A stretch of 64,000 bases of DNA from Flavisolibacter ginsengisoli DSM 18119. GTDB taxonomy: Bacteria; Bacteroidota; Bacteroidia; Chitinophagales; Chitinophagaceae. Below are positions 1-64,000 of the stretch, in pieces (the first letter of the stretch is position 1; the number at the start of each line of letters is the position of its first letter). The stretch is from the NCBI RefSeq assembly GCF_900129295.1, contig NZ_FQUU01000001.1:415535-479534 (forward strand). The letters are read 5' to 3'. The position numbers and the translations under genes were made by a program. The notes below the pieces were generated by a model. That model had not been told where the DNA came from, did no database searches, and saw only the letters and a list, made by a program, of their open reading frames with translations.

Positions 1-552
1 CAAACCTGTAGGACCAGTGATGTCTCCTTTTGAAAAATTGCCAATAGAAATAAAAGACTCCGAACCTGTTGCCTTATAGTGAAATACTATTTGTTGCCAT
101 GATGATGATTTAGAAGGCCTTTGAACAGCATCTTCAAGATATAGTGTAGGTGTAATTTTCTTGTATGGCTCTTTCTCAAATAAGAAATCGTAGGAAGTAA
201 AATATACGCCTATACTGTCCAGAATGGGATGAAGAGATTTGATAAAAAAGCGCAGCTCATAGGTGTGGCCTTTCCGCAGTCCGCAGAGCAACCTACTCCG
301 GATGAATGTTCTATAATAAGGTTTTTTCGCATGACCAGCTATTATGGATACAAAATGCTCTCCTCCATGGGCCAATCCCCTGTCTTTATAGTAATAAAAA
401 TAAGATGGCACTGTATATATCCATGCTTCGGGTGCGCAGTTCACTTTATATTCAGAACAAATATTCTCTTCTTCAAACCCTCCATTTAAAAGCAGTTCCT
501 GTGCTATCAGCTGCAGTGGGAAGAGCATGATATATAAGAAAAATAGCTTCAC
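1..552 (-). CDS. exported protein, C-terminus beyond left edge (OmpA-family-like N-terminus)
   Basis: An open frame of 184 codons reads leftward off the window, so the C-terminus is missing. I chose GTG at 552 because it gives a signal peptide (VKLFFLYIML... ending LIAQ) and an in-frame TAA lies just upstream. A start at ATG 528 would leave a signal too short to work. After the signal comes LLLNGGFEEENIC, then aromatic-rich beta-type sequence with SWQQIVFHYKATG. This type of NGGFEE carbohydrate-binding-like domain is often found at the N-terminus of Bacteroidota OmpA-family outer-membrane proteins. The OmpA part itself cannot be seen, so that assignment is inference. The protein is probably periplasmic or outer-membrane. 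The gene is co-directional with pepT upstream, at a gap of about 60 bases. Confidence 0.65.
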   Translation of the reverse strand, partial: MKLFFLYIMLFPLQLIAQELLLNGGFEEENICSEYKVNCAPEAWIYTVPSYFYYYKDRGLAHGGEHFVSIIAGHAKKPYYRTFIRSRLLCGLRKGHTYELRFFIKSLHPILDSIGVYFTSYDFLFEKEPYKKITPTLYLEDAVQRPSKSSSWQQIVFHYKATGSESFISIGNFSKGDITGPTGL

Positions 553-613
553 AGAGTTTTGTTGTTATTCAGGAATGCATTCACCTATAATACATATCGG
601 GGAAGAGCATTAC

Positions 614-1861
614 CTAACTTTTCTCCTCCCAAATTTCTGCAATATGAATGATGGTTTCCACAGCCTTATTCATATCCTGAACACTGATAAATTCAAGCTT
701 TGAATGGATAGCCTGCTCGCCTGCAAAAAGATTGGGGCAGGGTAAGCCCATGAATGACAACCTGCTGCCATCAGTGCCTCCGCGAATGCTTTCCATCTTT
801 AAGTAAAGTCCGACTTTTGCAATAGCCTCCTTAGCATATTCAACAACTTGTGGATGCTGATCTAAGACTTCTTTCATATTGCGGTATTGTTCCGTCACCT
901 TGAATTCAAAACTTGCTTTTGGGTAATTATCCATTACCATCTCCACCACACTTAACAGAAAGTCTTCCTTTTTTTTCAATCCATCAGTAACGAAATCTCG
1001 TATGATAAAATCAATTGTTGCTTTTTCTGCTATACCGTCTACACGGATGGGATGAATGAAACCTTGTTTTTCATCTGTTGTTTCGGGGGACAATTCAGCA
1101 CGTGGAAGAGACGCCAGAACATCTCCCGCAATTTTTAAAGCGTTCACCATTTTATCCTTGGCATAACCCGGGTGAGTAATAACCCCATGGATGATCAACT
1201 GCACGGAATCAGCACTAAAGGTTTCATCTTCAAGGGACCCTGCCTCACCCCCATCCAGTGTATATCCGTAATCAGCTCCTAATTTTTTAAGATCAACTTT
1301 TACTGTTCCTTTCCCTACTTCTTCATCTGGTGTAAATAACAAGCGAATGGTGCCGTGTTTTACCTCTGGATGGGTCATCCAAAAATTGGCTGCATCCATG
1401 ATTTCAGCAACGCCTGCCTTATCATCAGAACCCAATAATGTGGTACCACTGGCAGTAATGATATCATGCCTAATTAACCGGTCTAAATAAGGAAAGTCGG
1501 CCTTTTTCAGAACCTGGGCAGCATCGTCAGGCAACACAATATCTTCTCCATGGTAATTCTTATGCAGTATGGGTTTTACTCCTGTACCACTGGCATCGGG
1601 AGCGGTGTCAACATGGGCGCAAAAACATATTACTGGAACTTTCTTATTTGTATTAGCAGGGATAGTAGCATATACATACCCGTGTTCATCCATGTGTGCA
1701 TCTGTAATTCCAATAGCCTGAAGTTCTTTCACCAGAAGCTTTGAAAGGTCTTTCTGCTTTTCAGTGGTTGGTTGCGATTGTGAAAGTGGATCACTTTGAG
1801 TATCTATCTGAACATATCTCATGAATCGCTCAGATGCTGTAAAGGAATAGTTGTGAAACAT
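614..1861 (-). CDS. pepT: peptidase T (tripeptide aminopeptidase)
   Basis: This cytoplasmic M20-family zinc aminopeptidase removes N-terminal residues from tripeptides. The dinuclear metal site is readable: His83 and Asp85 (CAHVDT), Asp146 (LLGSDDKAG), Glu180/Glu181 (FTPDEEVG), Asp203 (TLDGGEAG) and His386 (EQAIHSK). The RGGTDGSRLS stretch near the C-terminus is also typical of PepT. The length of 415 residues is close to the usual 410. The start is the only ATG before MFHNYSFTASERF, and a good promoter lies immediately upstream. It reads away from the divergent membrane-protein gene at 1997. Confidence 0.95.
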   Translation of the reverse strand: MFHNYSFTASERFMRYVQIDTQSDPLSQSQPTTEKQKDLSKLLVKELQAIGITDAHMDEHGYVYATIPANTNKKVPVICFCAHVDTAPDASGTGVKPILHKNYHGEDIVLPDDAAQVLKKADFPYLDRLIRHDIITASGTTLLGSDDKAGVAEIMDAANFWMTHPEVKHGTIRLLFTPDEEVGKGTVKVDLKKLGADYGYTLDGGEAGSLEDETFSADSVQLIIHGVITHPGYAKDKMVNALKIAGDVLASLPRAELSPETTDEKQGFIHPIRVDGIAEKATIDFIIRDFVTDGLKKKEDFLLSVVEMVMDNYPKASFEFKVTEQYRNMKEVLDQHPQVVEYAKEAIAKVGLYLKMESIRGGTDGSRLSFMGLPCPNLFAGEQAIHSKLEFISVQDMNKAVETIIHIAEIWEEKS

Positions 1862-1865
1862 GCTT

Positions 1866-1896
1866 CAAATGTACGGCAAGGTAAATGCTAATCAAA
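1866..1896 (-). promoter_or_regulatory. Bacteroidota-type promoter of pepT
   Basis: On the minus strand TTTG (1896-1893) is followed after 19 bases by TACATTTG (1873-1866). This matches the TTTG-N19/20-TAnnTTTG pattern recognised by the Bacteroidota primary sigma factor. The -7 box sits only a few bases before the pepT ATG at 1861, so the leader would be nearly absent. The match is by eye. Confidence 0.5.
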
Positions 1897-1996
1897 TGAT
1901 ACATAGTGGAATTGTACCATATTCAATACATGTATGCTCCCAAATAAACTATTTCTGTAGTTTTTCTTAACTTAACAAGAACCAAAACATTATGCA

Positions 1997-2599
1997 ATGA
2001 AAAAAACCATTGTAGCTGCCCTTGTTGGTGGCATCATTATTTTCATTTGGCAATTCTTATCTTTTGCTTTGATTAACTTTCACAAGCCTGCACAAAACTA
2101 CACTGATAAGCAGGATGCTATCATGACCTTTCTCAATTCACAACAATTGCCTGAAGGCGGATATATCCTGCCTAATATTCCTGACAATACCACTGCAGCT
2201 CAAAGAGAGCAAGCTATGAAAGAGGCTGAAGGAAAACCATGGGCTATTGTCCAATATCATCATTCCCTAAAGAACAATATGGCAATGAATATGGTGAGGG
2301 GTTTAATAGTGAATATTATCATAGTCTTCCTGTTTTGTTGGCTTCTTGGAAGAATGGCTAATCCAGGATTTACTACCATAGTATTAAGTGCACTGGCAAT
2401 AGGCATGATCGTGTTTTTGAATGCACCTTATACCGGAGCTATATGGTATGAAAGTTTTGATACCTGGGCACACCTTGCAGATGCTATTGTCAGTTGGGGA
2501 TTGGCAGGGTTATGGGTAGCCTGGTGGCTTGGCAGGGGAACCAGGTCAGCTGAATATAAAAAACCTGTGGAGCAATCATTTGAAATGGCAGCCGAATAA
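1997..2599 (+). CDS. membrane protein of unknown function, four predicted helices
   Basis: I do not recognise the family. Hydrophobic segments at about residues 4-26, 101-119, 125-142 and 158-178 suggest four membrane helices. A soluble loop of about 70 residues (28-97) follows the first helix, so it is likely exposed outside the cytoplasm. The loop holds PNIPDNTTAAQREQAMKEAEGKPWAIVQYHHS. The final 20 residues are polar. The gene stands alone: pepT is divergent on its left and a strong bidirectional terminator separates it from the convergent slyD-like gene on its right. Confidence 0.7.
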   Translation: MKKTIVAALVGGIIIFIWQFLSFALINFHKPAQNYTDKQDAIMTFLNSQQLPEGGYILPNIPDNTTAAQREQAMKEAEGKPWAIVQYHHSLKNNMAMNMVRGLIVNIIIVFLFCWLLGRMANPGFTTIVLSALAIGMIVFLNAPYTGAIWYESFDTWAHLADAIVSWGLAGLWVAWWLGRGTRSAEYKKPVEQSFEMAAE

Positions 2600-2608
2600 T
2601 TGTATAAA

Positions 2609-2640
2609 TAAGAATCGCCCTTAAAAAAGGGCGATTCTTA
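2609..2640. terminator. bidirectional intrinsic terminator
   Basis: A perfect 14-bp stem (left arm TAAGAATCGCCCTT, 2609-2622) encloses an AAAA loop. It lies between two convergent genes, the membrane protein ending at 2599 and the FKBP gene ending at 2659, and can serve both. Confidence 0.85.
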
Positions 2641-2658
2641 TTATTTATGGGATAATTT

Positions 2659-3111
2659 TTATGGCATTATGATCCTTGATGTAGGCTCAATGGAAACTAA
2701 TTCCAGGTCAAAGACCAGGTCCTGGCCAGCCAGGGGATGATTAGCATCCAACACCACACTCTCCTCTTTTACTTCTGCTACGGTTACTGGAAATTGTTGT
2801 CCGGAACCATTGCTCATCATTAACTGCATACCTACTTCAGGATTCATATCTGCAGGAAACTGATCTTTTGGAAATTCAATCATCATTTCCTGCTGCTTTT
2901 CACCATATGCATCTGTTACTTGTATCTCAACTGTTTTCTTATCACCTACTTTCATTCCCTTCACACCTTCATCAAATCCCTTGATTACTTGACCACTTCC
3001 TACTGTAAATTCCAAAGGTTCTCTTCCGTCTGAACTATCAAAAGTTTCACCGCTACGTAATTTTCCATGATAATGAACCTTTATCTTATCACCGTTTTGC
3101 ACTTGTTGCAT
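2659..3111 (-). CDS. FKBP-type peptidyl-prolyl isomerase, SlyD-like
   Basis: The enzyme should catalyse cis-trans isomerisation of prolyl bonds and act as a chaperone. The FKBP fold is split by an insert-in-flap domain, as in SlyD. Residues 6-70 carry KVHYHGKLRSGETFDSS and the GSGQVIKGFDEGVKGMKVGD core. Residues about 72-120 form the insert, and residues 121-139 (LDANHPLAGQDLVFDLEL) close the FKBP barrel. The His-rich metal-binding tail of E. coli SlyD is absent. There is no signal peptide, so it is probably cytoplasmic. It is convergent with the gene on the left across a shared terminator. Confidence 0.9.
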   Translation of the reverse strand: MQQVQNGDKIKVHYHGKLRSGETFDSSDGREPLEFTVGSGQVIKGFDEGVKGMKVGDKKTVEIQVTDAYGEKQQEMMIEFPKDQFPADMNPEVGMQLMMSNGSGQQFPVTVAEVKEESVVLDANHPLAGQDLVFDLELVSIEPTSRIIMP

Positions 3112-3325
3112 GATTTCGTTTTTTGAGTCAATAAATTATTTATGATACTGTTTCCAAATGGCTGTTCTTCACCAGGTATTTTTAAATTAAATGATAAACC
3201 TGCAACCAAACATATTATCTGCAACAACCAGGTGGGGCAAAAGCAGGAAGATGTTTTGTTATTGAAGGCTGGCAAGGTACTAATCTTTCACGTTTTGCTT
3301 GCCAATTTTTCCTGAAATTTGAACG

Positions 3326-4606
3326 ATGAAGATTGTTTTAGCTTTTCTTATTTCTATACTTAGTATATCCTGCACCGCACAAAAAACGCCTTTAAAAACC
3401 ACCTCTGCAACGACCAGTCCCATAGTTCCAGGAGCTGAACGATTGTCTGTATACCTTCCCTTGCTGAAGGGAAAAACAGTCGGCATTTTCGCTAACCAAA
3501 CCTCCATGGTAGGAAATACCCATTTAGTAGATACCCTTAAAAAACTGGGCGTTTCTATAAAAGTGATATTTGGTCCTGAACATGGTTTTAGAGGAACAGC
3601 AGATGCCGGAGAAAAAGTATCAAATTATATTGACAAAGAAACAGGCATACCTGTTGTTTCACTGTACGGAAGCAAAAGAAGGCCTTCTATTGAAGATGTA
3701 AAGGATGTAGACATTTTACTATTTGATATACAGGATGTTGGTGTGCGTTTTTACACATTTATTTCCTCCCTCGAAGAGTTCATGAATGCGGCTTTTGAAT
3801 ATGGGAAACCTTTAATGATCCTCGACAGGCCAAATCCGAATGGATTTTATGTAGATGGACCCGTACTGGAACCTAATTACAAATCATTCGTAGGAATGCA
3901 GCCTGTGCCAGTGGTATATGGTATGACCATTGGGGAATACGCTATGATGCTAAGTGGTGAAAAATGGTTGAGTGAGAAGGCAAATCAACGCAGTGAATAT
4001 TATAAGGTAGCTAAAAACTCTCCACCTGATACTTTATTTCATTTCATGGTAATTAAATGTGGCAATTATACACATAACAGTAAATACCAGCTCCCTGTAA
4101 AACCATCACCAAACCTTCCGGAGATTCAATCTATTTACTGGTATCCTTCTACCTGCTATTTTGAAGGAACTGTCTTAAGTGAAGGCCGTGGCACCGATAA
4201 ACCTTTCGAAATATTTGGACATCCTTCCTTACCTAAGGATCTTTATAAATTCACCCCTGTTTCAACAGAGGGAGCAAAAGACCCTAAACTTAAAGACCAG
4301 GTTTGTTATGGTTGGAATATAAGTGGTACACAAGATCAGGTTTTGAAAAAGGTAAACAATAAAATACAATTAAAATACCTCCTCGATGCTTACCGTTTAT
4401 TCCCGGATAAAGAATCATTCTTTATTAAAACAAAATCGGGAGACATGGACCAGTCATTTTTTAATAAACTGGCTGGTAACGCCACCTTAATGCAACAGGT
4501 AAAAGCGGGGGCTAGTGAAACAGAAATTCGCAAAAGCTGGGAACCCAAACTAAGCCAATTCAAGAGTATTCGTAGAAAATATCTTCTATATCCTGATTTT
4601 GAATAA
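3326..4606 (+). CDS. DUF1343 lipoprotein, NamZ-type exo-beta-N-acetylmuramidase
   Basis: A lipoprotein signal ends at SIS-Cys16. The mature protein has the DUF1343 signature: VGIFANQTSMVG (52-63), FGPEHGFRG (82-90), YGSKRRPS, DVDILLFDIQDVGVRFYTFISS, and later GRGTDKPFEIFGHP. DUF1343 corresponds to the NamZ family, described as an exo-acting N-acetylmuramidase that trims MurNAc from peptidoglycan fragments. The enzymatic role here is therefore family knowledge rather than something I can prove. It would act in the periplasm on wall turnover products. The gene is followed after 80 bases by fmt on the same strand. Confidence 0.85.
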   Translation: MKIVLAFLISILSISCTAQKTPLKTTSATTSPIVPGAERLSVYLPLLKGKTVGIFANQTSMVGNTHLVDTLKKLGVSIKVIFGPEHGFRGTADAGEKVSNYIDKETGIPVVSLYGSKRRPSIEDVKDVDILLFDIQDVGVRFYTFISSLEEFMNAAFEYGKPLMILDRPNPNGFYVDGPVLEPNYKSFVGMQPVPVVYGMTIGEYAMMLSGEKWLSEKANQRSEYYKVAKNSPPDTLFHFMVIKCGNYTHNSKYQLPVKPSPNLPEIQSIYWYPSTCYFEGTVLSEGRGTDKPFEIFGHPSLPKDLYKFTPVSTEGAKDPKLKDQVCYGWNISGTQDQVLKKVNNKIQLKYLLDAYRLFPDKESFFIKTKSGDMDQSFFNKLAGNATLMQQVKAGASETEIRKSWEPKLSQFKSIRRKYLLYPDFE

Positions 4607-4686
4607 CAGGTAATAAGAGGTAAAAGAAAAATTATCAAATAGGATTTTATAAACCAGAATATTATTACGATTCCTGAAATATTACA

Positions 4687-5655
4687 ATGAATTATAAAGA
4701 TCTGCGCATTGTTTTTATGGGTACACCAGAATTTGCAGTTGCCTCGTTGAATGCGCTGGTACAGGCAGGATGCAATATTGTTGGTGTGATCACTGCTCCT
4801 GACAAACCAGCTGGAAGGGGTATGAAACTTCAGGAAAGCCCCGTGAAACAATATGCAATAGCTAAAGGGCTTAGAGTATTGCAACCTGAGAAATTAAAGA
4901 ATGCACAATTCCTACAGGAATTAAAAGATTTAAATCCAGACTTGCAGGTTGTTGTAGCCTTTAGAATGTTACCAGAAGTGGTCTGGAATATGCCAAAAAG
5001 AGGTACCATCAATGTACACGGCTCACTACTGCCCCAATACCGGGGCGCAGCCCCAATCAACTGGGCCATTATCAATGGAGAAAAACAAACCGGGGTGACC
5101 ACATTTAAATTGCAGCATGAAATAGATACCGGGGATATATTACTGCAACAAACCATTCCTATAGGAGAAAATGAAACTGCAGGTGAAATTCATGACCGTA
5201 TGAAGGAAGTTGGTGCAGCATTATTGGTAAAAACCATTGAAGAACTGGCTGATGGGCGACTAAAAGAAAAGCCACAGGTCAAAACCGAAGACCAAAGAAT
5301 ACAAGATACCCCGGCATTGAAGCATGCTCCTAAAATTTTTACAGAAACCTGCCGCATAGACTGGAACCAACCATTGGAAGCAGTCAATAATTTAATAAGG
5401 GGCCTTTCTCCCTTCCCTGGTGCCTTTACATTCCTTGATCAAAAAATGCTAAAAATTTACAGGGGAGAAAAACTTAGCAATTCTACAAATGTCCAACCGG
5501 GAAAATATCAAACTGATGGTAAAACATATTTAAGATTTGCCTGTGCAGATGGCTTTTTCAATATTAAAGAACTGCAATTGGAAGGCAAAAAGAGAATGAA
5601 TGTTGAAGATTTTTTAAGAGGATACAAATTTGCGGAAACGCAAAGTGACAATTAA
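4687..5655 (+). CDS. fmt: methionyl-tRNA formyltransferase
   Basis: This cytoplasmic enzyme formylates initiator Met-tRNA with 10-formyl-tetrahydrofolate. The catalytic residues are in register with E. coli Fmt: Asn109 and His111 (INVHGSLLPQYRGAAP) and Asp147 (EIDTGDILL). The N-terminal MGTPEFAV motif is present and the C-terminal tRNA-binding domain extends to about residue 315. The 322-residue length is normal. A strong hairpin terminator follows the stop codon. Confidence 0.97.
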   Translation: MNYKDLRIVFMGTPEFAVASLNALVQAGCNIVGVITAPDKPAGRGMKLQESPVKQYAIAKGLRVLQPEKLKNAQFLQELKDLNPDLQVVVAFRMLPEVVWNMPKRGTINVHGSLLPQYRGAAPINWAIINGEKQTGVTTFKLQHEIDTGDILLQQTIPIGENETAGEIHDRMKEVGAALLVKTIEELADGRLKEKPQVKTEDQRIQDTPALKHAPKIFTETCRIDWNQPLEAVNNLIRGLSPFPGAFTFLDQKMLKIYRGEKLSNSTNVQPGKYQTDGKTYLRFACADGFFNIKELQLEGKKRMNVEDFLRGYKFAETQSDN

Positions 5656-5673
5656 AAATATTTACAAGCATGT

Positions 5674-5708
5674 AAAATAAAAGACCTCTAATTGAGGTCT
5701 TTTATTTT
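5674..5708. terminator. bidirectional intrinsic terminator
   Basis: A perfect 15-bp stem (left arm AAAATAAAAGACCTC) encloses a five-base loop, with an A-tract on one side and a T-tract on the other. It lies between convergent fmt and the LysM gene and can end both transcripts. Confidence 0.9.
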
Positions 5709-5728
5709 ATAATAATTAAACTGCTTTT

Positions 5729-6688
5729 TTAATAATTCACTCTTACAATAAATTTCTCAGTTTCATTGATATCGAGTGCCGAAGCAGCAGCATTACTAAG
5801 ACGTAAATTATAACCCTGGTTCTGACGTATACCACTCATTTCTCCCAACACCTTAGCATATACAACCTTATTATTTGAAGGGTTCACTATACGTACTATA
5901 GTTCCAGGCTCAACTCTATCCATCAAAGCATAATACTTTGCATCTTGCCATCCACTTGCTGTTTTAAATATTCCTGCAGTTGCAGTTTCGTCTGCTGAAA
6001 GTGGCTGAACCTTTACCTGCTTTTCAAATGAAGATTTAAAATAGCCACCATTTCCATCATTTACTGCCATGGAAACAGGCTGAGACTTAGCTATCGTTTC
6101 AGCCTTCTTTTCGGGCTCTTTTGTCTTTACTTCTTCTGTAGTTTTTTTGTCATCTAAAGGCTCGTGCACGGCGATATCCTTTTTAGTAGGCTCAGCTGCT
6201 TTTTTCACCGGCTCTGCTTGGATATTATTGTTTTGAACTATACTATTAGCCTCAGGAGATATAAGATAGCCCACTATCAATTTCTGGCCAGGGGTGATTT
6301 TATCTGTTGACAGATGGTTCCATTTACGCAAATTGGCCATCAATACTTTATTGTTTTTCAAACTTACCCTATATAGTCCCTCTTTATCTCCAACAACATA
6401 ATAAAGACTACGACCTTTTTCCGAAGCCTGGGTAAAGTTGGTGGAAGTTAATGGGATCTTTATACTTTGGCCAATATTCAAACCCTTATTCATGTCAAGG
6501 GAATTAATTGCTTCAATTTCTTTTGGAGAAACATTATATAAACGGCCTATAGAATAGTAGTTTTCTTTTGGAGCAACCGTATGCACCAGGTAAGGTCCTT
6601 TATCTGAACTGTGTACAACCAATTCATTCTGTGCAAAAACAAATAAAGAGCAAAACAAAATGGTGGCAAGCAAAAATGACTTTTTCAT
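5729..6688 (-). CDS. exported LysM protein with double-psi-barrel-like C-terminus
   Basis: A signal peptide ends at VFA-Q (residue 19/20). A LysM domain follows (about residues 36-81, HTVAPKENYYSIGRLYNVSPKEIEAIN). A second, weaker LysM-like unit covers about 94-146 (YYVVGDKEGLYRVSLKNN). Next comes a Lys/Glu-rich linker (about 155-205) and a C-terminal domain of about 80 residues (ASGWQDAKYYALMDRVEPGTIVRI). That last domain resembles the RlpA/expansin double-psi barrel seen in Bacteroidota LysM proteins. It is presumably a periplasmic peptidoglycan-binding protein. No catalytic residues are evident to me. Confidence 0.8.
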   Translation of the reverse strand: MKKSFLLATILFCSLFVFAQNELVVHSSDKGPYLVHTVAPKENYYSIGRLYNVSPKEIEAINSLDMNKGLNIGQSIKIPLTSTNFTQASEKGRSLYYVVGDKEGLYRVSLKNNKVLMANLRKWNHLSTDKITPGQKLIVGYLISPEANSIVQNNNIQAEPVKKAAEPTKKDIAVHEPLDDKKTTEEVKTKEPEKKAETIAKSQPVSMAVNDGNGGYFKSSFEKQVKVQPLSADETATAGIFKTASGWQDAKYYALMDRVEPGTIVRIVNPSNNKVVYAKVLGEMSGIRQNQGYNLRLSNAAASALDINETEKFIVRVNY

Positions 6689-6763
6689 GTGGATATAATT
6701 AGTTTTTCAATTGCCAGGCATGGTTCATTGCATGACATCAGATTAGCCTTACAAATATGCTCA

Positions 6764-8185
6764 TTATTTTTCAAAAGCTGAATCGTTAGACTGCTTTAAA
6801 ATACGCATTTCTTTAGGATAATAGTTGTTGATCCTGTTGGCAAGTGCATTAATCCATCCCAAAGGATGATTTTTATAGCTAACCGTTTGCCATCCCTTCG
6901 TTTGGGGAATTGTTGCCAGGTCTTTCCTTTGAAGATATTTAATGGCCTCTGCATAATCAAGGTTAGTTGAGGCTACATTTGGTGATAAAAGAGAACTTAA
7001 AGCCAATGCATGATCAGGAACAAGCCTTCCCTTCATGATTTGACCCAGCTCTGTTCCTGTATATTGAATATTCAAATTGCCGCGCAGTCGTATAAAATCA
7101 TTGATGAATATGGCAGGCAATGCCCTGAAAGTATCATGATCCTTAAGAATTTCTAATGAATCTGATTTTAACCAGTCCTTAAGAATTAATTTTTCTTTAC
7201 TACTGGCTGTATCTATGCGGGGAAGTTTACCTCCCACCTCTTTTTCTTCATTCACTTTTCTAAAACAGGAAATAAAAAACCCCTCTCCTTTTACCTTATT
7301 TGGATAAAAACGATATCCGAACGCACCATGACCAGGCGAAACTGATTCCACAATACCCCATTCATCATTCAAGGAAATCCGTTCATTCTTCATTTCAAAC
7401 TCATTCACCAGCCAATCAGCTATCGATTCATCTTCAGCTTCTGAGTAAGAACAGGTAGAGTAGATCAACAAACCATTTTCTTTCAAGGCAGGAAGAATAT
7501 CAGCCAGGATCCTTTGTTGTCTTTGGCTGCATAGTGCTACATTATTTAAACTCCATTCTGTAATAGCATCCGGGTCTTTCCTGAATAATCCGCTACCGCT
7601 ACAGGGTGCATCAACAACAATAACATCAAAATACCCGGGAAGCTTTTTAAAGGCCGCAGGATCATTATTAGTTACCAGGGCATTAGACTTGCCCCATTTG
7701 ATAATATTATCTATCAAGGTATTGCAGCGCGGTCTTATTACTTCGTTGCTTACTAGGAGACTTTCTTCTGATAGTATTGAAAGCAAATGGGTTGACTTAC
7801 CCCCGGGTGCTGCACTTAGGTCCAATACTTTTAAAGGTTGTGACAAATCTGCAAGTTGGCTCATTGCCTGCTCCAGGAACATACTGGAAGCATCCTGCAC
7901 ATAATAACAACCAGCATGAAATAAAGGATCGAAAGTGAAAGATGGTCGTTCGGGTAAATAATAACCATAGTTTGTCCAGGGTATACTTGTGGGCACTGAT
8001 GCCTGGTCTACACCAGCCAGTTTTATTTCCTTATCACTATCCCATAAAGAGTGGGCATCAGTCTTTATCGGGTTGATACGGATAGAAGTTACCTGGTTAC
8101 CCTCATCATGCACTTTGATAAATGATTCCCTGTCGAAACCCTTAACACCTTCAATTGATTGTAAAAACGCCTCTGGTAACTTCAT
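6764..8185 (-). CDS. rRNA cytosine-C5 methyltransferase, RsmF/NOL1-NOP2-Sun family
   Basis: This is an S-adenosylmethionine-dependent RNA m5C methyltransferase. Motifs in order are the SAM-binding VLDLSAAPGGKS (120-131), DAPCSGSG with Cys195 (192-199) and the catalytic STCSYSEAE with Cys245 (243-251). An N-terminal RNA-binding region and a C-terminal PUA-like extension to residue 473 fit RsmF, which modifies 16S C1407 in E. coli, rather than the shorter RsmB. The exact target base is inference. A hairpin and a TACCTTTG box lie between this start codon and the M28 peptidase gene upstream. Confidence 0.9.
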   Translation of the reverse strand: MKLPEAFLQSIEGVKGFDRESFIKVHDEGNQVTSIRINPIKTDAHSLWDSDKEIKLAGVDQASVPTSIPWTNYGYYLPERPSFTFDPLFHAGCYYVQDASSMFLEQAMSQLADLSQPLKVLDLSAAPGGKSTHLLSILSEESLLVSNEVIRPRCNTLIDNIIKWGKSNALVTNNDPAAFKKLPGYFDVIVVDAPCSGSGLFRKDPDAITEWSLNNVALCSQRQQRILADILPALKENGLLIYSTCSYSEAEDESIADWLVNEFEMKNERISLNDEWGIVESVSPGHGAFGYRFYPNKVKGEGFFISCFRKVNEEKEVGGKLPRIDTASSKEKLILKDWLKSDSLEILKDHDTFRALPAIFINDFIRLRGNLNIQYTGTELGQIMKGRLVPDHALALSSLLSPNVASTNLDYAEAIKYLQRKDLATIPQTKGWQTVSYKNHPLGWINALANRINNYYPKEMRILKQSNDSAFEK

Positions 8186-8197
8186 TATAATAAAAAA

Positions 8198-8220
8198 CCT
8201 TTGACCTGGTGGGTCAAAGG
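8198..8220 (-). terminator. hairpin with T-run, terminator of the M28 gene or rsmF leader
   Basis: A perfect 9-bp stem (CCTTTGACC / GGTCAAAGG) has a five-base loop. On the minus strand it is followed at once by TTTTTTATT, which is the form of an intrinsic terminator for the M28 gene ending at 8246. The same bases include TACCTTTG (8222-8215), a possible -7 box for the downstream methyltransferase. The two readings conflict, because a start from that box would fall inside the hairpin. Confidence 0.6.
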
Positions 8221-8245
8221 TAATTGCAGATCCCTGATCTGTTTA

Positions 8246-10480
8246 TTAAAAAGTAGGTTTTGAAAACACCTTGGCAGCCTGTTGCACCTGTGCATTATAG
8301 GCTTCAATTACTTTGGAAACAATACCGATGTTATCCTGGGCCTCTTTCCAGTTACGCTGTTCAATAGCTTCCCTTATGCCCGGCAAAGTTTTAACTCCAT
8401 ATCCTGTATAAAAACCGGGTGCATATACCTGGTGTTTATACCATGGCCTGCGTGGCAATCCATCTGTATCAATCAAACTTCTTTCTGCCTTATACAAAAG
8501 AAGGTTCAACTGGTTTAGTTTTTCTACAGGCAATGTTGTTGCATTGGCATACATTTTCTGAAACTCTTCTGCAGAAGTTTTCAATTGCGCAAGAGAATTA
8601 TCCAGTTCACTGAAATTCAGAAAAGGCACCGCCTGTTTCACCTCGGGTGATGCATAGGTCTTTTTTGGATCCTTTCCTACTGCAAAAAGGTTTTCCTCTA
8701 TCATTTTATTCTGGGTCTCAGTTTCCACTCTTTGATTATCCATCATGGCCTTTACTTCGGTAGCGTAATCATTCAATGTTTTATAAAAAGCATTGAAATC
8801 AAATGGAAGTGCATCTGCATTGGAAAGTCTCATAGTGATGCGGCCTGCAGTTTTTGCCAATGTAACTCCATATTGGAATCCCGGGTCTTTAAAGCGGGTA
8901 TAGAGGTCATAGGAATCAAAAATGGAATGGTATTCCCCTCCCGGATCTTCCCCACCATATCCAAGATCCATAGATGCAATACCCATGTGTTGAATAAAGG
9001 GAGAGTAATCAGACCCTGCACCTAATGCGCCTAATTTCATATACTTATTGCCCAACAATTTTGCTCTTGAGGCTTTATCTGCATCCACCAATTGTTTGGC
9101 ATAACGCCGCTCCTTAACCGAAACACCGGTCTGCGGATCTTTCACATCTTCAATTACCTGGTTAAAGAATGGCTCTAATGTATGTGAGCCACTGGCACCA
9201 ATAAAACCACGGCCATTGCCATCAGAGTTAATATAGGCTACCACCTTTTCTTTTAATTCCTTCTCATGATCTTCTGCCCATTCTGTTGATCCCAGCAATG
9301 CCGGCTCTTCACCATCCCAGGCACAATAAACCACCGTACGACGTGGTTTAGAACCATTCTTTGCGAGTTCGCCCAATGCACGTGCTTCTTCCAATTCCGC
9401 TACCATTCCACTTAAAGGATCAGCAGCTCCATTGACCCATGCATCATGGTGATTTCCCCTAATGATCCATTGGTCAGGAAAATCGGTACCTACCATTTTA
9501 GCAATTACATCATGTACCGGTTTTTGATCCCAATTGAATGCCAGCTTCAGATGTACTTTATCTTTCCCTGGCCCTATATGATAAGTTATTGGTAAACCCC
9601 CTCTCCATGCTGCAGGAGCCACTGGCCCACCCAATGATTGTAGTAAAGGCAAGGCATCTTCATATGAAATAGGAAGCACAGGAATCTTCATGATGGTCTT
9701 CACGTCCTTTATATCCAGTCGCTTTGCATTTTTGGTTGCACCCACACCTGGTGTCAAAGGATCTCCCGGATATACAGGCATATCCATCACTGAACCCCGC
9801 TGAACAGCATCTGCCCGGCGAAATGGGCCAACAGGATAAGTATCTCCCTGCACATAGCCATCATCAGCAGGATCAGAATAAATAATACACCCTATAGCTC
9901 CATGCTCTGCTGCTACCTTTGGCTTTATCCCTCTCCAGGAACCTCCGTATTTAGCAATAACAATTTTGCCCTTAACATCTATTCCCATGCGTTCCAGTTC
10001 TTCATAATCTGCAGGAACGCCACGGTTCACAAATACAAGTTCAGATGTTACATCACCATCAGCTGAATAGGCGTTATAGCTGGGTAGCTGCTCTGACTTC
10101 TGACCAGAGGTCTTATCTTCTGATAAAGAAGGCTCTTCCAGCTTTGCTTTATATGGCTTGGAACCTAATAATTCCAATAATCTTGTCTTAGGTGTAGGAA
10201 ACAAAACATAATAGGTATTTATTTCGGTTTGATATCCCCACTGGCGAAAAAGATCCGCCATGTATTCAGCATTTGCCCTGCCTTTGGCAGAACCAACATG
10301 GTGTGGGTGGGACGAAAGGAATTTCATCCATGTATCAAGGTTGCCGGCATTCATCTGGGCATCAAACTGCTTCTCCAGCCCTTTTTGTTTCTCTGAGCCG
10401 GCATCAGTAAAACCCAGAAGTTTTTGCTGAGCGTTTGAATGAATGCAAAGGAATAATAACAGGATATAAATTATCCGCAT
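8246..10480 (-). CDS. M28 family metallopeptidase, glutamate carboxypeptidase II-like
   Basis: A signal peptide ends at SNA-Q. The architecture is that of the glutamate carboxypeptidase II / transferrin receptor group. A protease-associated domain is inserted (about residues 150-300, with VNRGVPADYEELERMGIDVKGKIVIAKYGG). The M28 zinc peptidase core carries NHHDAWVNGAADPLSG, WDGEEPALLGSTEW and GAGSDYSPFIQHMG plus a late EYHSIFDSYD histidine. A helical dimerisation-like C-terminus runs from about 590 to 735. It probably cleaves C-terminal acidic residues or peptides in the periplasm, but the substrate cannot be read from sequence. Confidence 0.9.
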   Translation of the reverse strand: MRIIYILLLFLCIHSNAQQKLLGFTDAGSEKQKGLEKQFDAQMNAGNLDTWMKFLSSHPHHVGSAKGRANAEYMADLFRQWGYQTEINTYYVLFPTPKTRLLELLGSKPYKAKLEEPSLSEDKTSGQKSEQLPSYNAYSADGDVTSELVFVNRGVPADYEELERMGIDVKGKIVIAKYGGSWRGIKPKVAAEHGAIGCIIYSDPADDGYVQGDTYPVGPFRRADAVQRGSVMDMPVYPGDPLTPGVGATKNAKRLDIKDVKTIMKIPVLPISYEDALPLLQSLGGPVAPAAWRGGLPITYHIGPGKDKVHLKLAFNWDQKPVHDVIAKMVGTDFPDQWIIRGNHHDAWVNGAADPLSGMVAELEEARALGELAKNGSKPRRTVVYCAWDGEEPALLGSTEWAEDHEKELKEKVVAYINSDGNGRGFIGASGSHTLEPFFNQVIEDVKDPQTGVSVKERRYAKQLVDADKASRAKLLGNKYMKLGALGAGSDYSPFIQHMGIASMDLGYGGEDPGGEYHSIFDSYDLYTRFKDPGFQYGVTLAKTAGRITMRLSNADALPFDFNAFYKTLNDYATEVKAMMDNQRVETETQNKMIEENLFAVGKDPKKTYASPEVKQAVPFLNFSELDNSLAQLKTSAEEFQKMYANATTLPVEKLNQLNLLLYKAERSLIDTDGLPRRPWYKHQVYAPGFYTGYGVKTLPGIREAIEQRNWKEAQDNIGIVSKVIEAYNAQVQQAAKVFSKPTF

Positions 10481-10583
10481 AACAGGAAGTATTTAAGTGT
10501 GTTTGCTAATGTACTACTAATGAGCATTGCAACAACACTTAATTGCACCTGGTTCTTATATGGAATAAGAAAGTTATACCTGT

Positions 10584-12137
10584 CTACAAGTTCTTGATCT
10601 CCGCTATAAGGTCCTGTAAAACCTTTTTAGCATCACCAAAGAGCATAGAGGTTTTAGGACGGAAGAACAGGTCATTCTCAATACCCGCATAACCGGGCTT
10701 CATGCTTCTTTTATTTACTATAACTGTTTTTGCCAGTTCAACATCGAGGATAGGCATTCCATAAATAGGTGAGGCGGTATCTGTTTTCGCCGCAGGATTC
10801 ACAACGTCATTGGCACCCAGGATGAGCACAACATCTGTACTGCTAAACTCCTCGTTGGCCATCTCCATTTCTTCGAGTTTTTCATAACTCACATCCGCTT
10901 CTGCAAGCAATACGTTCATATGCCCCGGCATGCGGCCCGCTACCGGGTGGATAGCATACTTAACTTCAACTCCTTTATCTGTCAGCAATTTTTCAAGTTC
11001 ATGACAGGCATGTTGCGCCTGAGCTACAGCCAATCCATAGCCCGGAACGATCATTACCTTATTGGCAAAGGTCATGACAACTGCCGCATCCGTCAGGCTG
11101 ATCTCTTTATAATTACCTTGAGCCTTTACATCTCCGTTCTGGCTTGCTTTAGCACCACCAAAAGAGCCAATCAGCACATTGGCAAGAGATCGGTTCATTG
11201 CCTTACACATTAGTATGGTCAATAAGGTACCCGCAGCACCAACCAATATACCACCTGTAAGCATTACTTTATTATCATACAGGAAGCCTCCGCATGCTGC
11301 AGCCACACCTGTAAATGAGTTTAACAATGAGATAACCACGGGCATGTCTGCGCCTCCAATTGGCTGAACAAACAACACCCCATAAACCAGTGATAAAAAG
11401 AATACCAGGTAGAACAATACAAACACGGATGTATTCATGTGAATGTTCAAACCCTGAATAGATATTCTTTTAGCGGTGTTTGTAAGCAATCCATTGTTTA
11501 CTTCAAAAGAAGAAGAAATGGTAGCTAAAAGAAAGATCGTTATGCCAATGATAGCCGCAAGAACACCAAGGTTTACAATATGCTGGCCTTTGAATGATTT
11601 GTCCTTGATTTTCCCATTCAGTTTGCCCCAGGCAATGATACTTCCGGCAAATGAAATAGAACCGATGATCAATCCAAGAAAAATGGTGATCATGGTACTT
11701 GTTTGCAAAGGCAGCTCGAAGGCACCTACATCAACTGTGGATTCGCCAGGGAAAGATTGGATAATGTGATAGGCGAAATTGGAAGAAGCAAAATGGTTAA
11801 ACTCTGAAATTGATATCAGTGCCGCACAGGCACCCCCCATTCCATTGAACAAGCTTACCATTTCAGGCATGGCGGTCATCTTAACTTTCTTTGCCACAGC
11901 AGTGCCAATAACACCACCTATGATCAACCCACTGAATATCCAGATATAATTGTGCAGTCGTTCGCCGGAGTCAAGGTCTTCGTATAAAAAGATAGTACCA
12001 AAGATGGCCAGGAACATTCCACCAGCCGCCACCAGGTTTCCTTTGCGGGCGGTTTCGGGATGAGACAACATTTTCAATCCTAGTATAAAAGTAACCGAGG
12101 AGATAATGTAAATAATGGTGAGTATACTGAAGTTCAT
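10584..12137 (-). CDS. pntB: NAD(P) transhydrogenase, beta subunit
   Basis: This is the membrane and NADP(H)-binding subunit of proton-translocating transhydrogenase, which drives NADPH formation with the proton gradient. Multiple hydrophobic helices fill residues 1-320 (including ITIFLGLIIGSISFAGSIIAWGKL split by short loops). The soluble domain from about 340 carries VPGYGLAVAQAQHA and VLILGANDVVNPAA, the NADP-binding signatures. A final RSMKPGYAGIENDLFF segment also fits PntB. It is the last gene of the minus-strand operon, and its ATG overlaps the end of pntAB by four bases. Confidence 0.96.
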   Translation of the reverse strand: MNFSILTIIYIISSVTFILGLKMLSHPETARKGNLVAAGGMFLAIFGTIFLYEDLDSGERLHNYIWIFSGLIIGGVIGTAVAKKVKMTAMPEMVSLFNGMGGACAALISISEFNHFASSNFAYHIIQSFPGESTVDVGAFELPLQTSTMITIFLGLIIGSISFAGSIIAWGKLNGKIKDKSFKGQHIVNLGVLAAIIGITIFLLATISSSFEVNNGLLTNTAKRISIQGLNIHMNTSVFVLFYLVFFLSLVYGVLFVQPIGGADMPVVISLLNSFTGVAAACGGFLYDNKVMLTGGILVGAAGTLLTILMCKAMNRSLANVLIGSFGGAKASQNGDVKAQGNYKEISLTDAAVVMTFANKVMIVPGYGLAVAQAQHACHELEKLLTDKGVEVKYAIHPVAGRMPGHMNVLLAEADVSYEKLEEMEMANEEFSSTDVVLILGANDVVNPAAKTDTASPIYGMPILDVELAKTVIVNKRSMKPGYAGIENDLFFRPKTSMLFGDAKKVLQDLIAEIKNL

Positions 12138-12454
12138 TTAGATCCTTTCTTTTTAGATTTAAACATTTCTAACATCCTGTCAGTAACAACAAAGCCACCA
12201 ACCACGTTCAGGGTACCAAGTATCACAGCAAGGAAGCCAAGGATGAGGGCAAAATAATTATCGGCTTCCGCACGGCCCATAACAATGATGGCGCCTATGA
12301 TCACCACCCCATGAATGGCATTGGCGCCGCTCATCAGGGGAGTATGTAATACACTCGGCACTCTACCTATAACCTCAATCCCTACGAATATCATCAGGAT
12401 CACTATGTAAATGATCTGCTGGTTGCCTGCTATCCATGTCAAAGCATTCTCCAT
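12134..12454 (-). CDS. pntAB: NAD(P) transhydrogenase, membrane alpha-2 subunit
   Basis: This 106-residue protein has three hydrophobic helices and the typical PSVLHTPLMSGANAIHGVVIIGAI motif in its second half-helix pair. It corresponds to the C-terminal membrane part of E. coli PntA, which here is a separate polypeptide. It lies 15 bases after pntAA and overlaps pntB by four bases, so the three subunits are translationally linked. Confidence 0.95.
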   Translation of the reverse strand: MENALTWIAGNQQIIYIVILMIFVGIEVIGRVPSVLHTPLMSGANAIHGVVIIGAIIVMGRAEADNYFALILGFLAVILGTLNVVGGFVVTDRMLEMFKSKKKGSK

Positions 12455-12469
12455 TTGTAAAAATTATAT

Positions 12470-13582
12470 TTAACTGATTAATTGTTTTACCCGGTCATGT
12501 ACCACTTCACCGCCATGAGTTATACAACTGCCTTTCACCAGGTCATCTTCCCAATTCAATTGAAGTGCACCTTCCTTTGTTGTAAGCAGTTGCAAAAAAT
12601 TAAGAATGTTCTTTCCATACAGTTTGCTGGCATCAGAAGACATAGTAGACGGTAGATTACCACTGCCAATGATCTGGACACCATTGTGAATGACAATCTC
12701 TCCATCCCGCGTAAATGGCGTATTACCGCCTGTAGCTGCGGCAATGTCTACGATCACCGAACCGTTGCGCATATTATTGATCATTGCTTCGGTAATCAGT
12801 ACAGGCGCCTTTTTACCTGGTATCTGGGCTGTGGTGATGACAATATCAGCCTTAGCTATGCTTTCAGATATCCTTTGTTGCTGCTTTTGCTTATACTCTT
12901 CTGTTTGTTCCACCGCGTATCCTCCTGCTTTCGAGGCATCTGCTGCACCTTCCACTTCCACAAACTTGGCACCCAGGCTCATTACTTCCTCTTTCACAGC
13001 AGGCCTTGTATCAAATACTTCTACTACTGCACCCAGTCTTTTAGCCGTTGCAATAGCCTGTAACCCTGCCACACCTGCTCCAAGTATCAAAACTTTAGCC
13101 GGCGTGATACTACCCGCCGCTGTCATGAACATGGGAAAATACCTTGGGTAGTTATTGGCAGCCACCAGCACAGCCTTATAGCCAGCTATATTGGCTTGCG
13201 AACTCAATACATCCATTGATTGCGCCCTGGTTGTTCTCGGCAACATGTCAAGGCTGAATACTGTTAACCCTTCCCCAGCCCATTTACTCATTTGTTCCTG
13301 GTGAAACAATGGTTGGTACATTCCTATCAATACTTTGCTGGATGGAATAGGTATAGATGGTTGATGTATACACAGTATCACTTCTGATGCAGCTACTACT
13401 GATTCTGCAGAACTAATAGTAGCTCCTGCTTTTTCATAATCACTATCAGAAGCCGAAGCCTTTGCCCCTGCACCTGATTCAACAACGATTGTATGCCCTT
13501 TTTTGATTAGTTGGCTTACACCCTCGGGCAGTAACGAAACCCGTGATTCCTGTTGTGGCTCTTTCAATATACCTGCAATCAT
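12470..13582 (-). CDS. pntAA: NAD(P) transhydrogenase, soluble alpha-1 subunit
   Basis: This is the NAD(H)-binding subunit, homologous to alanine dehydrogenase. The N-terminal half begins IAGILKEPQQESRVSLLPEG. The Rossmann fold follows with VLILGAGVAGLQAIATAKRLGA (glycine motif near residue 170), then VVEVFDTRP and the mobile loop region near residue 225. The C-terminus has ATGGNTPFT and IIGSGNLPSTM. There are no membrane segments, so it is the split form found in many bacteria. It is the first gene of pntAA-pntAB-pntB. Confidence 0.96.
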   Translation of the reverse strand: MIAGILKEPQQESRVSLLPEGVSQLIKKGHTIVVESGAGAKASASDSDYEKAGATISSAESVVAASEVILCIHQPSIPIPSSKVLIGMYQPLFHQEQMSKWAGEGLTVFSLDMLPRTTRAQSMDVLSSQANIAGYKAVLVAANNYPRYFPMFMTAAGSITPAKVLILGAGVAGLQAIATAKRLGAVVEVFDTRPAVKEEVMSLGAKFVEVEGAADASKAGGYAVEQTEEYKQKQQQRISESIAKADIVITTAQIPGKKAPVLITEAMINNMRNGSVIVDIAAATGGNTPFTRDGEIVIHNGVQIIGSGNLPSTMSSDASKLYGKNILNFLQLLTTKEGALQLNWEDDLVKGSCITHGGEVVHDRVKQLIS

Positions 13583-13711
13583 GCGTTCAATTTATATCAA
13601 AAAATATTGTTCGTCCTATTAATGCCTTTCTTTTTTGTGTTTTGTTCTATGCTGTCTTCAAACCCTGTCGCCATTCCTATATTATTTAGATAAAGACCCA
13701 TATCCATGTCA

Positions 13712-14509
13712 TTAAAACCTTATTTTAAAATGCTGCTTTACTTTAAATTCTTTCCGGAAAAACACAAATCCAAGGAAGAATACATCGATCGTATATTGAA
13801 CCGCTGGATGCTCTTTTATTTCACTCCACGCCCTTTCCATCTCTTTGCTCCAGTGGATATCATCAAAAACAAGAATGGATGCATCACTTGATTTATTCAG
13901 AAATTGGTTAAAGTAACGCATTGTAGGTTCATACCTGTGATTACCATCGATATATGCCAGGTCAATTATATTTTCATTTTTCAAAATGCCGGGTAATACT
14001 TTGTCAAAATCTCCCTGCAATGACTGGATATTATGTATTCCTAATTTTTTAAAGTTAGCCCTTGCTTTGGTTGTAATAGCCGTGCTGCCTTCTATTGTAA
14101 TAATTTGCGCCGCCGGGCAGGCATAAGATAAATAAGCCGTGGTGAGCCCCAGGCATGTTCCCAGTTCTACTATCGTTTGCGGCTGGTAATGTTTGGCCAC
14201 GCGGTACAAAAGCCTTGCATATTTCTTAGGCTTAAGAGCAGTGTACGCAAGTTGGGTAACAGTCTTTGTTTTTGCAGCACTCATTCTCGAACCCGCACCC
14301 AGGTCCTCAACTTCCAATAGCTCATGGTCTTTTTGCAATTCATTACGCAGGTCTTCTATAGCACCCGGCGGGTTATAATTTTTACCATTATTCAATACAT
14401 TTAAAATGAAGTCAAAAACAAAAGGAGAATGCATACCATGCCCTTTACTATTGGATGCAGTCAGGTAATAATGCAGGTACTTTTTGGCTAATTCAAATGA
14501 TGAATACAA
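13712..14509 (-). CDS. class I SAM-dependent methyltransferase (O-methyltransferase-like)
   Basis: The SAM-binding fold is visible: TIVELGTCLGLTTAYLSYACP (motif I near residue 117), IITIEGSTAITTKARANF (acidic loop) and IIDLAYIDGNHRYEPTMRYF, then ASILVFDDIHWSKEMERAW. The Asp/His-rich second half resembles small-molecule O-methyltransferases of the Methyltransf_24 type. The N-terminal HGMHSPFVFDF is shared by Bacteroidota members of unknown substrate. It is third in the minus-strand order thyA-folA-this gene, with a 55-base gap. Confidence 0.8.
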   Translation of the reverse strand: MYSSFELAKKYLHYYLTASNSKGHGMHSPFVFDFILNVLNNGKNYNPPGAIEDLRNELQKDHELLEVEDLGAGSRMSAAKTKTVTQLAYTALKPKKYARLLYRVAKHYQPQTIVELGTCLGLTTAYLSYACPAAQIITIEGSTAITTKARANFKKLGIHNIQSLQGDFDKVLPGILKNENIIDLAYIDGNHRYEPTMRYFNQFLNKSSDASILVFDDIHWSKEMERAWSEIKEHPAVQYTIDVFFLGFVFFRKEFKVKQHFKIRF

Positions 14510-14564
14510 CGGTTGATTTATATAGTTTACAATAGCGTTCTTTAAAATACTTCGCTAGCTTTTC

Positions 14565-15101
14565 TTAGCTATGCTTCCTTTCCCAAACCTGGAAGGTATG
14601 AGACCATGCATTTTTTTCATCCGCATGGCAGAAACGATTATGGGTCAATACCCAATCATTTGCATCTAGCGCCGGGAAATAAACATCACCTTCAAACTGG
14701 TGATGCACTCTTGTCAGGTATATCCTTTGTGCTTTATCAAAAGATGAATTAAAGATCTCAGCACCACCTATTACAAATATTTCCTTTGCTCCATATTCTT
14801 TTGCCTTTGCTATGGCTTCTTTGGTAGAATGTACCATGTCCACATCCGGATGCTTCCATTCCTTATTCCTGGTTATGACAATACTTTTCCTTCCTTGTAA
14901 TGGCTTTCCTATAGAATCAAAGGTTTTCCTTCCCATCAGGATGGGCATTCCCCAGGTTTGATTCTTAAAATATTTCAGATCATTAGGCAAATGCCATGGC
15001 AATTTGTTGTCCTTGCCTATCACATTGTTTTCATCAGCAGCCACTAACAGGCTTACAACAATATGGTCAATTCCAGCATCTGGTCCATTCTCTCTTTCCA
15101 T
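14565..15101 (-). CDS. folA: dihydrofolate reductase
   Basis: This enzyme reduces dihydrofolate to tetrahydrofolate with NADPH, recycling the folate oxidised by thymidylate synthase. Motifs are AADENNVIGKDNKLPWHLPNDL with the catalytic acid Asp41, MGRKTFDSIGKPLQGRKSIVITR (NADPH binding) and EIFVIGGAEIF. About 13 residues before IVVSLLVAADE form a small extension. No closer ATG exists, so either this ATG or a non-ATG start is used. It follows thyA after 80 bases. Confidence 0.96.
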   Translation of the reverse strand: MERENGPDAGIDHIVVSLLVAADENNVIGKDNKLPWHLPNDLKYFKNQTWGMPILMGRKTFDSIGKPLQGRKSIVITRNKEWKHPDVDMVHSTKEAIAKAKEYGAKEIFVIGGAEIFNSSFDKAQRIYLTRVHHQFEGDVYFPALDANDWVLTHNRFCHADEKNAWSHTFQVWERKHS

Positions 15102-15181
15102 TGGGTAAAGTTGGGCAAATTTAAAAAAGCAGCTACAGGAGTTTTATGATTAAAGTCCTAATCCAATTCAGGGAAATTATA

Positions 15182-15976
15182 TTATACAGCTACCGGAGCT
15201 TTGATGGCAGGATGATATTGATAATTTTCCAGGGTAAAATCTTCATACCTGAAACTGAAAATATCTTTAACAGCCGGGTTAATTTTTAATACAGGTAAAG
15301 GATATGGCTTGCGGCTTAATTGCAGGTGCACCTGTTCCAGGTGGTTATTATAAATATGAACGTCACCAAAAGTATGAATGAAATCTCCTGGTTGCAGATC
15401 ACAAGCCTGCGCCATCATCATGGTGAGAAGTGCATAAGAGGCAATATTAAACGGAACACCCAGGAAAACGTCTGCACTGCGCTGGTAAAGCTGGCAACTT
15501 AATTTACCCTCAGCCACATAAAATTGAAACAAAGCATGGCAGGGCATCAGGGCCATATCAGGAAGATCTGCCACATTCCAGGCACTGATGATCATTCTGC
15601 GGCTGTCTGGATTGGTTTTTATTTGCTTTATCACATCAGCCACCTGGTCTATCACCTGGCCGTGTGCACCCTCCCAACTTCTCCATTGTTTACCATAAAC
15701 CGGACCCAAATCACCATGTTCATCAGCCCATTCATTCCAAATACTTACTCCATTTTCCTTTAGGTAAGCAATATTCGTTTCTCCCTTTAAAAACCACAAT
15801 AGTTCATGTATTATGCTCTTAACGTGGAGTTTTTTGGTAGTAACAAGCGGAAAACCTTCCTGGAGATTAAAACGCATCTGGTAACCGAATGTGCTAATGG
15901 TACCCGTACCCGTACGGTCGTTTTTAGAAACTCCTTTATCTAGAATATGTTGAAGAAGGTCGAGATATTGCTGCAT
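15182..15976 (-). CDS. thyA: thymidylate synthase
   Basis: This enzyme makes dTMP from dUMP with methylene-tetrahydrofolate. The protein has 264 residues, the same as E. coli ThyA, and the catalytic cysteine is at the same position, Cys146 in MPCHALFQF. Other signatures are [10 protein letters not shown], the dUMP-phosphate-binding RRMIISAWN and [20 protein letters not shown]. It heads the thyA-folA operon. Confidence 0.98.
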
Positions 15977-16148
15977 AAAACACCTTGAAAAATATGATTG
16001 ATTGGGTGAAAATTAGCCATAGATAACATTAGCGCCAAATTCGTTTTAAACCTGGTTCCTGCAATGAGGAAAATATGTTAGAAACCATACGTAAATTGCC
16101 ATTTCTGCACCCTTTATTTAAATTTCTTAATAGACTTATTATTTACCT

Positions 16149-17243
16149 ATGTTGATCCTGGCCGTTTTTCTCCTGTTGTTATTTGTACTTATTTTCTTTT
16201 TCATGCAACAGCCAAAGTTTGGAAAGGCAGCTACAGGCAAAAGAAGGGAAAGAATGAATAATTCACCCAATTTCAAAAATGGCCAGTTTCAAAATCTTAA
16301 CCCGACGCCTGCCTTAACAGAAGGAGCCAGTTATACTTCTGTTATGAAAGAATTCTTTTTTGATAAGAAAGAACAAAGAAAACCAGCCGGAATTCTTCCT
16401 TCCCGGAAAGAAGATATTTTCAAACTTGAAAAGGATTCAGATGTGATCATTTGGTTCGGACATTCCTCCTACTTCCTGCAGGTGGATGGCAGGAAATTCC
16501 TTGTTGACCCGGTGCTCAGTGGAAGTGCCTCTCCCATAGCATTTACCACCAGGTCTTTCCCTGGCAGCGATGTATATACCGTAGAAGACTTTCCGGCAAT
16601 CGACTATTTGATCATCACCCATGATCATTGGGATCACCTGGACTATGATACTGTGGTCAAATTAAAGCCTAAAGTGAATAAAGTAATTACGGGCCTTGGC
16701 GTGGGTGCACACCTGGAGCATTGGGGTTATGATCCATCAAAGATCGTTGAGCTGGATTGGAATGAAGAAGATGTCCTTGAGCCTGGATTTTACATTAATA
16801 GTGCCCCCTCCCGGCATTTCTCAGGGCGCACTTTTAAAAGAAACACCACTCTTTGGAGCAGCTATATTTTAACCACCCCAAACAACAGAATTTATATCGG
16901 AGGCGATTCTGGCTACGATGACCATTTTAAAGACATTGGCCAGAAGTTCGGTCCCTTTGACCTGGTAATTTTAGAAAATGGTCAATATGATAAAAACTGG
17001 AAATATATCCATATGCTTCCTGAGGAAGTAGTAAAAGCCGCAGAAGATCTAAAAGCCAAACGATTATTACCTGTACACTGGTCCAAATTTGCCCTGGGCA
17101 ATCATGCCTGGAATGAACCCATTACAAGGGTAACCCGGGAAGCCACTGCAAGGAACATGGAGCTGCTGCATCCCTTTATAGGCGAACCTATTTACTTTAA
17201 ACAGCCTTTTAAGGGCCAAAGGTGGTGGGAATCAATTGCTTAA
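16149..17243 (+). CDS. membrane-anchored MBL-fold hydrolase, NAPE-PLD-like
   Basis: An N-terminal hydrophobic segment (residues 1-19) probably anchors the protein. The metallo-beta-lactamase core has IIWFGHSSYFLQVDGRKFLVDPV, the zinc motif THDHWDHLDYD and later RHFSGR, IGGDSGYDDHFKDIG and LPVHWSKF. The arrangement matches the N-acyl-phosphatidylethanolamine phospholipase D / UlaG branch. The substrate is not known. It stands alone between the divergent thyA operon and convergent katE. Confidence 0.85.
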   Translation: MLILAVFLLLLFVLIFFFMQQPKFGKAATGKRRERMNNSPNFKNGQFQNLNPTPALTEGASYTSVMKEFFFDKKEQRKPAGILPSRKEDIFKLEKDSDVIIWFGHSSYFLQVDGRKFLVDPVLSGSASPIAFTTRSFPGSDVYTVEDFPAIDYLIITHDHWDHLDYDTVVKLKPKVNKVITGLGVGAHLEHWGYDPSKIVELDWNEEDVLEPGFYINSAPSRHFSGRTFKRNTTLWSSYILTTPNNRIYIGGDSGYDDHFKDIGQKFGPFDLVILENGQYDKNWKYIHMLPEEVVKAAEDLKAKRLLPVHWSKFALGNHAWNEPITRVTREATARNMELLHPFIGEPIYFKQPFKGQRWWESIA

Positions 17244-17630
17244 TAATGGCAATACTGCATTCTAAGACAACTTAAAAATTGTTTTAAAGGGGTTTCCAAA
17301 ACATCTAATAATATACGCAGGCCCATTCTTCTCCCTATCTACTATATACTAACCCCCTATCTCCTGTATAGGAACAGTATAGATACTGCGTGATGATCAC
17401 GCAGTATCTATACTTCAGATAGCTAGTTGATAGGGCGAAGCTATACAGTTGCCACGGCACAGGTACATCCCAAATGAAGTATTGACAGGCTATAGAAAGC
17501 TGAATAACCTGGTAATGCCAAGATGGCTTTCACCAATTGAACTATACATAAATGAAATTGTGAGGTTTGTGCAGGGGAATATTGTGGAAATAGAGGTGCC
17601 CCCTCGAGGAGGGCGATACCTCTTATTAGA
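17244..17630. other. 387-base gap with one long hairpin, no convincing gene
   Basis: This gap lies between the convergent MBL and catalase genes. It contains the long hairpin at 17376-17414 and several pyrimidine-rich runs. A plus-strand frame starting at TTG 17449 runs into the catalase 3' end. I recognise nothing in it and do not call it a gene. Confidence 0.4.
17376..17414. repeat. perfect 18-bp inverted repeat with 3-base loop
   Basis: AGTATAGATACTGCGTGA is followed by a TGA loop and its exact complement. There is no T-run, so it is not a standard intrinsic terminator, although its place between convergent genes would suit transcript ending or 3' protection. Confidence 0.75.
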
Positions 17631-19793
17631 TCAGGCTGGTACTTTAGACATCATTTCTCTTTCCCAGAAACGGTGTTGTGCCACGGCAGCTATAAAGTTT
17701 TTAATATTTCCATTGTTGATAACACCACTTGCCGATAGATCTTTACTCATATCACTTCCCAGCTTTCGGGGGATATAGGTATCCTCTAAAAAGGGCATGG
17801 CCTCCTTATCAGCGCCTATAGCCTTGCAATGGCGAAAAGCTTCATTAACAAAATGGACCGCATCTGGTTCCTCTCTTAATGCAGCTACGCTTTGAGCACC
17901 TCCTGGAATATAGACAGCATCAAACAAAACTGAAGCTGCGTTGAAAAATGTTCTATCAGGACTGAATGCTCCTCCTTTTGAACCCTTGACAGGAGAAAGC
18001 TTAGGGGCTACCAATTTCACCATGGCACCCTCAGCCGATAATTTATTTATAAGGTTTTTTAAAGAAGCTTCGTCTACCCCATCAGCTATCAGAACTGCAA
18101 TTTGCCTGGAAGCAATGGTATTCTTTACAGTTTTGGCCATACTTAGGGCCTCCGACTTTTCTATTGACGATTTGCCTTTAATTGGTTGATATGCTTTAGG
18201 ATTACCATCTGCAGGTATAGCTCCATTTTGAACAGGCATGGGCTTTTTGGGTGCCACTGCACCTATTTTGCCAGCTATATATTGAGCTAATCCCAGGTCA
18301 ACATTTGAAAAATGATCTACAACCCTTTGCCTTATTTCCGGAATGTTTACCAACGATAATTCAAAACTAAAAGCGTCCTTAATATGCTGCTTTTCAACTT
18401 CTGACTGGCTATTATAAAAAAGAGTAGCCTGGCTGAAATGGTCTAAAAAGCTTTTGCTTCTACCTCTTATTTTGGAAGAATCAATTCTTTCCTGGAAGCT
18501 GGTAAATCCTCCTTCTGATGCCTTGGCTAAAAATGGACATCCGCCACCAACAGTATTTGGTGAATAGGCCGCCTTTCCTTTGTCTATTTGCTGGCGCATA
18601 TGTCCTTCGCGCTGGTTATTAAATATGGTATTGACAGACCTGTTAATAGGTATCTCGTGAAAATTGGGACTGCCAAGCCTGGATAATTGGGTATCTGTAT
18701 AGGAAAATAACCTTCCCTGCAATAAAGGATCATTTGTGAAGTCAATACCAGGCACAATATGGCCAGGATGGAAAGCAACTTGTTCTGTTTCAGCAAAGAA
18801 ATTATCCGGGTTGCGATTCAATGTCATCCTGCCTACAATTTGCACAGGCACCAGCTCTTCAGGGATGATCTTGGTGGGATCTAACAAATCAAATTCAAAT
18901 TTATGTTCATCTTTCTCCGGAACTATCTGAACGCCCAGGTCCCATTGAGGGAAAGCGCCATTTTCAATACTGTCCCAGAGGTCACGCCTATGGAAATCGG
19001 GATCCTTACCCGATATTTTTTGAGCTTCATCCCATGCCACTGAATGCACACCTAACAAAGGCTTCCAATGGAACTTTACAAAATGACTTTCCCCTTTTTC
19101 ATTGATAAACCGGAAAGTATGGATTCCAAATCCTTCCATCATTCGCAAGCTCCTGGGAATAGCACGGTCGCTCATTGCCCACATGATCATATGCGAGCTT
19201 TCAGGCATTAATGAAACAAAATCCCAAAATGTATCATGCGCGGAAGCAGCCTGAGGTATCTCGTTATCCTGTTCCGGCTTTACAGAATGAATCAGGTCAG
19301 GAAACTTCATTGCATCCTGTATAAAGAAGATAGGAATGTTGTTACCTACCAGGTCATAATTGCCTTCAGTAGTATAAAACTTTACTGCAAAACCTCTCAC
19401 ATCACGAGCGAGATCTGTAGATCCCCGGGAACCAGCCACTGTAGAGAAACGGACAAAAACGGGGGTTTCACGGGCCGTGTCATTCAGGAATGCTGCCTTT
19501 GTGTATTTAGACAGGGATTTATTTAATTTAAACACCCCATGGGCAGCAGACCCCCTGGCGTGAACAATCCTTTCAGGAATACGTTCATGATCGAAATGGG
19601 TAATTTTTTCACGTAAAATAAAGTCTTCCAATAACGTTGGTCCGCGATCACCTGCCTTTAGTGAATTGTGATCATCATTGATCTTTAGTCCCTGGTCGGT
19701 AGTCATGAATTGATCGGTTCCGTCAGCCATGTTCCTGGAAAGGTCTTCAATCTTATTATTGACACTGCTTTTCTTACTGGTAGCTTTGGCCAT
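17631..19793 (-). CDS. katE: large-subunit catalase (KatE / HPII type) with C-terminal DJ-1-like domain
   Basis: This haem enzyme splits hydrogen peroxide. I start at ATG 19793 (MAKATSKKSS), since the open frame before it reads hydrophobic, non-catalase sequence. The protein is then 720 residues. Catalase motifs are ERIVHARGSAAHGVF with the distal His78, DLVGNNIPIFFI, and RLFSYTDTQLSRLG with the haem-ligand Tyr365. Residues from about 560 form the flavodoxin/DJ-1-like domain (ASRQIAVLIADGVDEASL, AVYIPGGAQSVAAL) that marks clade 2 large catalases. The function of that tail is unknown. No regulator is visible nearby. Confidence 0.95.
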   Translation of the reverse strand: MAKATSKKSSVNNKIEDLSRNMADGTDQFMTTDQGLKINDDHNSLKAGDRGPTLLEDFILREKITHFDHERIPERIVHARGSAAHGVFKLNKSLSKYTKAAFLNDTARETPVFVRFSTVAGSRGSTDLARDVRGFAVKFYTTEGNYDLVGNNIPIFFIQDAMKFPDLIHSVKPEQDNEIPQAASAHDTFWDFVSLMPESSHMIMWAMSDRAIPRSLRMMEGFGIHTFRFINEKGESHFVKFHWKPLLGVHSVAWDEAQKISGKDPDFHRRDLWDSIENGAFPQWDLGVQIVPEKDEHKFEFDLLDPTKIIPEELVPVQIVGRMTLNRNPDNFFAETEQVAFHPGHIVPGIDFTNDPLLQGRLFSYTDTQLSRLGSPNFHEIPINRSVNTIFNNQREGHMRQQIDKGKAAYSPNTVGGGCPFLAKASEGGFTSFQERIDSSKIRGRSKSFLDHFSQATLFYNSQSEVEKQHIKDAFSFELSLVNIPEIRQRVVDHFSNVDLGLAQYIAGKIGAVAPKKPMPVQNGAIPADGNPKAYQPIKGKSSIEKSEALSMAKTVKNTIASRQIAVLIADGVDEASLKNLINKLSAEGAMVKLVAPKLSPVKGSKGGAFSPDRTFFNAASVLFDAVYIPGGAQSVAALREEPDAVHFVNEAFRHCKAIGADKEAMPFLEDTYIPRKLGSDMSKDLSASGVINNGNIKNFIAAVAQHRFWEREMMSKVPA

Positions 19794-20120
19794 AAGTATA
19801 ATTTTAGTTGCGTTAAAAAATGTGTAGTGATCAGGAGTAAGGAAAAATAGAGGTAGGGAAGTATAAGAAAACATGCAATAATCAAACCACGAGGTTATAC
19901 AAAATGAGACAGGTCAGCTGCTATAAAGAAGACTTATAAAGCGGAAGGTGTAAACCTGTTTTACTAATAATTATTTATGAGGAGCCGGTTGAAATTAAGC
20001 AGGAAGCAACGCTTGCAGAACAATTCAAATGAAGAACTTTGAAAGTGGTTTAGTGAAAAAAGATATAAACCTCTTACATCAATTGTCGAAAATCTTACCT
20101 GCTAACAATAGTATAATTTG
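19794..20120. other. 327-base upstream region of katE, no gene seen
   Basis: This stretch separates the catalase start from tRNA-Val. It is AT-rich and should contain the katE promoter, but I find no clear TAnnTTTG box, operator or open frame. Confidence 0.3.
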
Positions 20121-20195
20121 TGGACTGTACTGGATTCGAACCAGTGACCCCTACTCTGTCAAAGTAATGCTCTAAACCAACTGAGCTAACAGTCC
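20121..20195 (-). tRNA. tRNA-Val (anticodon GAC)
   Basis: On the minus strand a complete cloverleaf can be folded. The acceptor stem GGACTGT/ACAGTCC has discriminator A. The D arm is GCTC...GAGC, and the anticodon arm TTACT-TTGACAG-AGTAG gives GAC at positions 34-36. The T arm is ACTGG-TTCGAAT-CCAGT. The variable loop has five bases and CCA is not encoded. GAC reads the valine codons GUC and GUU. Confidence 0.93.
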
Positions 20196-20273
20196 ATAAG
20201 GGGCGGCAAAATACGAAATCTATAATTATGGTTGTAAGAATTGAAGAAGCGGCTTCATTCAATTTCTTTGTAA

Positions 20274-21530
20274 TTACAAGCCTCTTCTTTTCAATTCCTT
20301 TTCTATCAGTCCAAGTTCCCTGCTTGTTTGACCACCAACAGAAGTATTTTCTTCTGCACGGCGCATCAGGTAAGGTACAACGTCTTTAATGGGCCCAAAA
20401 GGCAGGTATTTACTTACACTGAAGCCTGCTGCTGCCAGGTTATAGGTGATGTTGTCGCTCATACCATATAACTGGCTGAAGTGAACATGAGGATGATCAT
20501 GAGAAATACCTTTTGTATCCATTAATTGCGTAGCCAGTAAATTACTCTGCTCGTTATGTGAGGCCACGATGACCCCTATACGATGGAGGTTTTCAATACA
20601 AAACCTGACTGCTTCGTTATAATCATTATCTGTAGATTGCTTGTCAGGCTGGATAGGTGAAGGATACCCTTTTTCCTGTGCCCTTTTGCGCTCTTTTTCC
20701 ATATAGGCACCTCTTACCAGTTTCACAGCCAATAGGAAATCTCTTTCCTCTGCAGCTTTATAACATTGCTCCAGGAATTCCACCCTGTCATGACGGTATA
20801 ATTGAAGTGTGTTATAGATGACGAGTTTCTCTTTGTTGAAACTATCCATCATTAACATGGTCAATGCATCCACAGGGTCTTGAATCCATGTTTCTTCTGC
20901 GTCAACTAAAAATCCAATATCAGCTTTATCCGCAGCTTTACAAATGAGGTCAAAGCGATCACAAACCCTCTGCCATTCAGCTCTCTCCTCATTGCTTAAT
21001 TTAGCAAGGGCATCATTATACTTTTTAATAAGTGAATCTGTTGGGGAAACATGCATTAATGAATCCAATCTTTCAAGCAACCCGAAACGTGCGATCCCTG
21101 TTACCTTCACACTCATAAAGGGAACATTATCCTGCGTAGAGGCAAAGTTGATCACTCTTATAAATTCATCACGGGCATGGTCATAATTGGCCTCGCCTTC
21201 CTTTCCTTCCACCCCATAATCGAGTATTACCTGGACATGGTATTTTGCCATCTTTTCAATAGCCGGAATGGAGGCTTCCATTGTTTCGCCACCTACAAAA
21301 TGCCTGAATATGGTTTTACGTATCAGCCCTTTTATAGGCAACCCCGCCTTTATGGCCCAGGGGGTCAACTTTGTACCGAGTTTTACTAACCATGGCTTAC
21401 CCATTAATCCAAATAACCAATGACTTTGTTTAAGGTCATCGTTTGATAAATGTGCAAAAGCTATCTCCGTATTATCGAAGGACATGGAAGTTGACATGGG
21501 CTGTAATACTTTGGTATTCATGGCTTGCAA
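20274..21530 (-). CDS. proline dehydrogenase (monofunctional)
   Basis: This FAD enzyme oxidises proline to pyrroline-5-carboxylate and delivers electrons to the respiratory chain. The PRODH barrel shows MSVKVTGIARFGLLERL, DIGFLVDAEETWIQDP, LAVKLVRGAYMEKERKRAQ and VIVASHNEQSN, ending with YLPFGPIKDVVPYLMRRAEEN, the conserved C-terminal substrate-binding helix. There is no aldehyde dehydrogenase domain, so the second step must be encoded elsewhere. The start could also be the ATG three codons downstream. Confidence 0.93.
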   Translation of the reverse strand: MQAMNTKVLQPMSTSMSFDNTEIAFAHLSNDDLKQSHWLFGLMGKPWLVKLGTKLTPWAIKAGLPIKGLIRKTIFRHFVGGETMEASIPAIEKMAKYHVQVILDYGVEGKEGEANYDHARDEFIRVINFASTQDNVPFMSVKVTGIARFGLLERLDSLMHVSPTDSLIKKYNDALAKLSNEERAEWQRVCDRFDLICKAADKADIGFLVDAEETWIQDPVDALTMLMMDSFNKEKLVIYNTLQLYRHDRVEFLEQCYKAAEERDFLLAVKLVRGAYMEKERKRAQEKGYPSPIQPDKQSTDNDYNEAVRFCIENLHRIGVIVASHNEQSNLLATQLMDTKGISHDHPHVHFSQLYGMSDNITYNLAAAGFSVSKYLPFGPIKDVVPYLMRRAEENTSVGGQTSRELGLIEKELKRRGL

Positions 21531-21673
21531 ATCTAATAGTTTATAAAGTGAAATAAGTTAAGATATCATTACAATGATAAAAATCATAATGCCATTAAAT
21601 GTTGACTTCAGAACCGGTTTTCATGATTTTTATCATAACCTGTCATACCCTTAGCTTTGCGCAAATTTCAAGT

Positions 21674-22186
21674 ATGCAAAAGCGAACACCTGCAGATAGC
21701 ATGACCATGATGACGGAAATAGTACTCCCCAATGATACCAATGTCTTTGGTAACCTTATGGGGGGCAGACTAATGTACTGGATGGACATTGCAGCAGCTA
21801 TTGCTGCCCAACGTCATTGCAATGCCCCTGTGGTAACCGCCTCTGTTGATAATATTTCTTTTGAGAACCCTATAAAACTAGGTAACACCGTTCATATAGA
21901 AGCCAAAGTGAGCAGGGCTTTTCACACCTCAATGGAAGTGCATTTAAAAGTGTGGGGTGAAGATTTTACGCAGCAGTATAAGTATAAAAGCAATGAAGCT
22001 TATTATACTTTTGTTGCGCTTGACCCCAACAGGAAACCAAGGATAGTACCGGAACTGGTACCAGAAAGCGAAGAAGAGAAAAATCTTTTTGAAGGAGCTT
22101 TGCGCAGAAGGCAGGTACGATTGGTTCTGGGCGGTAAAATGAATCCTAATGATGCATCTGAACTAAAAGCTTTATTCTTTAAATAA
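21674..22186 (+). CDS. acyl-CoA thioesterase, hotdog fold (YciA/BFIT type)
   Basis: The protein should hydrolyse acyl-CoA thioesters. The hotdog signature reads VLPNDTNVFGNLMGGRLMYWMDIAAAIAAQRH, with the catalytic-type Asp-Asn-Gly/Asp segment, then VTASVDNISFENPIKLG. I start at ATG 21674 (MQKRTPADS). The same frame stays open upstream to 21599, but that extension is hydrophobic and not part of the family. It ends six bases before the DUF1330 gene, probably as one transcript. Confidence 0.88.
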   Translation: MQKRTPADSMTMMTEIVLPNDTNVFGNLMGGRLMYWMDIAAAIAAQRHCNAPVVTASVDNISFENPIKLGNTVHIEAKVSRAFHTSMEVHLKVWGEDFTQQYKYKSNEAYYTFVALDPNRKPRIVPELVPESEEEKNLFEGALRRRQVRLVLGGKMNPNDASELKALFFK

Positions 22187-22192
22187 TCAAAT

Positions 22193-22480
22193 ATGCCAGC
22201 ATATATCATTGTTGAAATTGAAATTCATGACCACGAAACTTACGAAGGCTATAAAAAATTAACCCTTGATACCTTAAAAAATTACCAGGGGAAATTTATT
22301 GTGAGAGGTGGCAAAACAGAAACCCTTGAGGGAGAATGGGCGCCAGAAAGAATTGTAGTGCTTGAGTTCCCAACTAAAGAAATGGCAAAATCATGGTGGG
22401 CATCTGAGGAATATGCACCTGCCAAAGCTATTCGTCAAAGTTCTTCGGCTACGAAGATGCTTTTGGTGGAAGGGATGTAA
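22193..22480 (+). CDS. DUF1330 small protein (dimeric alpha-beta barrel)
   Basis: This 95-residue protein matches the DUF1330 pattern: PAYIIVEIEIHDHETYEGY at the start, GGKTETLEGEW in the middle and the EEYAPAKAIRQ segment near the end. The family forms ferredoxin-like dimers of unknown function. It follows the thioesterase gene after six bases. Confidence 0.85.
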   Translation: MPAYIIVEIEIHDHETYEGYKKLTLDTLKNYQGKFIVRGGKTETLEGEWAPERIVVLEFPTKEMAKSWWASEEYAPAKAIRQSSSATKMLLVEGM

Positions 22481-22516
22481 AGATGAAACGAAGCCAGTGG
22501 CAGCTTTTTAAACCAG

Positions 22517-22990
22517 TTATTTTAGATAAGCTGAATACATCCAGACAAGTTTCTCCTGTTCACGAATGTAATCGCTCATTAATGCACTGCTGCCTTCATC
22601 ACCCGCTTCATCAGCCACACCGGCTATCTGACGCTGCAATGTGATCAGCGTACGAAATGAAACAACTATGTTTTGCATAGCGTCCGTGCCATTGGATACA
22701 TTTTTGGCTTCAGGAATAGTTGCAGTATCTACATAATCAGAGAAAGTATGTAAAGGGGTGTACCCCAGGGTTAGAATACGTTCTGCCACTTCATCCACTT
22801 TCACTAACAGGTCATTGTATAATTCTTCAAATTTAGCGTGGAGCTCAAAAAATTTATCTCCGGTTATGTTCCAATGAAATCCACGTGCATTAATATAAAA
22901 TAACTGGTAATTAGCTAATAAGATATTTAAACTGTCTGTAAGCTTTTTAGAATTTTCAGTATCAAGTCCTATCTGATTGTGATTTACCAT
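22517..22990 (-). CDS. dps: Dps family ferritin-like DNA-protection protein
   Basis: Dps forms dodecamers that oxidise and store iron and protect DNA. The intersubunit ferroxidase residues are readable: His39 (RGFHWNITG), His51 (ELHAKFEELYND), Asp66 and Glu70 (KVDEVAERI), in the spacing of E. coli His51, His63, Asp78 and Glu82. The length of 157 residues is normal, with a short N-terminus and no long lysine-rich tail. It lies downstream of plsC on the same strand, after 56 bases. It may act with katE in oxidative stress, which is inference. Confidence 0.93.
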   Translation of the reverse strand: MVNHNQIGLDTENSKKLTDSLNILLANYQLFYINARGFHWNITGDKFFELHAKFEELYNDLLVKVDEVAERILTLGYTPLHTFSDYVDTATIPEAKNVSNGTDAMQNIVVSFRTLITLQRQIAGVADEAGDEGSSALMSDYIREQEKLVWMYSAYLK

Positions 22991-23046
22991 AATAAAACTG
23001 TTTTATTTAAATAATTAAAATGCCGGGAAAAGAAGAGGTTAAAGGA

Positions 23047-23820
23047 TCAGGCTACAGCTTCTTCTTTGGTTTTCCAGTGGTGTGGTCCCGTGAGCATATA
23101 TTCTTTGCTTTGTTCGATGGCATCCATTACCTGCGCGAGGATTTGATCGGCTGGTGCTTCGTAATCAATTTGCAGTGGCTCTTTAAAATGTACAGAAAGC
23201 TGAACGCCTTTCTTTTTAAACTTCAGGCCCTTTTTGTCAAATGCCCTCCAGAAGCCTTGTATCACTACAGGGATGACAACAGGCCGGCAATGCTTAATGA
23301 TGTAGGCTGTTCCCTTTCTGCCGGGAGCATATGGTTTGGTAGTTCCCTGCGGGAAAGTAATGACCCATGCATTATTTAAAGACCTTTCTATTTTGCGTGT
23401 ATCAGAAGGATCTAACCCTCTTCTTGTTTCATTGCCATCCTTCTTCCAGGTACGCTTTACAGTCAATGCACCTCCAAGTGTAAATAACCGGCTGATCCAA
23501 CTGCTTTTCATGGTTTCTTCAGCAGCTACATAATAAACGCTTGTAAAAGGATTCAGAAGATAAAAAGGAAGGCCAAGCCTGTTTCTTCTTCTCCACTTAA
23601 CTGCACAAAATATATGCAGGAAGGTTATAACATCAGCAAAATAGGTTTGATGATTACTAACAAACAATACATTTTTCCTTGGCAGGTTCTCTATATGTTC
23701 AGTACCTGAAATTTTCAACTTGTTTACTATTGCCAGACCGGGATAGGAAAATACACCCACAATGGCATACACCACTTTTCTTACAAATTGGAATTCAGCT
23801 AACTTTTTCCAAATATTCAT
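23047..23820 (-). CDS. 1-acyl-sn-glycerol-3-phosphate acyltransferase family protein
   Basis: This PlsC-type membrane enzyme probably acylates lysophosphatidic acid in phospholipid synthesis. The catalytic H-x4/5-D motif is NHQTYFAD (His57, Asp63), and ITFPQGTTKPY is the counterpart of the FPEGTR glycerolphosphate-binding motif. The Gln and Thr there replace the usual Glu and Arg. N-terminal hydrophobic residues 16-33 suggest a membrane association. Confidence 0.85.
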   Translation of the reverse strand: MNIWKKLAEFQFVRKVVYAIVGVFSYPGLAIVNKLKISGTEHIENLPRKNVLFVSNHQTYFADVITFLHIFCAVKWRRRNRLGLPFYLLNPFTSVYYVAAEETMKSSWISRLFTLGGALTVKRTWKKDGNETRRGLDPSDTRKIERSLNNAWVITFPQGTTKPYAPGRKGTAYIIKHCRPVVIPVVIQGFWRAFDKKGLKFKKKGVQLSVHFKEPLQIDYEAPADQILAQVMDAIEQSKEYMLTGPHHWKTKEEAVA

Positions 23821-23928
23821 GCAGCAAGCAAATTTGATAGTTAAAGTTACATGTTTACGTAATGTTAATGGAGATGCAGATCTTATGTAAAATTAATGTC
23901 TACACCATCTATACAAAAAATTAGTGCC

Positions 23929-24636
23929 ATGAAAAAAATGACTATTACCCTAATGATGCTGTTTAGCCTGGTGAATGTAAATGCGCAAAATGAGAAAAAC
24001 TTATTTCCCCGAACCATTACAGTAACAGGAAGTGCTGAAATGGAAATAGTTCCCGATGAAATTTATGTTCAGGTGGACCTGAAAGAATATGATAAAAAAG
24101 GACAGGGAAAGGTAAGTATTGACCGAATTAAACAAGATTTCCTACGGTCTGTAAAAAGCCTGGGAATACCAGATACCCTGGTTAGTATAGCTGCATTTGA
24201 TGCATTGAATAGTAATCCCTGGTTGAGAAAGAAACATAAAAAAGAGGAATTGTATGCAACTATTTCCTACCAGGTTAAGGTAAGCGACAGCAAACAACTG
24301 GATCAATTGGTTGACTTGCTTGATGATAATGCTACAGAAAACTTCTTTATTCAACGAACTGCCACTAGCAGAATGGAAGAGCTTCGCAAAAAGCTTAAAA
24401 TTGACGCCATTAAAGCTGCAAAGGATAAAGCAGTTTATCTAGCTGAAGCTATCAATGAGAAACCAGGTGTTGCAGTAACTATCAATGAGCCTGTGGAATA
24501 TTATACACCTTATATGTACAATATGAAAGCCTCAAATATGCAACTGGCCAACCAGGCACCAGAGGATGGTTCACCTGTATCATTTAAAAAGATAAAGATG
24601 AAATATGATGTAACAGTTGTTTTTCAACTTCTTTAA
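23929..24636 (+). CDS. exported SIMPL (DUF541) domain protein
   Basis: I start at ATG 23929, where MKKMTITLMMLFSLVNVNAQ is a clean signal peptide; the frame is open to 23896 but that would bury it. The mature part has the SIMPL pattern: TITVTGSAEMEIVPDEIYVQVDLKEYD, then ATISYQVKVSDSKQLDQLVDLL and the late PVSFKKIKMKYDVTVVFQL strand. SIMPL proteins form periplasmic oligomeric rings of unknown role. Confidence 0.88.
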   Translation: MKKMTITLMMLFSLVNVNAQNEKNLFPRTITVTGSAEMEIVPDEIYVQVDLKEYDKKGQGKVSIDRIKQDFLRSVKSLGIPDTLVSIAAFDALNSNPWLRKKHKKEELYATISYQVKVSDSKQLDQLVDLLDDNATENFFIQRTATSRMEELRKKLKIDAIKAAKDKAVYLAEAINEKPGVAVTINEPVEYYTPYMYNMKASNMQLANQAPEDGSPVSFKKIKMKYDVTVVFQLL

Positions 24637-24675
24637 TAAAACAGGTTCTTATTTCTTAATCGAACAGGCATAAAA

Positions 24676-24703
24676 AAAGTCCTCAACAGGTGTTGAGGAC
24701 TTT
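24676..24703 (-). terminator. intrinsic terminator of rpsA
   Basis: A perfect 13-bp stem (AAAGTCCTCAACA and complement) has a two-base loop. On the minus strand it runs into a stretch of seven T. It lies 20 bases past the rpsA stop codon and can also serve the convergent SIMPL gene. Confidence 0.85.
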
Positions 24704-24722
24704 GTCATAAAAAGATATATGA

Positions 24723-26669
24723 TTAGCCTTCAGTTTCAGGAGTAGTGCCTGCGGCAGATCCACCCTTCTCTTCCTGCTGTAATCTTTCTTTGATCTGTGC
24801 TAAAGCGCCAAGGTCTCCAAGGGTTGGTTTTTCAACTTTACCCTGCAGGCTCTTTACTGCTTTTTTGGTTTTGTCAGCATCAGCTCTTGCTTCCTTACGG
24901 GCAGCATCCTTTTCATCAGCCTTTGCCTGCTCCCAAATCCTGGCATGAGAAACAACAATGCGTTTTTCATTGCGATCAAATTCAATAACCATGAATTCAG
25001 TTGTTTCGTCAGCACCTACACTCTTACCATCTTCTTTTGCAAGGTGACGGTTAGGCGCAAATCCTTCCAAACCATAAGGTAATTGAACAATAGCTCCTTT
25101 ATCATCCTTACGTAATACAGTTCCTTCGTGGATAGAACCAACGGCGAATGTATCCTGCAGGCTGTTCCATGGATCTTCTTCCAATTGCTTATGACCTAAT
25201 TGCAGCTTACGGTTTTCTTTATCTATACCCAGGATGATCACATCAATGTTCTCACCTACTTTAGTAAACTCAGTTGGGTGATTGAAACGCTTCAACCAGC
25301 TAAGATCTGAGATGTGGATCATACCACCAATTCCAGATGTCAGCTCAACAAATACACCATAAGGTGTAATGTTTTTAACCACTCCGGTATGACGGCTTCC
25401 TTCAGGGAACTTAGTTTCGATATCGCTCCATGGATCCTGAGACATTTGCTTAATAGACAAGCTCATTTTACGGCTGTCTTTGTCAAGTGTTACCACTTTA
25501 GCTTCATGCTCATCTCCTAACTTGAAGAATTCTTTAGCATTGATAGGTGTGTTAGCCCATGTGATTTCAGATACGTGAACCAGGCCTTCAACACCAGGAA
25601 GTATCTCAAGGAAAGCACCGTAGTCTTCAATGTTCACTACTTTACCCTTAACGATAGAACCTTCTGTAATGGTTTCAGGCAACACATCCCAAGGATGAGG
25701 AGTTAATTGTTTTAAACCAAGAGAGATACGTTTTTTCTCGTCGTCGAAATCCAATACCACAACGTTGATCTTCTGGTCTAATTTCAATACTTCGCTTGGG
25801 TGGTTGATACGTCCCCATGAAATATCCGTGATATACAACAAACCATCTAAACCGCCAAGGTCCATGAATGCACCGAAATCGGTAATATTCTTAACAGTAC
25901 CTTCCAGTACCTGGCCTTTTTCAAGTTTACCAATGATTTGAGCACGTTGTGCTTCAATATCGCTTTCAATAAGAGCTTTGTGAGAAACAACTGCATTCTT
26001 AATGGCTTCGTTGATCTTAACCACTTTGAATTCCATTGTTTTACCAACAAACTGATCGTAGTCTGTAACAGGCTTCACATCGATCTGAGAACCTGGCAGG
26101 AAGGTTTCCATACCAAATACATCAACGATAAGTCCACCTTTAGTTTTGCTGGTAACAGTACCTGTAACGATCTCACCAGTTTTATGAACCTCAACGATCC
26201 TTTCCCAGGCACGGGTAATGCGGGCTTGTTTACGGCTCAGGTTAAGATTACCATCACGGTCTTCTTTTTCCACAACCATAACTTCCACTTCATCACCAAC
26301 TTTCAGTCCCTGGATATCTCGGAACTCGTTCAATGAAACAAGTCCATCAGACTTGAAACCAATGTTTAATACCACGTCTGTTTTAGTGATACCAACAACC
26401 AGTCCCCTGATCATCTCGCCATCGTTCAATTGCACGAAAGTGTTTTCATACACTTTGTCGTACTTGTCTTTTTCTTCCTGGCTGTAAGTAGCAACATTGC
26501 GTTTGTCAATACTCCAGTCAAAGTCGTCATGAGCTGTTGCAATTCTTTCTTCAACAGGCTCCTGAACAGGTACATTTGTTGTCGCTGTAGCCTGCTCTGT
26601 TGCTTGTTCAGCAGCAGGTGCATTCTCCTGTCCTTCAGCGTTTGGGTTAACAATTTGATTTTCTTCCAT
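24723..26669 (-). CDS. rpsA: 30S ribosomal protein S1
   Basis: S1 binds mRNA on the 30S subunit. The 648-residue protein has an acidic Glu/Ala/Gln-rich N-terminus (1-60) and a series of S1 OB-fold repeats, seen as GGLIVDVFGMETFLPGSQID, ITDFGAFMDLGGLDGLLYITDISW, IEDYGAFLEILPGVEGLVHVSEITW, ITPYGVFVELTSGIGGMIHISDLSW and a weaker last one near EGFAPNRHL. An Ala/Lys-rich tail ends the protein. The N-terminal extension is longer than in E. coli. Confidence 0.97.
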   Translation of the reverse strand: MEENQIVNPNAEGQENAPAAEQATEQATATTNVPVQEPVEERIATAHDDFDWSIDKRNVATYSQEEKDKYDKVYENTFVQLNDGEMIRGLVVGITKTDVVLNIGFKSDGLVSLNEFRDIQGLKVGDEVEVMVVEKEDRDGNLNLSRKQARITRAWERIVEVHKTGEIVTGTVTSKTKGGLIVDVFGMETFLPGSQIDVKPVTDYDQFVGKTMEFKVVKINEAIKNAVVSHKALIESDIEAQRAQIIGKLEKGQVLEGTVKNITDFGAFMDLGGLDGLLYITDISWGRINHPSEVLKLDQKINVVVLDFDDEKKRISLGLKQLTPHPWDVLPETITEGSIVKGKVVNIEDYGAFLEILPGVEGLVHVSEITWANTPINAKEFFKLGDEHEAKVVTLDKDSRKMSLSIKQMSQDPWSDIETKFPEGSRHTGVVKNITPYGVFVELTSGIGGMIHISDLSWLKRFNHPTEFTKVGENIDVIILGIDKENRKLQLGHKQLEEDPWNSLQDTFAVGSIHEGTVLRKDDKGAIVQLPYGLEGFAPNRHLAKEDGKSVGADETTEFMVIEFDRNEKRIVVSHARIWEQAKADEKDAARKEARADADKTKKAVKSLQGKVEKPTLGDLGALAQIKERLQQEEKGGSAAGTTPETEG

Positions 26670-26698
26670 AATAAACCCCGTGTTTTTGTTCGGGGCGG

Positions 26699-26706
26699 CA
26701 AAGATA
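26699..26706 (-). promoter_or_regulatory. -7 box of the rpsA promoter with GC hairpin leader
   Basis: TATCTTTG on the minus strand matches TAnnTTTG. No clear TTTG lies 19-21 bases upstream. The leader between it and the rpsA ATG holds a short stem, CCCCG/CGGGG (26675-26695), which could be a regulatory hairpin; that is inference. Confidence 0.45.
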
Positions 26707-27022
26707 CATTTTAGTTTATAGTCTATGTTTTATGGTTAATAGTTTTTTAAGTGGATATTACTTTTTTTTGTTAAGGCTGTGTAAAGGTTTGGGAGCTTTT
26801 AATGAAAGGGGCTGAGGCAATGGTATTTGCCCATAATGCTTTAAATTAAGGAGTACAATCCACTTATTTCATTCGATACAAAAAAACTCATACTTTTTAA
26901 AGCCATACCTCAAATTTTAGACGCATCCAAAATAAATGAAACAACCACTAAAAATGTTTTATAGTTTTTAATAATATATTCTATTTTGGTGCTATTACCT
27001 TTAAAACCTTAATATTTATATC
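26707..27022. other. 316-base AT-rich gap between divergent rpsA and a GTG-start gene
   Basis: The stretch is strongly AT-rich and should hold the two divergent promoter regions. I see no open frame, no strong hairpin and no recognised operator in it. Confidence 0.3.
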
Positions 27023-27844
27023 GTGACCCTATATTTATCTAAAACTATCTTTCTGACAACCTTCGTATGCTGCATAATATTTTCTCTTACGTCAAAAAGC
27101 CAAAGCAAAACGCCTAACTGTTTAGAACTGAAAACAGGAACATTTTATTCTTATCCAAAGAACTCTAACCTTCGATACAATTTTACTAGAACAGACGATG
27201 TACAGAAAGAGGTTAATACTAATTCAGGTGATTCTGTTCTCTGGAAAGTAAACTGGATAAGCGATTGCAGTTATACTCTTAAATACATATCAGGAAGTGA
27301 AAAACAGAAACCAGAAGAGGCAGACTTTTTAAAGAAGCATAAGCTGCTGTATGAAATTGGTAATATAACACCTAACTATTATTTATTTAAAACTTACGTG
27401 GACAATAATAAAAACCCGGTTATTATGTCCGACACTGTTTGGTTTAAAGAAAAAACATTAGTTACAGACAACTCTTTATTTAAGCAGATTGATATCTCTA
27501 CAGCTTACAGAATACGTCTTAAAGACACTTCAAAGTTTGCGCTCTTATATGTTTACAGGCCGGGGAAATTCCCATGCTCCTTTATTGATTATATTGTTTA
27601 TTACAATGACAATATTATGTATTTGGCAAAAAATAAATCAGCATATGTATTTAAAATTTTAAAAGAAGGTCCTGCAATGATTCGGGCAGTAAGCCAGGGT
27701 AAAGAATCAACCGTTAAACTTGACGTGCAATTTGGGCAGCGGTACTATTTAGCTTCAGAAATTGTTTGGGGCAGCCCATGCAAACCCATTCTTCTAATTA
27801 CGGATGAAGAAAAAGGAAGAAAAGAGTTTGAAAAAATTCAATAA
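27023..27844 (+). CDS. exported protein with DUF2846-like C-terminal domain
   Basis: Translation must begin at GTG 27023, because no ATG precedes the signal peptide (TIFLTTFVCCIIFSLTSKS). Residues 30-150 are unrecognised and contain two cysteines (NCLELKTG, SDCSYTLKY). From about residue 172 the pattern FALLYVYRPGKFPCSFIDYIVYYN, then LAKNKSAYVFKILKEGPAMIRAV and FGQRYYLASEIVWG follows the DUF2846 layout: a Y-V-Y-R-P strand, then a short lock and a Y-Y-L strand. The domain call is from memory of the family. It is probably periplasmic. Confidence 0.65.
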   Translation: MTLYLSKTIFLTTFVCCIIFSLTSKSQSKTPNCLELKTGTFYSYPKNSNLRYNFTRTDDVQKEVNTNSGDSVLWKVNWISDCSYTLKYISGSEKQKPEEADFLKKHKLLYEIGNITPNYYLFKTYVDNNKNPVIMSDTVWFKEKTLVTDNSLFKQIDISTAYRIRLKDTSKFALLYVYRPGKFPCSFIDYIVYYNDNIMYLAKNKSAYVFKILKEGPAMIRAVSQGKESTVKLDVQFGQRYYLASEIVWGSPCKPILLITDEEKGRKEFEKIQ

Positions 27845-27881
27845 TATTGAATTATCATTTGAAGGCAAATACCTAAGCATT

Positions 27882-29132
27882 CTACTCCTCATGACTCAGC
27901 GAAAAAAGAGATGTAGTTATCATTTTCGCTGCTATCCAACCGCTTGTCCATGCATGCTGAAAATTAAAGCCTCCTGTTATACCATCCACATCAAGAATCT
28001 CCCCTGCAAAGAACAGGTTAGGCACCTTTTTGGACATCATAGTTTGCGGATCTACCTCCGATAAGGCAATGCCCCCAGATGTAACAAATTCTTCTTTAAA
28101 TGTGGTTTTCCCTTTAACTATTAAAATATAATCAACAAGATTTTTGATCAGGAGGTTTTCCAGTTTGGCAGGGAGGTCAGCAAACCGCATTTCTGTAGAA
28201 ATTCCTGCCTGTTGAACGAGGAACTGCCAGAAACGGGCTGGCAACTGACCCACAACATGGTTGACGATCTTCTTCCCTGCAATGGAAATCCTGAAGTTTT
28301 GAAAGGCTTCCTTCAAACTCTGTTCGTTGTATTCCGGAATCCAGTTTATGTGGATGGTAAATGCGTAATTTTTTTGGGCAAGTTCCCTTGCTCCCCAGGC
28401 ACTTAGTCTTAAGATAGCAGGACCACTTAAACCCCAATGAGTGATCAGCACCGGACCTTCTTCCGATAATTTGGAGCCTTCGATCTTCACTCTTGCTTTT
28501 TCTACAGACACCCCCATTAATTGAGTAATGGGATGACCTGGAATATTAAAAGTAAACAATGATGGCACAGGTTCAGAAATGGAATGTCCTACATTTTGTA
28601 ACCATTGAAACATAGAAAGCTTGGGATAACCTCCACAGGCAATACAAACATAATCAGCAGTTACCTGCCTGTCATTATTTAACTGAAGATGAAATATTCC
28701 CTCCCTGGATTGAAGATCCCTGACTTCAGTATTCAGTCTTATATCAACACCATAACTATTGGCTTCATTCAAGAGGGTATTAATGATAGTTTCAGAGGAA
28801 TCGGTAGATGGAAACATTCTTCCATCTTTTTCTGTCTTTAAGGCGACACCTCGTTCATGAAACCAACTAATCGTATCTGAAGTAAAAAACTGGTAAAAGG
28901 TTTTTTTTACAAAGTTCTGACCCCGTGGATAACGTTTACTCATTTCCGTTATATCAAACAAAGAATGGGTCACATTACACCTTCCTCCCCCGGATATTCT
29001 TACCTTGGATAAAAGCTTACTTGTTTTCTCCAAAAGTTCTACCTGCAGACCTGGGTTCATCCTTGCTGCATTAACTGCACAGAAAAACCCTGCAGCCCCA
29101 CCTCCTATCACTATTAACTTCTTACGGGGCAT
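27882..29132 (-). CDS. HI0933-family FAD-dependent oxidoreductase
   Basis: A Rossmann FAD site opens the protein (LIVIGGGAAGFFCAVNAAR, residues 5-23), followed by the family-specific SKLLSKVRISGGGRCNVTH. The C-terminus has NLFFAGEILDVDGITGGFNFQHAWTSG, split in the usual way around the FAD-binding GD/GE. This YhiN/HI0933 family is widespread but its substrate is unknown. It is downstream of map on the minus strand at 39 bases, in the place where the infA-rpoA block is often found. Confidence 0.9.
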   Translation of the reverse strand: MPRKKLIVIGGGAAGFFCAVNAARMNPGLQVELLEKTSKLLSKVRISGGGRCNVTHSLFDITEMSKRYPRGQNFVKKTFYQFFTSDTISWFHERGVALKTEKDGRMFPSTDSSETIINTLLNEANSYGVDIRLNTEVRDLQSREGIFHLQLNNDRQVTADYVCIACGGYPKLSMFQWLQNVGHSISEPVPSLFTFNIPGHPITQLMGVSVEKARVKIEGSKLSEEGPVLITHWGLSGPAILRLSAWGARELAQKNYAFTIHINWIPEYNEQSLKEAFQNFRISIAGKKIVNHVVGQLPARFWQFLVQQAGISTEMRFADLPAKLENLLIKNLVDYILIVKGKTTFKEEFVTSGGIALSEVDPQTMMSKKVPNLFFAGEILDVDGITGGFNFQHAWTSGWIAAKMITTSLFSLSHEE

Positions 29133-29171
29133 AAAATTTCTATTCAGAACAGGTTTATAAGAGGAACGAAA

Positions 29172-29972
29172 TCAATAATCCGAAAAAAGATTAATATTGG
29201 CTTTCTCGGCAACCTCTATAGGTGTATAATTGGATAAGATATCAGCCTTCTCTTTTCTTATGCATACATCATGTTCAAAATGAACCGAAGGTTTTCCATC
29301 CTTTGTCCTAACAGTCCAACCATCGGCATCTGTAAATACATCTTTCTTTCCCAAATTGATCATGGGCTCTATAGCCACCACTAGTCCTTCCTTAAGAACA
29401 GGTCCGGCACCTCTTTTACCATAATTAGGCACCTGTGGATCTTCGTGCATACTTCTTCCCAATCCATGACCAACCAGTTCACGTACCACACCATAACCAT
29501 GTTTCTTTTCTGTATGTTCCTGTATGGCAAAAGATATATCACCAACCCTGTTACCGGCAATAGCCTTTTCAATGCCTTTATAAAGAGATTCTTTAGTGAC
29601 CCTTACTAACTGAATAACTTCATCAGCAGGCTTGCCTATCATAAAAGTATATGCATGATCACCATGAAACCCATTTTTATAAACCCCTACATCAACAGAA
29701 ACTATATCTCCTTCTTTTAGTTCATAAGCTCCAGGAAAACCGTGTACTACTACATCATTTACTGAAATACAAGAGTTGTAGGGGTAACCATGGTAATTTA
29801 AAAAGGATGGAACGGCTTTATTGTCCTGGAGAAATCCTTCAATGAACTGGTCTATAGATAAAGTTGTAATTCCCGGTTTTAATATTTTCGCTACTTCAGA
29901 AAGTGTTTTACTTACCAGTAATGCACTTTCTCTCATCAATTCAATTTCCTCGTTGTTTTTATAATGGATCAT
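29172..29972 (-). CDS. map: methionine aminopeptidase, type I
   Basis: The enzyme removes the initiator methionine from new proteins. Metal ligands are readable in order: the two aspartates of SVDVGVYKNGFHGDHAYTF, His in VGHGLGRSMHEDP, Glu in VVAIEPMINLG and Glu in SVHFEHDVCI. His in VVVHGFPG binds substrate. The length of 266 residues is typical. It follows secY after 117 bases and an intrinsic terminator. Confidence 0.97.
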   Translation of the reverse strand: MIHYKNNEEIELMRESALLVSKTLSEVAKILKPGITTLSIDQFIEGFLQDNKAVPSFLNYHGYPYNSCISVNDVVVHGFPGAYELKEGDIVSVDVGVYKNGFHGDHAYTFMIGKPADEVIQLVRVTKESLYKGIEKAIAGNRVGDISFAIQEHTEKKHGYGVVRELVGHGLGRSMHEDPQVPNYGKRGAGPVLKEGLVVAIEPMINLGKKDVFTDADGWTVRTKDGKPSVHFEHDVCIRKEKADILSNYTPIEVAEKANINLFSDY

Positions 29973-30040
29973 ATAATTAATTCCTGCTTAAAATTTTTAT
30001 TTAAGAATCTATATTGAAACGCTCACCTTTTTATAAACAA

Positions 30041-30068
30041 AAACCTGGCAAGTAAGCTTACCAGGTTT
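30041..30068 (-). terminator. intrinsic terminator after secY
   Basis: An 8-bp stem AAACCTGG/CCAGGTTT encloses a 12-base loop that contains the palindrome TAAGCTTA. On the minus strand it is followed by TTTTTG. It sits between secY and map and should mark the end of the S10-spc transcript. Confidence 0.75.
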
Positions 30069-30089
30069 CATTAACTATTTTTATTCTTA

Positions 30090-31439
30090 TTAATAAGAAG
30101 CCTGGGTAACAGTTCTTCCCTGGATACGACCACTTTTCATTAATCCATCGTACTGACGCATTAATAATTGTGTTTCGATCTGTTGAAGTGTATCCAAAAT
30201 TACGGCTACCATGATCAACAGAGATGTACCACCATAGAAAGTAGAAAATCCTGCTGTAACGCCAAGTAATTGTGCAATACCGGGAAGAATACCAACCAAT
30301 GCCAGTAAAAATGCACCAGGTAAAGTAACCTTATCCATAATAGCACCAATGTAATCAGCTGTAGGTTGTCCTGGTTTTACACCGGGAACAAAACCATTGT
30401 TCTGCTTCAGGTTATCAGAGATCTGTTTAGGATTAAAGATCAAGGCCGTGTAAAGGAAAGTAAATCCAATAACCACAACAGCATAGATGGTCATGTACCA
30501 AACATTGGTATGGTCGGTAAATATCCTGTTAATACCTTGTCCTGTTTCAGTCTTTGCTAAACTTGTCAGGTTGAACAATGTTGGCAGGAACATGATTGCC
30601 TGTGCAAAGATGATAGGCATTACACCAGCACTGTTCACCTTGATGGGAAGGAATTGGCGGGCACCACCAAACTGGCGGTTACCTACAATCTGCTTGGCAT
30701 AGTTAACAGGTATCTTACGTGTTCCCTGAACCAATAAAATACATCCAAGTATGATAGCAATAAGTACAGCGATCTCAATGATGAATACAAGGATCTGTCC
30801 TGAACGAACTGATTTATTTGTTAACTCCTGTAGGAATGATTGAGGTAAACGGGCAAGGATACCGATCATGATGATCAGGGAGGTACCATTACCTAATCCT
30901 TTATCTGTAATCTTCTCACCTAACCACATTACGAACAAACATCCGGCAGTTAAGGTAACTACAGTGGAAAGCCAGAAATAATCTGCATAACCTGGCATCA
31001 CACCACCGCTTTGGGCAGTAATTTGTTTGAGGTAAGCAACATAAGCTGATGCCTGAACAACTGTAACACCAACTGTCAGGTACCTTGTCCATTGATTGAT
31101 CTTTTTACGGCCACTCTCTCCTTCCTTTTGCATTTTCTGGAATTGCGGTACCAGAACTGTCATAAGCTGGATGAAGATAGAGGCAGAAATGTAAGGCATG
31201 ATACCCAATGCAAAAATGGATGCCTGTGAAAAAGCACCACCAGCAAATGTATCAATTAAGCCAAGGATACCGCCACTAGCCTGTTTGGCTACCTGCCCTA
31301 ACGCTGTAGGATCAATACCAGGGAGTACGATATGTGTACCTACACGATAAATGAAAATAAGGATCAGGGTATACAAGATCTTGCTGCGCAATTCCTCGAT
31401 GCTCCAGATATTTTTTAAAGTCTTGATTAAATTTTTCAC
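30090..31439 (-). CDS. secY: preprotein translocase subunit SecY
   Basis: SecY is the membrane channel of the general secretion pathway. Ten hydrophobic segments are visible. Signatures include YRVGTHIVLPGIDP near the start, PYISASIFIQLMTVLVP, the GLGNGTSLIIMIGI loop and the late FLALVGILPGIAQLLG. The length of 449 residues is normal. It is the last gene of the ribosomal protein cluster, preceded and followed by terminator hairpins. Confidence 0.98.
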   Translation of the reverse strand: MKNLIKTLKNIWSIEELRSKILYTLILIFIYRVGTHIVLPGIDPTALGQVAKQASGGILGLIDTFAGGAFSQASIFALGIMPYISASIFIQLMTVLVPQFQKMQKEGESGRKKINQWTRYLTVGVTVVQASAYVAYLKQITAQSGGVMPGYADYFWLSTVVTLTAGCLFVMWLGEKITDKGLGNGTSLIIMIGILARLPQSFLQELTNKSVRSGQILVFIIEIAVLIAIILGCILLVQGTRKIPVNYAKQIVGNRQFGGARQFLPIKVNSAGVMPIIFAQAIMFLPTLFNLTSLAKTETGQGINRIFTDHTNVWYMTIYAVVVIGFTFLYTALIFNPKQISDNLKQNNGFVPGVKPGQPTADYIGAIMDKVTLPGAFLLALVGILPGIAQLLGVTAGFSTFYGGTSLLIMVAVILDTLQQIETQLLMRQYDGLMKSGRIQGRTVTQASY

Positions 31440-31475
31440 GGAAAATTCAAAGTTTACGGTCCATAAACAAAAAAA

Positions 31476-31491
31476 GACGCATTGCTGCGCC
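31476..31491 (-). terminator. intrinsic terminator or attenuator between rplO and secY
   Basis: On the minus strand GGCGCA-GCAA-TGCGTC is followed directly by seven T. The 6-bp GC-rich stem with a GNRA tetraloop extends by two A-T pairs into the T-run. This is a textbook intrinsic terminator inside an operon, so it probably lets only part of transcription reach secY. Confidence 0.8.
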
Positions 31492-31508
31492 TTGCAATTT
31501 ACTAAAAA

Positions 31509-31958
31509 TTACTTCACTAATTCAACCGAACCACCCGCAGTTTCGATAGCCTGCTTAGCTTTCTCGCTGATTGCGTTCACTTTGAAGACCAGCTTAGTTT
31601 TTAATTCTCCGTTTCCTAAGATCTTTACCCTGTCAGTCTGGTTGATCAGACCGTTGGTATATAGGTTTTCCAATGAAAACTCCTGGATACCATATTTTTC
31701 AATTAATTGCTCTATCTGTCCGAGGTTGAAAACCTTATATTCAATACGGTTGGGGTTTTTGAAACCGCGTTTAGGAACACGACGCTGGATTGGCATCTGG
31801 CCACCTTCATGTGCCATCTTCCTTTTATAACCTGCACGGCTTTGACCACCTTTGTTACCTTTTGTTGAAGTGCCACCATGACCGGAAGCTTCACCACGAC
31901 CAATACGTTTTTCCTTATGAACAGCGCCTTTTGCAGGGCGTAAATTGTGTAGATTCAT
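31509..31958 (-). CDS. rplO: 50S ribosomal protein L15
   Basis: The N-terminus NLHNLRPAKGAVHKEKRIGRG and the GSGHGGTSTKGNKGGQSRAG-type glycine-rich segment (here EASGHGGTSTKGNKGGQSR) are diagnostic of L15. The length is 149 residues. It lies between rpmD and secY in the spc part of the cluster. Confidence 0.98.
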   Translation of the reverse strand: MNLHNLRPAKGAVHKEKRIGRGEASGHGGTSTKGNKGGQSRAGYKRKMAHEGGQMPIQRRVPKRGFKNPNRIEYKVFNLGQIEQLIEKYGIQEFSLENLYTNGLINQTDRVKILGNGELKTKLVFKVNAISEKAKQAIETAGGSVELVK

Positions 31959-32013
31959 CTTACTTGATTTTTACTTACGGGGAATCTCCCCTCGCTTGTT
32001 AATTAAAAATATA

Positions 32014-32051
32014 AAAATGAAAACAGATCACCGGGATGCCATTTTCATTTT
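32014..32051. repeat. spacer hairpin between rpmD and rplO
   Basis: A perfect 10-bp inverted repeat, AAAATGAAAA / TTTTCATTTT, encloses an 18-base loop. It has no T-run on the transcribed strand. Confidence 0.7.
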
Positions 32052-32062
32052 ATAATGCTTTA

Positions 32063-32245
32063 TTAAGCAACTTCTTCTACAGACACCATGTGTTCAACTT
32101 TGCGAACCATGCCTAATATCTGTGGAGTAGCTTCAACTTCTTTAGTTGCATTCATTTTGTTCAAACCCAATGCCTGAAGCGTTAACTTCTGCCGCTCTGG
32201 CCTGTCAATCGGGCTTTTTACTAAAGTGATCTTTATCTTTTTCAT
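32063..32245 (-). CDS. rpmD: 50S ribosomal protein L30
   Basis: This 60-residue protein starts KKIKITLVKSPIDRPERQK and ends in the RKVEHMVSVEEV pattern of bacterial L30. It sits between rpsE and rplO as in the standard spc order. Confidence 0.96.
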   Translation of the reverse strand: MKKIKITLVKSPIDRPERQKLTLQALGLNKMNATKEVEATPQILGMVRKVEHMVSVEEVA

Positions 32246-32313
32246 ACTAATAATATTGAAGGTGAAAGGACATACAAAGGGATTAACCTGAATATGAATA
32301 CCTCTTCCCTGGA

Positions 32314-32832
32314 TTATCCGTTAAATACTTTCTTTAAACCAATTCTTCTTGTCCTGGACACAGAAATTGGTTCTCTCAACAATGCCAGAGCTTCAAATGT
32401 TGCCTTAACAACGTTGTGAGGATTAGCAGAGCCTAAAGATTTAGCCAATACGTCGGTAACACCCGCGCTTTCCAAAACTGCACGCATAGATCCCCCAGCG
32501 ATAACACCGGTACCATGGGCAGCTGGCTTTATCAACACTTTAGCTGCACCAACCTTAGCTAACTGGTCGTGAGGAATTGTTCCATGCATTACAGGCACCT
32601 TTATCAGGTTCTTCTTTGCATCTTCAATACCTTTTGTAATAGCTTCCTGAACTTCTTTTGCTTTACCTAAGCCATGACCAACCACACCTTGTTCATTGCC
32701 AACAACCACTAATGCAGAGAAGCTGAACGTACGACCACCTTTGGTAGTTTTTACTACACGATTAATAGCAACTACCTTTTCTTTTAATTCCAGGTCGCCT
32801 GCTTTTACTCTGTTTAAAATTGCTTTTGCCAT
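32314..32832 (-). CDS. rpsE: 30S ribosomal protein S5
   Basis: S5 acts in decoding accuracy and mRNA unwinding. The double-stranded-RNA-binding-like N-domain has [28 protein letters not shown] and the C-domain has [23 protein letters not shown]. The length is 172 residues, in standard order between rplR and rpmD. Confidence 0.98.
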
Positions 32833-32849
32833 TTAATCTATTTAAGATT

Positions 32850-32920
32850 TAATATGTAAGATTGAATATTTGATTGAATGACTTAACTATTAAATATTAA
32901 ATCTTCAATCTTAAAATTAA
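32850..32920. repeat. AT-rich imperfect inverted repeat between rpsE and rplR
   Basis: The spacer is built from repeated GATTGAAT/AAGATT words that face their complements (TTTAAGATT on one side, AATCTTCAATCTTAAA on the other). The fold is imperfect and the limits are approximate. Confidence 0.45.
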
Positions 32921-33276
32921 AATACCAGTCCGCCCTCTCTTGCACCTTCAGCCACTTGCTTCACACGGCCATGGTATAAATTACCACCACGGTCAAATAC
33001 TACTGTTTCAATTCCAAGGTCTTTTGCCTTACGGGCAATTGCCTGGCCTACCAGCTTGCTTTTTTCAGATTTATTGCCTTTTTGGGCAGCAATGTCCTTA
33101 TCTCTGGATGATGCAGAAGCCAGCGTTGCTGAATTGTCATCATCAATCAATTGAACATATATATCTGCGTTACTGCGAAATACAGAAAGACGTGGCTTTT
33201 GCGCCGTTCCTGCTATCTTGGCACGGATACGGTAGCGTATGTTCTGTCTCCTGGATAATTTTGCGCTTGTTCTCAT
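32917..33276 (-). CDS. rplR: 50S ribosomal protein L18
   Basis: L18 binds 5S rRNA. The 119-residue protein has [21 protein letters not shown] and the C-terminal [26 protein letters not shown] signature. It lies between rplF and rpsE. Confidence 0.98.
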
Positions 33277-33331
33277 TTTATTCTGTTTATCTCCCTGATA
33301 CTGCCAGGGATATTTTATATTTTACTTTCCA

Positions 33332-33360
33332 GGTTTCCACTATTAAATAGTGAAGAAACC
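33332..33360. repeat. spacer hairpin between rplR and rplF
   Basis: GGTTTC-CACTATT faces AATAGTG-AA-GAAACC, a 13-bp stem with one two-base bulge. A smaller stem, CCCTG/CAGGG, lies just before it. Confidence 0.65.
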
Positions 33361-33374
33361 CAAACAAAAAACTA

Positions 33375-33929
33375 TTACTTACCTGCGGCTTTACCAGCTT
33401 TTTTACGAACAACCTCACCCTGGTAACGTACACCCTTTCCTTTGTATGGTTCAGGCTTACGCAGGCTGCGGATCTTTGCTGCAACAGCACCAATCAACTG
33501 ACGGTCTGTTCCTTCCAAGGTGATTGTTGGATTCTGACCTTTTAATTGTTCAGTAGCCACTTTCAATTCCTTTGGAATTTCAAAGATGATATTGTGAGAG
33601 TAACCTAAAGCAAGATCCAATACATTTCCAGTATTAGCAGCCTTAAAACCTACACCAATTAATTCCAGTTTCTTTGTATAGCCATCTGTAACCCCTTTTA
33701 CAAGGTTGCTTACAAGAGCTCGGGATAAACCATGAAGCGCACGGTGGCGGATCTGGTCAGTAGGACGTGTAACGATGATCTGGCCGTCTTTCACTTCCAC
33801 TTTAATATCACGATCAATCGGCTGTTTTAATTCGCCCTTTGGTCCTTTTACAGTAACCACATTATCAGAACCTACGCTAACCGTTACGCCGGCGGGAACT
33901 GCAACTGGAGCTTTACCTATACGAGACAT
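33375..33929 (-). CDS. rplF: 50S ribosomal protein L6
   Basis: L6 lies near the factor-binding site. It starts MSRIGKAPVAVPAGV and carries the C-terminal PEPYKGKGVRY motif. The length is 184 residues, in standard order between rpsH and rplR. A Lys/Ala tail ends the protein. Confidence 0.98.
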   Translation of the reverse strand: MSRIGKAPVAVPAGVTVSVGSDNVVTVKGPKGELKQPIDRDIKVEVKDGQIIVTRPTDQIRHRALHGLSRALVSNLVKGVTDGYTKKLELIGVGFKAANTGNVLDLALGYSHNIIFEIPKELKVATEQLKGQNPTITLEGTDRQLIGAVAAKIRSLRKPEPYKGKGVRYQGEVVRKKAGKAAGK

Positions 33930-33957
33930 AAAATATGTTTTAAATTATTTGATTAAA

Positions 33958-34014
33958 GTTGTTACGTTATTGACCGGTCAGCCTGGATAGGTGTCGGCTT
34001 AATGTATCAACAAC
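33958..34014. repeat. spacer inverted repeat between rplF and rpsH
   Basis: GTTGTT and AACAAC bound the spacer and the sequence between them pairs partly, with GACCGG near the tip facing CGGCTT imperfectly. Confidence 0.4.
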
Positions 34015-34019
34015 TGGTA

Positions 34020-34418
34020 TTAATATATATAACAAAGAACTTCACCACCTACATTCTGCACTTTAGCTTCCTTGTCTGTCAAAACACCCTTAGAAGTAGA
34101 GATGATCGCTACACCTAAACCATTTTTAACACGACGGAAATCACCTGGCTTGGAATAGTGACGCAAACCTGGGCGGCTCACTCTTTCCAAACTATGAATT
34201 GCTGGTTGCTTTGTTTGAGCATCATACTTCAGGGCTATTTTGATCAAGCCTTGTTTGTTATCATCTTCAAACTTGTATTTCAGAATATAACCCTGGTTGT
34301 ACAGGATCTCTGTCATACGTTTTTTCAGGTTAGAAGCCGGAATCTCTACGATTCTGTGGCCTGCCATTTGCGCATTACGTATTCTTGTCAAATAATCTGC
34401 AATAGGATCTGTTACCAT
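34020..34418 (-). CDS. rpsH: 30S ribosomal protein S8
   Basis: S8 binds 16S helix 21. The protein starts [21 protein letters not shown] and ends with [19 protein letters not shown], both diagnostic. The length is 132 residues, in standard order. Confidence 0.98.
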
Positions 34419-34492
34419 ATTATTAGCCCTCCTACATTCCGCCGGAGCGGAACAATTGGATAGTTTAAATTTTTAATTTATTGTTTACTGTC

Positions 34493-34536
34493 ATTGATCC
34501 TGATCGTTACACTTTTGCTTCAACCTTTGGATCAAT
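34493..34536. repeat. spacer hairpin between rpsH and rpsN
   Basis: ATTGATCC and GGATCAAT form a perfect 8-bp stem around a 28-base loop. A second stem, TTCCGC-CGGA-GCGGAA, lies nearby at 34438-34453. Confidence 0.55.
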
Positions 34537-34542
34537 TGTATT

Positions 34543-34812
34543 TTACCAGCTTGCTTTTTTCAAACCTGGTATCATACCATTTAAAGCCATATCACGAAGT
34601 GCGATCCTGGAAATACCGAAATAACGGCTATATCCTCTTGGACGACCTGTCAACTGACAACGATTTTTCAAACGTACCTTAGAAGAATTCTTTGGTAAAG
34701 CATCCAATGCCTGCCAATCGCCGGCTTCTTTCAATGCTGCTCTTTTTTCAGCATATTGAGCCACCATTCTTTCTCTTTTACGTTGTCTGGCTTTTACTGA
34801 TTCTTTAGCCAT
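34543..34812 (-). CDS. rpsN: 30S ribosomal protein S14
   Basis: This 89-residue S14 has [27 protein letters not shown] near the C-terminus. It lacks the CxxC pairs of the short zinc form, so it is the long zinc-free type. Confidence 0.97.
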
Positions 34813-34880
34813 AATTGTTTTTTAGTTTTTATTTCTGAATTAGTGATCCGGGGTTATTACCTCAAGATCCTATTATCAAA

Positions 34881-35447
34881 TTATTTCTTTACATTTTTGA
34901 AAGGCATACCCAATTCTTTCAACAGTTCGAACGCTTCTTCATCAGTTTGGGCAGTGGTAACAAAGCTGATGTCCATACCAGTGATACGATTTACCTTATC
35001 AATATCGATCTCAGGGAAAATGATCTGCTCTGTAACACCCATTGTATAATTACCACGGCCGTCAAAAGACTTCTCATTGATACCTTTGAAATCACGTACA
35101 CGTGGAAGTGCAACTGAGATCAAACGGTCAAGGAACTCATACATCTTCTCACCACGTAAAGTAACACGGGCGCCAATTGGCATGTTCTTACGCAATTTGA
35201 AGTTGGAGATGTCCTTTTTAGACATTGTTGAAACTGCCTTTTGACCACTGATCGTTGTCAGCTCTTCAAGGGCGATATCAACTAACTTCTTATCATTCAC
35301 TGCACCGTTAACACCACGGTTAATAGCGATCTTTTCCAGCTTTGGAACCTGCATAATGGATTTGTATCCGAAACGTTTCATCAACGCAGGAATCACTTCA
35401 TCCTTATACTTATTTTTTAATCTCGGAGTATATGTTGCTGTAGCCAT
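34881..35447 (-). CDS. rplE: 50S ribosomal protein L5
   Basis: L5 binds 5S rRNA and the P-site tRNA. Signatures are [41 protein letters not shown] and the terminal [11 protein letters not shown]. The length is 188 residues. It overlaps nothing and lies two bases after rplX. Confidence 0.98.
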
Positions 35448-35449
35448 GA

Positions 35450-35779
35450 TTATATTACCCCTCCAGATTTTTTAGATATACGAATTTTTTTACCGTCTTT
35501 TTCTTCTCTCTTCACTTTAGCACCTTGCTTGCCATCCCACAACATAACATTGCTGATGTTGATCGGTGCTTCTTTCTTAATGATTCCGCCCTTTGTGTTT
35601 TGAGCTGAAGGCTTAGTGTGTTTGGTGATGATGTTCACACCTTCCACGATTACTTTACCTTCTTCAACCAATACATCTTTTACCAGGCGTGGCTTTTTCA
35701 GGTCCTTATCATCACCAGTGATCACAACCACCTGGTCGCCTTTCCTGATATTATACTTTGGTTTAAATCTTGTTTTCAT
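35450..35779 (-). CDS. rplX: 50S ribosomal protein L24
   Basis: A KOW motif ([18 protein letters not shown]) opens the protein, followed by [22 protein letters not shown]. The length is 109 residues. L24 starts assembly of the large subunit. Confidence 0.98.
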
Positions 35780-35832
35780 TTTATTTTTCTTTTACCTCCC
35801 CATTCCAACGGGGATACATTTTACTATTTTTA

Positions 35833-36201
35833 TTAAAGAACTTCAGGTGCCAATGAAATGATCTTCATATAACCTTTATCACGAAGTTCCCTGGCTACCG
35901 GTCCAAAAATACGTGTACCTCTTGGCTCATCGGCGGCATTCAGTATCACTACTGCATTGTCATCGAAACGGATGTAGGAACCATCCTTGCGACGCAGTTT
36001 ATTTTTAGTACGAACGATAACCGCCTTGGCAACAGTACCTTTTTTGATACCGCCTGCTGGAATAGCGTCTTTAACAGTCACCACAATCTTATCACCCACT
36101 CCTGCGTAACGCTGACCACTGTTACCCAATACACGGATACAAAGCACTTCTTTAGCACCGCTGTTATCCGCTACGTTTAAACGGGATTCTTGCTGGATCA
36201 T
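35833..36201 (-). CDS. rplN: 50S ribosomal protein L14
   Basis: The protein starts [26 protein letters not shown] and has [21 protein letters not shown] at the end. The 122-residue length is exactly that of the family. Confidence 0.98.
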
Positions 36202-36219
36202 TTTTATTTTAAGCTTTGA

Positions 36220-36299
36220 GCTATTAGCTTTTCAGCCAATAGCAATTAATACAATGTTTATTTGAATCTGCAGCAGAAAGCGGGGCTTCCGATCTGCAG
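36220..36299. repeat. two spacer hairpins between rplN and rpsQ
   Basis: The first (36220-36243) pairs GCTATTAGCT with AGCCAATAGC around a TTTC loop, with one mismatch. The second (36268-36299) is a compound stem of CTGCAG/CTGCAG outside GAAAGC/GCTTCC. Neither has a T-run on the minus strand. Confidence 0.65.
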
Positions 36300-36306
36300 G
36301 ACTTTC

Positions 36307-36594
36307 TTACTTCACTTTCTCAACGATCTCTACTAATCTCCAACGCTTGGTCTTGCTCATAGGGCGAGTTTCCATGATGCGAACAACATCTCCAATACTT
36401 GCTTCATTCTTCTCATCATGAGCATGGAACTTGGTAGTCTTTTTTACGAACTTACCATAGATCGGGTGTTTTACTTTTCTTTCCACGGCAACAGTAATGG
36501 TCTTAGTCATTTTGTTGCTGGTAACAACACCGATCCTGGTTTTTCTCAGGTTCCGGCTTTCCGTTGTTGTTGCTGTAGTTGTATTTTCAGCCAT
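36307..36594 (-). CDS. rpsQ: 30S ribosomal protein S17
   Basis: The core runs from [24 protein letters not shown] to [24 protein letters not shown] Thr-rich N-terminal extension of about 15 residues ([14 protein letters not shown]) is longer than in E. coli. The total is 95 residues. Confidence 0.97.
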
Positions 36595-36619
36595 ATTATT
36601 TAAGCTTTAAGCCTCAAGC

Positions 36620-36650
36620 GTTGTGCTATAAGCCCGGGGCTCACAGCAAC
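36620..36650. repeat. spacer hairpin between rpsQ and rpmC
   Basis: GTTGTGCTATAAGCC faces GGCTCACAGCAAC around a CGG tip with small bulges. The rest of the spacer repeats AGCTTTAAGC-like words. Confidence 0.5.
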
Positions 36651-36664
36651 AGCTTGTCGCTGTT

Positions 36665-36871
36665 CTATCCTAATTGTTTCTTTTTTAATTCAGTTTTCAA
36701 ACGGGCTACTTCCTTACGAAGACCCCTGATGCTCATTGGATTCTCCAATGGAGAAATAGCATGTGCAAATTCAAGCTTTTTTAAGCGCTGCTCGTCTTCA
36801 CTGATACGGGCTAGCAGATCCTGCTCGCTTAAACCCTGAATGCTTTTTTTGAAATCTACTGTCTTTGACAT
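36665..36871 (-). CDS. rpmC: 50S ribosomal protein L29
   Basis: This 68-residue helical protein ends NPMSIRGLRKEVARLKTELKKK, the conserved L29 signature. It lies between rplP and rpsQ. Confidence 0.96.
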   Translation of the reverse strand: MSKTVDFKKSIQGLSEQDLLARISEDEQRLKKLEFAHAISPLENPMSIRGLRKEVARLKTELKKKQLG

Positions 36872-36951
36872 GTTCTTAATTTGAAAATGTTATGATTGAA
36901 AAGCCACACTTAAACGTTCACACTTTGCTTACCGTCCAATCTCCTAATTAC

Positions 36952-37374
36952 TTATGCCTCCGCTAAATCGCGGCGCTTGATGAATTTTGTTGCAATGGGT
37001 AATTTACCTGCTGCAAGGTTCAATGCTCCTTTTGCTACCTCCTCTGTTACTCCATCTATCTCGAAAAGGATACGACCTGGCTTAACTACAGCAGCCCAGT
37101 ACTCAAGGTTACCTTTACCCTTACCCATACGAACCTCTGCAGGCTTATTGGTAATGGGTTTATCAGGAAATATGCGGATCCACACGTTACCTTCACGTTT
37201 CATATGACGGGTTAACGCTTGTCTCGCCGCTTCTATCTGACGATCGGTGATCCAATGATTTTCCAAAGCTTTCAGTGCAAAAGAACCAAAAGAGATAGTT
37301 GCTCCTCTTTTTGCATCGCCTTTCATGCGACCTTTCTGCATTTTCCTGTGCTTTGTTCTTTTCGGCTGTAACAT
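36952..37374 (-). CDS. rplP: 50S ribosomal protein L16
   Basis: The protein starts [19 protein letters not shown] and has [25 protein letters not shown] and [12 protein letters not shown]. The length is 140 residues. L16 helps position the A-site tRNA. Confidence 0.98.
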
Positions 37375-37474
37375 AAAATCAATTTGATATTTCGATAATT
37401 TGCCAATGTTCTCACACCAGCTTATCCTATTTTATAATCGTTTTGTTTCTATTAGTCAACTCCTGGTTAACTAC

Positions 37475-38284
37475 TTATTGATGCTGGCCTCTGCCACCAC
37501 GACCCCTGTTGAAGTCACGGCCTCCGCCACCCTGGCCACCGCCACCTTGTCTTCTTTCTCCACCTCTGAAGCCACCACCTCTTTCGTCTCTTCTTTCTCT
37601 CCTATCGCTTACATCGCTCTTACCACCAACAAAGTTTGGATTCAGGTCTCTCTTCTGTAATACCTCACCTTTACATATCCATACCTTGATACCAATTTTA
37701 CCATATACTGTTTGTGCAAACACATTGGCATAATCAATATCCATACGGAATGTATGAAGAGGTGTACGACCTTGCTTGAATTCTTCGCTACGGGCGATCT
37801 CAGCTCCACCTAAACGGCCGCTTAATTTCACCTTAATACCTTCTGCACCCATACGGAGTGAAGATGCAATAGCCATTTTAGTAGCTCTTTTGAAATTGAT
37901 ACGATTTTCGATCTGGCGGGCAATCGTATCTCCTACAATCATAGCATCCAGCTCGGGACGACGGATCTCAAGAATGTTGATCTGTACATCCTCTTTGCCT
38001 GTAAGCTTCTTCAACTCTTCCTTGATGCGATCAACCTCGCCACCACCTTTTCCTATGATGATACCAGGTTTGGATGTATGAATGGTAACGATCAGTTTTC
38101 CTAATGTGCGTTCAATAACGATTTTGGCAATGCCACCTTTATTGATACGTGCATTCAGGTATGTCCTGATCTTGTTGTCTTCGATCAGTTTGATTGCAAA
38201 GTCTTTTTTATTGCCATACCAGTTAGATTCCCATCCCCTGATGATGCCTAACCTGTTACCAATAGGATTTGCTTTTTGACCCAT
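37475..38284 (-). CDS. rpsC: 30S ribosomal protein S3 with glycine/arginine-rich tail
   Basis: S3 lies at the mRNA entry channel. It starts [20 protein letters not shown] and has the KH motif [12 protein letters not shown] (about 74-85) and the [10 protein letters not shown] signature. Residues 221-269 form a tail of Arg, Gly, Asp and Gln with GGGG runs and RGG units, which E. coli S3 does not have. The total of 269 residues is longer than the usual 210-235. Confidence 0.98.
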
Positions 38285-38306
38285 GATTATACTTTAATAA
38301 TTTGAA

Positions 38307-38645
38307 TTAAGGTTTAGCGTCTACAATTACTGTTACGTGATTGCTTCTTTTACGTACACGGTATCCGCGACCTTGTGGTGCCGGACGCATACGCTTCAAT
38401 GTTCTTGCTCCATCAACAAATATGGTCTTTACAAACAACTGTCCTTCATCACCACCTTCATTTTTTTGCTTCCAGTTGCTAATGGCACTCAACACCAACT
38501 TACGCATAGGCACTGCAGGGTGCTTTGGATTGTGTTCTAAAACAGCCAAAGCCTTTTCTACTTGCATGCCACGTATCAAATCCGCTAATAAGCGCATTTT
38601 GCGTGGAGATGTTGGATAATTTCTCAGTTTTGCTACTGCTTCCAT
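38307..38645 (-). CDS. rplV: 50S ribosomal protein L22
   Basis: L22 lines the exit tunnel. The protein has [27 protein letters not shown] and the tunnel loop [28 protein letters not shown]. The length is 112 residues. Confidence 0.98.
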
Positions 38646-38653
38646 TTTTATAT

Positions 38654-38725
38654 AGTTTCTTGTTTATAGTCTTTTGGTTTTTGGTTGGTCTCTTGGCAAG
38701 AAACCATAAACCTTAAACCATAAAC
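38654..38725. repeat. imperfect inverted repeat between rplV and rpsS
   Basis: GGTCTCTTG faces CAAGAAACC at the tip, and GGTTTTTGGTT faces AACCATAAACC-like words lower in the stem. The spacer is built from repeats of TTTATGGT and its complement. Confidence 0.55.
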
Positions 38726-38729
38726 TCTT

Positions 38730-38999
38730 TTATCCTTTTTTACTTGAATGTCCTCTAAAGTTCCTGGTTGGTGCAAACTCACCTAACTTATGACCTACCA
38801 TGAACTCTGTAACATACACAGGAATGAATTTATTCCCGTTATGTACAGCAAACGTATGACCTACAAAATCAGGAGTGATCGTTGAGCGGCGGCTCCAGGT
38901 TTTGATCACACCTTTCTTGTTTTTGCCCTCGTTGATAGCTAACACCTTGCCTTCAAGATTAGCAGCTACATAAGGACCTTTTTTAATTGAACGAGCCAT
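38730..38999 (-). CDS. rpsS: 30S ribosomal protein S19
   Basis: The protein starts [19 protein letters not shown] and has the conserved [36 protein letters not shown] block. The length is 89 residues. Confidence 0.98.
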
Positions 39000-39029
39000 T
39001 TTATATTCTGTTTAGAATTGTCAGTTTAA

Positions 39030-39869
39030 TTATTTAGCCAGCTTCTTACCGTTCTTACGTTGGATGATCAGCTTATCACTGCCTTTACCCTTTGTACGTG
39101 TTTTCAATCCACGTGAGTATTGACCATTCCTGCTACGAGGTTGACCTCCGGAAGCACGGCCTTCACCACCACCCATTGGGTGATCTACCGGGTTCATCGC
39201 AACACCACGGTTTCTTGGCTTAATACCTTTCCAACGGTTTCTACCAGCCTTACCCATTGACTGCAACTGGTGATCGCTGTTAGAAGCAATACCAACTGTA
39301 GCATAACAATTGATCAATACTTTTCTTAACTCACCGCTTGGCATTTTAAGAACAGCATATTTTTCTTCTTTGTTGGAAAGCTGTGCAGATGCACCAGCAC
39401 TACGGGCGATCTTACCACCCTGGCCAGGCTGCATTTCTATGTTGTGAACAACAGTACCCAAAGGCATGTTCTTCAATTGTAAAGCGTTTCCTAATTCAGG
39501 AGCTACAGCATCACCGCTAACTACAGTCATTCCAACTGTTAAGCCCTGTGGTGCCAGTATGTATCTTTTTTCACCATCTGCATAATGCAATAAGGCGATA
39601 AATGTTGTTCTGTTTGGATCGTATTCAATAGTTGCAACTTTACCAGGTATATCTTTCTTATTACGTTTGAAATCAATGATACGGTACATCTTCTTATGAC
39701 CGCCACCTATATAACGCATTGCCCTGCGACCCTGGAAGTTACGACCACCAGTACGTGTTTTTATTTCAACCAGTGACTTTTCGGGCTCATTGGTTGTAAC
39801 CTCTGCGTATGCATTTCCGATTCTCCAACGAGTACCGGCTGTAATGGGTTTATACTTTTTTAATGCCAT
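39030..39869 (-). CDS. rplB: 50S ribosomal protein L2
   Basis: L2 is needed for subunit joining and peptidyl transfer. Signatures are [45 protein letters not shown] and [21 protein letters not shown]. The length is 279 residues. Confidence 0.99.
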
Positions 39870-39883
39870 GACTTTATTTCTTT

Positions 39884-39905
39884 TTCAACATTTGCGGCTG
39901 TTGAA
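39884..39905. repeat. spacer hairpin between rplW and rplB
   Basis: TTCAACA and TGTTGAA form a perfect 7-bp stem around an 8-base loop. Confidence 0.55.
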
Positions 39906-39923
39906 GCCATTCTTGTTTACGAA

Positions 39924-40223
39924 TTAGATGTTAGAATACAAATCAATGTTTTCACCTTTAGCTACAGTTACCATAGCTTTTTTATAAGCTGGCTTCTGAC
40001 CTTTGGTAAATCCTTTTTTTGTATAACGGGTTTTGTTCTTACCAGGAACAACGGCAGTGTTTACATCCACTACACTAACTCCGTAAAATTCCTCGATAGC
40101 TTTCTTGATCTCGAGTTTATTTGCTTTACGGGCAACCTTGAAAGCATAACGACGCAGGCTTTCCTGCTGGCTGTTTGCCTTTTCGGTTAAAATTGGTTTT
40201 ATCAGTACTTCAGAAAGTTTCAT
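39924..40223 (-). CDS. rplW: 50S ribosomal protein L23
   Basis: L23 is the docking site of trigger factor and SRP at the tunnel exit. The protein has VLIKPILTEKANS, YAFKVARKANKLEIKKAIEEFYGVSV and a basic middle loop. The length is 99 residues. Confidence 0.97.
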   Translation of the reverse strand: MKLSEVLIKPILTEKANSQQESLRRYAFKVARKANKLEIKKAIEEFYGVSVVDVNTAVVPGKNKTRYTKKGFTKGQKPAYKKAMVTVAKGENIDLYSNI

Positions 40224-40340
40224 CTGAATTCAATTTGAAAATTTGACAATTCAACAATGTGACAATGAATATTCAAAACCACCTGTCTTTTACTATAAGA
40301 ACTTGTATCAGCAAACTGGCCAGGCCAGTTAACCAATTGA

Positions 40341-40982
40341 TTAAGCAGCTACTTCTTCTTCCTCACCACCAGCAAATATCTTAGCAGCGCTTTCTGTTAA
40401 CACTAATACTTCCGAATTCACCAGGTCGTAAGTGTTTACATCACTCATTAACATTGTCAGCACTGACGGGATGTTACGAGAGCTTACATATGCTGTTTCA
40501 TTATACTCAGGAAGGATGAACATCAGTTTCTTATCACCTACTTTCAGGCTGTTCAGCATGTTCATGAAGGTCTTTGTCTTTGGAGTTTCCAATTGAACAT
40601 CCTCAACAACAAAAATCGCATTGTTCTTTGCCTTATGAGCTAATGCTGACATCTTAGCCAGGTCCTTCACTTTACGATTCAACTTGATGTCGTATTTGTG
40701 AGGCTTAGGTCCGAATATAGTACCACCACCCTTGTACAAAGGGTTACGGATGTTACCCTTACGGGATCCACCAGTTCCTTTCTGACGGTGAAGCTTACGG
40801 CTTGCACCTTGTACTTCGGCACGGGTTTTCACTTTATGTGTACCCTGACGCTGGGCAGCCAGGTATTGCTTTACAGCAAGATATATGGCGTGGTCATTTG
40901 GCTCGATACCAAATATTTCTTCAGGAAGTTCAACAGTTCTACCTGTTTCTTGTCCTTGTATGTTTAATACTTTTACTTGCAT
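40341..40982 (-). CDS. rplD: 50S ribosomal protein L4
   Basis: L4 lines the exit tunnel. It has AQRQGTHKVKTRAEVQGASRKLHRQKGTG and RKGNIRNPLYKGGGTIFGPKPH, both diagnostic. A short acidic tail (GGEEEEVAA) ends it. The gene lies two bases after rplC. The 117-base spacer before rplW carries reiterated TTTGACAATTCAACAATG-like words. Confidence 0.97.
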   Translation of the reverse strand: MQVKVLNIQGQETGRTVELPEEIFGIEPNDHAIYLAVKQYLAAQRQGTHKVKTRAEVQGASRKLHRQKGTGGSRKGNIRNPLYKGGGTIFGPKPHKYDIKLNRKVKDLAKMSALAHKAKNNAIFVVEDVQLETPKTKTFMNMLNSLKVGDKKLMFILPEYNETAYVSSRNIPSVLTMLMSDVNTYDLVNSEVLVLTESAAKIFAGGEEEEVAA

Positions 40983-40983
40983 T

Positions 40984-41601
40984 TTACTTCTGGATTAAAA
41001 CGATTGAACCATCGTGGCCTGGAACAGAACCACCAACCAATATGTAGTTTTTATCAGCGAAGATCTTAACTACTTTCAGACCTTTTACTTTCACCCTATC
41101 CTGGCCCATTCTGCCTGCCATGCGCATTCCTTTGAATACACGGCTTGGATAAGATGATCCACCAATAGAACCCGGGGCTCTCTGGCGATCGTGCTGGCCG
41201 TGGGAGGCTTCACCCACACCAGAGAATCCATGGCGCTTTACAACACCCTGGAAACCTTTACCTTTAGTTGTACCAACCACATCAACTTTATCGCCTTCAG
41301 CGAAAATGTCAACAGTGATGGTGTCACCAATATTTTTTTCCTCGAAATAGTTTCTGAATTCTTTTACACACTTTTTAGCCGAAGTATTGGCCTTAGCGAA
41401 GTGATTTTTCTCTGCTCCAATTGTGTGCTTTTCTTTCTTATCGCCGAAAGCGACTTGTAAGGCATTGTAGCCATCTGTATCCTGCGTTTTAACCTGGGTA
41501 ACAACGCAAGGACCAGCCTCAATGATCGTGCAGGCAGTTTGTTTGCCGCTTGCATCGAAGATGCTGGTCATCCCAATTTTTTTACCAATGATTCCTTTCA
41601 T
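40984..41601 (-). CDS. rplC: 50S ribosomal protein L3
   Basis: I start at ATG 41601 because L3 begins [19 protein letters not shown]; the frame stays open for 13 more codons that do not belong to the family. Signatures are [48 protein letters not shown]. The product has 205 residues. Confidence 0.97.
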
Positions 41602-41660
41602 TTTCTTTGCGGTTTTTCCCCGCAAGGTTATGCAAGACATTCTTCGATTGGGAAGCTCAT

Positions 41661-41911
41661 CCCTGAGCTTGTCGAAGGGTCAATCCTGGTTCATCAACCG
41701 ACCTTTTCCTTTGGTTCGACGGGTATCGATTCGGAAGTACCGGTGACAAACAAACCTCGAAGGGCTTGTTTATATATAACCCCTATACAATTAAGTAGTT
41801 GGGGAAGTTTCTTGATCAGAGCTCTTTTCTTTCCTGCCTCAGCAGGAAGTTGAGAGATGATTATAAATTTGATAAGAACTAATTTTTTCTAAAAGACCTG
41901 CCAGGCAGGTC
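41661..41911. repeat. repeat-rich 315-base spacer between rplC and rpsJ
   Basis: Three distinct repeat words sit in the gap 41602-41916. CCCTGAGCTTGTCGAAGGG (41661-41679) is a sequence I know as a dispersed intergenic repeat in many genomes. TTCCTGC-CTCA-GCAGGAA (41831-41848) is a perfect 7-bp hairpin. GACCTGCCAGGCAGGTC (41895-41911) is a near-perfect palindrome. No gene is supported here. A gap this long between these two genes is unusual. Confidence 0.6.
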
Positions 41912-41916
41912 ATCTG

Positions 41917-42222
41917 TCATGCCTTGATCTCAACCTCTACACCAGATGGAAGATCCAACTTGGAAAGTGCATCTACTGTCCTGGAAGAAGACGTATAAAT
42001 ATCCAGTAAGCGCTTGTGAGTAGCTAACTGGAACTGTTCACGGCTTTTCTTGTTCACGTGTGGTGAACGCAAAACTGTAAATATCTTCTTGCGGGTAGGA
42101 AGAGGAATAGGACCTGTTACTACAGCACCTGTGCTGCGAACAGTCTTAACTATTTTCTCTGCTGATTTATCTACCAGGTTGTGGTCGTAAGACTGTAATT
42201 TGATTCTGATTCTTTGTGACAT
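41917..42222 (-). CDS. rpsJ: 30S ribosomal protein S10 (NusE)
   Basis: The protein reads [42 protein letters not shown] and ends with [12 protein letters not shown]. The length is 101 residues. S10 also acts as NusE in antitermination. It is the first gene of the S10-spc transcript. Confidence 0.98.
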
Positions 42223-42251
42223 ATGCCAAACCCATTTTTGGAATGGGAGTG

Positions 42252-42283
42252 CAAAGGTAACGGGTTGAGTTTAAACAGACAAA
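42252..42283 (-). promoter_or_regulatory. promoter of the S10-spc cluster
   Basis: On the minus strand TTTG (42283-42280) is followed after exactly 20 bases by TACCTTTG (42259-42252), a full match to the Bacteroidota promoter. The start codon of rpsJ is 30 bases further on. The rpsL promoter has the same boxes and the same spacing. Confidence 0.75.
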
Positions 42284-42402
42284 AGTTTAATAAACAAATT
42301 TTGTGAAGAAACCATTAAAGGCCGCTCAAAACCACCCTCTATCAGAATTTTTGCGTTATTAGCTTAAAAATTCACTGTCATCGTTCAATATTACTATAGG
42401 AA

Positions 42403-42424
42403 AAACGCCCTAACCAGGGCGTTT
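42403..42424 (-). terminator. intrinsic terminator of the BON gene
   Basis: A 9-bp stem AAACGCCCT/AGGGCGTTT has a four-base loop and is followed by TTTTT on the minus strand. It ends the BON gene and insulates the S10 promoter. Confidence 0.85.
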
Positions 42425-42445
42425 ATCATTTCTATTTCATACAAT

Positions 42446-43345
42446 TCATTCCCTGGTGTATGAAGAAGTACCTGTTTCCACCCGAATTCGATTTTCCACG
42501 TTTCTAACACCAGATATGGATTCTACCAGGTCTTCAGCTCTTCTTTTTTCATCCCTGGATGCTGCTGTACCTGTAAGTATGACCTCGTCACCTTCCACCT
42601 TCACCTCTATATTAGAAGCATCGAGGTAATCATCATCGCTAAGCCTGTCGCAAACATCCTCCCTTATACGGTCAGCTGATCTTCTGTAATCCTTGGGACC
42701 TTTTCCTCTATGGCCCCCGGAACGGCTTTCATCCATCCGGCGGCGTCTTTCTGCATCATCATCTCCAAACCAGGAGGAAACCTCATCTCTGGTTCTATCC
42801 CACCAACCTCTGTCTACTCCACCCTGGGTAGCATTTCCATAATTACTGGTATCCCCACCATAAATGCTTTCCTGTCCCCTGTTTCGGTCATTATAATCCC
42901 CCGAAGCATACCTGCCACCATAAACATCCCTATCCCTTGAACCATAATTATCTCCACGGTTTGCATTCATTCCCCGGAACCGGTTTTGATTGCTGCCATA
43001 CCCGCCTGAGGTTCCATAGGTCTGTCCATAATTACCAGTGTCTCTCCATTGACCCTGTCCCCTATTCCAGTCATCATGCTGCCTGTAATCATGTTCTGAG
43101 CTATACCCGCCCGAAGTATTCCGCCAATCGTTCCGGTTTTCACTATTATAGTCACCGCCCCGGCCAAAATTCCTGTTTCCTTTATTTCTGCTCCTATCGT
43201 CATTCATCCAGTTCCTGCTACCCTGGTGACTGGCATTTCCATAATTTCCATGGTTGTATTCACCCTGGTCATTAAATCGATTTTGATTTTGTTCCCAATC
43301 CTGGTTATAAGATTGAAAATCATCCTTTTGATTATTCTTTGCCAT
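42446..43345 (-). CDS. BON-domain protein with Asn/Gly/Arg/Tyr-rich N-terminus
   Basis: Residues 1-175 are low-complexity, dominated by N, G, R, Y, D and S, and should be disordered. WWDRTRDEVSSWFGDDDAERRRR (about 181-203) is a motif I know from a widespread stress-linked protein family, followed by KGPKDYRRSADRIREDVCDRL. The BON domain covers about 221-290 (SNIEVKVEGDEVILTGTAAS, AEDLVESISGVRNVENRIRV) and may bind phospholipid. There is no signal peptide. The gene lies between fusA and rpsJ, an unusual place, with its own terminator. Confidence 0.85.
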   Translation of the reverse strand: MAKNNQKDDFQSYNQDWEQNQNRFNDQGEYNHGNYGNASHQGSRNWMNDDRSRNKGNRNFGRGGDYNSENRNDWRNTSGGYSSEHDYRQHDDWNRGQGQWRDTGNYGQTYGTSGGYGSNQNRFRGMNANRGDNYGSRDRDVYGGRYASGDYNDRNRGQESIYGGDTSNYGNATQGGVDRGWWDRTRDEVSSWFGDDDAERRRRMDESRSGGHRGKGPKDYRRSADRIREDVCDRLSDDDYLDASNIEVKVEGDEVILTGTAASRDEKRRAEDLVESISGVRNVENRIRVETGTSSYTRE

Positions 43346-43468
43346 AATATAAGGATTTAAAAATGAAGTAATAATGCAGGAATTGCATAAAAAACTATGC
43401 CTATATTATTATCTTTCAAGGACTTATAGATGAGTTAGTTACCTATCAGCCAGGGTGGTAATCCCTGG

Positions 43469-45670
43469 TTAGTCATCCAGTTTTTGAAGTTTAAGGCTGA
43501 GTGTTGCAAAATTTCCCAGTTCCACATGTTCTACCCTGAAATAATGTATTCCTTTCTTTACATGTATAATTGCTCTCCTGTTGGGCGATTCATCAAAAAC
43601 ATATTGAGACGGATCCCATTCTTTAATGATGAGTTTCCCATCAACATACAACTTCACTGCATCATCCCATGAAACACTTAATTCATATTTACCTGCATCC
43701 ATATCTGCTTTGCCTTCTGCCAGGGTCAGGAACTTAACATATTGCTTGTTGGCTTCTCTCATGCCTCCCCACCAGGCATAATTCAACTGGTTCACAGTGT
43801 CAGTTTTAAAAGGTGGTTGAATAGTGATTGCGGGTATGGCGTTTGAATCTTTAAAATTAAATGAGTCTATAGCATACCATTTTACTGTAAAATCTATTGG
43901 CTGGAAGAATTTCCTGAACTTAAACCGGAAAGGCTTACCTGCAGATATAGTATTCCCCCATTGGTCAGAAAACTTGCTGCCTTTATATTCGGCCACAATC
44001 TCGATATCGGATTTTAGACCCCCAACTTTCTCAGCAGTGAACGTAGCAGGTAAAACACCCTTTTTTATAGAAATATTCTTTATTCCTTTTATGGACACGA
44101 TCTTCCACTTGCCCGTTGGACCAAGTATATTAAACACCATTTTACCTGAGGTATCTGTAGGATTGGTATTCCATACCAGCGGATAACCGAAATTGTAAGG
44201 TCCCCATTCCGTGATCATGATATTTTTTCTGCCTGCCAGTTTACCATTTCCTTTAAAAGGATCTTTTGCATTTTTTATTTCAGGAAGATCAGGCTTGTAG
44301 TCCTCTGATAACTGGTACATTAAGTCTTCATGGAAAGAAGTGTCAATTGCTGTTACTGTTGAATCTATTTGGTACTCAACATCACAAAGGGACACCCGGT
44401 TATCAAAAATTTTCAGGCTATCCGTACGGGTTATATCATATACAATAGGATTCTTGTTAAAACTGTTCCCGGCAATAGTATATGCTGCACTCCTGGTATC
44501 CCTGTATTTTGGATAACCCCAACCAGGTGATTGCGTTTTATCAGACCATAATTTAATTGCTTCCTTATCCTCATAAAATATATTATGGTGTATACTATTA
44601 TTCAAGCCGTGTTCTATAGCAATGGCAATCCTGTTATACCGGAATTGGTTATTACTAATATCAGTCTCATAACTATACCCCGCCCATATTCCATGATCAC
44701 ATTCAAATACCCTGTTGTGGATGATCTTATTCCTGCTAAATGTTGCTTCTATGCCATTGGTGGGAGCATATGAAAAATCGTTATCCAGTAAAACATTATC
44801 ATTACAGCCTCCTTTGCCTGTATCCATTGTTGTTTGTCCCGCCCATAGGAAAAATCCATCTCCACCATGTGTCACGGCATTTTTATAAAAAAGGTTATTA
44901 TTGCTTTGTTCATAGATCAATATACCTGCACTATCCTGCCCACGGTTATAAACTCCATGACTATATCCCCTGACATTAAAGATGATCCTGTTGTAACAAA
45001 CCTTATTACCAGAGCAACGGTACATACCAAGGCCAATCCCCGAGTTAAAAGAAAAATCATTGTTATAGATCATTCCATTAATGCATTGCATCAGCATTAA
45101 TGCATTTTGCCCACCTGTAACTTTGCAATTGGCAACGGTAGCATTATTACATCCCTGCAAGTATATGCCAGCTCCATACCGCATCCATTCATTGTTTTCA
45201 TTATGATGATAACTCATCCAGTCAGAAATATCCTCCTGCTCCTGGGTGCTGTTCAAGTGTGGCCTGTAATTATAACTGAGATCACAGTTTTCAATTTTCA
45301 GTCCTTCAATATTGCGGGCAAGTAAGGCTATTTTATAACCATGGATTGAAAGATTTTTCACAGTAATATTTTTACCAGACCTGATGTACACAGCAATGCC
45401 TTTAAAATGATCAGGGGCCTCTCCCGGCAAGCCTCCTTTCACCACTGCATTATTAAAATCTATAGTAATATCCGAGCCTTCAATAATTATTACTGCTTTG
45501 TCTAAATTTTCAGAGGTCTTGAAGGAATATAAGCCAGCCTTTATTTTTTGAGATGTGCGGAGAATTATTCCATTCTTCAAGGTCGTTTCCTGAGCACGGG
45601 CGCCATGCGACACCCATAGTATTAAAAATCCAATAAGGTATTTGATCATTGGTGAGCCTTTCATTTCCAT
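43469..45670 (-). CDS. exported right-handed beta-helix protein with PA14-like C-terminus
   Basis: The signal peptide begins at the second or third in-frame ATG (MIKYLIGFLILWVSHGARAQ), so the true start is probably 45649. Residues about 60-430 are short parallel beta-helix turns of the NosD/pectate-lyase kind, full of Asn ladders (NCDLSYNYRPHLNST, NNATVANCKVTGGQNALML, NNLFYKNAVTHGGDGFFLWAG). A domain of about 100 residues at the end (ADMDAGKYELSVSWDDAVKLYVDGKLIIKEW) resembles PA14. It is probably a secreted polysaccharide-binding or -cleaving protein; no catalytic residues are evident. The gene lies between fusA and rpsJ. Confidence 0.8.
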   Translation of the reverse strand: MEMKGSPMIKYLIGFLILWVSHGARAQETTLKNGIILRTSQKIKAGLYSFKTSENLDKAVIIIEGSDITIDFNNAVVKGGLPGEAPDHFKGIAVYIRSGKNITVKNLSIHGYKIALLARNIEGLKIENCDLSYNYRPHLNSTQEQEDISDWMSYHHNENNEWMRYGAGIYLQGCNNATVANCKVTGGQNALMLMQCINGMIYNNDFSFNSGIGLGMYRCSGNKVCYNRIIFNVRGYSHGVYNRGQDSAGILIYEQSNNNLFYKNAVTHGGDGFFLWAGQTTMDTGKGGCNDNVLLDNDFSYAPTNGIEATFSRNKIIHNRVFECDHGIWAGYSYETDISNNQFRYNRIAIAIEHGLNNSIHHNIFYEDKEAIKLWSDKTQSPGWGYPKYRDTRSAAYTIAGNSFNKNPIVYDITRTDSLKIFDNRVSLCDVEYQIDSTVTAIDTSFHEDLMYQLSEDYKPDLPEIKNAKDPFKGNGKLAGRKNIMITEWGPYNFGYPLVWNTNPTDTSGKMVFNILGPTGKWKIVSIKGIKNISIKKGVLPATFTAEKVGGLKSDIEIVAEYKGSKFSDQWGNTISAGKPFRFKFRKFFQPIDFTVKWYAIDSFNFKDSNAIPAITIQPPFKTDTVNQLNYAWWGGMREANKQYVKFLTLAEGKADMDAGKYELSVSWDDAVKLYVDGKLIIKEWDPSQYVFDESPNRRAIIHVKKGIHYFRVEHVELGNFATLSLKLQKLDD

Positions 45671-45728
45671 GTCAAGTTAATGAAATGAAATTTCTGATGC
45701 TTCTTATGCTAAAAAATACACGCAAAAA

Positions 45729-45750
45729 AGCCACCCGCTACCAGGTGGCT
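45729..45750 (-). terminator. intrinsic terminator of the DUF4382 gene
   Basis: AGCCACC and GGTGGCT form a 7-bp stem around an eight-base loop, followed on the minus strand by six T. Confidence 0.8.
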
Positions 45751-45773
45751 TAGAAAAGTTATGATATTAGTCA

Positions 45774-46571
45774 TTAATGTGCTAACCTGACTGTATCAAC
45801 TGTAGTTACTGCATTAGTGGCAACATTAACCCCTGTTAAATTCTGGCTTTTAAAAGTTGAATCTGCCGGGGCAAAAGCAAGTGTATAGGTTCCGGCATTC
45901 AGGCCCTTCACCATATAGCTTCCATTGGAAGTGTAGGTGCCTGTAATGGTATCTGATCCCTGGATGGCATATACTGCTGTATGAACACTATCAGGCAATA
46001 CAAAGCCTTTAATGCTTCCACCTATAGCAGCCAAACTGGTACGTATAACCGGTTTTAAAATATATTTTCCATTTCCGGTTTTCACAATAGACCTTGAGGC
46101 ATCAAAATCCAGTAATAGTTTGTAGGTAATCCCCGCATTCACATCCTGGTTGATATTTAATTTTAAACCTGATTGCTGTGCACTAGGTGTGGTCAATGGA
46201 ATTTTTTGACCATCCACAGTTACATAGTTGTTTGGACCAAGTATAAGGCGTATTTGCTCAATTTTTCCAGGGTTTAACTCTGCATCCCCTAACAAGGTGT
46301 CATTGTCATTCACCAATTTTAAGATGTCATAAGATCCCCTGTTTACATTAGAGAGACTTTGCCATCCATTGGTGGAATCGGAAGAATAGTTGACCATGAT
46401 GTCCTTAACATCAATTACTACTTCATCATAATTACCCGGATCATCTGTCAGGTAAACCTGTAGCCTGGATTTGTCTGCACTGGCAGCTGCAGAATCGTTT
46501 TTAGAACAGGAATAAGTAGCCACACTCGTAATAGATAGGAAGGCTAAGGCAAGGATTGTTGTAAGTTTCAT
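45774..46571 (-). CDS. DUF4382 lipoprotein
   Basis: The lipoprotein signal ends at TYS-Cys22. The DUF4382 domain follows, with SRLQVYLTDDPGNYDEVVIDVKDIMVNY and IEQIRLILGPNNYVTVDGQ. Its last part (KYILKPVIRTSLAAIGGSIKGFVLP) leads into a carboxypeptidase-regulatory-like beta domain (TYTSNGSYMVKGLNAGTYTLAF). The function is unknown; surface or periplasmic location is likely. It sits between fusA and the beta-helix gene with hairpins on both sides. Confidence 0.88.
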   Translation of the reverse strand: MKLTTILALAFLSITSVATYSCSKNDSAAASADKSRLQVYLTDDPGNYDEVVIDVKDIMVNYSSDSTNGWQSLSNVNRGSYDILKLVNDNDTLLGDAELNPGKIEQIRLILGPNNYVTVDGQKIPLTTPSAQQSGLKLNINQDVNAGITYKLLLDFDASRSIVKTGNGKYILKPVIRTSLAAIGGSIKGFVLPDSVHTAVYAIQGSDTITGTYTSNGSYMVKGLNAGTYTLAFAPADSTFKSQNLTGVNVATNAVTTVDTVRLAH

Positions 46572-46641
46572 AGATTACTTTACGCAGAGCTCGGCAAGTT
46601 TGATGCCATTTTAACAACTACATGATATCTTTTAATAAAAA

Positions 46642-46659
46642 TGGGCTCCAAAGAGCCCA
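46642..46659 (-). terminator. hairpin with T-run between fusA and the DUF4382 gene
   Basis: TGGGCTC-CAAA-GAGCCCA is a perfect 7-bp stem followed by TTTTT on the minus strand. fusA already has its own terminator at 46810-46841, so this is a second one in the same gap. No gene lies between the two. Confidence 0.7.
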
Positions 46660-46809
46660 GGGTTCAATTACCAGATTGGTGTTTTTCATAAGCCCAACGG
46701 CCGGATCAAAACGGGGATCCTAAAAACGGGAATCGAACATTTATAATAAAACAAATGCAATGCCTAAAAACCACTGTATGATTGATCTTAAATAAAAATT
46801 ATCATAACA

Positions 46810-46841
46810 AAAAACCCCTGCGCTTAAAGCGAGGGGTTTTT
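46810..46841 (-). terminator. intrinsic terminator of fusA
   Basis: AAAAACCCCT-GCGCTT faces AAGCG-AGGGGTTTTT, about 15 bp with one bulged base, followed by a T-run on the minus strand. It separates fusA from everything downstream, including the S10 cluster. Confidence 0.85.
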
Positions 46842-46865
46842 ACTATAATATCTAATGAAATTTTA

Positions 46866-49013
46866 CTATTCAGCACTCACCTTTCCTTTGCTCTTGGCGA
46901 TCACTTCTTCAGCGATACCATTTGGCGCCGGCGCATAGTGAGAAAATTCCATGGTAGAAGAGGCACGTCCGGAAGACAAAGAACGCAATTGAGTTACATA
47001 ACCAAACATTTCACTCAATGGAACTTTTGCCTTTATCACCTGCACACCTGCACGGGTATCCATACCTTCCATCATACCACGACGACGGTTAAGGTCACCG
47101 GTCACATCACCCATGTACTGGTCAGGTGTAAGTACTTCCACTTTCATAATGGGTTCAAGTAATACGGGTTTAGCTTTACGTGCTGCTTCACGGAAACCTT
47201 GCTTTGCACAAAGTTCAAATGACATGGCATCAGAGTCAACCGCGTGGAAACTACCATCATAAACACGGATTTTCATATTGTCAACAGGATAAGATGCCAA
47301 AACACCAGTACCCATTGAATTTTCAAAACCTTTCTGAATGGCTGGAACAAATTCACGGGGAATAGATCCACCAAACAGGTCATTCACAAACTGGTAATGC
47401 TTGTCAGGATTTGCTTCTTTCCAATCAGCATCAATAGGACCTAATTCGAACATAATGTCGGCAAACTTACCACGACCACCGGACTGCTTTTTCAGAACTT
47501 CCCTGTGTTGAACTGTGGTATTGAAAGCTTCTTTATAGGCAACCTGGGGAGCGCCCTGGTTTACTTCTACTTTAAATTCACGACGCATACGATCGATGAT
47601 GATCTCAAGGTGCAATTCACCCATACCACGTAAAATGGTCTGGCCGGTATCTTCATCTGTATTTACACGCAATGTAGGATCTTCTTCAACCAGCTTGGAT
47701 ATAGCCATACCCATTTTATCAACGTCAGCCTGGGTCTTTGGCTCAACCGCGATAGCGATTACTGGTTCAGGAATAAACATGTTCTCCAGTGTGATCGGGT
47801 GATTCTCATCACACAATGTATCACCGGTCTTGATTTCTTTAAAACCAACCGCAGCTCCAATATCACCTGCTTCAATGAAGTCGATAGGGTTTTGCTTATT
47901 GGCAAACATTTTCATGATACGGGAGATACGCTCTTTCTTACCACTTCTTACGTTCAATACATAAGAACCGGCATCAAGGTGACCAGAGTATACACGGAAG
48001 AAAGCCAGGCGACCAACAAATGGGTCAGTCATGATCTTGAAAGCCAGGGCAGCAAATGGTTCTTTAGCATCCGGCTTACGGGATTCTGTTTCACCAGTGT
48101 CTGGATTCACACCATTTACGGCTTCGATATCCATTGGTGAAGGCAGGTAACGACATACGGCATCCAATGCTGTTTGTACACCTTTATTCTTAAATGAAGA
48201 TCCGCACATCATTGGTACGATGCTAAGGTCAATTGTAGCCTTACGTATAGCTTCATGCAATTCATCTTCAGTGATCGTATTAGGATCATCAAAGAATTTC
48301 TCCATTAATTTATCATCGTATTCTGCAATAGACTCGATCAGGTTCTGTCTCCACAATTCAACGTCCTCTTTCATATCATCCGGAACTGGAATTTCGTCGA
48401 AGGTCATACCTTCTGTTTCCATATGCCAAACGATCCCTTTATTTTTAATAAGATCTACTACACCTTTAAAATCATCTTCTGCACCGATGGGTAACTGCAG
48501 CGGAACTGCTTTAGCACCCAGCATTTCTTTTACCTGGTTAACCACCATTAAAAAGTCTGCTCCGGAACGGTCCATTTTATTTACAAAACCGATACGTGGT
48601 ACGCGGTAGCGATTGGCCTGGCGCCATACTGTTTCGGATTGTGGCTCAACTCCATCAACGGCAGAAAACAACGCGATCAAACCATCTAATACACGCATGG
48701 AACGTTCTACTTCTACTGTGAAGTCCACGTGACCCGGAGTATCGATTATGTTGAAATAATATTTTTTGGTATTAGCGTCTGCCTTTCCTTTTACGGTTGG
48801 GAAGTTCCACTGGCAGCTTACAGCAGCGGAGGTAATGGTAATACCTCTTTCTTTTTCCTGCTCCATCCAGTCAGTAGTGGCGGCACCATCGTGTACTTCA
48901 CCAATTTTATGGATCATACCCGTGTAGCGCAAAATACGCTCGGTAGTGGTAGTCTTACCCGCATCAATGTGAGCGGCGATACCAAAGTTGCGTTGAAATT
49001 TCAAATCTGCCAT
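46866..49013 (-). CDS. fusA: elongation factor G
   Basis: This translocation GTPase has G1 AHIDAGKT (14-21), the EKERGITI switch, G3 DTPGH (91-95) and G4 NKMD (145-148). Domains III to V follow to residue 715, including [14 protein letters not shown] and the late [20 protein letters not shown]. It is transcribed apart from rpsL-rpsG, from its own promoter, and ends at its own terminator. Confidence 0.99.
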
Positions 49014-49383
49014 GATTATAAAAATTGAATATTGTACAAATAATTTTTCCGCTAATAACTATTACCGGAAGCTTAGGTTGCTGAAGTAAACGATACTTTC
49101 TTCCATTCTGCCACAACTACCCTTGTTTACCCGCTACACATCAACGTTTCAGCCAATTCCTGCACACAGATTACACCAAACTGAAAATTGAGTGTGCAAA
49201 GGTAGGGAAATACATTGCATTTCATGCAATTGCTGCAACAATGTTTGTTAAATGAGGGGGTGCAATTGTTGAATTATTACCCGAAAATGAACTCCTTTCC
49301 TTATGCATAATTTTTGCAATTCATATAATCATTCGTAATTTCAAAACATAAATTTTATTAACTCTCATTAAATCCTATCAACA
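49014..49383. other. 370-base divergent promoter region of fusA and the histone-like gene, with long fusA leader
   Basis: On the minus strand TACCTTTG (49204-49197) is a -7 box for fusA, with a TTG 22 bases upstream, slightly far. The fusA leader would then be about 175 bases. On the plus strand TTTTG, then about 20 bases, then TAATTTCA is a weak candidate promoter for the gene at 49384. No open frame is supported. Confidence 0.5.
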
Positions 49384-50388
49384 ATGGCAAAATCAACCAA
49401 GAAGGCCGCGCCTAAAAAATCGGCGAGCAAGAGCGCTGGCGGCAGATCTTCTTCAAAAGGGGCTTCCAAAAAAGGAGCATCTAAATCAGCCAGTCGTAGC
49501 GGCTCATCTTCAAGAGGTGGCTCATCTTCTGGTCGTGGAACATCTTCTAAAACAGCTTCCAAATCTTCAGGTTCAAGAGGCGGAGCATCAAAAAAAGCAG
49601 CTCCTAAAAAAGCAGCAGCTAAAAAAACAGCATCAAAAAAAACAGCATCAAAAAAAGCAGCTCCTAAGAAAGCAGCTTCTAAGAAAGCGGCGGGCAAGGC
49701 TTCTTCCAGCCGGGGCGGATCAAGCAGGTCAGCCTCTAAAAGTTCATCCCGAAGTAGTGCAGCTTCTAAAAAATCTTCATCATCCCGTGGAGGTTCTTCC
49801 TCAGGAAGAAGCGGATCATCCAGCCGCGGTGGATCTTCAAACAGAGGTGGATCTTCCAGCCGTAGTGGCTCAACTTCTTCCAAAAGTGCATCAGGACGCA
49901 GCACCAGCCGCAGTGGTGGTTCTTCATCCAGCCGTGGAGGTTCAGCATCCGGCAAAACAGGATCATCTTCCAGCAGAAGTGGGTCTTCTTCAAACAGAGG
50001 GGGTTCTTCTTCCAGCCGTAGCGGTGGAGCATCCAAAAGCGGTTCATCAGCCAGTCGATCATCCGCTAATCGCGGCGGTTCTTCTGCAAGCAAGAGCGGT
50101 TCCTCATCAAGCCGCAGCGGTGGTTCTTCGAGAGGCTTAGCTTCTGCAAGCAAAAGCACAAGGGCCAAGGTAGCTAGCAAAGGAGGATCTTCTTCAGGTG
50201 GAAGCCGCAACAGAAACCGTAGCACGGGCAGCAATTCCAATAATGCAATGTCCCAGGGGTCAGGCCAATACCAGGGTTCTGACATCAGCACAGGAACTCA
50301 AACGCCTGAAGCGGTAACTACTCCTACAGATATTTTCGATAGTGGTATTGCAGGTGGTTCTTCTATGGAAGGCGGCAATAACGCTTAA
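49384..50388 (+). CDS. histone-H1-like Lys/Ala/Ser/Arg-rich repetitive protein
   Basis: This very basic, low-complexity protein has two parts. Residues to about 110 are Lys/Ala/Ser repeats such as KKAAPKKA and ASKKTASKK, as in histone H1 and HctB-type nucleoid proteins. Residues about 110-260 are Ser/Gly/Arg repeats (SSSRGGSS). The last 60 residues are polar and end SSMEGGNNA. It probably binds DNA or RNA; that is inference from composition. Two other frames in the same DNA are also open over most of the length, because the repeats use few codons. The plus frame is preferred: it has an AT-rich leader, a start of the MAKSTKKAAPKK type and a terminator right after. It splits rpsG from fusA. Confidence 0.8.
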   Translation: MAKSTKKAAPKKSASKSAGGRSSSKGASKKGASKSASRSGSSSRGGSSSGRGTSSKTASKSSGSRGGASKKAAPKKAAAKKTASKKTASKKAAPKKAASKKAAGKASSSRGGSSRSASKSSSRSSAASKKSSSSRGGSSSGRSGSSSRGGSSNRGGSSSRSGSTSSKSASGRSTSRSGGSSSSRGGSASGKTGSSSSRSGSSSNRGGSSSSRSGGASKSGSSASRSSANRGGSSASKSGSSSSRSGGSSRGLASASKSTRAKVASKGGSSSGGSRNRNRSTGSNSNNAMSQGSGQYQGSDISTGTQTPEAVTTPTDIFDSGIAGGSSMEGGNNA

Positions 50389-50403
50389 TAAATAGCAGCC
50401 AAT

Positions 50404-50436
50404 AAAAAACCATCACTTATAAGGTGATGGTTTTTT
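50404..50436. terminator. bidirectional terminator between the histone-like gene and rpsG
   Basis: AACCATCAC and GTGATGGTT form a 9-bp stem flanked by A-runs and T-runs, so it works for the plus-strand histone-like gene and for rpsG on the minus strand. Confidence 0.85.
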
Positions 50437-50456
50437 TATTTTAAAAGCTTAGTTGA

Positions 50457-50924
50457 TTATACTTTGAAGTGTGCAAAAGCCTTGTTGGCTTCAGCCATAC
50501 GATGGGTATCTTCTTTCTTTTTGAAAGCAGCACCTTCACCTTTTGCAGCAGCTACGATCTCATTGGCTAATTTATCTGCCATGCTACGACCGTTTCTTTC
50601 CCGGCTGTAACGGATAAGCCATTTCATGCTTAAAGAGATCTTCCTGTCGGCACGAACCTCGGAAGGTATCTGGAAGGTTGCACCACCAATACGGCGGCTA
50701 CGTACTTCAACTGCAGGTGTAACATTGGATAGAGCTCTTTTCCAGATCTCATAACCTTCTTCACCTGTTTGCTTGCCTACTTTATCTATGGCATCATAGA
50801 AAATATCATAAGCCACGCTTTTTTTACCCTGCCACATAATGTTGTTAACAAAACGGGTAACCAGTTTATCATTAAAACGTGGATCTGGAGCTAATGGGAG
50901 TTTTTTGGCTTGTGCTTTACGCAT
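50457..50924 (-). CDS. rpsG: 30S ribosomal protein S7
   Basis: S7 starts assembly of the 30S head. The protein has [45 protein letters not shown] and [44 protein letters not shown]. The length is 155 residues. It follows rpsL after 86 bases and ends at a terminator. Confidence 0.98.
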
Positions 50925-51010
50925 GAATTTTAATTTTTAAGAAGCCACAGTAGCAGAATGTCTTCAAGTATTAAAACTTTACTCTGTGCTGCGCTTATTT
51001 ATACAAATAA

Positions 51011-51409
51011 TTACTTTTTAGCTGCTGGCTTTGCACCGGCTTTCTCTTTCTTCGTACCATATTTGGAACGGCTCTGCTTACGGTCTTTAACACCAGCAGT
51101 GTCCAATGATCCACGAACAATATGGTAACGTACACCTGGCAGATCTTTTACACGACCACCACGGATCAATACGATTGAGTGCTCCTGTAAATTGTGACCT
51201 TCACCTGGAATATAAGCGATCACCTCAACTTTATTGGTCAAACGAACCTTTGCAACTTTACGAAGCGCAGAGTTAGGTTTTTTAGGGGTAGTGGTATACA
51301 CACGGGTGCAAACACCACGACGCTGCGGACAGCTGTCTAAAGCCCTTGACTTGCTTTTTGCACGAATGATCTCTCTTCCTTTACGAACTAATTGCTGAAT
51401 AGTAGGCAT
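51011..51409 (-). CDS. rpsL: 30S ribosomal protein S12
   Basis: S12 controls decoding accuracy. It has [33 protein letters not shown] and [25 protein letters not shown]. The lysine in TPKKPN, where streptomycin-resistance changes arise in other species, is the common wild-type residue. The length is 132 residues. Confidence 0.98.
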
Positions 51410-51433
51410 TACGAACCTTTAAATTTTGGACGG

Positions 51434-51465
51434 CAAAGGTAAAGAGCTGAGGGTGAATAACCAAA
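51434..51465 (-). promoter_or_regulatory. promoter of rpsL-rpsG
   Basis: On the minus strand TTTG (51465-51462), 20 bases, then TACCTTTG (51441-51434). The boxes and spacing are identical to those of the rpsJ promoter. The rpsL ATG is 25 bases downstream. Confidence 0.75.
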
Positions 51466-51505
51466 ATTTGAAAATTTAAATTCCAAAAAACTTTCCTAAA
51501 AAGCA

Positions 51506-51531
51506 ATAAAGCCACATAACTGTGGCTTTAT
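51506..51531 (-). terminator. intrinsic terminator of ilvE
   Basis: ATAAAGCCACA and TGTGGCTTTAT form a perfect 11-bp stem around TAAC, 32 bases past the ilvE stop. The T-run on the minus strand is weak. Confidence 0.75.
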
Positions 51532-51562
51532 ATTATAAAATATTGATAATCACTTAATATTC

Positions 51563-52627
51563 TTACGCTTTCACCATCCAGCCATATTTATCTTCCCTTC
51601 TGCCTTCACGAATATCTGTAAGCCATTTTTTCACCGTGGGAGCTGTTTTCCATTTATCAGTGTCAAAATGCATCACAAAATCTTTATACCTGAGTTCTTT
51701 AATGTAAGTAATTGTAGCTGCCGTTCCTGTTCCAAACACCTCGTATAAAATGCCCGCCTTATAAGCTTCAATGATCTCATCAATACTAAGATCTCTTTCT
51801 TCAATAGTGAAACCAGCTTCTTTTAATAAGGTAAGTGCACTGTCTCTCGTCACTCCCGCCAAAATAGTTCCTGAACCCAGGTCTGGCGTAATTGCCTTAT
51901 TCCCAATAATAAATATCACATTCATGGTGCCTATTTCCTGCACATACTTATGTTCGAAAGCATCTGTCCACAACACCTGGTCATACCCTTTTTTCTTAGC
52001 CTGGGCAGTAGCATACATAGATGATCCATAATTGCCTGCTGCCTTTGCATAGCCTACACCACCGGGAACCGCACGAACATATTGTTCTTCTACATAAATA
52101 CGGATAGGAGCATTATAATAAGGGCCGCTGGGGCTCAAAATAATAATAAACTTATATTTTTCAGAAGGACGTACGCCGATCATCTCATCAGATGAAAACA
52201 TGAATGGCCTTATATATAAGGAATGATCTTCCATATCAGGAATCCATTTACTATCCAATTCCACTAGCTGCTTCATGCCATCCATGAATAATTCTTCAGG
52301 AACCTGCGGCATTTGCATCCTTTCTGCTGAAACATTGAACCTGCGGAAATTATCCTGGGGTCTGAAAATATAGGCTTCCCCATCAGCTCCCTTATAAGCT
52401 TTGATGCCCTCAAATATTGCCTGTCCATAATGTAAGGCTGCCAATGAAGGACTTAAAAGCAGTGGCTGGTAAGGTTTTATCTCAATATTTTTCCATTCAC
52501 CATTTTCATAATCAGCTTCCAGCATGTGGTCACTGAAATACTTTCCAAACGGAATGTTTTCAAGGTTAAGGTCCTGAAGCTTGCTTCTTTCAACCTTTGT
52601 AGTAGCAATATCCATAGTAGCAATCAT
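51563..52627 (-). CDS. ilvE: branched-chain amino acid aminotransferase
   Basis: This PLP enzyme does the last step of valine, leucine and isoleucine synthesis. It is a class IV aminotransferase with LHYGQAIFEGIKAYKG, RPQDNFRRFNVSAERM, the PLP lysine in AFEHKYVQEIGTMNV and GSGTILAGVTRDSALTLLKEAG, plus the late FGTGTAATIT phosphate-binding loop. At 354 residues it is of the longer BCAT type. The start may be the ATG four codons later. Confidence 0.96.
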   Translation of the reverse strand: MIATMDIATTKVERSKLQDLNLENIPFGKYFSDHMLEADYENGEWKNIEIKPYQPLLLSPSLAALHYGQAIFEGIKAYKGADGEAYIFRPQDNFRRFNVSAERMQMPQVPEELFMDGMKQLVELDSKWIPDMEDHSLYIRPFMFSSDEMIGVRPSEKYKFIIILSPSGPYYNAPIRIYVEEQYVRAVPGGVGYAKAAGNYGSSMYATAQAKKKGYDQVLWTDAFEHKYVQEIGTMNVIFIIGNKAITPDLGSGTILAGVTRDSALTLLKEAGFTIEERDLSIDEIIEAYKAGILYEVFGTGTAATITYIKELRYKDFVMHFDTDKWKTAPTVKKWLTDIREGRREDKYGWMVKA

Positions 52628-52692
52628 AATAAATTAATTTAGCGCAGCAAAGAAACAAAAAAAGGGTACATTAAAACCTGATTAAAGTTATC

Positions 52693-53184
52693 ATGAGCCT
52701 GAATCATATAAAATTAAATACGCGTTTATTAACAGATCTGTATCCCGACGTGCTTATACAATCTACTAGTACAACCACTGTGCCTGATTACCAACCCATT
52801 AAATATTTAGGTAAAAACGCAAAACATATTGCCCTGTTAATTAACAACCCTTCCCTACCCTATCTGCCTGACAATGAATTAAGCTTTTTAACAAGTATTC
52901 TTTCCGCCTGCAAGCTTAGTCTTGCTGATGTGGCCATTGTAAACCTACACTCTATCCCGATAAACAGGATGGAAGAAAACCTGCAATCATTGGATGCCAA
53001 TATTGTAATTCTATTTGGAATGGATCCCTTATCCATTGACCTTCCTATCAATTTCCCCCAATTCCAGCTCCAGGGTTTCAATGGTAAAACCTATTTATTT
53101 AGTCCTACTTTGCAGGAACTTGAAATGGATAAAGCATTGAAATTGAAATTATGGAACTGCTTAAAAACCCTTTTTGGTATCTAA
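52693..53184 (+). CDS. conserved-looking protein of unknown function upstream of rdgB
   Basis: I do not recognise the family. The 163 residues have no signal or membrane segment. Alternating strands and helices (HIALLINNPSLPYL, ADVAIVNLHSIP, NIVILFGMDPLSID) suggest a Rossmann-like fold, and the end MDKALKLKLWNCLKTLFGI is an amphipathic helix. It starts the plus-strand operon with rdgB nine bases downstream. Confidence 0.7.
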   Translation: MSLNHIKLNTRLLTDLYPDVLIQSTSTTTVPDYQPIKYLGKNAKHIALLINNPSLPYLPDNELSFLTSILSACKLSLADVAIVNLHSIPINRMEENLQSLDANIVILFGMDPLSIDLPINFPQFQLQGFNGKTYLFSPTLQELEMDKALKLKLWNCLKTLFGI

Positions 53185-53193
53185 CCCCTAAGA

Positions 53194-53787
53194 ATGAGAT
53201 TGATTTTTGCCACCAACAATACGCATAAAACTGACGAGATCAGGGCACTGTTACCAAAGGAGTTTTCAATAGTAACCTTAAAAGAAGCCGGCATTGAAGG
53301 TGATATACCTGAACCTCATGATACACTACAGGACAACGCTGCTGAAAAAGCAAGAACCATATATGCAATAACACATAACAATTGCTTTAGTGATGATACT
53401 GGCCTTGAAGTATATGCACTCAATAACGAGCCCGGGGTGCACAGTGCCAGGTATGCAGGAGAAGAAAGGTCCTTTGAGCAAAACATTGATAAGCTTCTTC
53501 AAAAAATGGAAAATATTCAGGACCGCTCCGCAAGGTTCAGGGCCGTCATCTGTCTTATTCTTAATGGAGAAGAACATTTTTTTGAAGGAATATGCGAAGG
53601 ATCTATCCTCACAGAAAGAAAAGGTGTAGAAGGCTTTGGCTATGACCCTGTATTCATGCCTGTTGGCGCCGATAAGAGTTTTGCAGAAATGAGTATGGAA
53701 GAAAAAAATACCTACAGCCACCGGGGCAAAGCTGTAGCTGCATTGGTAGCATTTTTGAAACAGTTAAGTTTAAAATATAATAATTGA
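53194..53787 (+). CDS. rdgB: XTP/dITP diphosphatase (RdgB/HAM1 family)
   Basis: The enzyme removes non-canonical purine triphosphates such as dITP and XTP from the nucleotide pool. The family motifs are LIFATNNTHKTDEIRALL at the start, CFSDDTGLEVYALNNEPGVHSARYAG and EGFGYDPVFMP, and SHRGKA near the end. The length of 197 residues is normal. Its stop overlaps the TTG start of the sigma factor gene. Confidence 0.96.
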   Translation: MRLIFATNNTHKTDEIRALLPKEFSIVTLKEAGIEGDIPEPHDTLQDNAAEKARTIYAITHNNCFSDDTGLEVYALNNEPGVHSARYAGEERSFEQNIDKLLQKMENIQDRSARFRAVICLILNGEEHFFEGICEGSILTERKGVEGFGYDPVFMPVGADKSFAEMSMEEKNTYSHRGKAVAALVAFLKQLSLKYNN

Positions 53788-54353
53788 GCGAAGGAAGCAA
53801 CCATACCATAAGTGAAAGCGACTTAATTGAGGGATGCCTCAGAGGAGATAGAAAGATGCAACAGGCGTTGTACCAGCGTTTCGCTTCAAAAATGTATGGC
53901 GTTTGTTTACGTTATGCAGGAAGTGCTGAAGAAGCTGAAGATGTTTTGCAGGAAGGATTTATCAAGGTATTCAATAAAATTGGAAGTTTCCGTGGAGATG
54001 GTTCTTTTGAAGGATGGATACGCAGGATATTTGTAAATACGGCCATTGAATACTACCGGAAGAAGATCTACCTGCAACCCATAACTGAATATGAAGAAGA
54101 TACACTGGAAGGAAAATATCTCTCTGTATTGGATAAGCTGGAGGAAAAAGATATCATTCAGTTGGTTCAGCAGTTATCTCCTGGCTACCGTACAGTTTTC
54201 AATATGTATGTGATAGAAGGTTATTCACATAAACAAATAGCAGAGGCGTTAGGGATAAGCGAGGGTACCAGCAAATCGCAACTATCCAGGGCTAAACAAA
54301 TTTTGCAGGACATGGTGAAGCAATTTATAGAAAGAAGAAAAAGAGTTCAATGA
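53784..54353 (+). CDS. ECF RNA polymerase sigma factor
   Basis: This sigma-70 family protein has region 2 (about 24-92: ALYQRFASKMYGVCLRYAGSAEEAEDVLQEGFIKVF) and region 4 (about 125-178: LSPGYRTVFNMYVIEGYSHKQIAEALGISEGTSKSQLSRAK). No ATG precedes region 2; TTG 53784 fits the frame and the overlap with rdgB. It is translationally coupled to the next gene by ATGA, so that product is a likely regulator. Its target genes are unknown. Confidence 0.93.
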   Translation: MSEGSNHTISESDLIEGCLRGDRKMQQALYQRFASKMYGVCLRYAGSAEEAEDVLQEGFIKVFNKIGSFRGDGSFEGWIRRIFVNTAIEYYRKKIYLQPITEYEEDTLEGKYLSVLDKLEEKDIIQLVQQLSPGYRTVFNMYVIEGYSHKQIAEALGISEGTSKSQLSRAKQILQDMVKQFIERRKRVQ

Positions 54354-55144
54354 TCATGAGTACAGAGCTTCAAAAGAAATTATCAGAATATGCTCCTGAA
54401 CCACCGGCTAACACCTGGGATGCCATCGCCAAAGCTTTGGATGAAACGCCTGCAGTTACAGGCTTTGCCAATTCCCTTTACCAATACGAGGAAACTCCCC
54501 CCATGGGCACCTGGTCAAAGATCAGTATGGTTTTGGATACAACGGCAGGGGCTAAAGTAGTTCCCTTTTCAAGAAAAAAAAGAATAGTACAATATGTAGC
54601 TGCTGCTGTCATCCTGCTTGCATTTGTATTAGGAGCAGGGCTTATGATAGGCAACAGGACCACCACTCCTTCTATTACAGGTTCAAATGCATCCATAAAG
54701 CCTTCGGCTGATACTGAAACCAAAAATGCAGGCCCGCATAATGATGTGGCAGTTTCAACCGGACAAATTCCCAATTCTTCATTTGAACGCGAAGTTGCAG
54801 TTGTAAGTAACCATAAAGAAAACAGGTCAATTATCAGCAGGATCAGGCCCAGTACGCGATTGGGGAATGTTCTTTTAGCGTCGAATTTTATTCCTAAGAC
54901 AGCAGAACGCAAACAAACTGTACCTAATTACCCGGCTTCAGAAAAATACATGGTCTACAGCGATAATGATGGCAATGCCATGAAATTACCTAAGAAGTTG
55001 TTTGACTTTATCACCTGTGTAAGAGAAGACCTGCTTTGCAAGGAACAAATGCAGCAACTGCAGGAAAAACTGGCAGCTACATCTTTAAATACCGACTTTA
55101 CCGGGGTGTTGGAAATATTGAATAACCTTAAGGAAAACCAGTAA
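54350..55144 (+). CDS. single-pass membrane protein, likely anti-sigma factor
   Basis: The start overlaps the sigma factor stop. One membrane helix lies at about residues 80-100. The cytoplasmic N-terminus carries the same short motif twice, PPANTWDAIAKALDE (18-32) and PPMGTWSKISMVLD (50-63). The other side has an unstructured stretch and then a compact C-terminus (YMVYSDNDGNAMKLPKKLFDF, then CKEQMQQLQEKL). No classic anti-sigma zinc motif is present. The role is inferred from coupling and topology. Confidence 0.7.
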   Translation: MIMSTELQKKLSEYAPEPPANTWDAIAKALDETPAVTGFANSLYQYEETPPMGTWSKISMVLDTTAGAKVVPFSRKKRIVQYVAAAVILLAFVLGAGLMIGNRTTTPSITGSNASIKPSADTETKNAGPHNDVAVSTGQIPNSSFEREVAVVSNHKENRSIISRIRPSTRLGNVLLASNFIPKTAERKQTVPNYPASEKYMVYSDNDGNAMKLPKKLFDFITCVREDLLCKEQMQQLQEKLAATSLNTDFTGVLEILNNLKENQ

Positions 55145-55153
55145 TTTGCCTTT

Positions 55154-55579
55154 ATGGCCCGGATCCGCATCTCAATTCCTGAAAGCTTTTCCTTTTCTAC
55201 AATTATTCCCATCCGCATTACGGATCTCAATTATGGTGGTCATGTGGGCAATGATTCTATTTTAAGCCTTCTGCATGAAGCACGGGTTCAGTTTCTTAAG
55301 CATTATGGACTTACCGAATTGGATTTTGCAGGAACAAGCCTTATTATGAGTGATGTAGGTATTGAATTTAAATCGGAAGTATTTTATGGAAGTTCAATAA
55401 AGGTCATGGTTACTGCGGGTGAATTCACCAGGGCAGGATTTGATATCTTTTATCAAATGATGAATGCTGAAAACAATAAACTGGTAGCTGTGGCAAAAAC
55501 AGGAATGGTTTGTTTTGACTATACCACCAGGAAAGTAACGGCTGTTCCCTCACAGGCACTTGCAAAGCTCCGGCCCTAG
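55154..55579 (+). CDS. acyl-CoA thioesterase, 4HBT/YbgC type
   Basis: A hotdog-fold thioesterase. The motif RITDLNYGGHVGNDSILSLLHEARVQFLKHYG has the Asp-Asn-Gly-His pattern of 4-hydroxybenzoyl-CoA thioesterases, and SDVGIEFKSEVFYGSSIKV follows. The length is 141 residues. It lies 9 bases after the preceding gene and is the last gene of the operon. Confidence 0.85.
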   Translation: MARIRISIPESFSFSTIIPIRITDLNYGGHVGNDSILSLLHEARVQFLKHYGLTELDFAGTSLIMSDVGIEFKSEVFYGSSIKVMVTAGEFTRAGFDIFYQMMNAENNKLVAVAKTGMVCFDYTTRKVTAVPSQALAKLRP

Positions 55580-55684
55580 CACAAATATTTCTTCACATTT
55601 ATGCATGAAATCAAATCGTTCAAACGATTTCATTATTTATATACTGAAACTCTCAAAGATGAAATAAGTGTATGCAATGAAACG

Positions 55685-55718
55685 AACAGTGCGCCTTACT
55701 GGAACCTGGCGCACTGTT
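55685..55718 (-). terminator. hairpin downstream of the beta-barrel-like gene
   Basis: AACAGTGCGCC and GGCGCACTGTT form a perfect 11-bp stem around a 12-base loop. The T-run on the minus strand is poor. It lies between two convergent genes. Confidence 0.65.
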
Positions 55719-55745
55719 ATTATTGCAATGAATAAATAGATTGGA

Positions 55746-56288
55746 TTAATATGAAATTTGTCCGTCGAATGTTTGTCTGCCGGTAAGCGTGGCGGGATCA
55801 TTTACCACTTTTGCGGAAAAAGTACCGCTGATCATCTCAAACCTTCCCGTGCCACCAGTTATAACATGATCTACATCACCCGTAATGGTGCCATCAGGGT
55901 TTTCCACAAAAGAACCTGTATAGGTCGTAGTAAATGTATCGCCATTTGCGGCTGTATATGTAGCTTCACCCTGAACCATTATTGGATCAACAGAAAAGTC
56001 TATGCTCACATCGGCAACCACTGTTGTCCTTCCCAGGTGAGTAGTTACTCCTGAACCTGTCAAATGTGCCGTCTGGTAAGGAAGTTCACCAGATTGCACG
56101 TATGATGTAAACATAGTGCCTTTAAAAGGAACCATTTTTTGGTGTGCATCAACAGTAGTTTCAGTAAGCGAATTTGTTCTGGGAATAAAGCTGATCAGGA
56201 TAAGGACACATAATAGAATAAGAAATGAAAACATCTTGTTTTTCATTGCTCCCAGGCTGCTCTTTCTTTCTTTTGGTTGTTGGTACAT
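55746..56288 (-). CDS. exported beta-rich protein of unknown function
   Basis: A hydrophobic segment at residues 18-36 (MFSFLILLCVLILISF) is a signal or anchor. The true start may be the ATG at residue 15 (MKNKM). The rest is Thr/Gly-rich beta sequence, with VTTHLGRTTVVADVSIDF, NGDTFTTTYTGSFVENPDGTITG and VITGGTGRFEMISGTF. The GGTGRF..A/S-GTF ending is seen in small lipocalin- or AOC-barrel-like exported proteins. I cannot assign a function. Confidence 0.7.
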   Translation of the reverse strand: MYQQPKERKSSLGAMKNKMFSFLILLCVLILISFIPRTNSLTETTVDAHQKMVPFKGTMFTSYVQSGELPYQTAHLTGSGVTTHLGRTTVVADVSIDFSVDPIMVQGEATYTAANGDTFTTTYTGSFVENPDGTITGDVDHVITGGTGRFEMISGTFSAKVVNDPATLTGRQTFDGQISY

Positions 56289-56928
56289 ATAAATTGATTT
56301 ATGGTTAAGGAATCGATTGTATATTGTTTTACTAAGAGTCTTGCCCTACCACCAGTGACATCGGCAGGGTTGATCTATTATGTTGATACGCTTTACAACT
56401 TCCGTACTGTGGCCCTGCAATCGCAAATACAAACGGGCATACATGCTTATGATTAGTTATTCTTTAGGGTGCCGGGCTGGCAATTCCTGTTTTCAAATTA
56501 ATAAGGGGCAAATGAAACCTATTGTTCCCGAGGCGGATAAAACAATTACGTTATAATCTATGCTATGGTCAATTAAGTTCAACCTGAAGTTGATCTTAAA
56601 AAGCAAATCAAAGTTTGATAATACAATAATAGGAGGCGCTAATGACAGTCATTTAATTCTATGACAGTAGTCAGTAGCTATCATTTGTTGCATGTATTTT
56701 GCTTATCAGCTAGTTTACTAAAAGGCAACGTGATGAGGCTTTATGCAGTACAGGTATTTATTGAACTTTTCTAAATGTGGCCTGACGGCTCATGTTCAAT
56801 GGAATATCTTAGCAGCTAAAATAGCTGTTTGGGTATAAGAATAAATTCAGCACCATACAGAATTGAAACGAACACTTTCGCCCAAAACTGATATTTGCTA
56901 TAAGAAATAATGGTTTTCCATTGCTTGC
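56289..56928. other. non-coding stretch with a degenerate element copy
   Basis: This is most of a 772-base gap. I see no supported gene. At about 56724-56800 the words CAACGTGATGAGGCTTTATGCAG recur, close to TAACGAACAGGGCTTTATGCAG of the element at 63677, so a decayed copy is likely. This may be the far end of the array to the right. Confidence 0.4.
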
Positions 56929-57058
56929 GCCTAACGATTTACGGCATGCTGAAGGACGCCTGGTTTAAAGATACTAGCGGCGGCGAAACTAAATATCATT
57001 TGATTAAATATCCCCTGCCGCCAGCAAGATATGCTTTCGGCTAGCGGGTGTAACGCAC
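56929..57058. repeat. attC-like element E0 after the amidohydrolase gene
   Basis: It starts GCCTAACG (56929) and ends GTGTAACGCAC, three bases before the stop codon of the gene at 57061. A GC-rich stem lies inside (CTAGCGGCGGC, 56974-56984, facing GCCGCCAGCAAG, 57017-57028). The TTAAAGATA core seen in E1, E2 and E7 occurs as TTTAAAGATAC. The outer ends do not pair as well as in the other copies. Confidence 0.4.
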
Positions 57059-57060
57059 AG

Positions 57061-57975
57061 TTATTTTTGTAGCTTTAAAAACTTTGAAGCATTATTATAC
57101 AAAATACCTTCCTTATCCTTCTTGCTAAGAAAGGTTAAGCTATTTAAAAACTTAATTGATTTTTCTATGGCATAAGGCCATACCATTTGGTCTGACCCGA
57201 ACATCACTCTGTTTAAATAACCCGCATGTTTTGCATTCTTTAAAAATTCTGTTACGGTACGTTGCGTGTTTGGCTCAACCCAAAGCATCACGGCCACATC
57301 GGTATACAGTTGCGGGTAATAAGCCATGAGCCGCAACGCATGTTCATGCCACTCTTCTCCACCGTTATGCATCAAATAAATCCGCAGTTTAGGGTATCTA
57401 ACTAATACATCTTCTATCAGGTAGGGATCACCGAACCTGAGCCTTGCTTTCGGTGACCAGGAATACGTTCCCCCTGGGTCGCCCCCGCCGGTGTGTACTG
57501 CCACTGGAACATCATACCTCTCACATATACGTAAATAGGGCTGCCACGCAGAGTCGCTGAGTGTGCCACCACTATAGTAAGGTGCGATTTCTCCAAAGAC
57601 TTCAATTTTTTTGTCCCTTATCATTTGCTCAAGCTTCACGCTGTCCATACCATAATCTGTTGGAGCAAACATCAAAATTCCTCTGATAATCCGACGGCTG
57701 CTGTCTTTGGCAACCCAATTCTCTACGCTCTCCGGACTACCGATCACTACAGCTTTCAAGATGTTACATTTCTTAAATGCTGCGAAAGTCGCGGAGCGAT
57801 GAGACTCTGCATTCCCTGAACCTTTGATGCCATAATAATCACTTGCTGGTTCTCTTACACCAAAGTCACTGTTAGTGTAAGAGTGAATGTGCATGTCTAT
57901 TATTCGTGTTTGGGATTGTCCAAAGGAGGTCTGAAAAATAATAAAGCAGAGTAGGGCTATTATGTAAAACTTCAT
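57061..57975 (-). CDS. exported amidohydrolase-family protein (amidohydrolase 2)
   Basis: A signal peptide ends at SFG-Q. The TIM-barrel metal site starts with DMHIHSY (His29, His31), followed by VFGEIAPYY, VAVHTGGGDPGGTYSWS, RIYLMHNGGEEW and NRVMFGSDQMVWP. This is the PF04909 type of metal-dependent hydrolase or decarboxylase; the substrate is unknown. It would act in the periplasm. It is the leftmost gene of the minus-strand series of small unrelated genes. Confidence 0.85.
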   Translation of the reverse strand: MKFYIIALLCFIIFQTSFGQSQTRIIDMHIHSYTNSDFGVREPASDYYGIKGSGNAESHRSATFAAFKKCNILKAVVIGSPESVENWVAKDSSRRIIRGILMFAPTDYGMDSVKLEQMIRDKKIEVFGEIAPYYSGGTLSDSAWQPYLRICERYDVPVAVHTGGGDPGGTYSWSPKARLRFGDPYLIEDVLVRYPKLRIYLMHNGGEEWHEHALRLMAYYPQLYTDVAVMLWVEPNTQRTVTEFLKNAKHAGYLNRVMFGSDQMVWPYAIEKSIKFLNSLTFLSKKDKEGILYNNASKFLKLQK

Positions 57976-57996
57976 GCGGTGAGGTTTATATTGTGC

Positions 57997-58126
57997 CTAA
58001 CGTTAAAGAGCTTTCTGAATCCCAAGCATTCAGAGGACATTGAGTTTCACTTCTGTTTTGCTGTATATTAAAGATATTGTGTTTAACTATTATTTTTCAC
58101 CTTTGGTTTTAGAAAGCTAATGTTAG
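57997..58126. repeat. attC-like element E1
   Basis: CTAACGTTA (57997-58005) and GCTTTCT (58010-58016) pair with AGAAAGC (58111-58117) and TAATGTTAG (58118-58126). That is 16 pairs, including one G-T wobble and a four-base bulge. In the gene sense it reads CTAACATTA to CGTTAGGC. The inside holds TTCACTTCTGTTTTG and ATTAAAGATAT, shared with E2. The stop codon of the gene at 58123 is inside it. Confidence 0.65.
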
Positions 58127-58686
58127 TGCACGTTTATCATTAGTCCATCGTTTGTCTTTACAGTATCACTTGAGATAACTTCGGAATAAATCTCCTTGTC
58201 AAATCTATATTCTTCGGCCCCTACATGAATATAAATATCTCTAAAGTTGTATTCATCTTTATATTGGTTATAGATTTCTGTTCTTAACCTTAATAACTCT
58301 TGAATGCCTGGTTTGAAAGCAGGAGAAGGTAATTCCAACGATGCGTATTTATATGTATCTTCTGTATTAATCGAGAAGTCGGCTTTGCTTAGATCAAACT
58401 GCCTGTATGCGATAATGATTCTATCGTTTAAAGCAATAGCAACACCGTGCGTGAAATCATTGCCGTCATAATCATAAGTGTACCACTTACCCAACTGCTT
58501 ACCTGATTTATAATTCATCCTTTCGGCTATCCTGCCATTTTCAAACCTTCTTATGACTGTTCCATCTACAAGTTTGTCAGTGCCCTTGTAATACGCCAAC
58601 CTATCACTACGCACCTCAATATTATTCATATCAGTAGTAGAACAGCCTACCAGAATAACAAATAATATTGAAATAAATAGTTTCAT
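58123..58686 (-). CDS. lipoprotein with MORN-like segment, unknown function
   Basis: The lipoprotein signal ends at LVG-Cys15. GTVIRRFENGRIAERMNYKSGKQLGKWYTYDYDGN (about 42-77) resembles MORN-variant repeats of toxin/antitoxin-associated proteins. The rest (to 187) is unrecognised. The stop codon TAA belongs to the terminal TAAC of the attC-like element E1. Confidence 0.6.
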   Translation of the reverse strand: MKLFISILFVILVGCSTTDMNNIEVRSDRLAYYKGTDKLVDGTVIRRFENGRIAERMNYKSGKQLGKWYTYDYDGNDFTHGVAIALNDRIIIAYRQFDLSKADFSINTEDTYKYASLELPSPAFKPGIQELLRLRTEIYNQYKDEYNFRDIYIHVGAEEYRFDKEIYSEVISSDTVKTNDGLMINVH

Positions 58687-58695
58687 TGGCTGTGC

Positions 58696-58820
58696 GCTAA
58701 AGTAGAACAGATTTCTGAAGCCAGGTTATTCAAGTTCCTGGCTCTTCACTTCTGTTTTGTTGGCAATTAAAGATATTTTGTTTAGCCTGTGTTCGTCATC
58801 CTGGGTTTTGGAAATCTAAC
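58696..58820. repeat. attC-like element E2
   Basis: AGATTTC (58709-58715) pairs with GAAATCT (58811-58817). The inside TTCACTTCTGTTTTG (58745-58759) and ATTAAAGATAT (58766-58776) are identical to E1. Compared with E1 the stem carries A-T in place of C-G at the same pair. It ends close before the lipoprotein start codon. Confidence 0.6.
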
Positions 58821-58865
58821 TATTGTTTCAATAGCCATTGTTCAACTTACGTTATCAAACTGAAA

Positions 58866-58895
58866 CCCGTGAGTCCCTTTCAGGAGACTTGCGGG
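58866..58895. repeat. dispersed hairpin repeat, copy 1
   Basis: CCCGTGAGTC and GACTTGCGGG face each other around CCTTTCAGGA. It is an imperfect inverted copy of the hairpin at 61331-61358, differing at a few positions. Confidence 0.65.
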
Positions 58896-58965
58896 GGAAG
58901 AAAAGACTTTCTTTAAACGAGTGTTAGATTTGGCAAGACTATGTTGGGCGTTCGTGCCTAGTTTC

Positions 58966-59286
58966 TCACTTATAAATTTGCCAAGTTAATGGAACACCAA
59001 AATCCATGACCATTTCCTTAAAACAATTTAAATAAATCAATATACTTTTTGGAGGATCGTATTTGAATACTACCTCAATCGAAATATTGGTCTTTGTGGC
59101 AGTAGGATATTCTTCAAAAATTTGTCCATCCTCTATAAATTGTAAGTAAGCATTAATCTTGTCCTGCAAAAGTTGAATGTGTTCTCGTTCCCTGTCCCAC
59201 ATCAAATGATCAGATATATGAAGTACAAAGTCACCAGCTTCACTTGTACTAATTATATCTATTTTGTCAAGTTGGTCAATACTCAT
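58966..59286 (-). CDS. small protein, DUF6572-like
   Basis: The N-terminus LDKIDIISTSEAGDFVLHISDHLMWDREREHIQLLQDKINAYLQFIEDGQI matches what I know of the DUF6572 family, whose members often end SGEIY then a beta strand (here ISIEVVFKYDPP). The 106 residues have no signal. The function is unknown. It belongs to the series of small minus-strand genes. Confidence 0.65.
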   Translation of the reverse strand: MSIDQLDKIDIISTSEAGDFVLHISDHLMWDREREHIQLLQDKINAYLQFIEDGQIFEEYPTATKTNISIEVVFKYDPPKSILIYLNCFKEMVMDFGVPLTWQIYK

Positions 59287-59310
59287 TGAGAACTTTTCAT
59301 TTGCATGCCA

Positions 59311-59440
59311 CTAACGTAAAGAGGCTTTCCACAGTACAGGCAGCCTGTGTTTGAATAGCTTAATAATCGGTACTAAGATAAATAGAATTGAGCAGTTGCG
59401 TCTATGCTATGTCTCCTGTATTTCGGGAAACCTGTGTTAG
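59311..59440. repeat. attC-like element E3
   Basis: CTAACG (59311-59316) pairs with TGTTAG (59435-59440), with the G-T wobble at the same place as in E1. GGCTTTCC (59323-59330) pairs with GGGAAACC (59425-59432), with a C-A mismatch after GG. The loop has TAAGATAAAT, a variant of the shared core. The stop codon of the gene at 59437 (GGC TAA CAC in the gene sense) is inside the end. Confidence 0.6.
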
Positions 59441-59661
59441 CCGTTAGAATCATTATTTCGAAAAATGACACCTAGAATGACAACTAGTACATGAACAAAA
59501 AAGAGGTTTATAGTAAGTATTGCCCCAAAGAAGCCTATACTACCAAACAGAATTTCAAACAAACTCCTGTCTCCACCTAACCAGGCAAGTAAAAGGCTAA
59601 TAGCCGTTATAACAAAAGTGTTCTTTAGTAAAAAGTATACGTATTTAGAAACTTTCTTCAT
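59437..59661 (-). CDS. small membrane protein, two helices
   Basis: This 74-residue protein has hydrophobic segments at about residues 8-27 and 36-65 and ends NNDSNG. I do not recognise it. Its stop codon lies in the end of element E3. Confidence 0.55.
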   Translation of the reverse strand: MKKVSKYVYFLLKNTFVITAISLLLAWLGGDRSLFEILFGSIGFFGAILTINLFFVHVLVVILGVIFRNNDSNG

Positions 59662-59975
59662 ACAGCCAATCTTTCAATGAATGTACTAAATATGTAGTAT
59701 ATGGTATATCAGAGCCAAAGTTATTTCTGGCCCTTCTTTAGCGGGGGAAGATTAGGGTGTTCTACTTTTTCCACTCTTCTATTTTAAAAGCAGTTATTAT
59801 ACTGCCCGGATTAAACTCAAAGTCCAGATTTTTTTGTATAGACTGGGTCTATGTTGAAAACTAATGCCGGTAATATGCACGTCAGCCACCGCTGCATTTA
59901 ATACCATGCTAGAGGTCGTAATTCTTTGGATAAGTATCCTTCATTTCCAGGAATGGGAATTGTATATCTCTGTTA
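59662..59975. other. 314-base gap between divergent genes
   Basis: This lies between the minus-strand small membrane protein and the plus-strand ASCH gene. It contains GCGGGGGAAGATTAGGGTG, similar to GCGGGGGAAGAAAAGACTT beside the hairpin at 58866. I see no supported gene and no complete element. Confidence 0.35.
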
Positions 59976-60452
59976 ATGGCAGAAAAGCAAAGGATATACA
60001 AGGCTTTAATTATGAACGATTATCCTGGCGCACCATATGCGGACTGGATAAAGAACGGGGAAAAAACTATAGAAACCAGGTTCAGAACTTTTAATTATCG
60101 TGGTGATATTGTTATCTGCTGCGGAAAAACAAACTCAGTTGGTAAAAACGCCGGCAAAGCCTTATGCATTGTTGAATTATGGAAAATAAGACCCATGAAA
60201 AAAGGAGATGAGAAAGCTGCCGGAGTAAAATTTAACCCGAAACTCAATTGTTTCCTACTTAAAAACTGGAGACATTTTAGCCGTGATTTTGAGTTCTCGC
60301 CACAAAGAATTTCAGGAGCATGGCAAAGTCTCTTTGATATATCTATACCAAACGATGTTGAGATTATTTCAAAACCCTACATAAAGGCCTTTCCAGAAAA
60401 AAGAGCAGTAACATACAATAGTTTTAGTAGCAAAGACTCCCTGCAAATCTGA
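59976..60452 (+). CDS. ASCH-domain-like protein
   Basis: IYKALIMNDYPGAPYADWIKNGEKTIETRFRTFNYRGDIVICCGKTNSV and GKALCIVELWKIRPM follow the ASCH pattern, a PUA-like fold that binds RNA or modified bases. The C-terminal 70 residues are unrecognised. It is the only gene on the plus strand in the series from 57 kb to the window end. Confidence 0.7.
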   Translation: MAEKQRIYKALIMNDYPGAPYADWIKNGEKTIETRFRTFNYRGDIVICCGKTNSVGKNAGKALCIVELWKIRPMKKGDEKAAGVKFNPKLNCFLLKNWRHFSRDFEFSPQRISGAWQSLFDISIPNDVEIISKPYIKAFPEKRAVTYNSFSSKDSLQI

Positions 60453-60466
60453 AACAATTCATGCCC

Positions 60467-60593
60467 TATAACTTTTACAGCTTTAAGAAGTAAGGGCATT
60501 CATGAACATTGCCTCACTTACTTCCAGTTGATTAATAAAGATAAATTGTTCAATACATATTAGTCAGCCCTTATTTTTTTAAGCTGCTGTTAG
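60467..60593. repeat. attC-like element E4
   Basis: TATAAC (60467) pairs with GTTAG (60589-60593). CAGCTTTAA (60478-60486) pairs with TTAAGCTG (60579-60586) with one bulge, TAAGGGC (60491-60497) with GCCCTTA (60567-60573), and TGAACA (60503-60508) with TGTTCA (60547-60552). The loop carries ATAAAGATAA, the shared core. It is downstream of both flanking convergent genes. Confidence 0.6.
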
Positions 60594-60599
60594 CTGCCG

Positions 60600-61295
60600 T
60601 TAATATTGATAAACAACTTTGCCCTGTCCAATTATGTTACCCGTCTTCGCATCAATATCTAAGTAAATGCAGCCGTCACAATCATTTTTACACTCCCAAT
60701 AAAACTTGTCGGTTGAGCAATAGAAAATTAAATCTAAACCCTGTTCTTTCATGCCATTTCCTAATGCTATTTTTCTCGCCTTGCTTTCTGTTATTGGTAA
60801 TTCCTCATCAATGAATTTTCGGAAAGCGACCAAGTTAAATCTACGATAGTCAATAACTCTTAAGTTAGCATCAAAGTCAGCTCGAAATGAAGTAATTGTG
60901 TCACCATTATAAATAAAGTCATAAAAAATCTGGTAGCCATTCGGTAACTGAAACAAAGTGTCCGATATGTGCCAAACAACGTTTTCGTATTCAAAACTTG
61001 TTGCTCTTTTACTTAAACTAAGGTACTGTTCAAATTCCTTGTCGCTAACCTTTGCCTTTATTAATTGCTTTGTCAAAACTAAGCAGCTGTCAAAGGTTGA
61101 TTGTAACTGTTTATTAGAAGTTCTAAGTTTGACAGTCTTGTCCATGGATTTTCTGTGTGTGTCGGCGGAACAACTAACTACAAAAAGTATTATCGCAAAA
61201 TAAAGAGGTAAAAATATTTTCAATGTCGATTTATAAAAGAGATGCTTTATAGGACTGTTTCCATAATGGCAGGTAGCTAAGGGGTATTTATGCAA
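60600..61295 (-). CDS. putative lipoprotein of unknown function
   Basis: A hydrophobic segment (residues 25-41) ends FVVS-Cys42, a lipobox. The ATG at 61295 lies inside the repeat element upstream, and the first 24 residues before the signal look unnatural. TTG at 61223 (LKIFLPLYF) would give a normal lipoprotein signal and is the likelier start. The mature part has FDANLRVIDYRRF, ESKARKIALGNGM and a cysteine-rich CKNDCDGCIYLDIDAKTGNIIG, which resembles a PepSY-like strand pair. The function is unknown. Confidence 0.6.
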   Translation of the reverse strand: MHKYPLATCHYGNSPIKHLFYKSTLKIFLPLYFAIILFVVSCSADTHRKSMDKTVKLRTSNKQLQSTFDSCLVLTKQLIKAKVSDKEFEQYLSLSKRATSFEYENVVWHISDTLFQLPNGYQIFYDFIYNGDTITSFRADFDANLRVIDYRRFNLVAFRKFIDEELPITESKARKIALGNGMKEQGLDLIFYCSTDKFYWECKNDCDGCIYLDIDAKTGNIIGQGKVVYQY

Positions 61296-61467
61296 TTATA
61301 CTCAAATAATATTTTTTTAATCTTCTTCCTCCGCGAGTCTCCTGCAAGGGACTCGCGGAATCATAAGTACATATTTTCCAAATCCAGCACCTCTTCATAA
61401 TGGGTTACTTCACAGAATCTGTTCTCTCGCTGGCATTTAGCAAGGTGAAGCCGTTATCTCCGTCTCG
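61272..61467. repeat. possible attC-like element E5
   Basis: In the gene sense the stretch begins TATAACGAGACGGAGATAACGGCTTC after the pseudogene stop and ends CTTAGCTACC near the next start codon. The ends only partly pair, and the middle is occupied by the dispersed hairpin at 61331-61358. I am unsure it is one element. Confidence 0.3.
61331..61358. repeat. dispersed hairpin repeat, copy 2
   Basis: CCGCGAGTC and GACTCGCGG form a perfect 9-bp stem around TCCTGCAAGG. The copy at 58866-58895 has the same layout in the opposite orientation. Confidence 0.75.
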
Positions 61468-62246
61468 TTATAAATCCTGTTTGTACAGGTTAGCAAGATT
61501 AGTTAATTTCTTTCCCAAAAGCATTTCAGCTTCAACTTTTGCTTTGTCCTTTTCCGCTTGTGAAAGCTGCTTTTCAAGTGCCTGGATAGCTTCAACGTTC
61601 TTCTGTTGTTCAAGAACCGAAAAGTCTCGCTTGCTCTCGTTATAAATTAAAAGCCACATGTAGCTTTTCGCAAAATCTTTTGAAATGTTTTGCCCGTCAC
61701 GGTACATGGTTGCAAGGTTGGCTCTTGCAGAAGTGATTTGTCCGCTTATGTTTAAATCTTCAGGTGTTTCCAATAATGCAATACGTGTCGCCCAAACCAA
61801 CATGCTGTCCAAATTCTTTTCCGTGCCGCGTCCTTCCATGTAACAGGTAACGACGTTAAACATACATTCTACGTCTTGCTGCTCTGCACATTTTGCAGAC
61901 CAGTAAAATGCTTGTTTATCGTCCTGTGTCACACCGCGACCGGTGGCGTAGCTATAAGCAATTTTAAATTGTGCGTCTTTCCAACCTTGCTTTGCAGACT
62001 TTATAAACCAGGTGTTAGCGATGCTGTCATTTTGTGGCACTTCAATACCTTGCTGATAACTTACACCATAATTGTATTGAGCTTCTGCATTTCCCTTTTA
62101 GCAGCTTGTTTAATTAATGGGATGGCATTTTTGAAGTCTTGCTTGTCAAGCAGCTCTTTTGATTTATTGTTAAGGTCTTCTGAGCTTTGTCCATATGAAA
62201 TCGTCGCAGTAAGAATAGTTAAGGCAGTCAGTATGAATTTTTGCAT
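61468..62246 (-). pseudogene. exported Sel1-repeat protein broken by a one-base frameshift
   Basis: The first part (62246 to about 62095) has a signal peptide (MQKFILTALTILTATISYGQ) and begins a Sel1/TPR-like helix hairpin ending IKQAAKR. The frame is then lost and closes at 62061. In the next frame the sequence continues naturally from GNAEAQYNYGVSYQQGI into Sel1 repeats (WKDAQFKIAYSYATGRGVTQDDKQAFYWSAKCAEQQD, CYMEGRGTEKNLDSML), ending in a coiled segment at 61468. Adding one G to the GGG at 62093-62095 (gene sense AAAAGGGAAATG) restores KRGNAEAQ. It is a pseudogene, a phase-variable tract or a sequencing error. Confidence 0.75.
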
Positions 62247-62270
62247 AGAGTTTTTTATAATGGCTTACAA

Positions 62271-62519
62271 CTAACAGGTCTTTGTGCAGGTGGGGAGTTA
62301 GTATCCCGTGTGCCAATAACCGCCGGTTCAACGTTAACCGGCTTGCCGCAGTGCTGGAATTTTATAATTGTAAGCCTGGCAACTGAAGCCGATTAAAGAA
62401 CCAAAGTAAAAAAATATTCTGTAGCTCCATAGCATTCTTTCTGACCACACCTAAGCCCATAAGCGATTTAACTGCTGATGATTTAAGAGTCTGCCAGTAT
62501 TGTAGCAAACCGCTGTTAC
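62271..62519. repeat. attC-like element E6 (long)
   Basis: CTAACAG (62271-62277) faces CTGTTAC (62513-62519). Inside, GGTCTTTGTGCAGGTGGGG is followed by a TTAGTATCC stretch that matches E8 closely over about 60 bases. The total length of about 250 bases may be two fused copies. Confidence 0.5.
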
Positions 62520-62526
62520 CGGCATG

Positions 62527-63030
62527 TCATTGTCGGCCAAGTTTTATGTATCCGAGAAAGTTGCAAATACTCAATACGATGAAGAACAAACCCGCCAATG
62601 TGAAAATTGTAAAAGCAATATAGTTGAAACTCTTTTCGCTTTCTAGAACAAACTTTGTCGGGTCTTCGGGGTCATAACGGACAAGCACTTCGCTGTCTAT
62701 TTTGTTGCTATAGGAGCGGATTTTACTCAAATCGGTGGAGGCATAAACCCAAGGTTTTGCCGTTACGGTTTCGCCGTTGAGTGGGGTAAATTCAATAATC
62801 GGTGTCTTATAGCCCTTGTTGCCATTCTGATAAGATAGAATTCTTCCAACTCCTTCGATTCCTTTGTCTTGGATTTTTTTGAGAAACAGGAAAGCACTTA
62901 TGCCTAAGAAAAAAACTAAAGAACCCACTATCAACATAGAAATAGCTGGATTAATGAACATGGAAAAGAAAAAGACAATAACGATAAGTATCCAATACTT
63001 CTGAACGTATTTCATAGAAGTCAAAAGCAA
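62527..63030 (-). CDS. DUF3592 membrane protein
   Basis: The 167-residue protein has hydrophobic segments at about 12-28, 34-50 and 140-160. The soluble part between them has GIEGVGRILSYQNGNKGYKTPIIEFTPLNGETVTAK and DSEVLVRYDPEDPTKFVLE, which is the DUF3592 layout. The function is unknown. Confidence 0.75.
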   Translation of the reverse strand: MLLTSMKYVQKYWILIVIVFFFSMFINPAISMLIVGSLVFFLGISAFLFLKKIQDKGIEGVGRILSYQNGNKGYKTPIIEFTPLNGETVTAKPWVYASTDLSKIRSYSNKIDSEVLVRYDPEDPTKFVLESEKSFNYIAFTIFTLAGLFFIVLSICNFLGYIKLGRQ

Positions 63031-63083
63031 TTGTGGTTTAGTTGTCTCGTCAGGTGTTCATAAAAACTGTGACTACTGATGCC

Positions 63084-63214
63084 GGTAACGAGAAAGGGCT
63101 TTAGGCGATATGGATATTTGAAAAAACTTCAGCCTAACTCACTTTCGTTGTTGATTAAAGATAAGGAGCTGAAAACATTTTCAAAAGCCCATATTGACTG
63201 AAACCCATGTTACC
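63084..63214. repeat. attC-like element E7
   Basis: GGTAAC (63084-63089) pairs perfectly with GTTACC (63209-63214). GGGCTT (63096-63101) pairs with AAACCC (63201-63206) with a C-A mismatch. ATATGGATATTTGAAAA (63108-63124) pairs with the segment 63178-63194 at 14 of 17 positions. TTCAGC (63128-63133) pairs with GCTGAA (63168-63173). The loop has CACTTTCGTTGTTG and ATTAAAGATA, the shared core. Confidence 0.7.
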
Positions 63215-63230
63215 TGCTGTGGTCTTTATT

Positions 63231-63596
63231 TTAGTGGCTGTCCATGATTGCAATGTCACCAGAACCTAAACCAATATATCTTTTGCCGTTGATAGAGAAG
63301 TCATATGTCTCGTAACCTGTAGAAGCAATGTAAATCTCCAGTTTGAGTCCATGGGTAAAAGTTAGTACCAGATCAAATGTATCTTTAATAACCTCAATTT
63401 TAGTCAAACGTTTACTTTCTAATTCTTTTTTGACTTCTTCAACTAAATCAAGTGGTTTTAGTAATCCAAACTGATGTCCAATATCCAGTGATACAAAAGC
63501 AATGTTATTGTTTCTAAGTAATCTCCAAAACCCTGAAGCACTCACCATAAATATTGTCACTAAAAGAAAAAACCCAACTATCAGCATTCCTATCAA
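63231..63596 (-). CDS. small membrane-anchored protein of unknown function
   Basis: A hydrophobic N-terminus (residues 3-20) is a signal or anchor. The rest, to residue 121, is mixed alpha-beta with a repeated beta pattern (LVLTFTHGLKLEIYIASTGYETYDFSINGKRYIG). I do not recognise it. It belongs to the small-gene series. Confidence 0.6.
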   Translation of the reverse strand: MIGMLIVGFFLLVTIFMVSASGFWRLLRNNNIAFVSLDIGHQFGLLKPLDLVEEVKKELESKRLTKIEVIKDTFDLVLTFTHGLKLEIYIASTGYETYDFSINGKRYIGLGSGDIAIMDSH

Positions 63597-63676
63597 AGGT
63601 TACATTTTCGAATAGTGAATTAGTGGCAAAAGTTATTTCGTTTGTCATTGTTAAATGGTCGCTTTACCATTGCAGC

Positions 63677-63863
63677 TAACGAACAGGGCTTTATGCAGGT
63701 TGGAAATTAGTATTCTGTCTGCCCATAACCGCTATTGATGGAAAATATTTTGCTGAATTTATGTACAAAAGTTGATTGTTATTCGTCTGACCGAACCAAA
63801 GCTTGGATTTTCAAATAGCTGATGTAACAATGTCCTGCCCAACTTGCATAAAACCCAATGTTA
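63677..63863. repeat. attC-like element E8
   Basis: TAACG (63677-63681) faces TGTTA (63859-63863) with the same G-T wobble as E1, E3 and E7. GGGCTTTATGCAGGTTGG (63686-63703) pairs with CCAACTTGCATAAAACCC (63839-63856) at 17 of 18 positions counting one wobble, with a C-A mismatch at the fourth. The stop codon of the gene at 63861 lies in the end. Confidence 0.7.
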
Positions 63864-64000
63864 TATACCGCTTTTCTTTCGCTTAAAGTCAACGCCAACT
63901 TTAATGTCTCGAATTTTGTTCTTAGTCACTTTGAATTGTCTGCGGAAGAAAAAGTTAGGCTTGAAATATGGTCTTAGCGTAATTAAATAGTCAGAATTTT
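63861..64000 (-). CDS. C-terminal part of a gene cut by the right edge
   Basis: The last 45 codons of a minus-strand frame end at TAA 63863-63861. The sequence is basic (RPYFKPNFFFRRQFKVTK, KVGVDFKRKKSGI). It continues the series and its stop lies in element E8. The function cannot be told. Confidence 0.5.
   Translation of the reverse strand, partial: NSDYLITLRPYFKPNFFFRRQFKVTKNKIRDIKVGVDFKRKKSGI

What the first reader, a model, noticed from the sequence alone, without database searches (positions are those of the whole stretch)
56929..63863. Integron-like gene-cassette array with attC-like elements between small genes
From about 57 kb to the window end, genes are short, unrelated and nearly all on the minus strand. 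In the gene sense most are followed by a 120-250 base imperfect hairpin that starts with a TAAC/TAACA core and ends with CGTTA/GTTAG (E1 57997-58126, E3 59311-59440, E7 63084-63214 and E8 63677-63863 are clearest; E2, E4 and E6 are weaker; E0 and E5 are doubtful). The next start codon usually follows within about 10-90 bases. This is the architecture of integron attC sites. No integrase gene is in the window. If real, it would be an array or relic in a Bacteroidota chromosome, read right to left, with any integrase expected beyond 64000.
Basis: partly seen in the sequence, partly recalled or inferred. Interest (0 to 1): 0.85.

Follow-up and report, generated by a model that had tools for sequence, protein, structure and literature searches.

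The report
Integron-like gene cassettes without IntI
The end of this window is a worn piece of a row of gene cassettes built like those of integrons, and in related bacteria such rows lie beside a different integrase that likely captures and shuffles them and that standard integron searches would miss.

Summary
Confirmed and extended. E5 holds a decayed element plus an attI-like relic; E0 fails. The window ends at its contig's end; a 260-nt exact overlap leads into contig C38, which about 4 kb further carries an attI-like site and the last 31 codons of an integrase. An intact copy (INT, 397 aa) heads a clean array on contig C34.
INT is not IntI: it lacks the IntI insertion, forms its own clade, and carries an extra N-terminal domain (weakly HARP/XPB-like in prediction). 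IntI was found in 0 of 146 family genomes, INT homologues in 70 of 195. Over 116 distinct INT loci, elements concentrate downstream (234 in 609 kb against 53 in 883 kb). Cassette starts complement the R'' box at the end of the same cassette in 129 of 153 pairs (shuffled mean 9.5, maximum 21), as recombination at G^TT predicts. An attI-like site follows INT, element arms covary, and the bottom-strand hairpin is the more stable.
Best reading: a Bacteroidota integron system on another recombinase lineage; the window holds a decayed array. Activity is untested.

The parts
63667..63873 (-). attC-like element E8 (core 63677-63863, about 187 nt)
   Evidence: R1 75.2 bits; the element alone recurs at 78-85% identity in other genera and up to 89% in the genus (flanks of three checked)
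63864..64000 (-). 3' end of a cassette gene cut by the contig end; its stop codon overlaps the R'' box of E8
   Evidence: sequence; the whole gene can be read on contig C38, 260-nt exact end overlap
63231..63645 (-). cassette gene of unknown function, frameshifted as read by eye
   Evidence: sequence and ORF list; the listed ORF 63231-63596 has no Pfam match
63076..63222 (-). attC-like element E7
   Evidence: R1 77.9 bits (in training set); bottom-strand fold z -3.8; its R' core GTTACCGGCAT is the complement of the R'' of E6
62527..63030 (-). cassette gene, DUF3592
   Evidence: Pfam PF12158 1e-5
62324..62528 (-). attC-like element E6 (the true R' core probably lies further on, near 62271)
   Evidence: R1 57.0 bits; core inferred from the homologous cassette of G153
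61468..62246 (-). cassette gene with Sel1 repeats, frameshifted here, one open frame in a relative
   Evidence: split ORFs; Pfam PF08238; 79% DNA identity to G153:C27, where the homology ends at the R'' box and the frame is open
   Evidence: 37 of 41 bases identical to the attI-like region of C38; pattern hit against 0.02 expected, but the pattern was drawn from these two sites
60600..61295 (-). cassette gene of unknown function, secreted by look of its N-terminus
   Evidence: ORF; no Pfam match over the cut-off
60459..60602 (-). attC-like element E4
   Evidence: R1 71.4 bits
59976..60452 (+). ASCH-domain gene on the opposite strand, probably an insertion rather than a cassette
   Evidence: PF04266 1e-6; homologous stretches in G154 and G016 show no element by stem scan within the fetched flanks, that in G146 has one about 1.2 kb away
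59437..59661 (-). small cassette gene (74 aa)
   Evidence: ORF; no Pfam match
59302..59449 (-). attC-like element E3
   Evidence: R1 37.7 bits
58966..59286 (-). cassette gene, DUF6572
   Evidence: PF20212 3.7e-39
58688..58828 (-). attC-like element E2, weak and degenerate
   Evidence: R1 23.7 bits, E 0.0025
58123..58686 (-). cassette gene, lipoprotein by look of its N-terminus
   Evidence: ORF; MORN_2 below cut-off
57988..58135 (-). attC-like element E1
   Evidence: R1 73.5 bits (in training set); bottom-strand fold z -3.1
57061..57975 (-). amidohydrolase gene, last gene of the array
   Evidence: PF04909 1e-25

Best explanation
The right end of the window is a partly decayed cassette array of an integron-like system whose recombinase is likely INT, a Xer-like tyrosine recombinase with an added N-terminal domain, instead of the integron integrase IntI. 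Shown: repeated attC-like elements between cassette genes; cassette ends that complement their own starts; an attI-like site beside INT; arrays that run away from INT; covarying hairpin arms; a more stable bottom-strand hairpin. Inferred: INT would bind the folded bottom strand of an element, with its HARP/XPB-like domain possibly reading the hairpin or fork in place of the IntI insertion, and would exchange strands at G^TTR with attI or another element, adding or removing one cassette at a time; genes near attI would be expressed from a promoter there. In this genome the complete platform is on contig C34. The window's array lies about 4 kb downstream of an attI-like site whose own INT is reduced to its last 31 codons (through an inferred contig join), so it is likely a relic that INT could act on only in trans, if at all.
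Confidence: 0.85

Rival explanations
1. A cluster of attC sites without integrase (CALIN) of the classical kind: cassettes gathered by a canonical IntI now lost or acting from elsewhere, with INT an unrelated neighbour.
For: R and L boxes, G^TT cores and bottom-strand bias are integron features. One genome of the same order has a canonical IntI (G178).
Against: No IntI over the cut-off in this genome, none at E<=1e-40 in 146 family genomes or among the family genomes of the phylum draw, while 130 of 191 family genomes have the elements. Model R1 finds one weak hit (E 0.003) in 100 kb around eight IntI genes and none at E<=0.01 in 20 shorter IntI loci, though only one of the eight showed canonical sites in my scan. 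The attI-like site lies beside INT.
Confidence: 0.07
2. XerC/XerD or another general recombinase moves the cassettes; INT is merely carried along at the head of the arrays.
For: The genome has XerC-like and XerD-like genes; half of the INT-negative family genomes have elements.
Against: The attI-like site and array orientation are tied to INT in loci from many genera; no element at E<=0.01 in the 3.5-kb stretches around xerC and xerD.
Confidence: 0.06
3. A plain dispersed repeat family, for example transcription terminators or REP-like hairpins, inserted between small genes.
For: Elements lie just after stop codons; some are over 80% identical between genera.
Against: Cassette-start complementarity, attI-like site, one-way orientation from INT, tandem cassette duplication with changed 3' core. 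No Rfam family matches 50000-64000.
Confidence: 0.02

Closest known systems
Integron (IntI-based chromosomal integron)
   Same: Integrase gene, adjacent attI-like site, unidirectional array of mostly single-gene cassettes, attC-like hairpins with GTT cores and a more stable bottom strand, inferred crossover at G^TT.
   Different: Integrase lacks the IntI insertion and has an N-terminal domain; it often lies on the same strand upstream of the array; core reads about GTTRNNNGYAAY rather than GTTRRRY (recalled); element lengths peak near 126 and 190 nt; R1 hardly scores near IntI genes.
CALIN elements (IntegronFinder term)
   Same: The window's array has no working integrase next to it.
   Different: Its integrase remnant and the genome's intact platform are of the INT type, not IntI.
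XerC/XerD/XerA recombinases
   Same: Fold and closest NCBIfam models (NF040815 208.7 bits against a 220 cut-off).
   Different: INT has the extra N-terminal domain, its own clade and linked cassette arrays.
HARP domain of SMARCAL1 and the N-terminal domain of archaeal XPB
   Same: Best fold matches of the predicted N-terminal domain of INT, both weak; DUF5710 at E<=0.1 in 13 of 25 members.
   Different: No sequence match to a solved structure; function in INT unknown.

Membership tests
Integron (canonical, IntI-based) | IntI integrase with the IntI-specific insertion | tested here: not met
   TIGR02249 below cut-off in the own genome, 0 of 146 family genomes at E<=1e-40; KDR-to-HxxRH spacing 58-62 in the 107 of 110 INT rows with both motifs against 100 in 18 of 18 IntI
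Integron (canonical, IntI-based) | attI recombination site next to the integrase | tested here: met
   by sequence only: first cassette start located after INT in 41 of 53 loci, 24 of 41 with >=9 of 14 consensus bases against 22 of 6785 control sites
[quoted passage not shown]
   covariation, bottom arms more stable in 140 of 177; box layout differs from the canonical one
Integron (canonical, IntI-based) | Cassette starts with the core whose complement ends the same cassette (crossover at G^TT) | tested here: met
   129 of 153 pairs, shuffled mean 9.5
Integron (canonical, IntI-based) | Array of mostly promoterless ORFs in one orientation, away from the integrase | tested here: met
   125 of 129 ORFs in sense; 164 of 168 R1 hits point away from INT; promoters not tested
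Integron (canonical, IntI-based) | Integrase-dependent excision and integration of circular cassettes | not testable with these tools
   needs a bench assay
Integron (canonical, IntI-based) | SOS control of the integrase and a cassette promoter Pc | not tested
   no LexA box or promoter analysis was made
CALIN | Two or more attC sites without an integron integrase nearby | tested here: inconclusive
   no working integrase beside the window's array, but an INT remnant and attI-like site about 4 kb beyond; IntegronFinder's attC model was not at hand
XerC/XerD/XerA | Score above the curated NCBIfam cut-off | tested here: not met
   INT of this genome is below every Xer cut-off listed
HARP domain | Sequence match to PF07443 or to a solved HARP structure | tested here: inconclusive

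The most novel reading that the evidence does not exclude
Bacteroidota carry a second, phylum-wide integron lineage that reads folded single-stranded attC hairpins with a HARP/XPB-like N-terminal domain instead of the IntI insertion: an independent solution to cassette capture, present on chromosomes and at least one plasmid, and overlooked because integron finders define the integrase by that insertion.
Probability: 0.45. Interest if true: 0.92.

Novelty: new variant of a known kind. Interest (0 to 1): 0.85.

Why it matters
IntegronFinder 2.0 reports a complete integron in Bacteroidetes proper in Salinibacter ruber M1, where only In0 had been found before (PMC9024848, passages). Here 130 of 191 genomes of one Bacteroidota family carry attC-like elements, at least 5565 database proteins match INT at E<=1e-60, and one Chryseobacterium plasmid carries an INT homologue (38% identity) with four elements. 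If INT moves cassettes, a large share of the accessory gene flow in Flavobacteriia, Chitinophagia and relatives has an unnoticed engine, and the view that the IntI insertion is needed to recombine folded attC sites becomes testable. Single cassettes match Pfam or PADLOC models of methyltransferases, a PemK-like toxin, AbiLi and MerT, among others.

Tried and rejected
Canonical IntI as driver: rejected. In one search no control genome rang; the same profile over the phylum found 105 of 395 genomes over the cut-off, so the profile works. The recombinase on C38 (L004) was considered as driver; it sits with an IS91-type transposase just after the attI-like site, and its role was not tested. All-against-all blast of the arrays for shared cassettes: the 60 rows shown mostly are the integrase genes; the useful ones are tandem cassettes in L061 and L187. 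The search with the window's array gave one clear shared cassette (G153) and shared elements. Single-sequence folding is a weak test. Rfam: no match in 50000-64000. The VIA-align rows of the full model left most of its N-terminal domain untested, hence the separate model. Solved structures with the N-terminal profile: nothing at E<=10. INT in phage records: none at E<=1e-40. Ten paper searches: no listed title or abstract start is on an integron with a non-IntI integrase; the library lacks preprints and most subscription papers, and several of the searches had more hits than were listed.

Weak points: one search counted five duplicate loci twice; one search repeats the test without them and gives the figures used. 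The element-length peaks and the motif spacing still include these duplicates. Genome draws (195; 191) are not exactly the same, so the 2x2 table is approximate. Model R1 was trained on elements next to INT plus the own genome's, so one search counts that class only, and at most 13 candidates per genome were scored. Cassettes were chosen for matching ends. The exact tandem copies in L061 lie on a 3.5-kb contig of a draft genome; an assembly error is not excluded. The tree is a quick one with long branches.
Full report
What is in the window. The contig ends at window base 64000. From about 58.0 kb to the end, short minus-strand genes alternate with hairpin-forming elements that begin with TAACA and end with CGTTA. 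Two of the seven (E1, E7) were in the training set. E5 is a decayed element next to a stretch that matches the attI-like region of contig C38 at 37 of 41 bases. E0 is not supported.

Where the platform is. The last 260 bases of the window's contig C18 equal the reverse complement of the end of contig C38 (five contig ends compared). Read outward from the window, C38 carries the rest of the cut cassette gene, one element, another cassette gene, an IS91-type insertion (tyrosine recombinase gene plus a transposase with Y2_Tnp and Zn_Tnp_IS91 domains), an attI-like site at C38:77419-77442, and before it the last 31 codons of an INT gene (61% identity, E 4e-7). That puts the attI-like site about 4 kb beyond the window. 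On C34 an intact INT (397 aa) is followed on the same strand by an attI-like site and five elements; all four of its consecutive pairs match at 5 or 6 of 6 outer positions. A third array is on C20, single elements on C46 and C52, and one cassette with an element behind an attI-like copy on C29.

What INT is. Pfam gives Phage_integrase and Phage_int_SAM_4 behind an N-terminal stretch. It stays below the NCBIfam cut-offs for IntI, XerC, XerD and XerA. The spacing from KDR to HxxRH is 58-62 in the 107 of 110 INT rows that show both motifs, 100 in 18 of 18 IntI, and 64 in the genome's XerC-like protein. A quick tree of 56 rows separates INT (42 rows, six divergent-layout ones included) from IntI (11 rows, support 100); the INT side has support 85, and the outgroup branches are long. 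The AlphaFold2 model of P0001 (99% identical to the INT of C34; mean pLDDT 89) is nearest to IntI4 and Xer structures over residues 110-395. The N-terminal domain alone (L165; pLDDT 93) has the HARP domain of SMARCAL1 as best Foldseek match (E 0.022, probability 0.98) and XPB as best structural Z (7.2); both are weak. DUF5710 matches 13 of 25 members and HARP 1 of 25 (E 0.066) at E<=0.1.

Is INT tied to the arrays? INT homologues (E<=1e-50) occur in 70 of 195 family genomes. I fetched 40 of these loci besides C34 and 80 named loci, 116 after removal of five duplicates. Elements number 234 in 609 kb downstream of INT and 53 in 883 kb upstream. With the covariance model on 75 named loci, 168 hits: 136 downstream on the strand of INT, 28 upstream on the other strand (13 loci), 4 upstream on the same strand, none downstream on the other strand (counted by me from the table). 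So arrays run away from INT in two layouts, co-oriented and divergent. Of 65 loci with at least 3 kb downstream, 48 have a downstream element by stem scan; of the other 17, nine have opposite-strand R1 hits upstream (L196, L213, L214, L216, L217, L219, L220, L222, L226) and eight have none listed; of these, L161 was not in that search, and L161 and L224 show one upstream stem-scan hit each. Presence of elements and of INT go together: 66 of 70 against 64 of 121, Fisher p 3e-10, on nearly identical draws. The 64 genomes with elements but no strong INT hit are the main unexplained part.

Recombination signature. In integrons the crossover lies between G and TT of the core (recalled), so the first bases of a cassette belong to the element at its own end once it is circular. 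Therefore R'' of element k should complement the core that ends element k-1, not its own. This holds: 129 of 153 pairs match at 5 or 6 of 6 outer positions, against 9.5 on average (maximum 21) in 1000 shuffles and 11 of 153 for the element's own R'. In L061, a 625-bp cassette is repeated; the core after the first two elements is the cassette's own start, the core after the third is another one. In the window itself the signal is partly worn: E7/E6 6 of 6, E2/E1 5, E8/E7 4, E4/E3 1 (counted by eye).

attI. From the R'' of the first element I located the start of the first cassette after INT in 41 of 53 loci tried; it lies 80-159 nt after the INT stop in 28 of them. The 14 bases before it follow the consensus GCGTATATTTATGA: 24 of 41 match at 9 or more of 14, against 22 of 6785 other GTTR sites upstream of INT. 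The consensus was read from the same 41, and 17 of them match less well. In the own genome the motif of the C34 and C38 sites occurs four times within 3 mismatches, those two included, against none for the reversed control.

Elements. Lengths peak at 126 and 190 nt. In 34 aligned elements the two arm helices are paired in 90.1% of cells, with a covariation score of 0.706 against at most 0.110 when the partner is slid. The bottom-strand arms are more stable in 140 of 177 elements, 4 equal (p 7e-17 as counted); for whole elements it is 119 of 177 against 87 of 177 after shuffling. Around eight IntI genes of the phylum the model finds one weak hit (E 0.003) in 100 kb and none at E<=0.01 in 20 shorter IntI loci; but canonical sites were seen at only one of the eight, so this control is weak.

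Cassettes. Of 132 complete cassettes with matching ends in 35 loci the median length is 822 bp; of 129 with an ORF of 60 aa or more, 125 lie in array sense. Pfam on 113 of the 125 listed ORFs matches 77 families; none of the 25 shown has more than two members. The 25 PADLOC models shown are mainly methyltransferases. The Sel1 cassette of the window has a 79% identical relative in G153, where the homology stops at the R'' box, another element follows, and the frame is open. A Chryseobacterium plasmid carries an INT homologue followed by four elements in the same orientation.

Literature. Passages read: archaeal integron paper PMC9668308 (IntegronFinder requires a profile of the IntI-specific domain, called necessary for integron recombination); PMC8138268 (insertion essential for integron function, not fully conserved in its subgroup); PMC9024848; PMC8618304. 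Other papers were seen only as search listings.

Taxonomy. Two contigs of unnamed relatives have the lengths of named ones (G157:C1, Cnuella takakiae, same genus as the window's genome; G142:C4, Hydrotalea flava), which places the window's family as Chitinophagaceae by inference.

Noticed in passing
L021 11502-13597 (C38:77501-79596): IS91-type unit (tyrosine recombinase gene followed directly by a Y2/IS91 transposase gene) right after an attI-like site and INT remnant.
   Followed up: partly
L248 1-122 (G153:C27) and L266 15738-17054: What looks like a group II intron 3' end (by memory, not tested) abuts a cassette start, and an annotated group II intron maturase lies inside the Chryseobacterium plasmid array; canonical attC sites are intron targets too (recalled).
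   Followed up: no
G022:C1 about 2.62-2.74 Mb: A family relative has many elements on one strand over some 120 kb, a possible very large array, without an INT hit at E<=1e-50.
   Followed up: no
G178:C40:3592-4530: The only genome of the same order in the phylum draw with a canonical IntI over the cut-off.
   Followed up: partly
window 61331-61358 and 58866-58896 (minus): Two related strong hairpins (CCGCGAGTCCC...GGAGACTCGCGG type) inside the decayed elements E5 and E2, possibly terminators or a small repeat.
   Followed up: no
A2 columns 20 and 129, 26 and 123, 29 and 120: Strand-asymmetric positions in the arms: T.G in 15 of 34 at 20/129 on the top strand (A.C on the bottom), and mismatches, mostly A.C by eye, at the other two on the top (T.G on the bottom); could be the mark that tells the strands apart.
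   Followed up: partly
element lengths over INT loci: Lengths are quantised, mainly 126 and 190 nt, with smaller groups near 86, 118 and 160.
   Followed up: no
window 59976-60452 (+): ASCH gene against array direction; similar stretches in G146 (93%), G154 (83%) and G016 (73%).
   Followed up: partly
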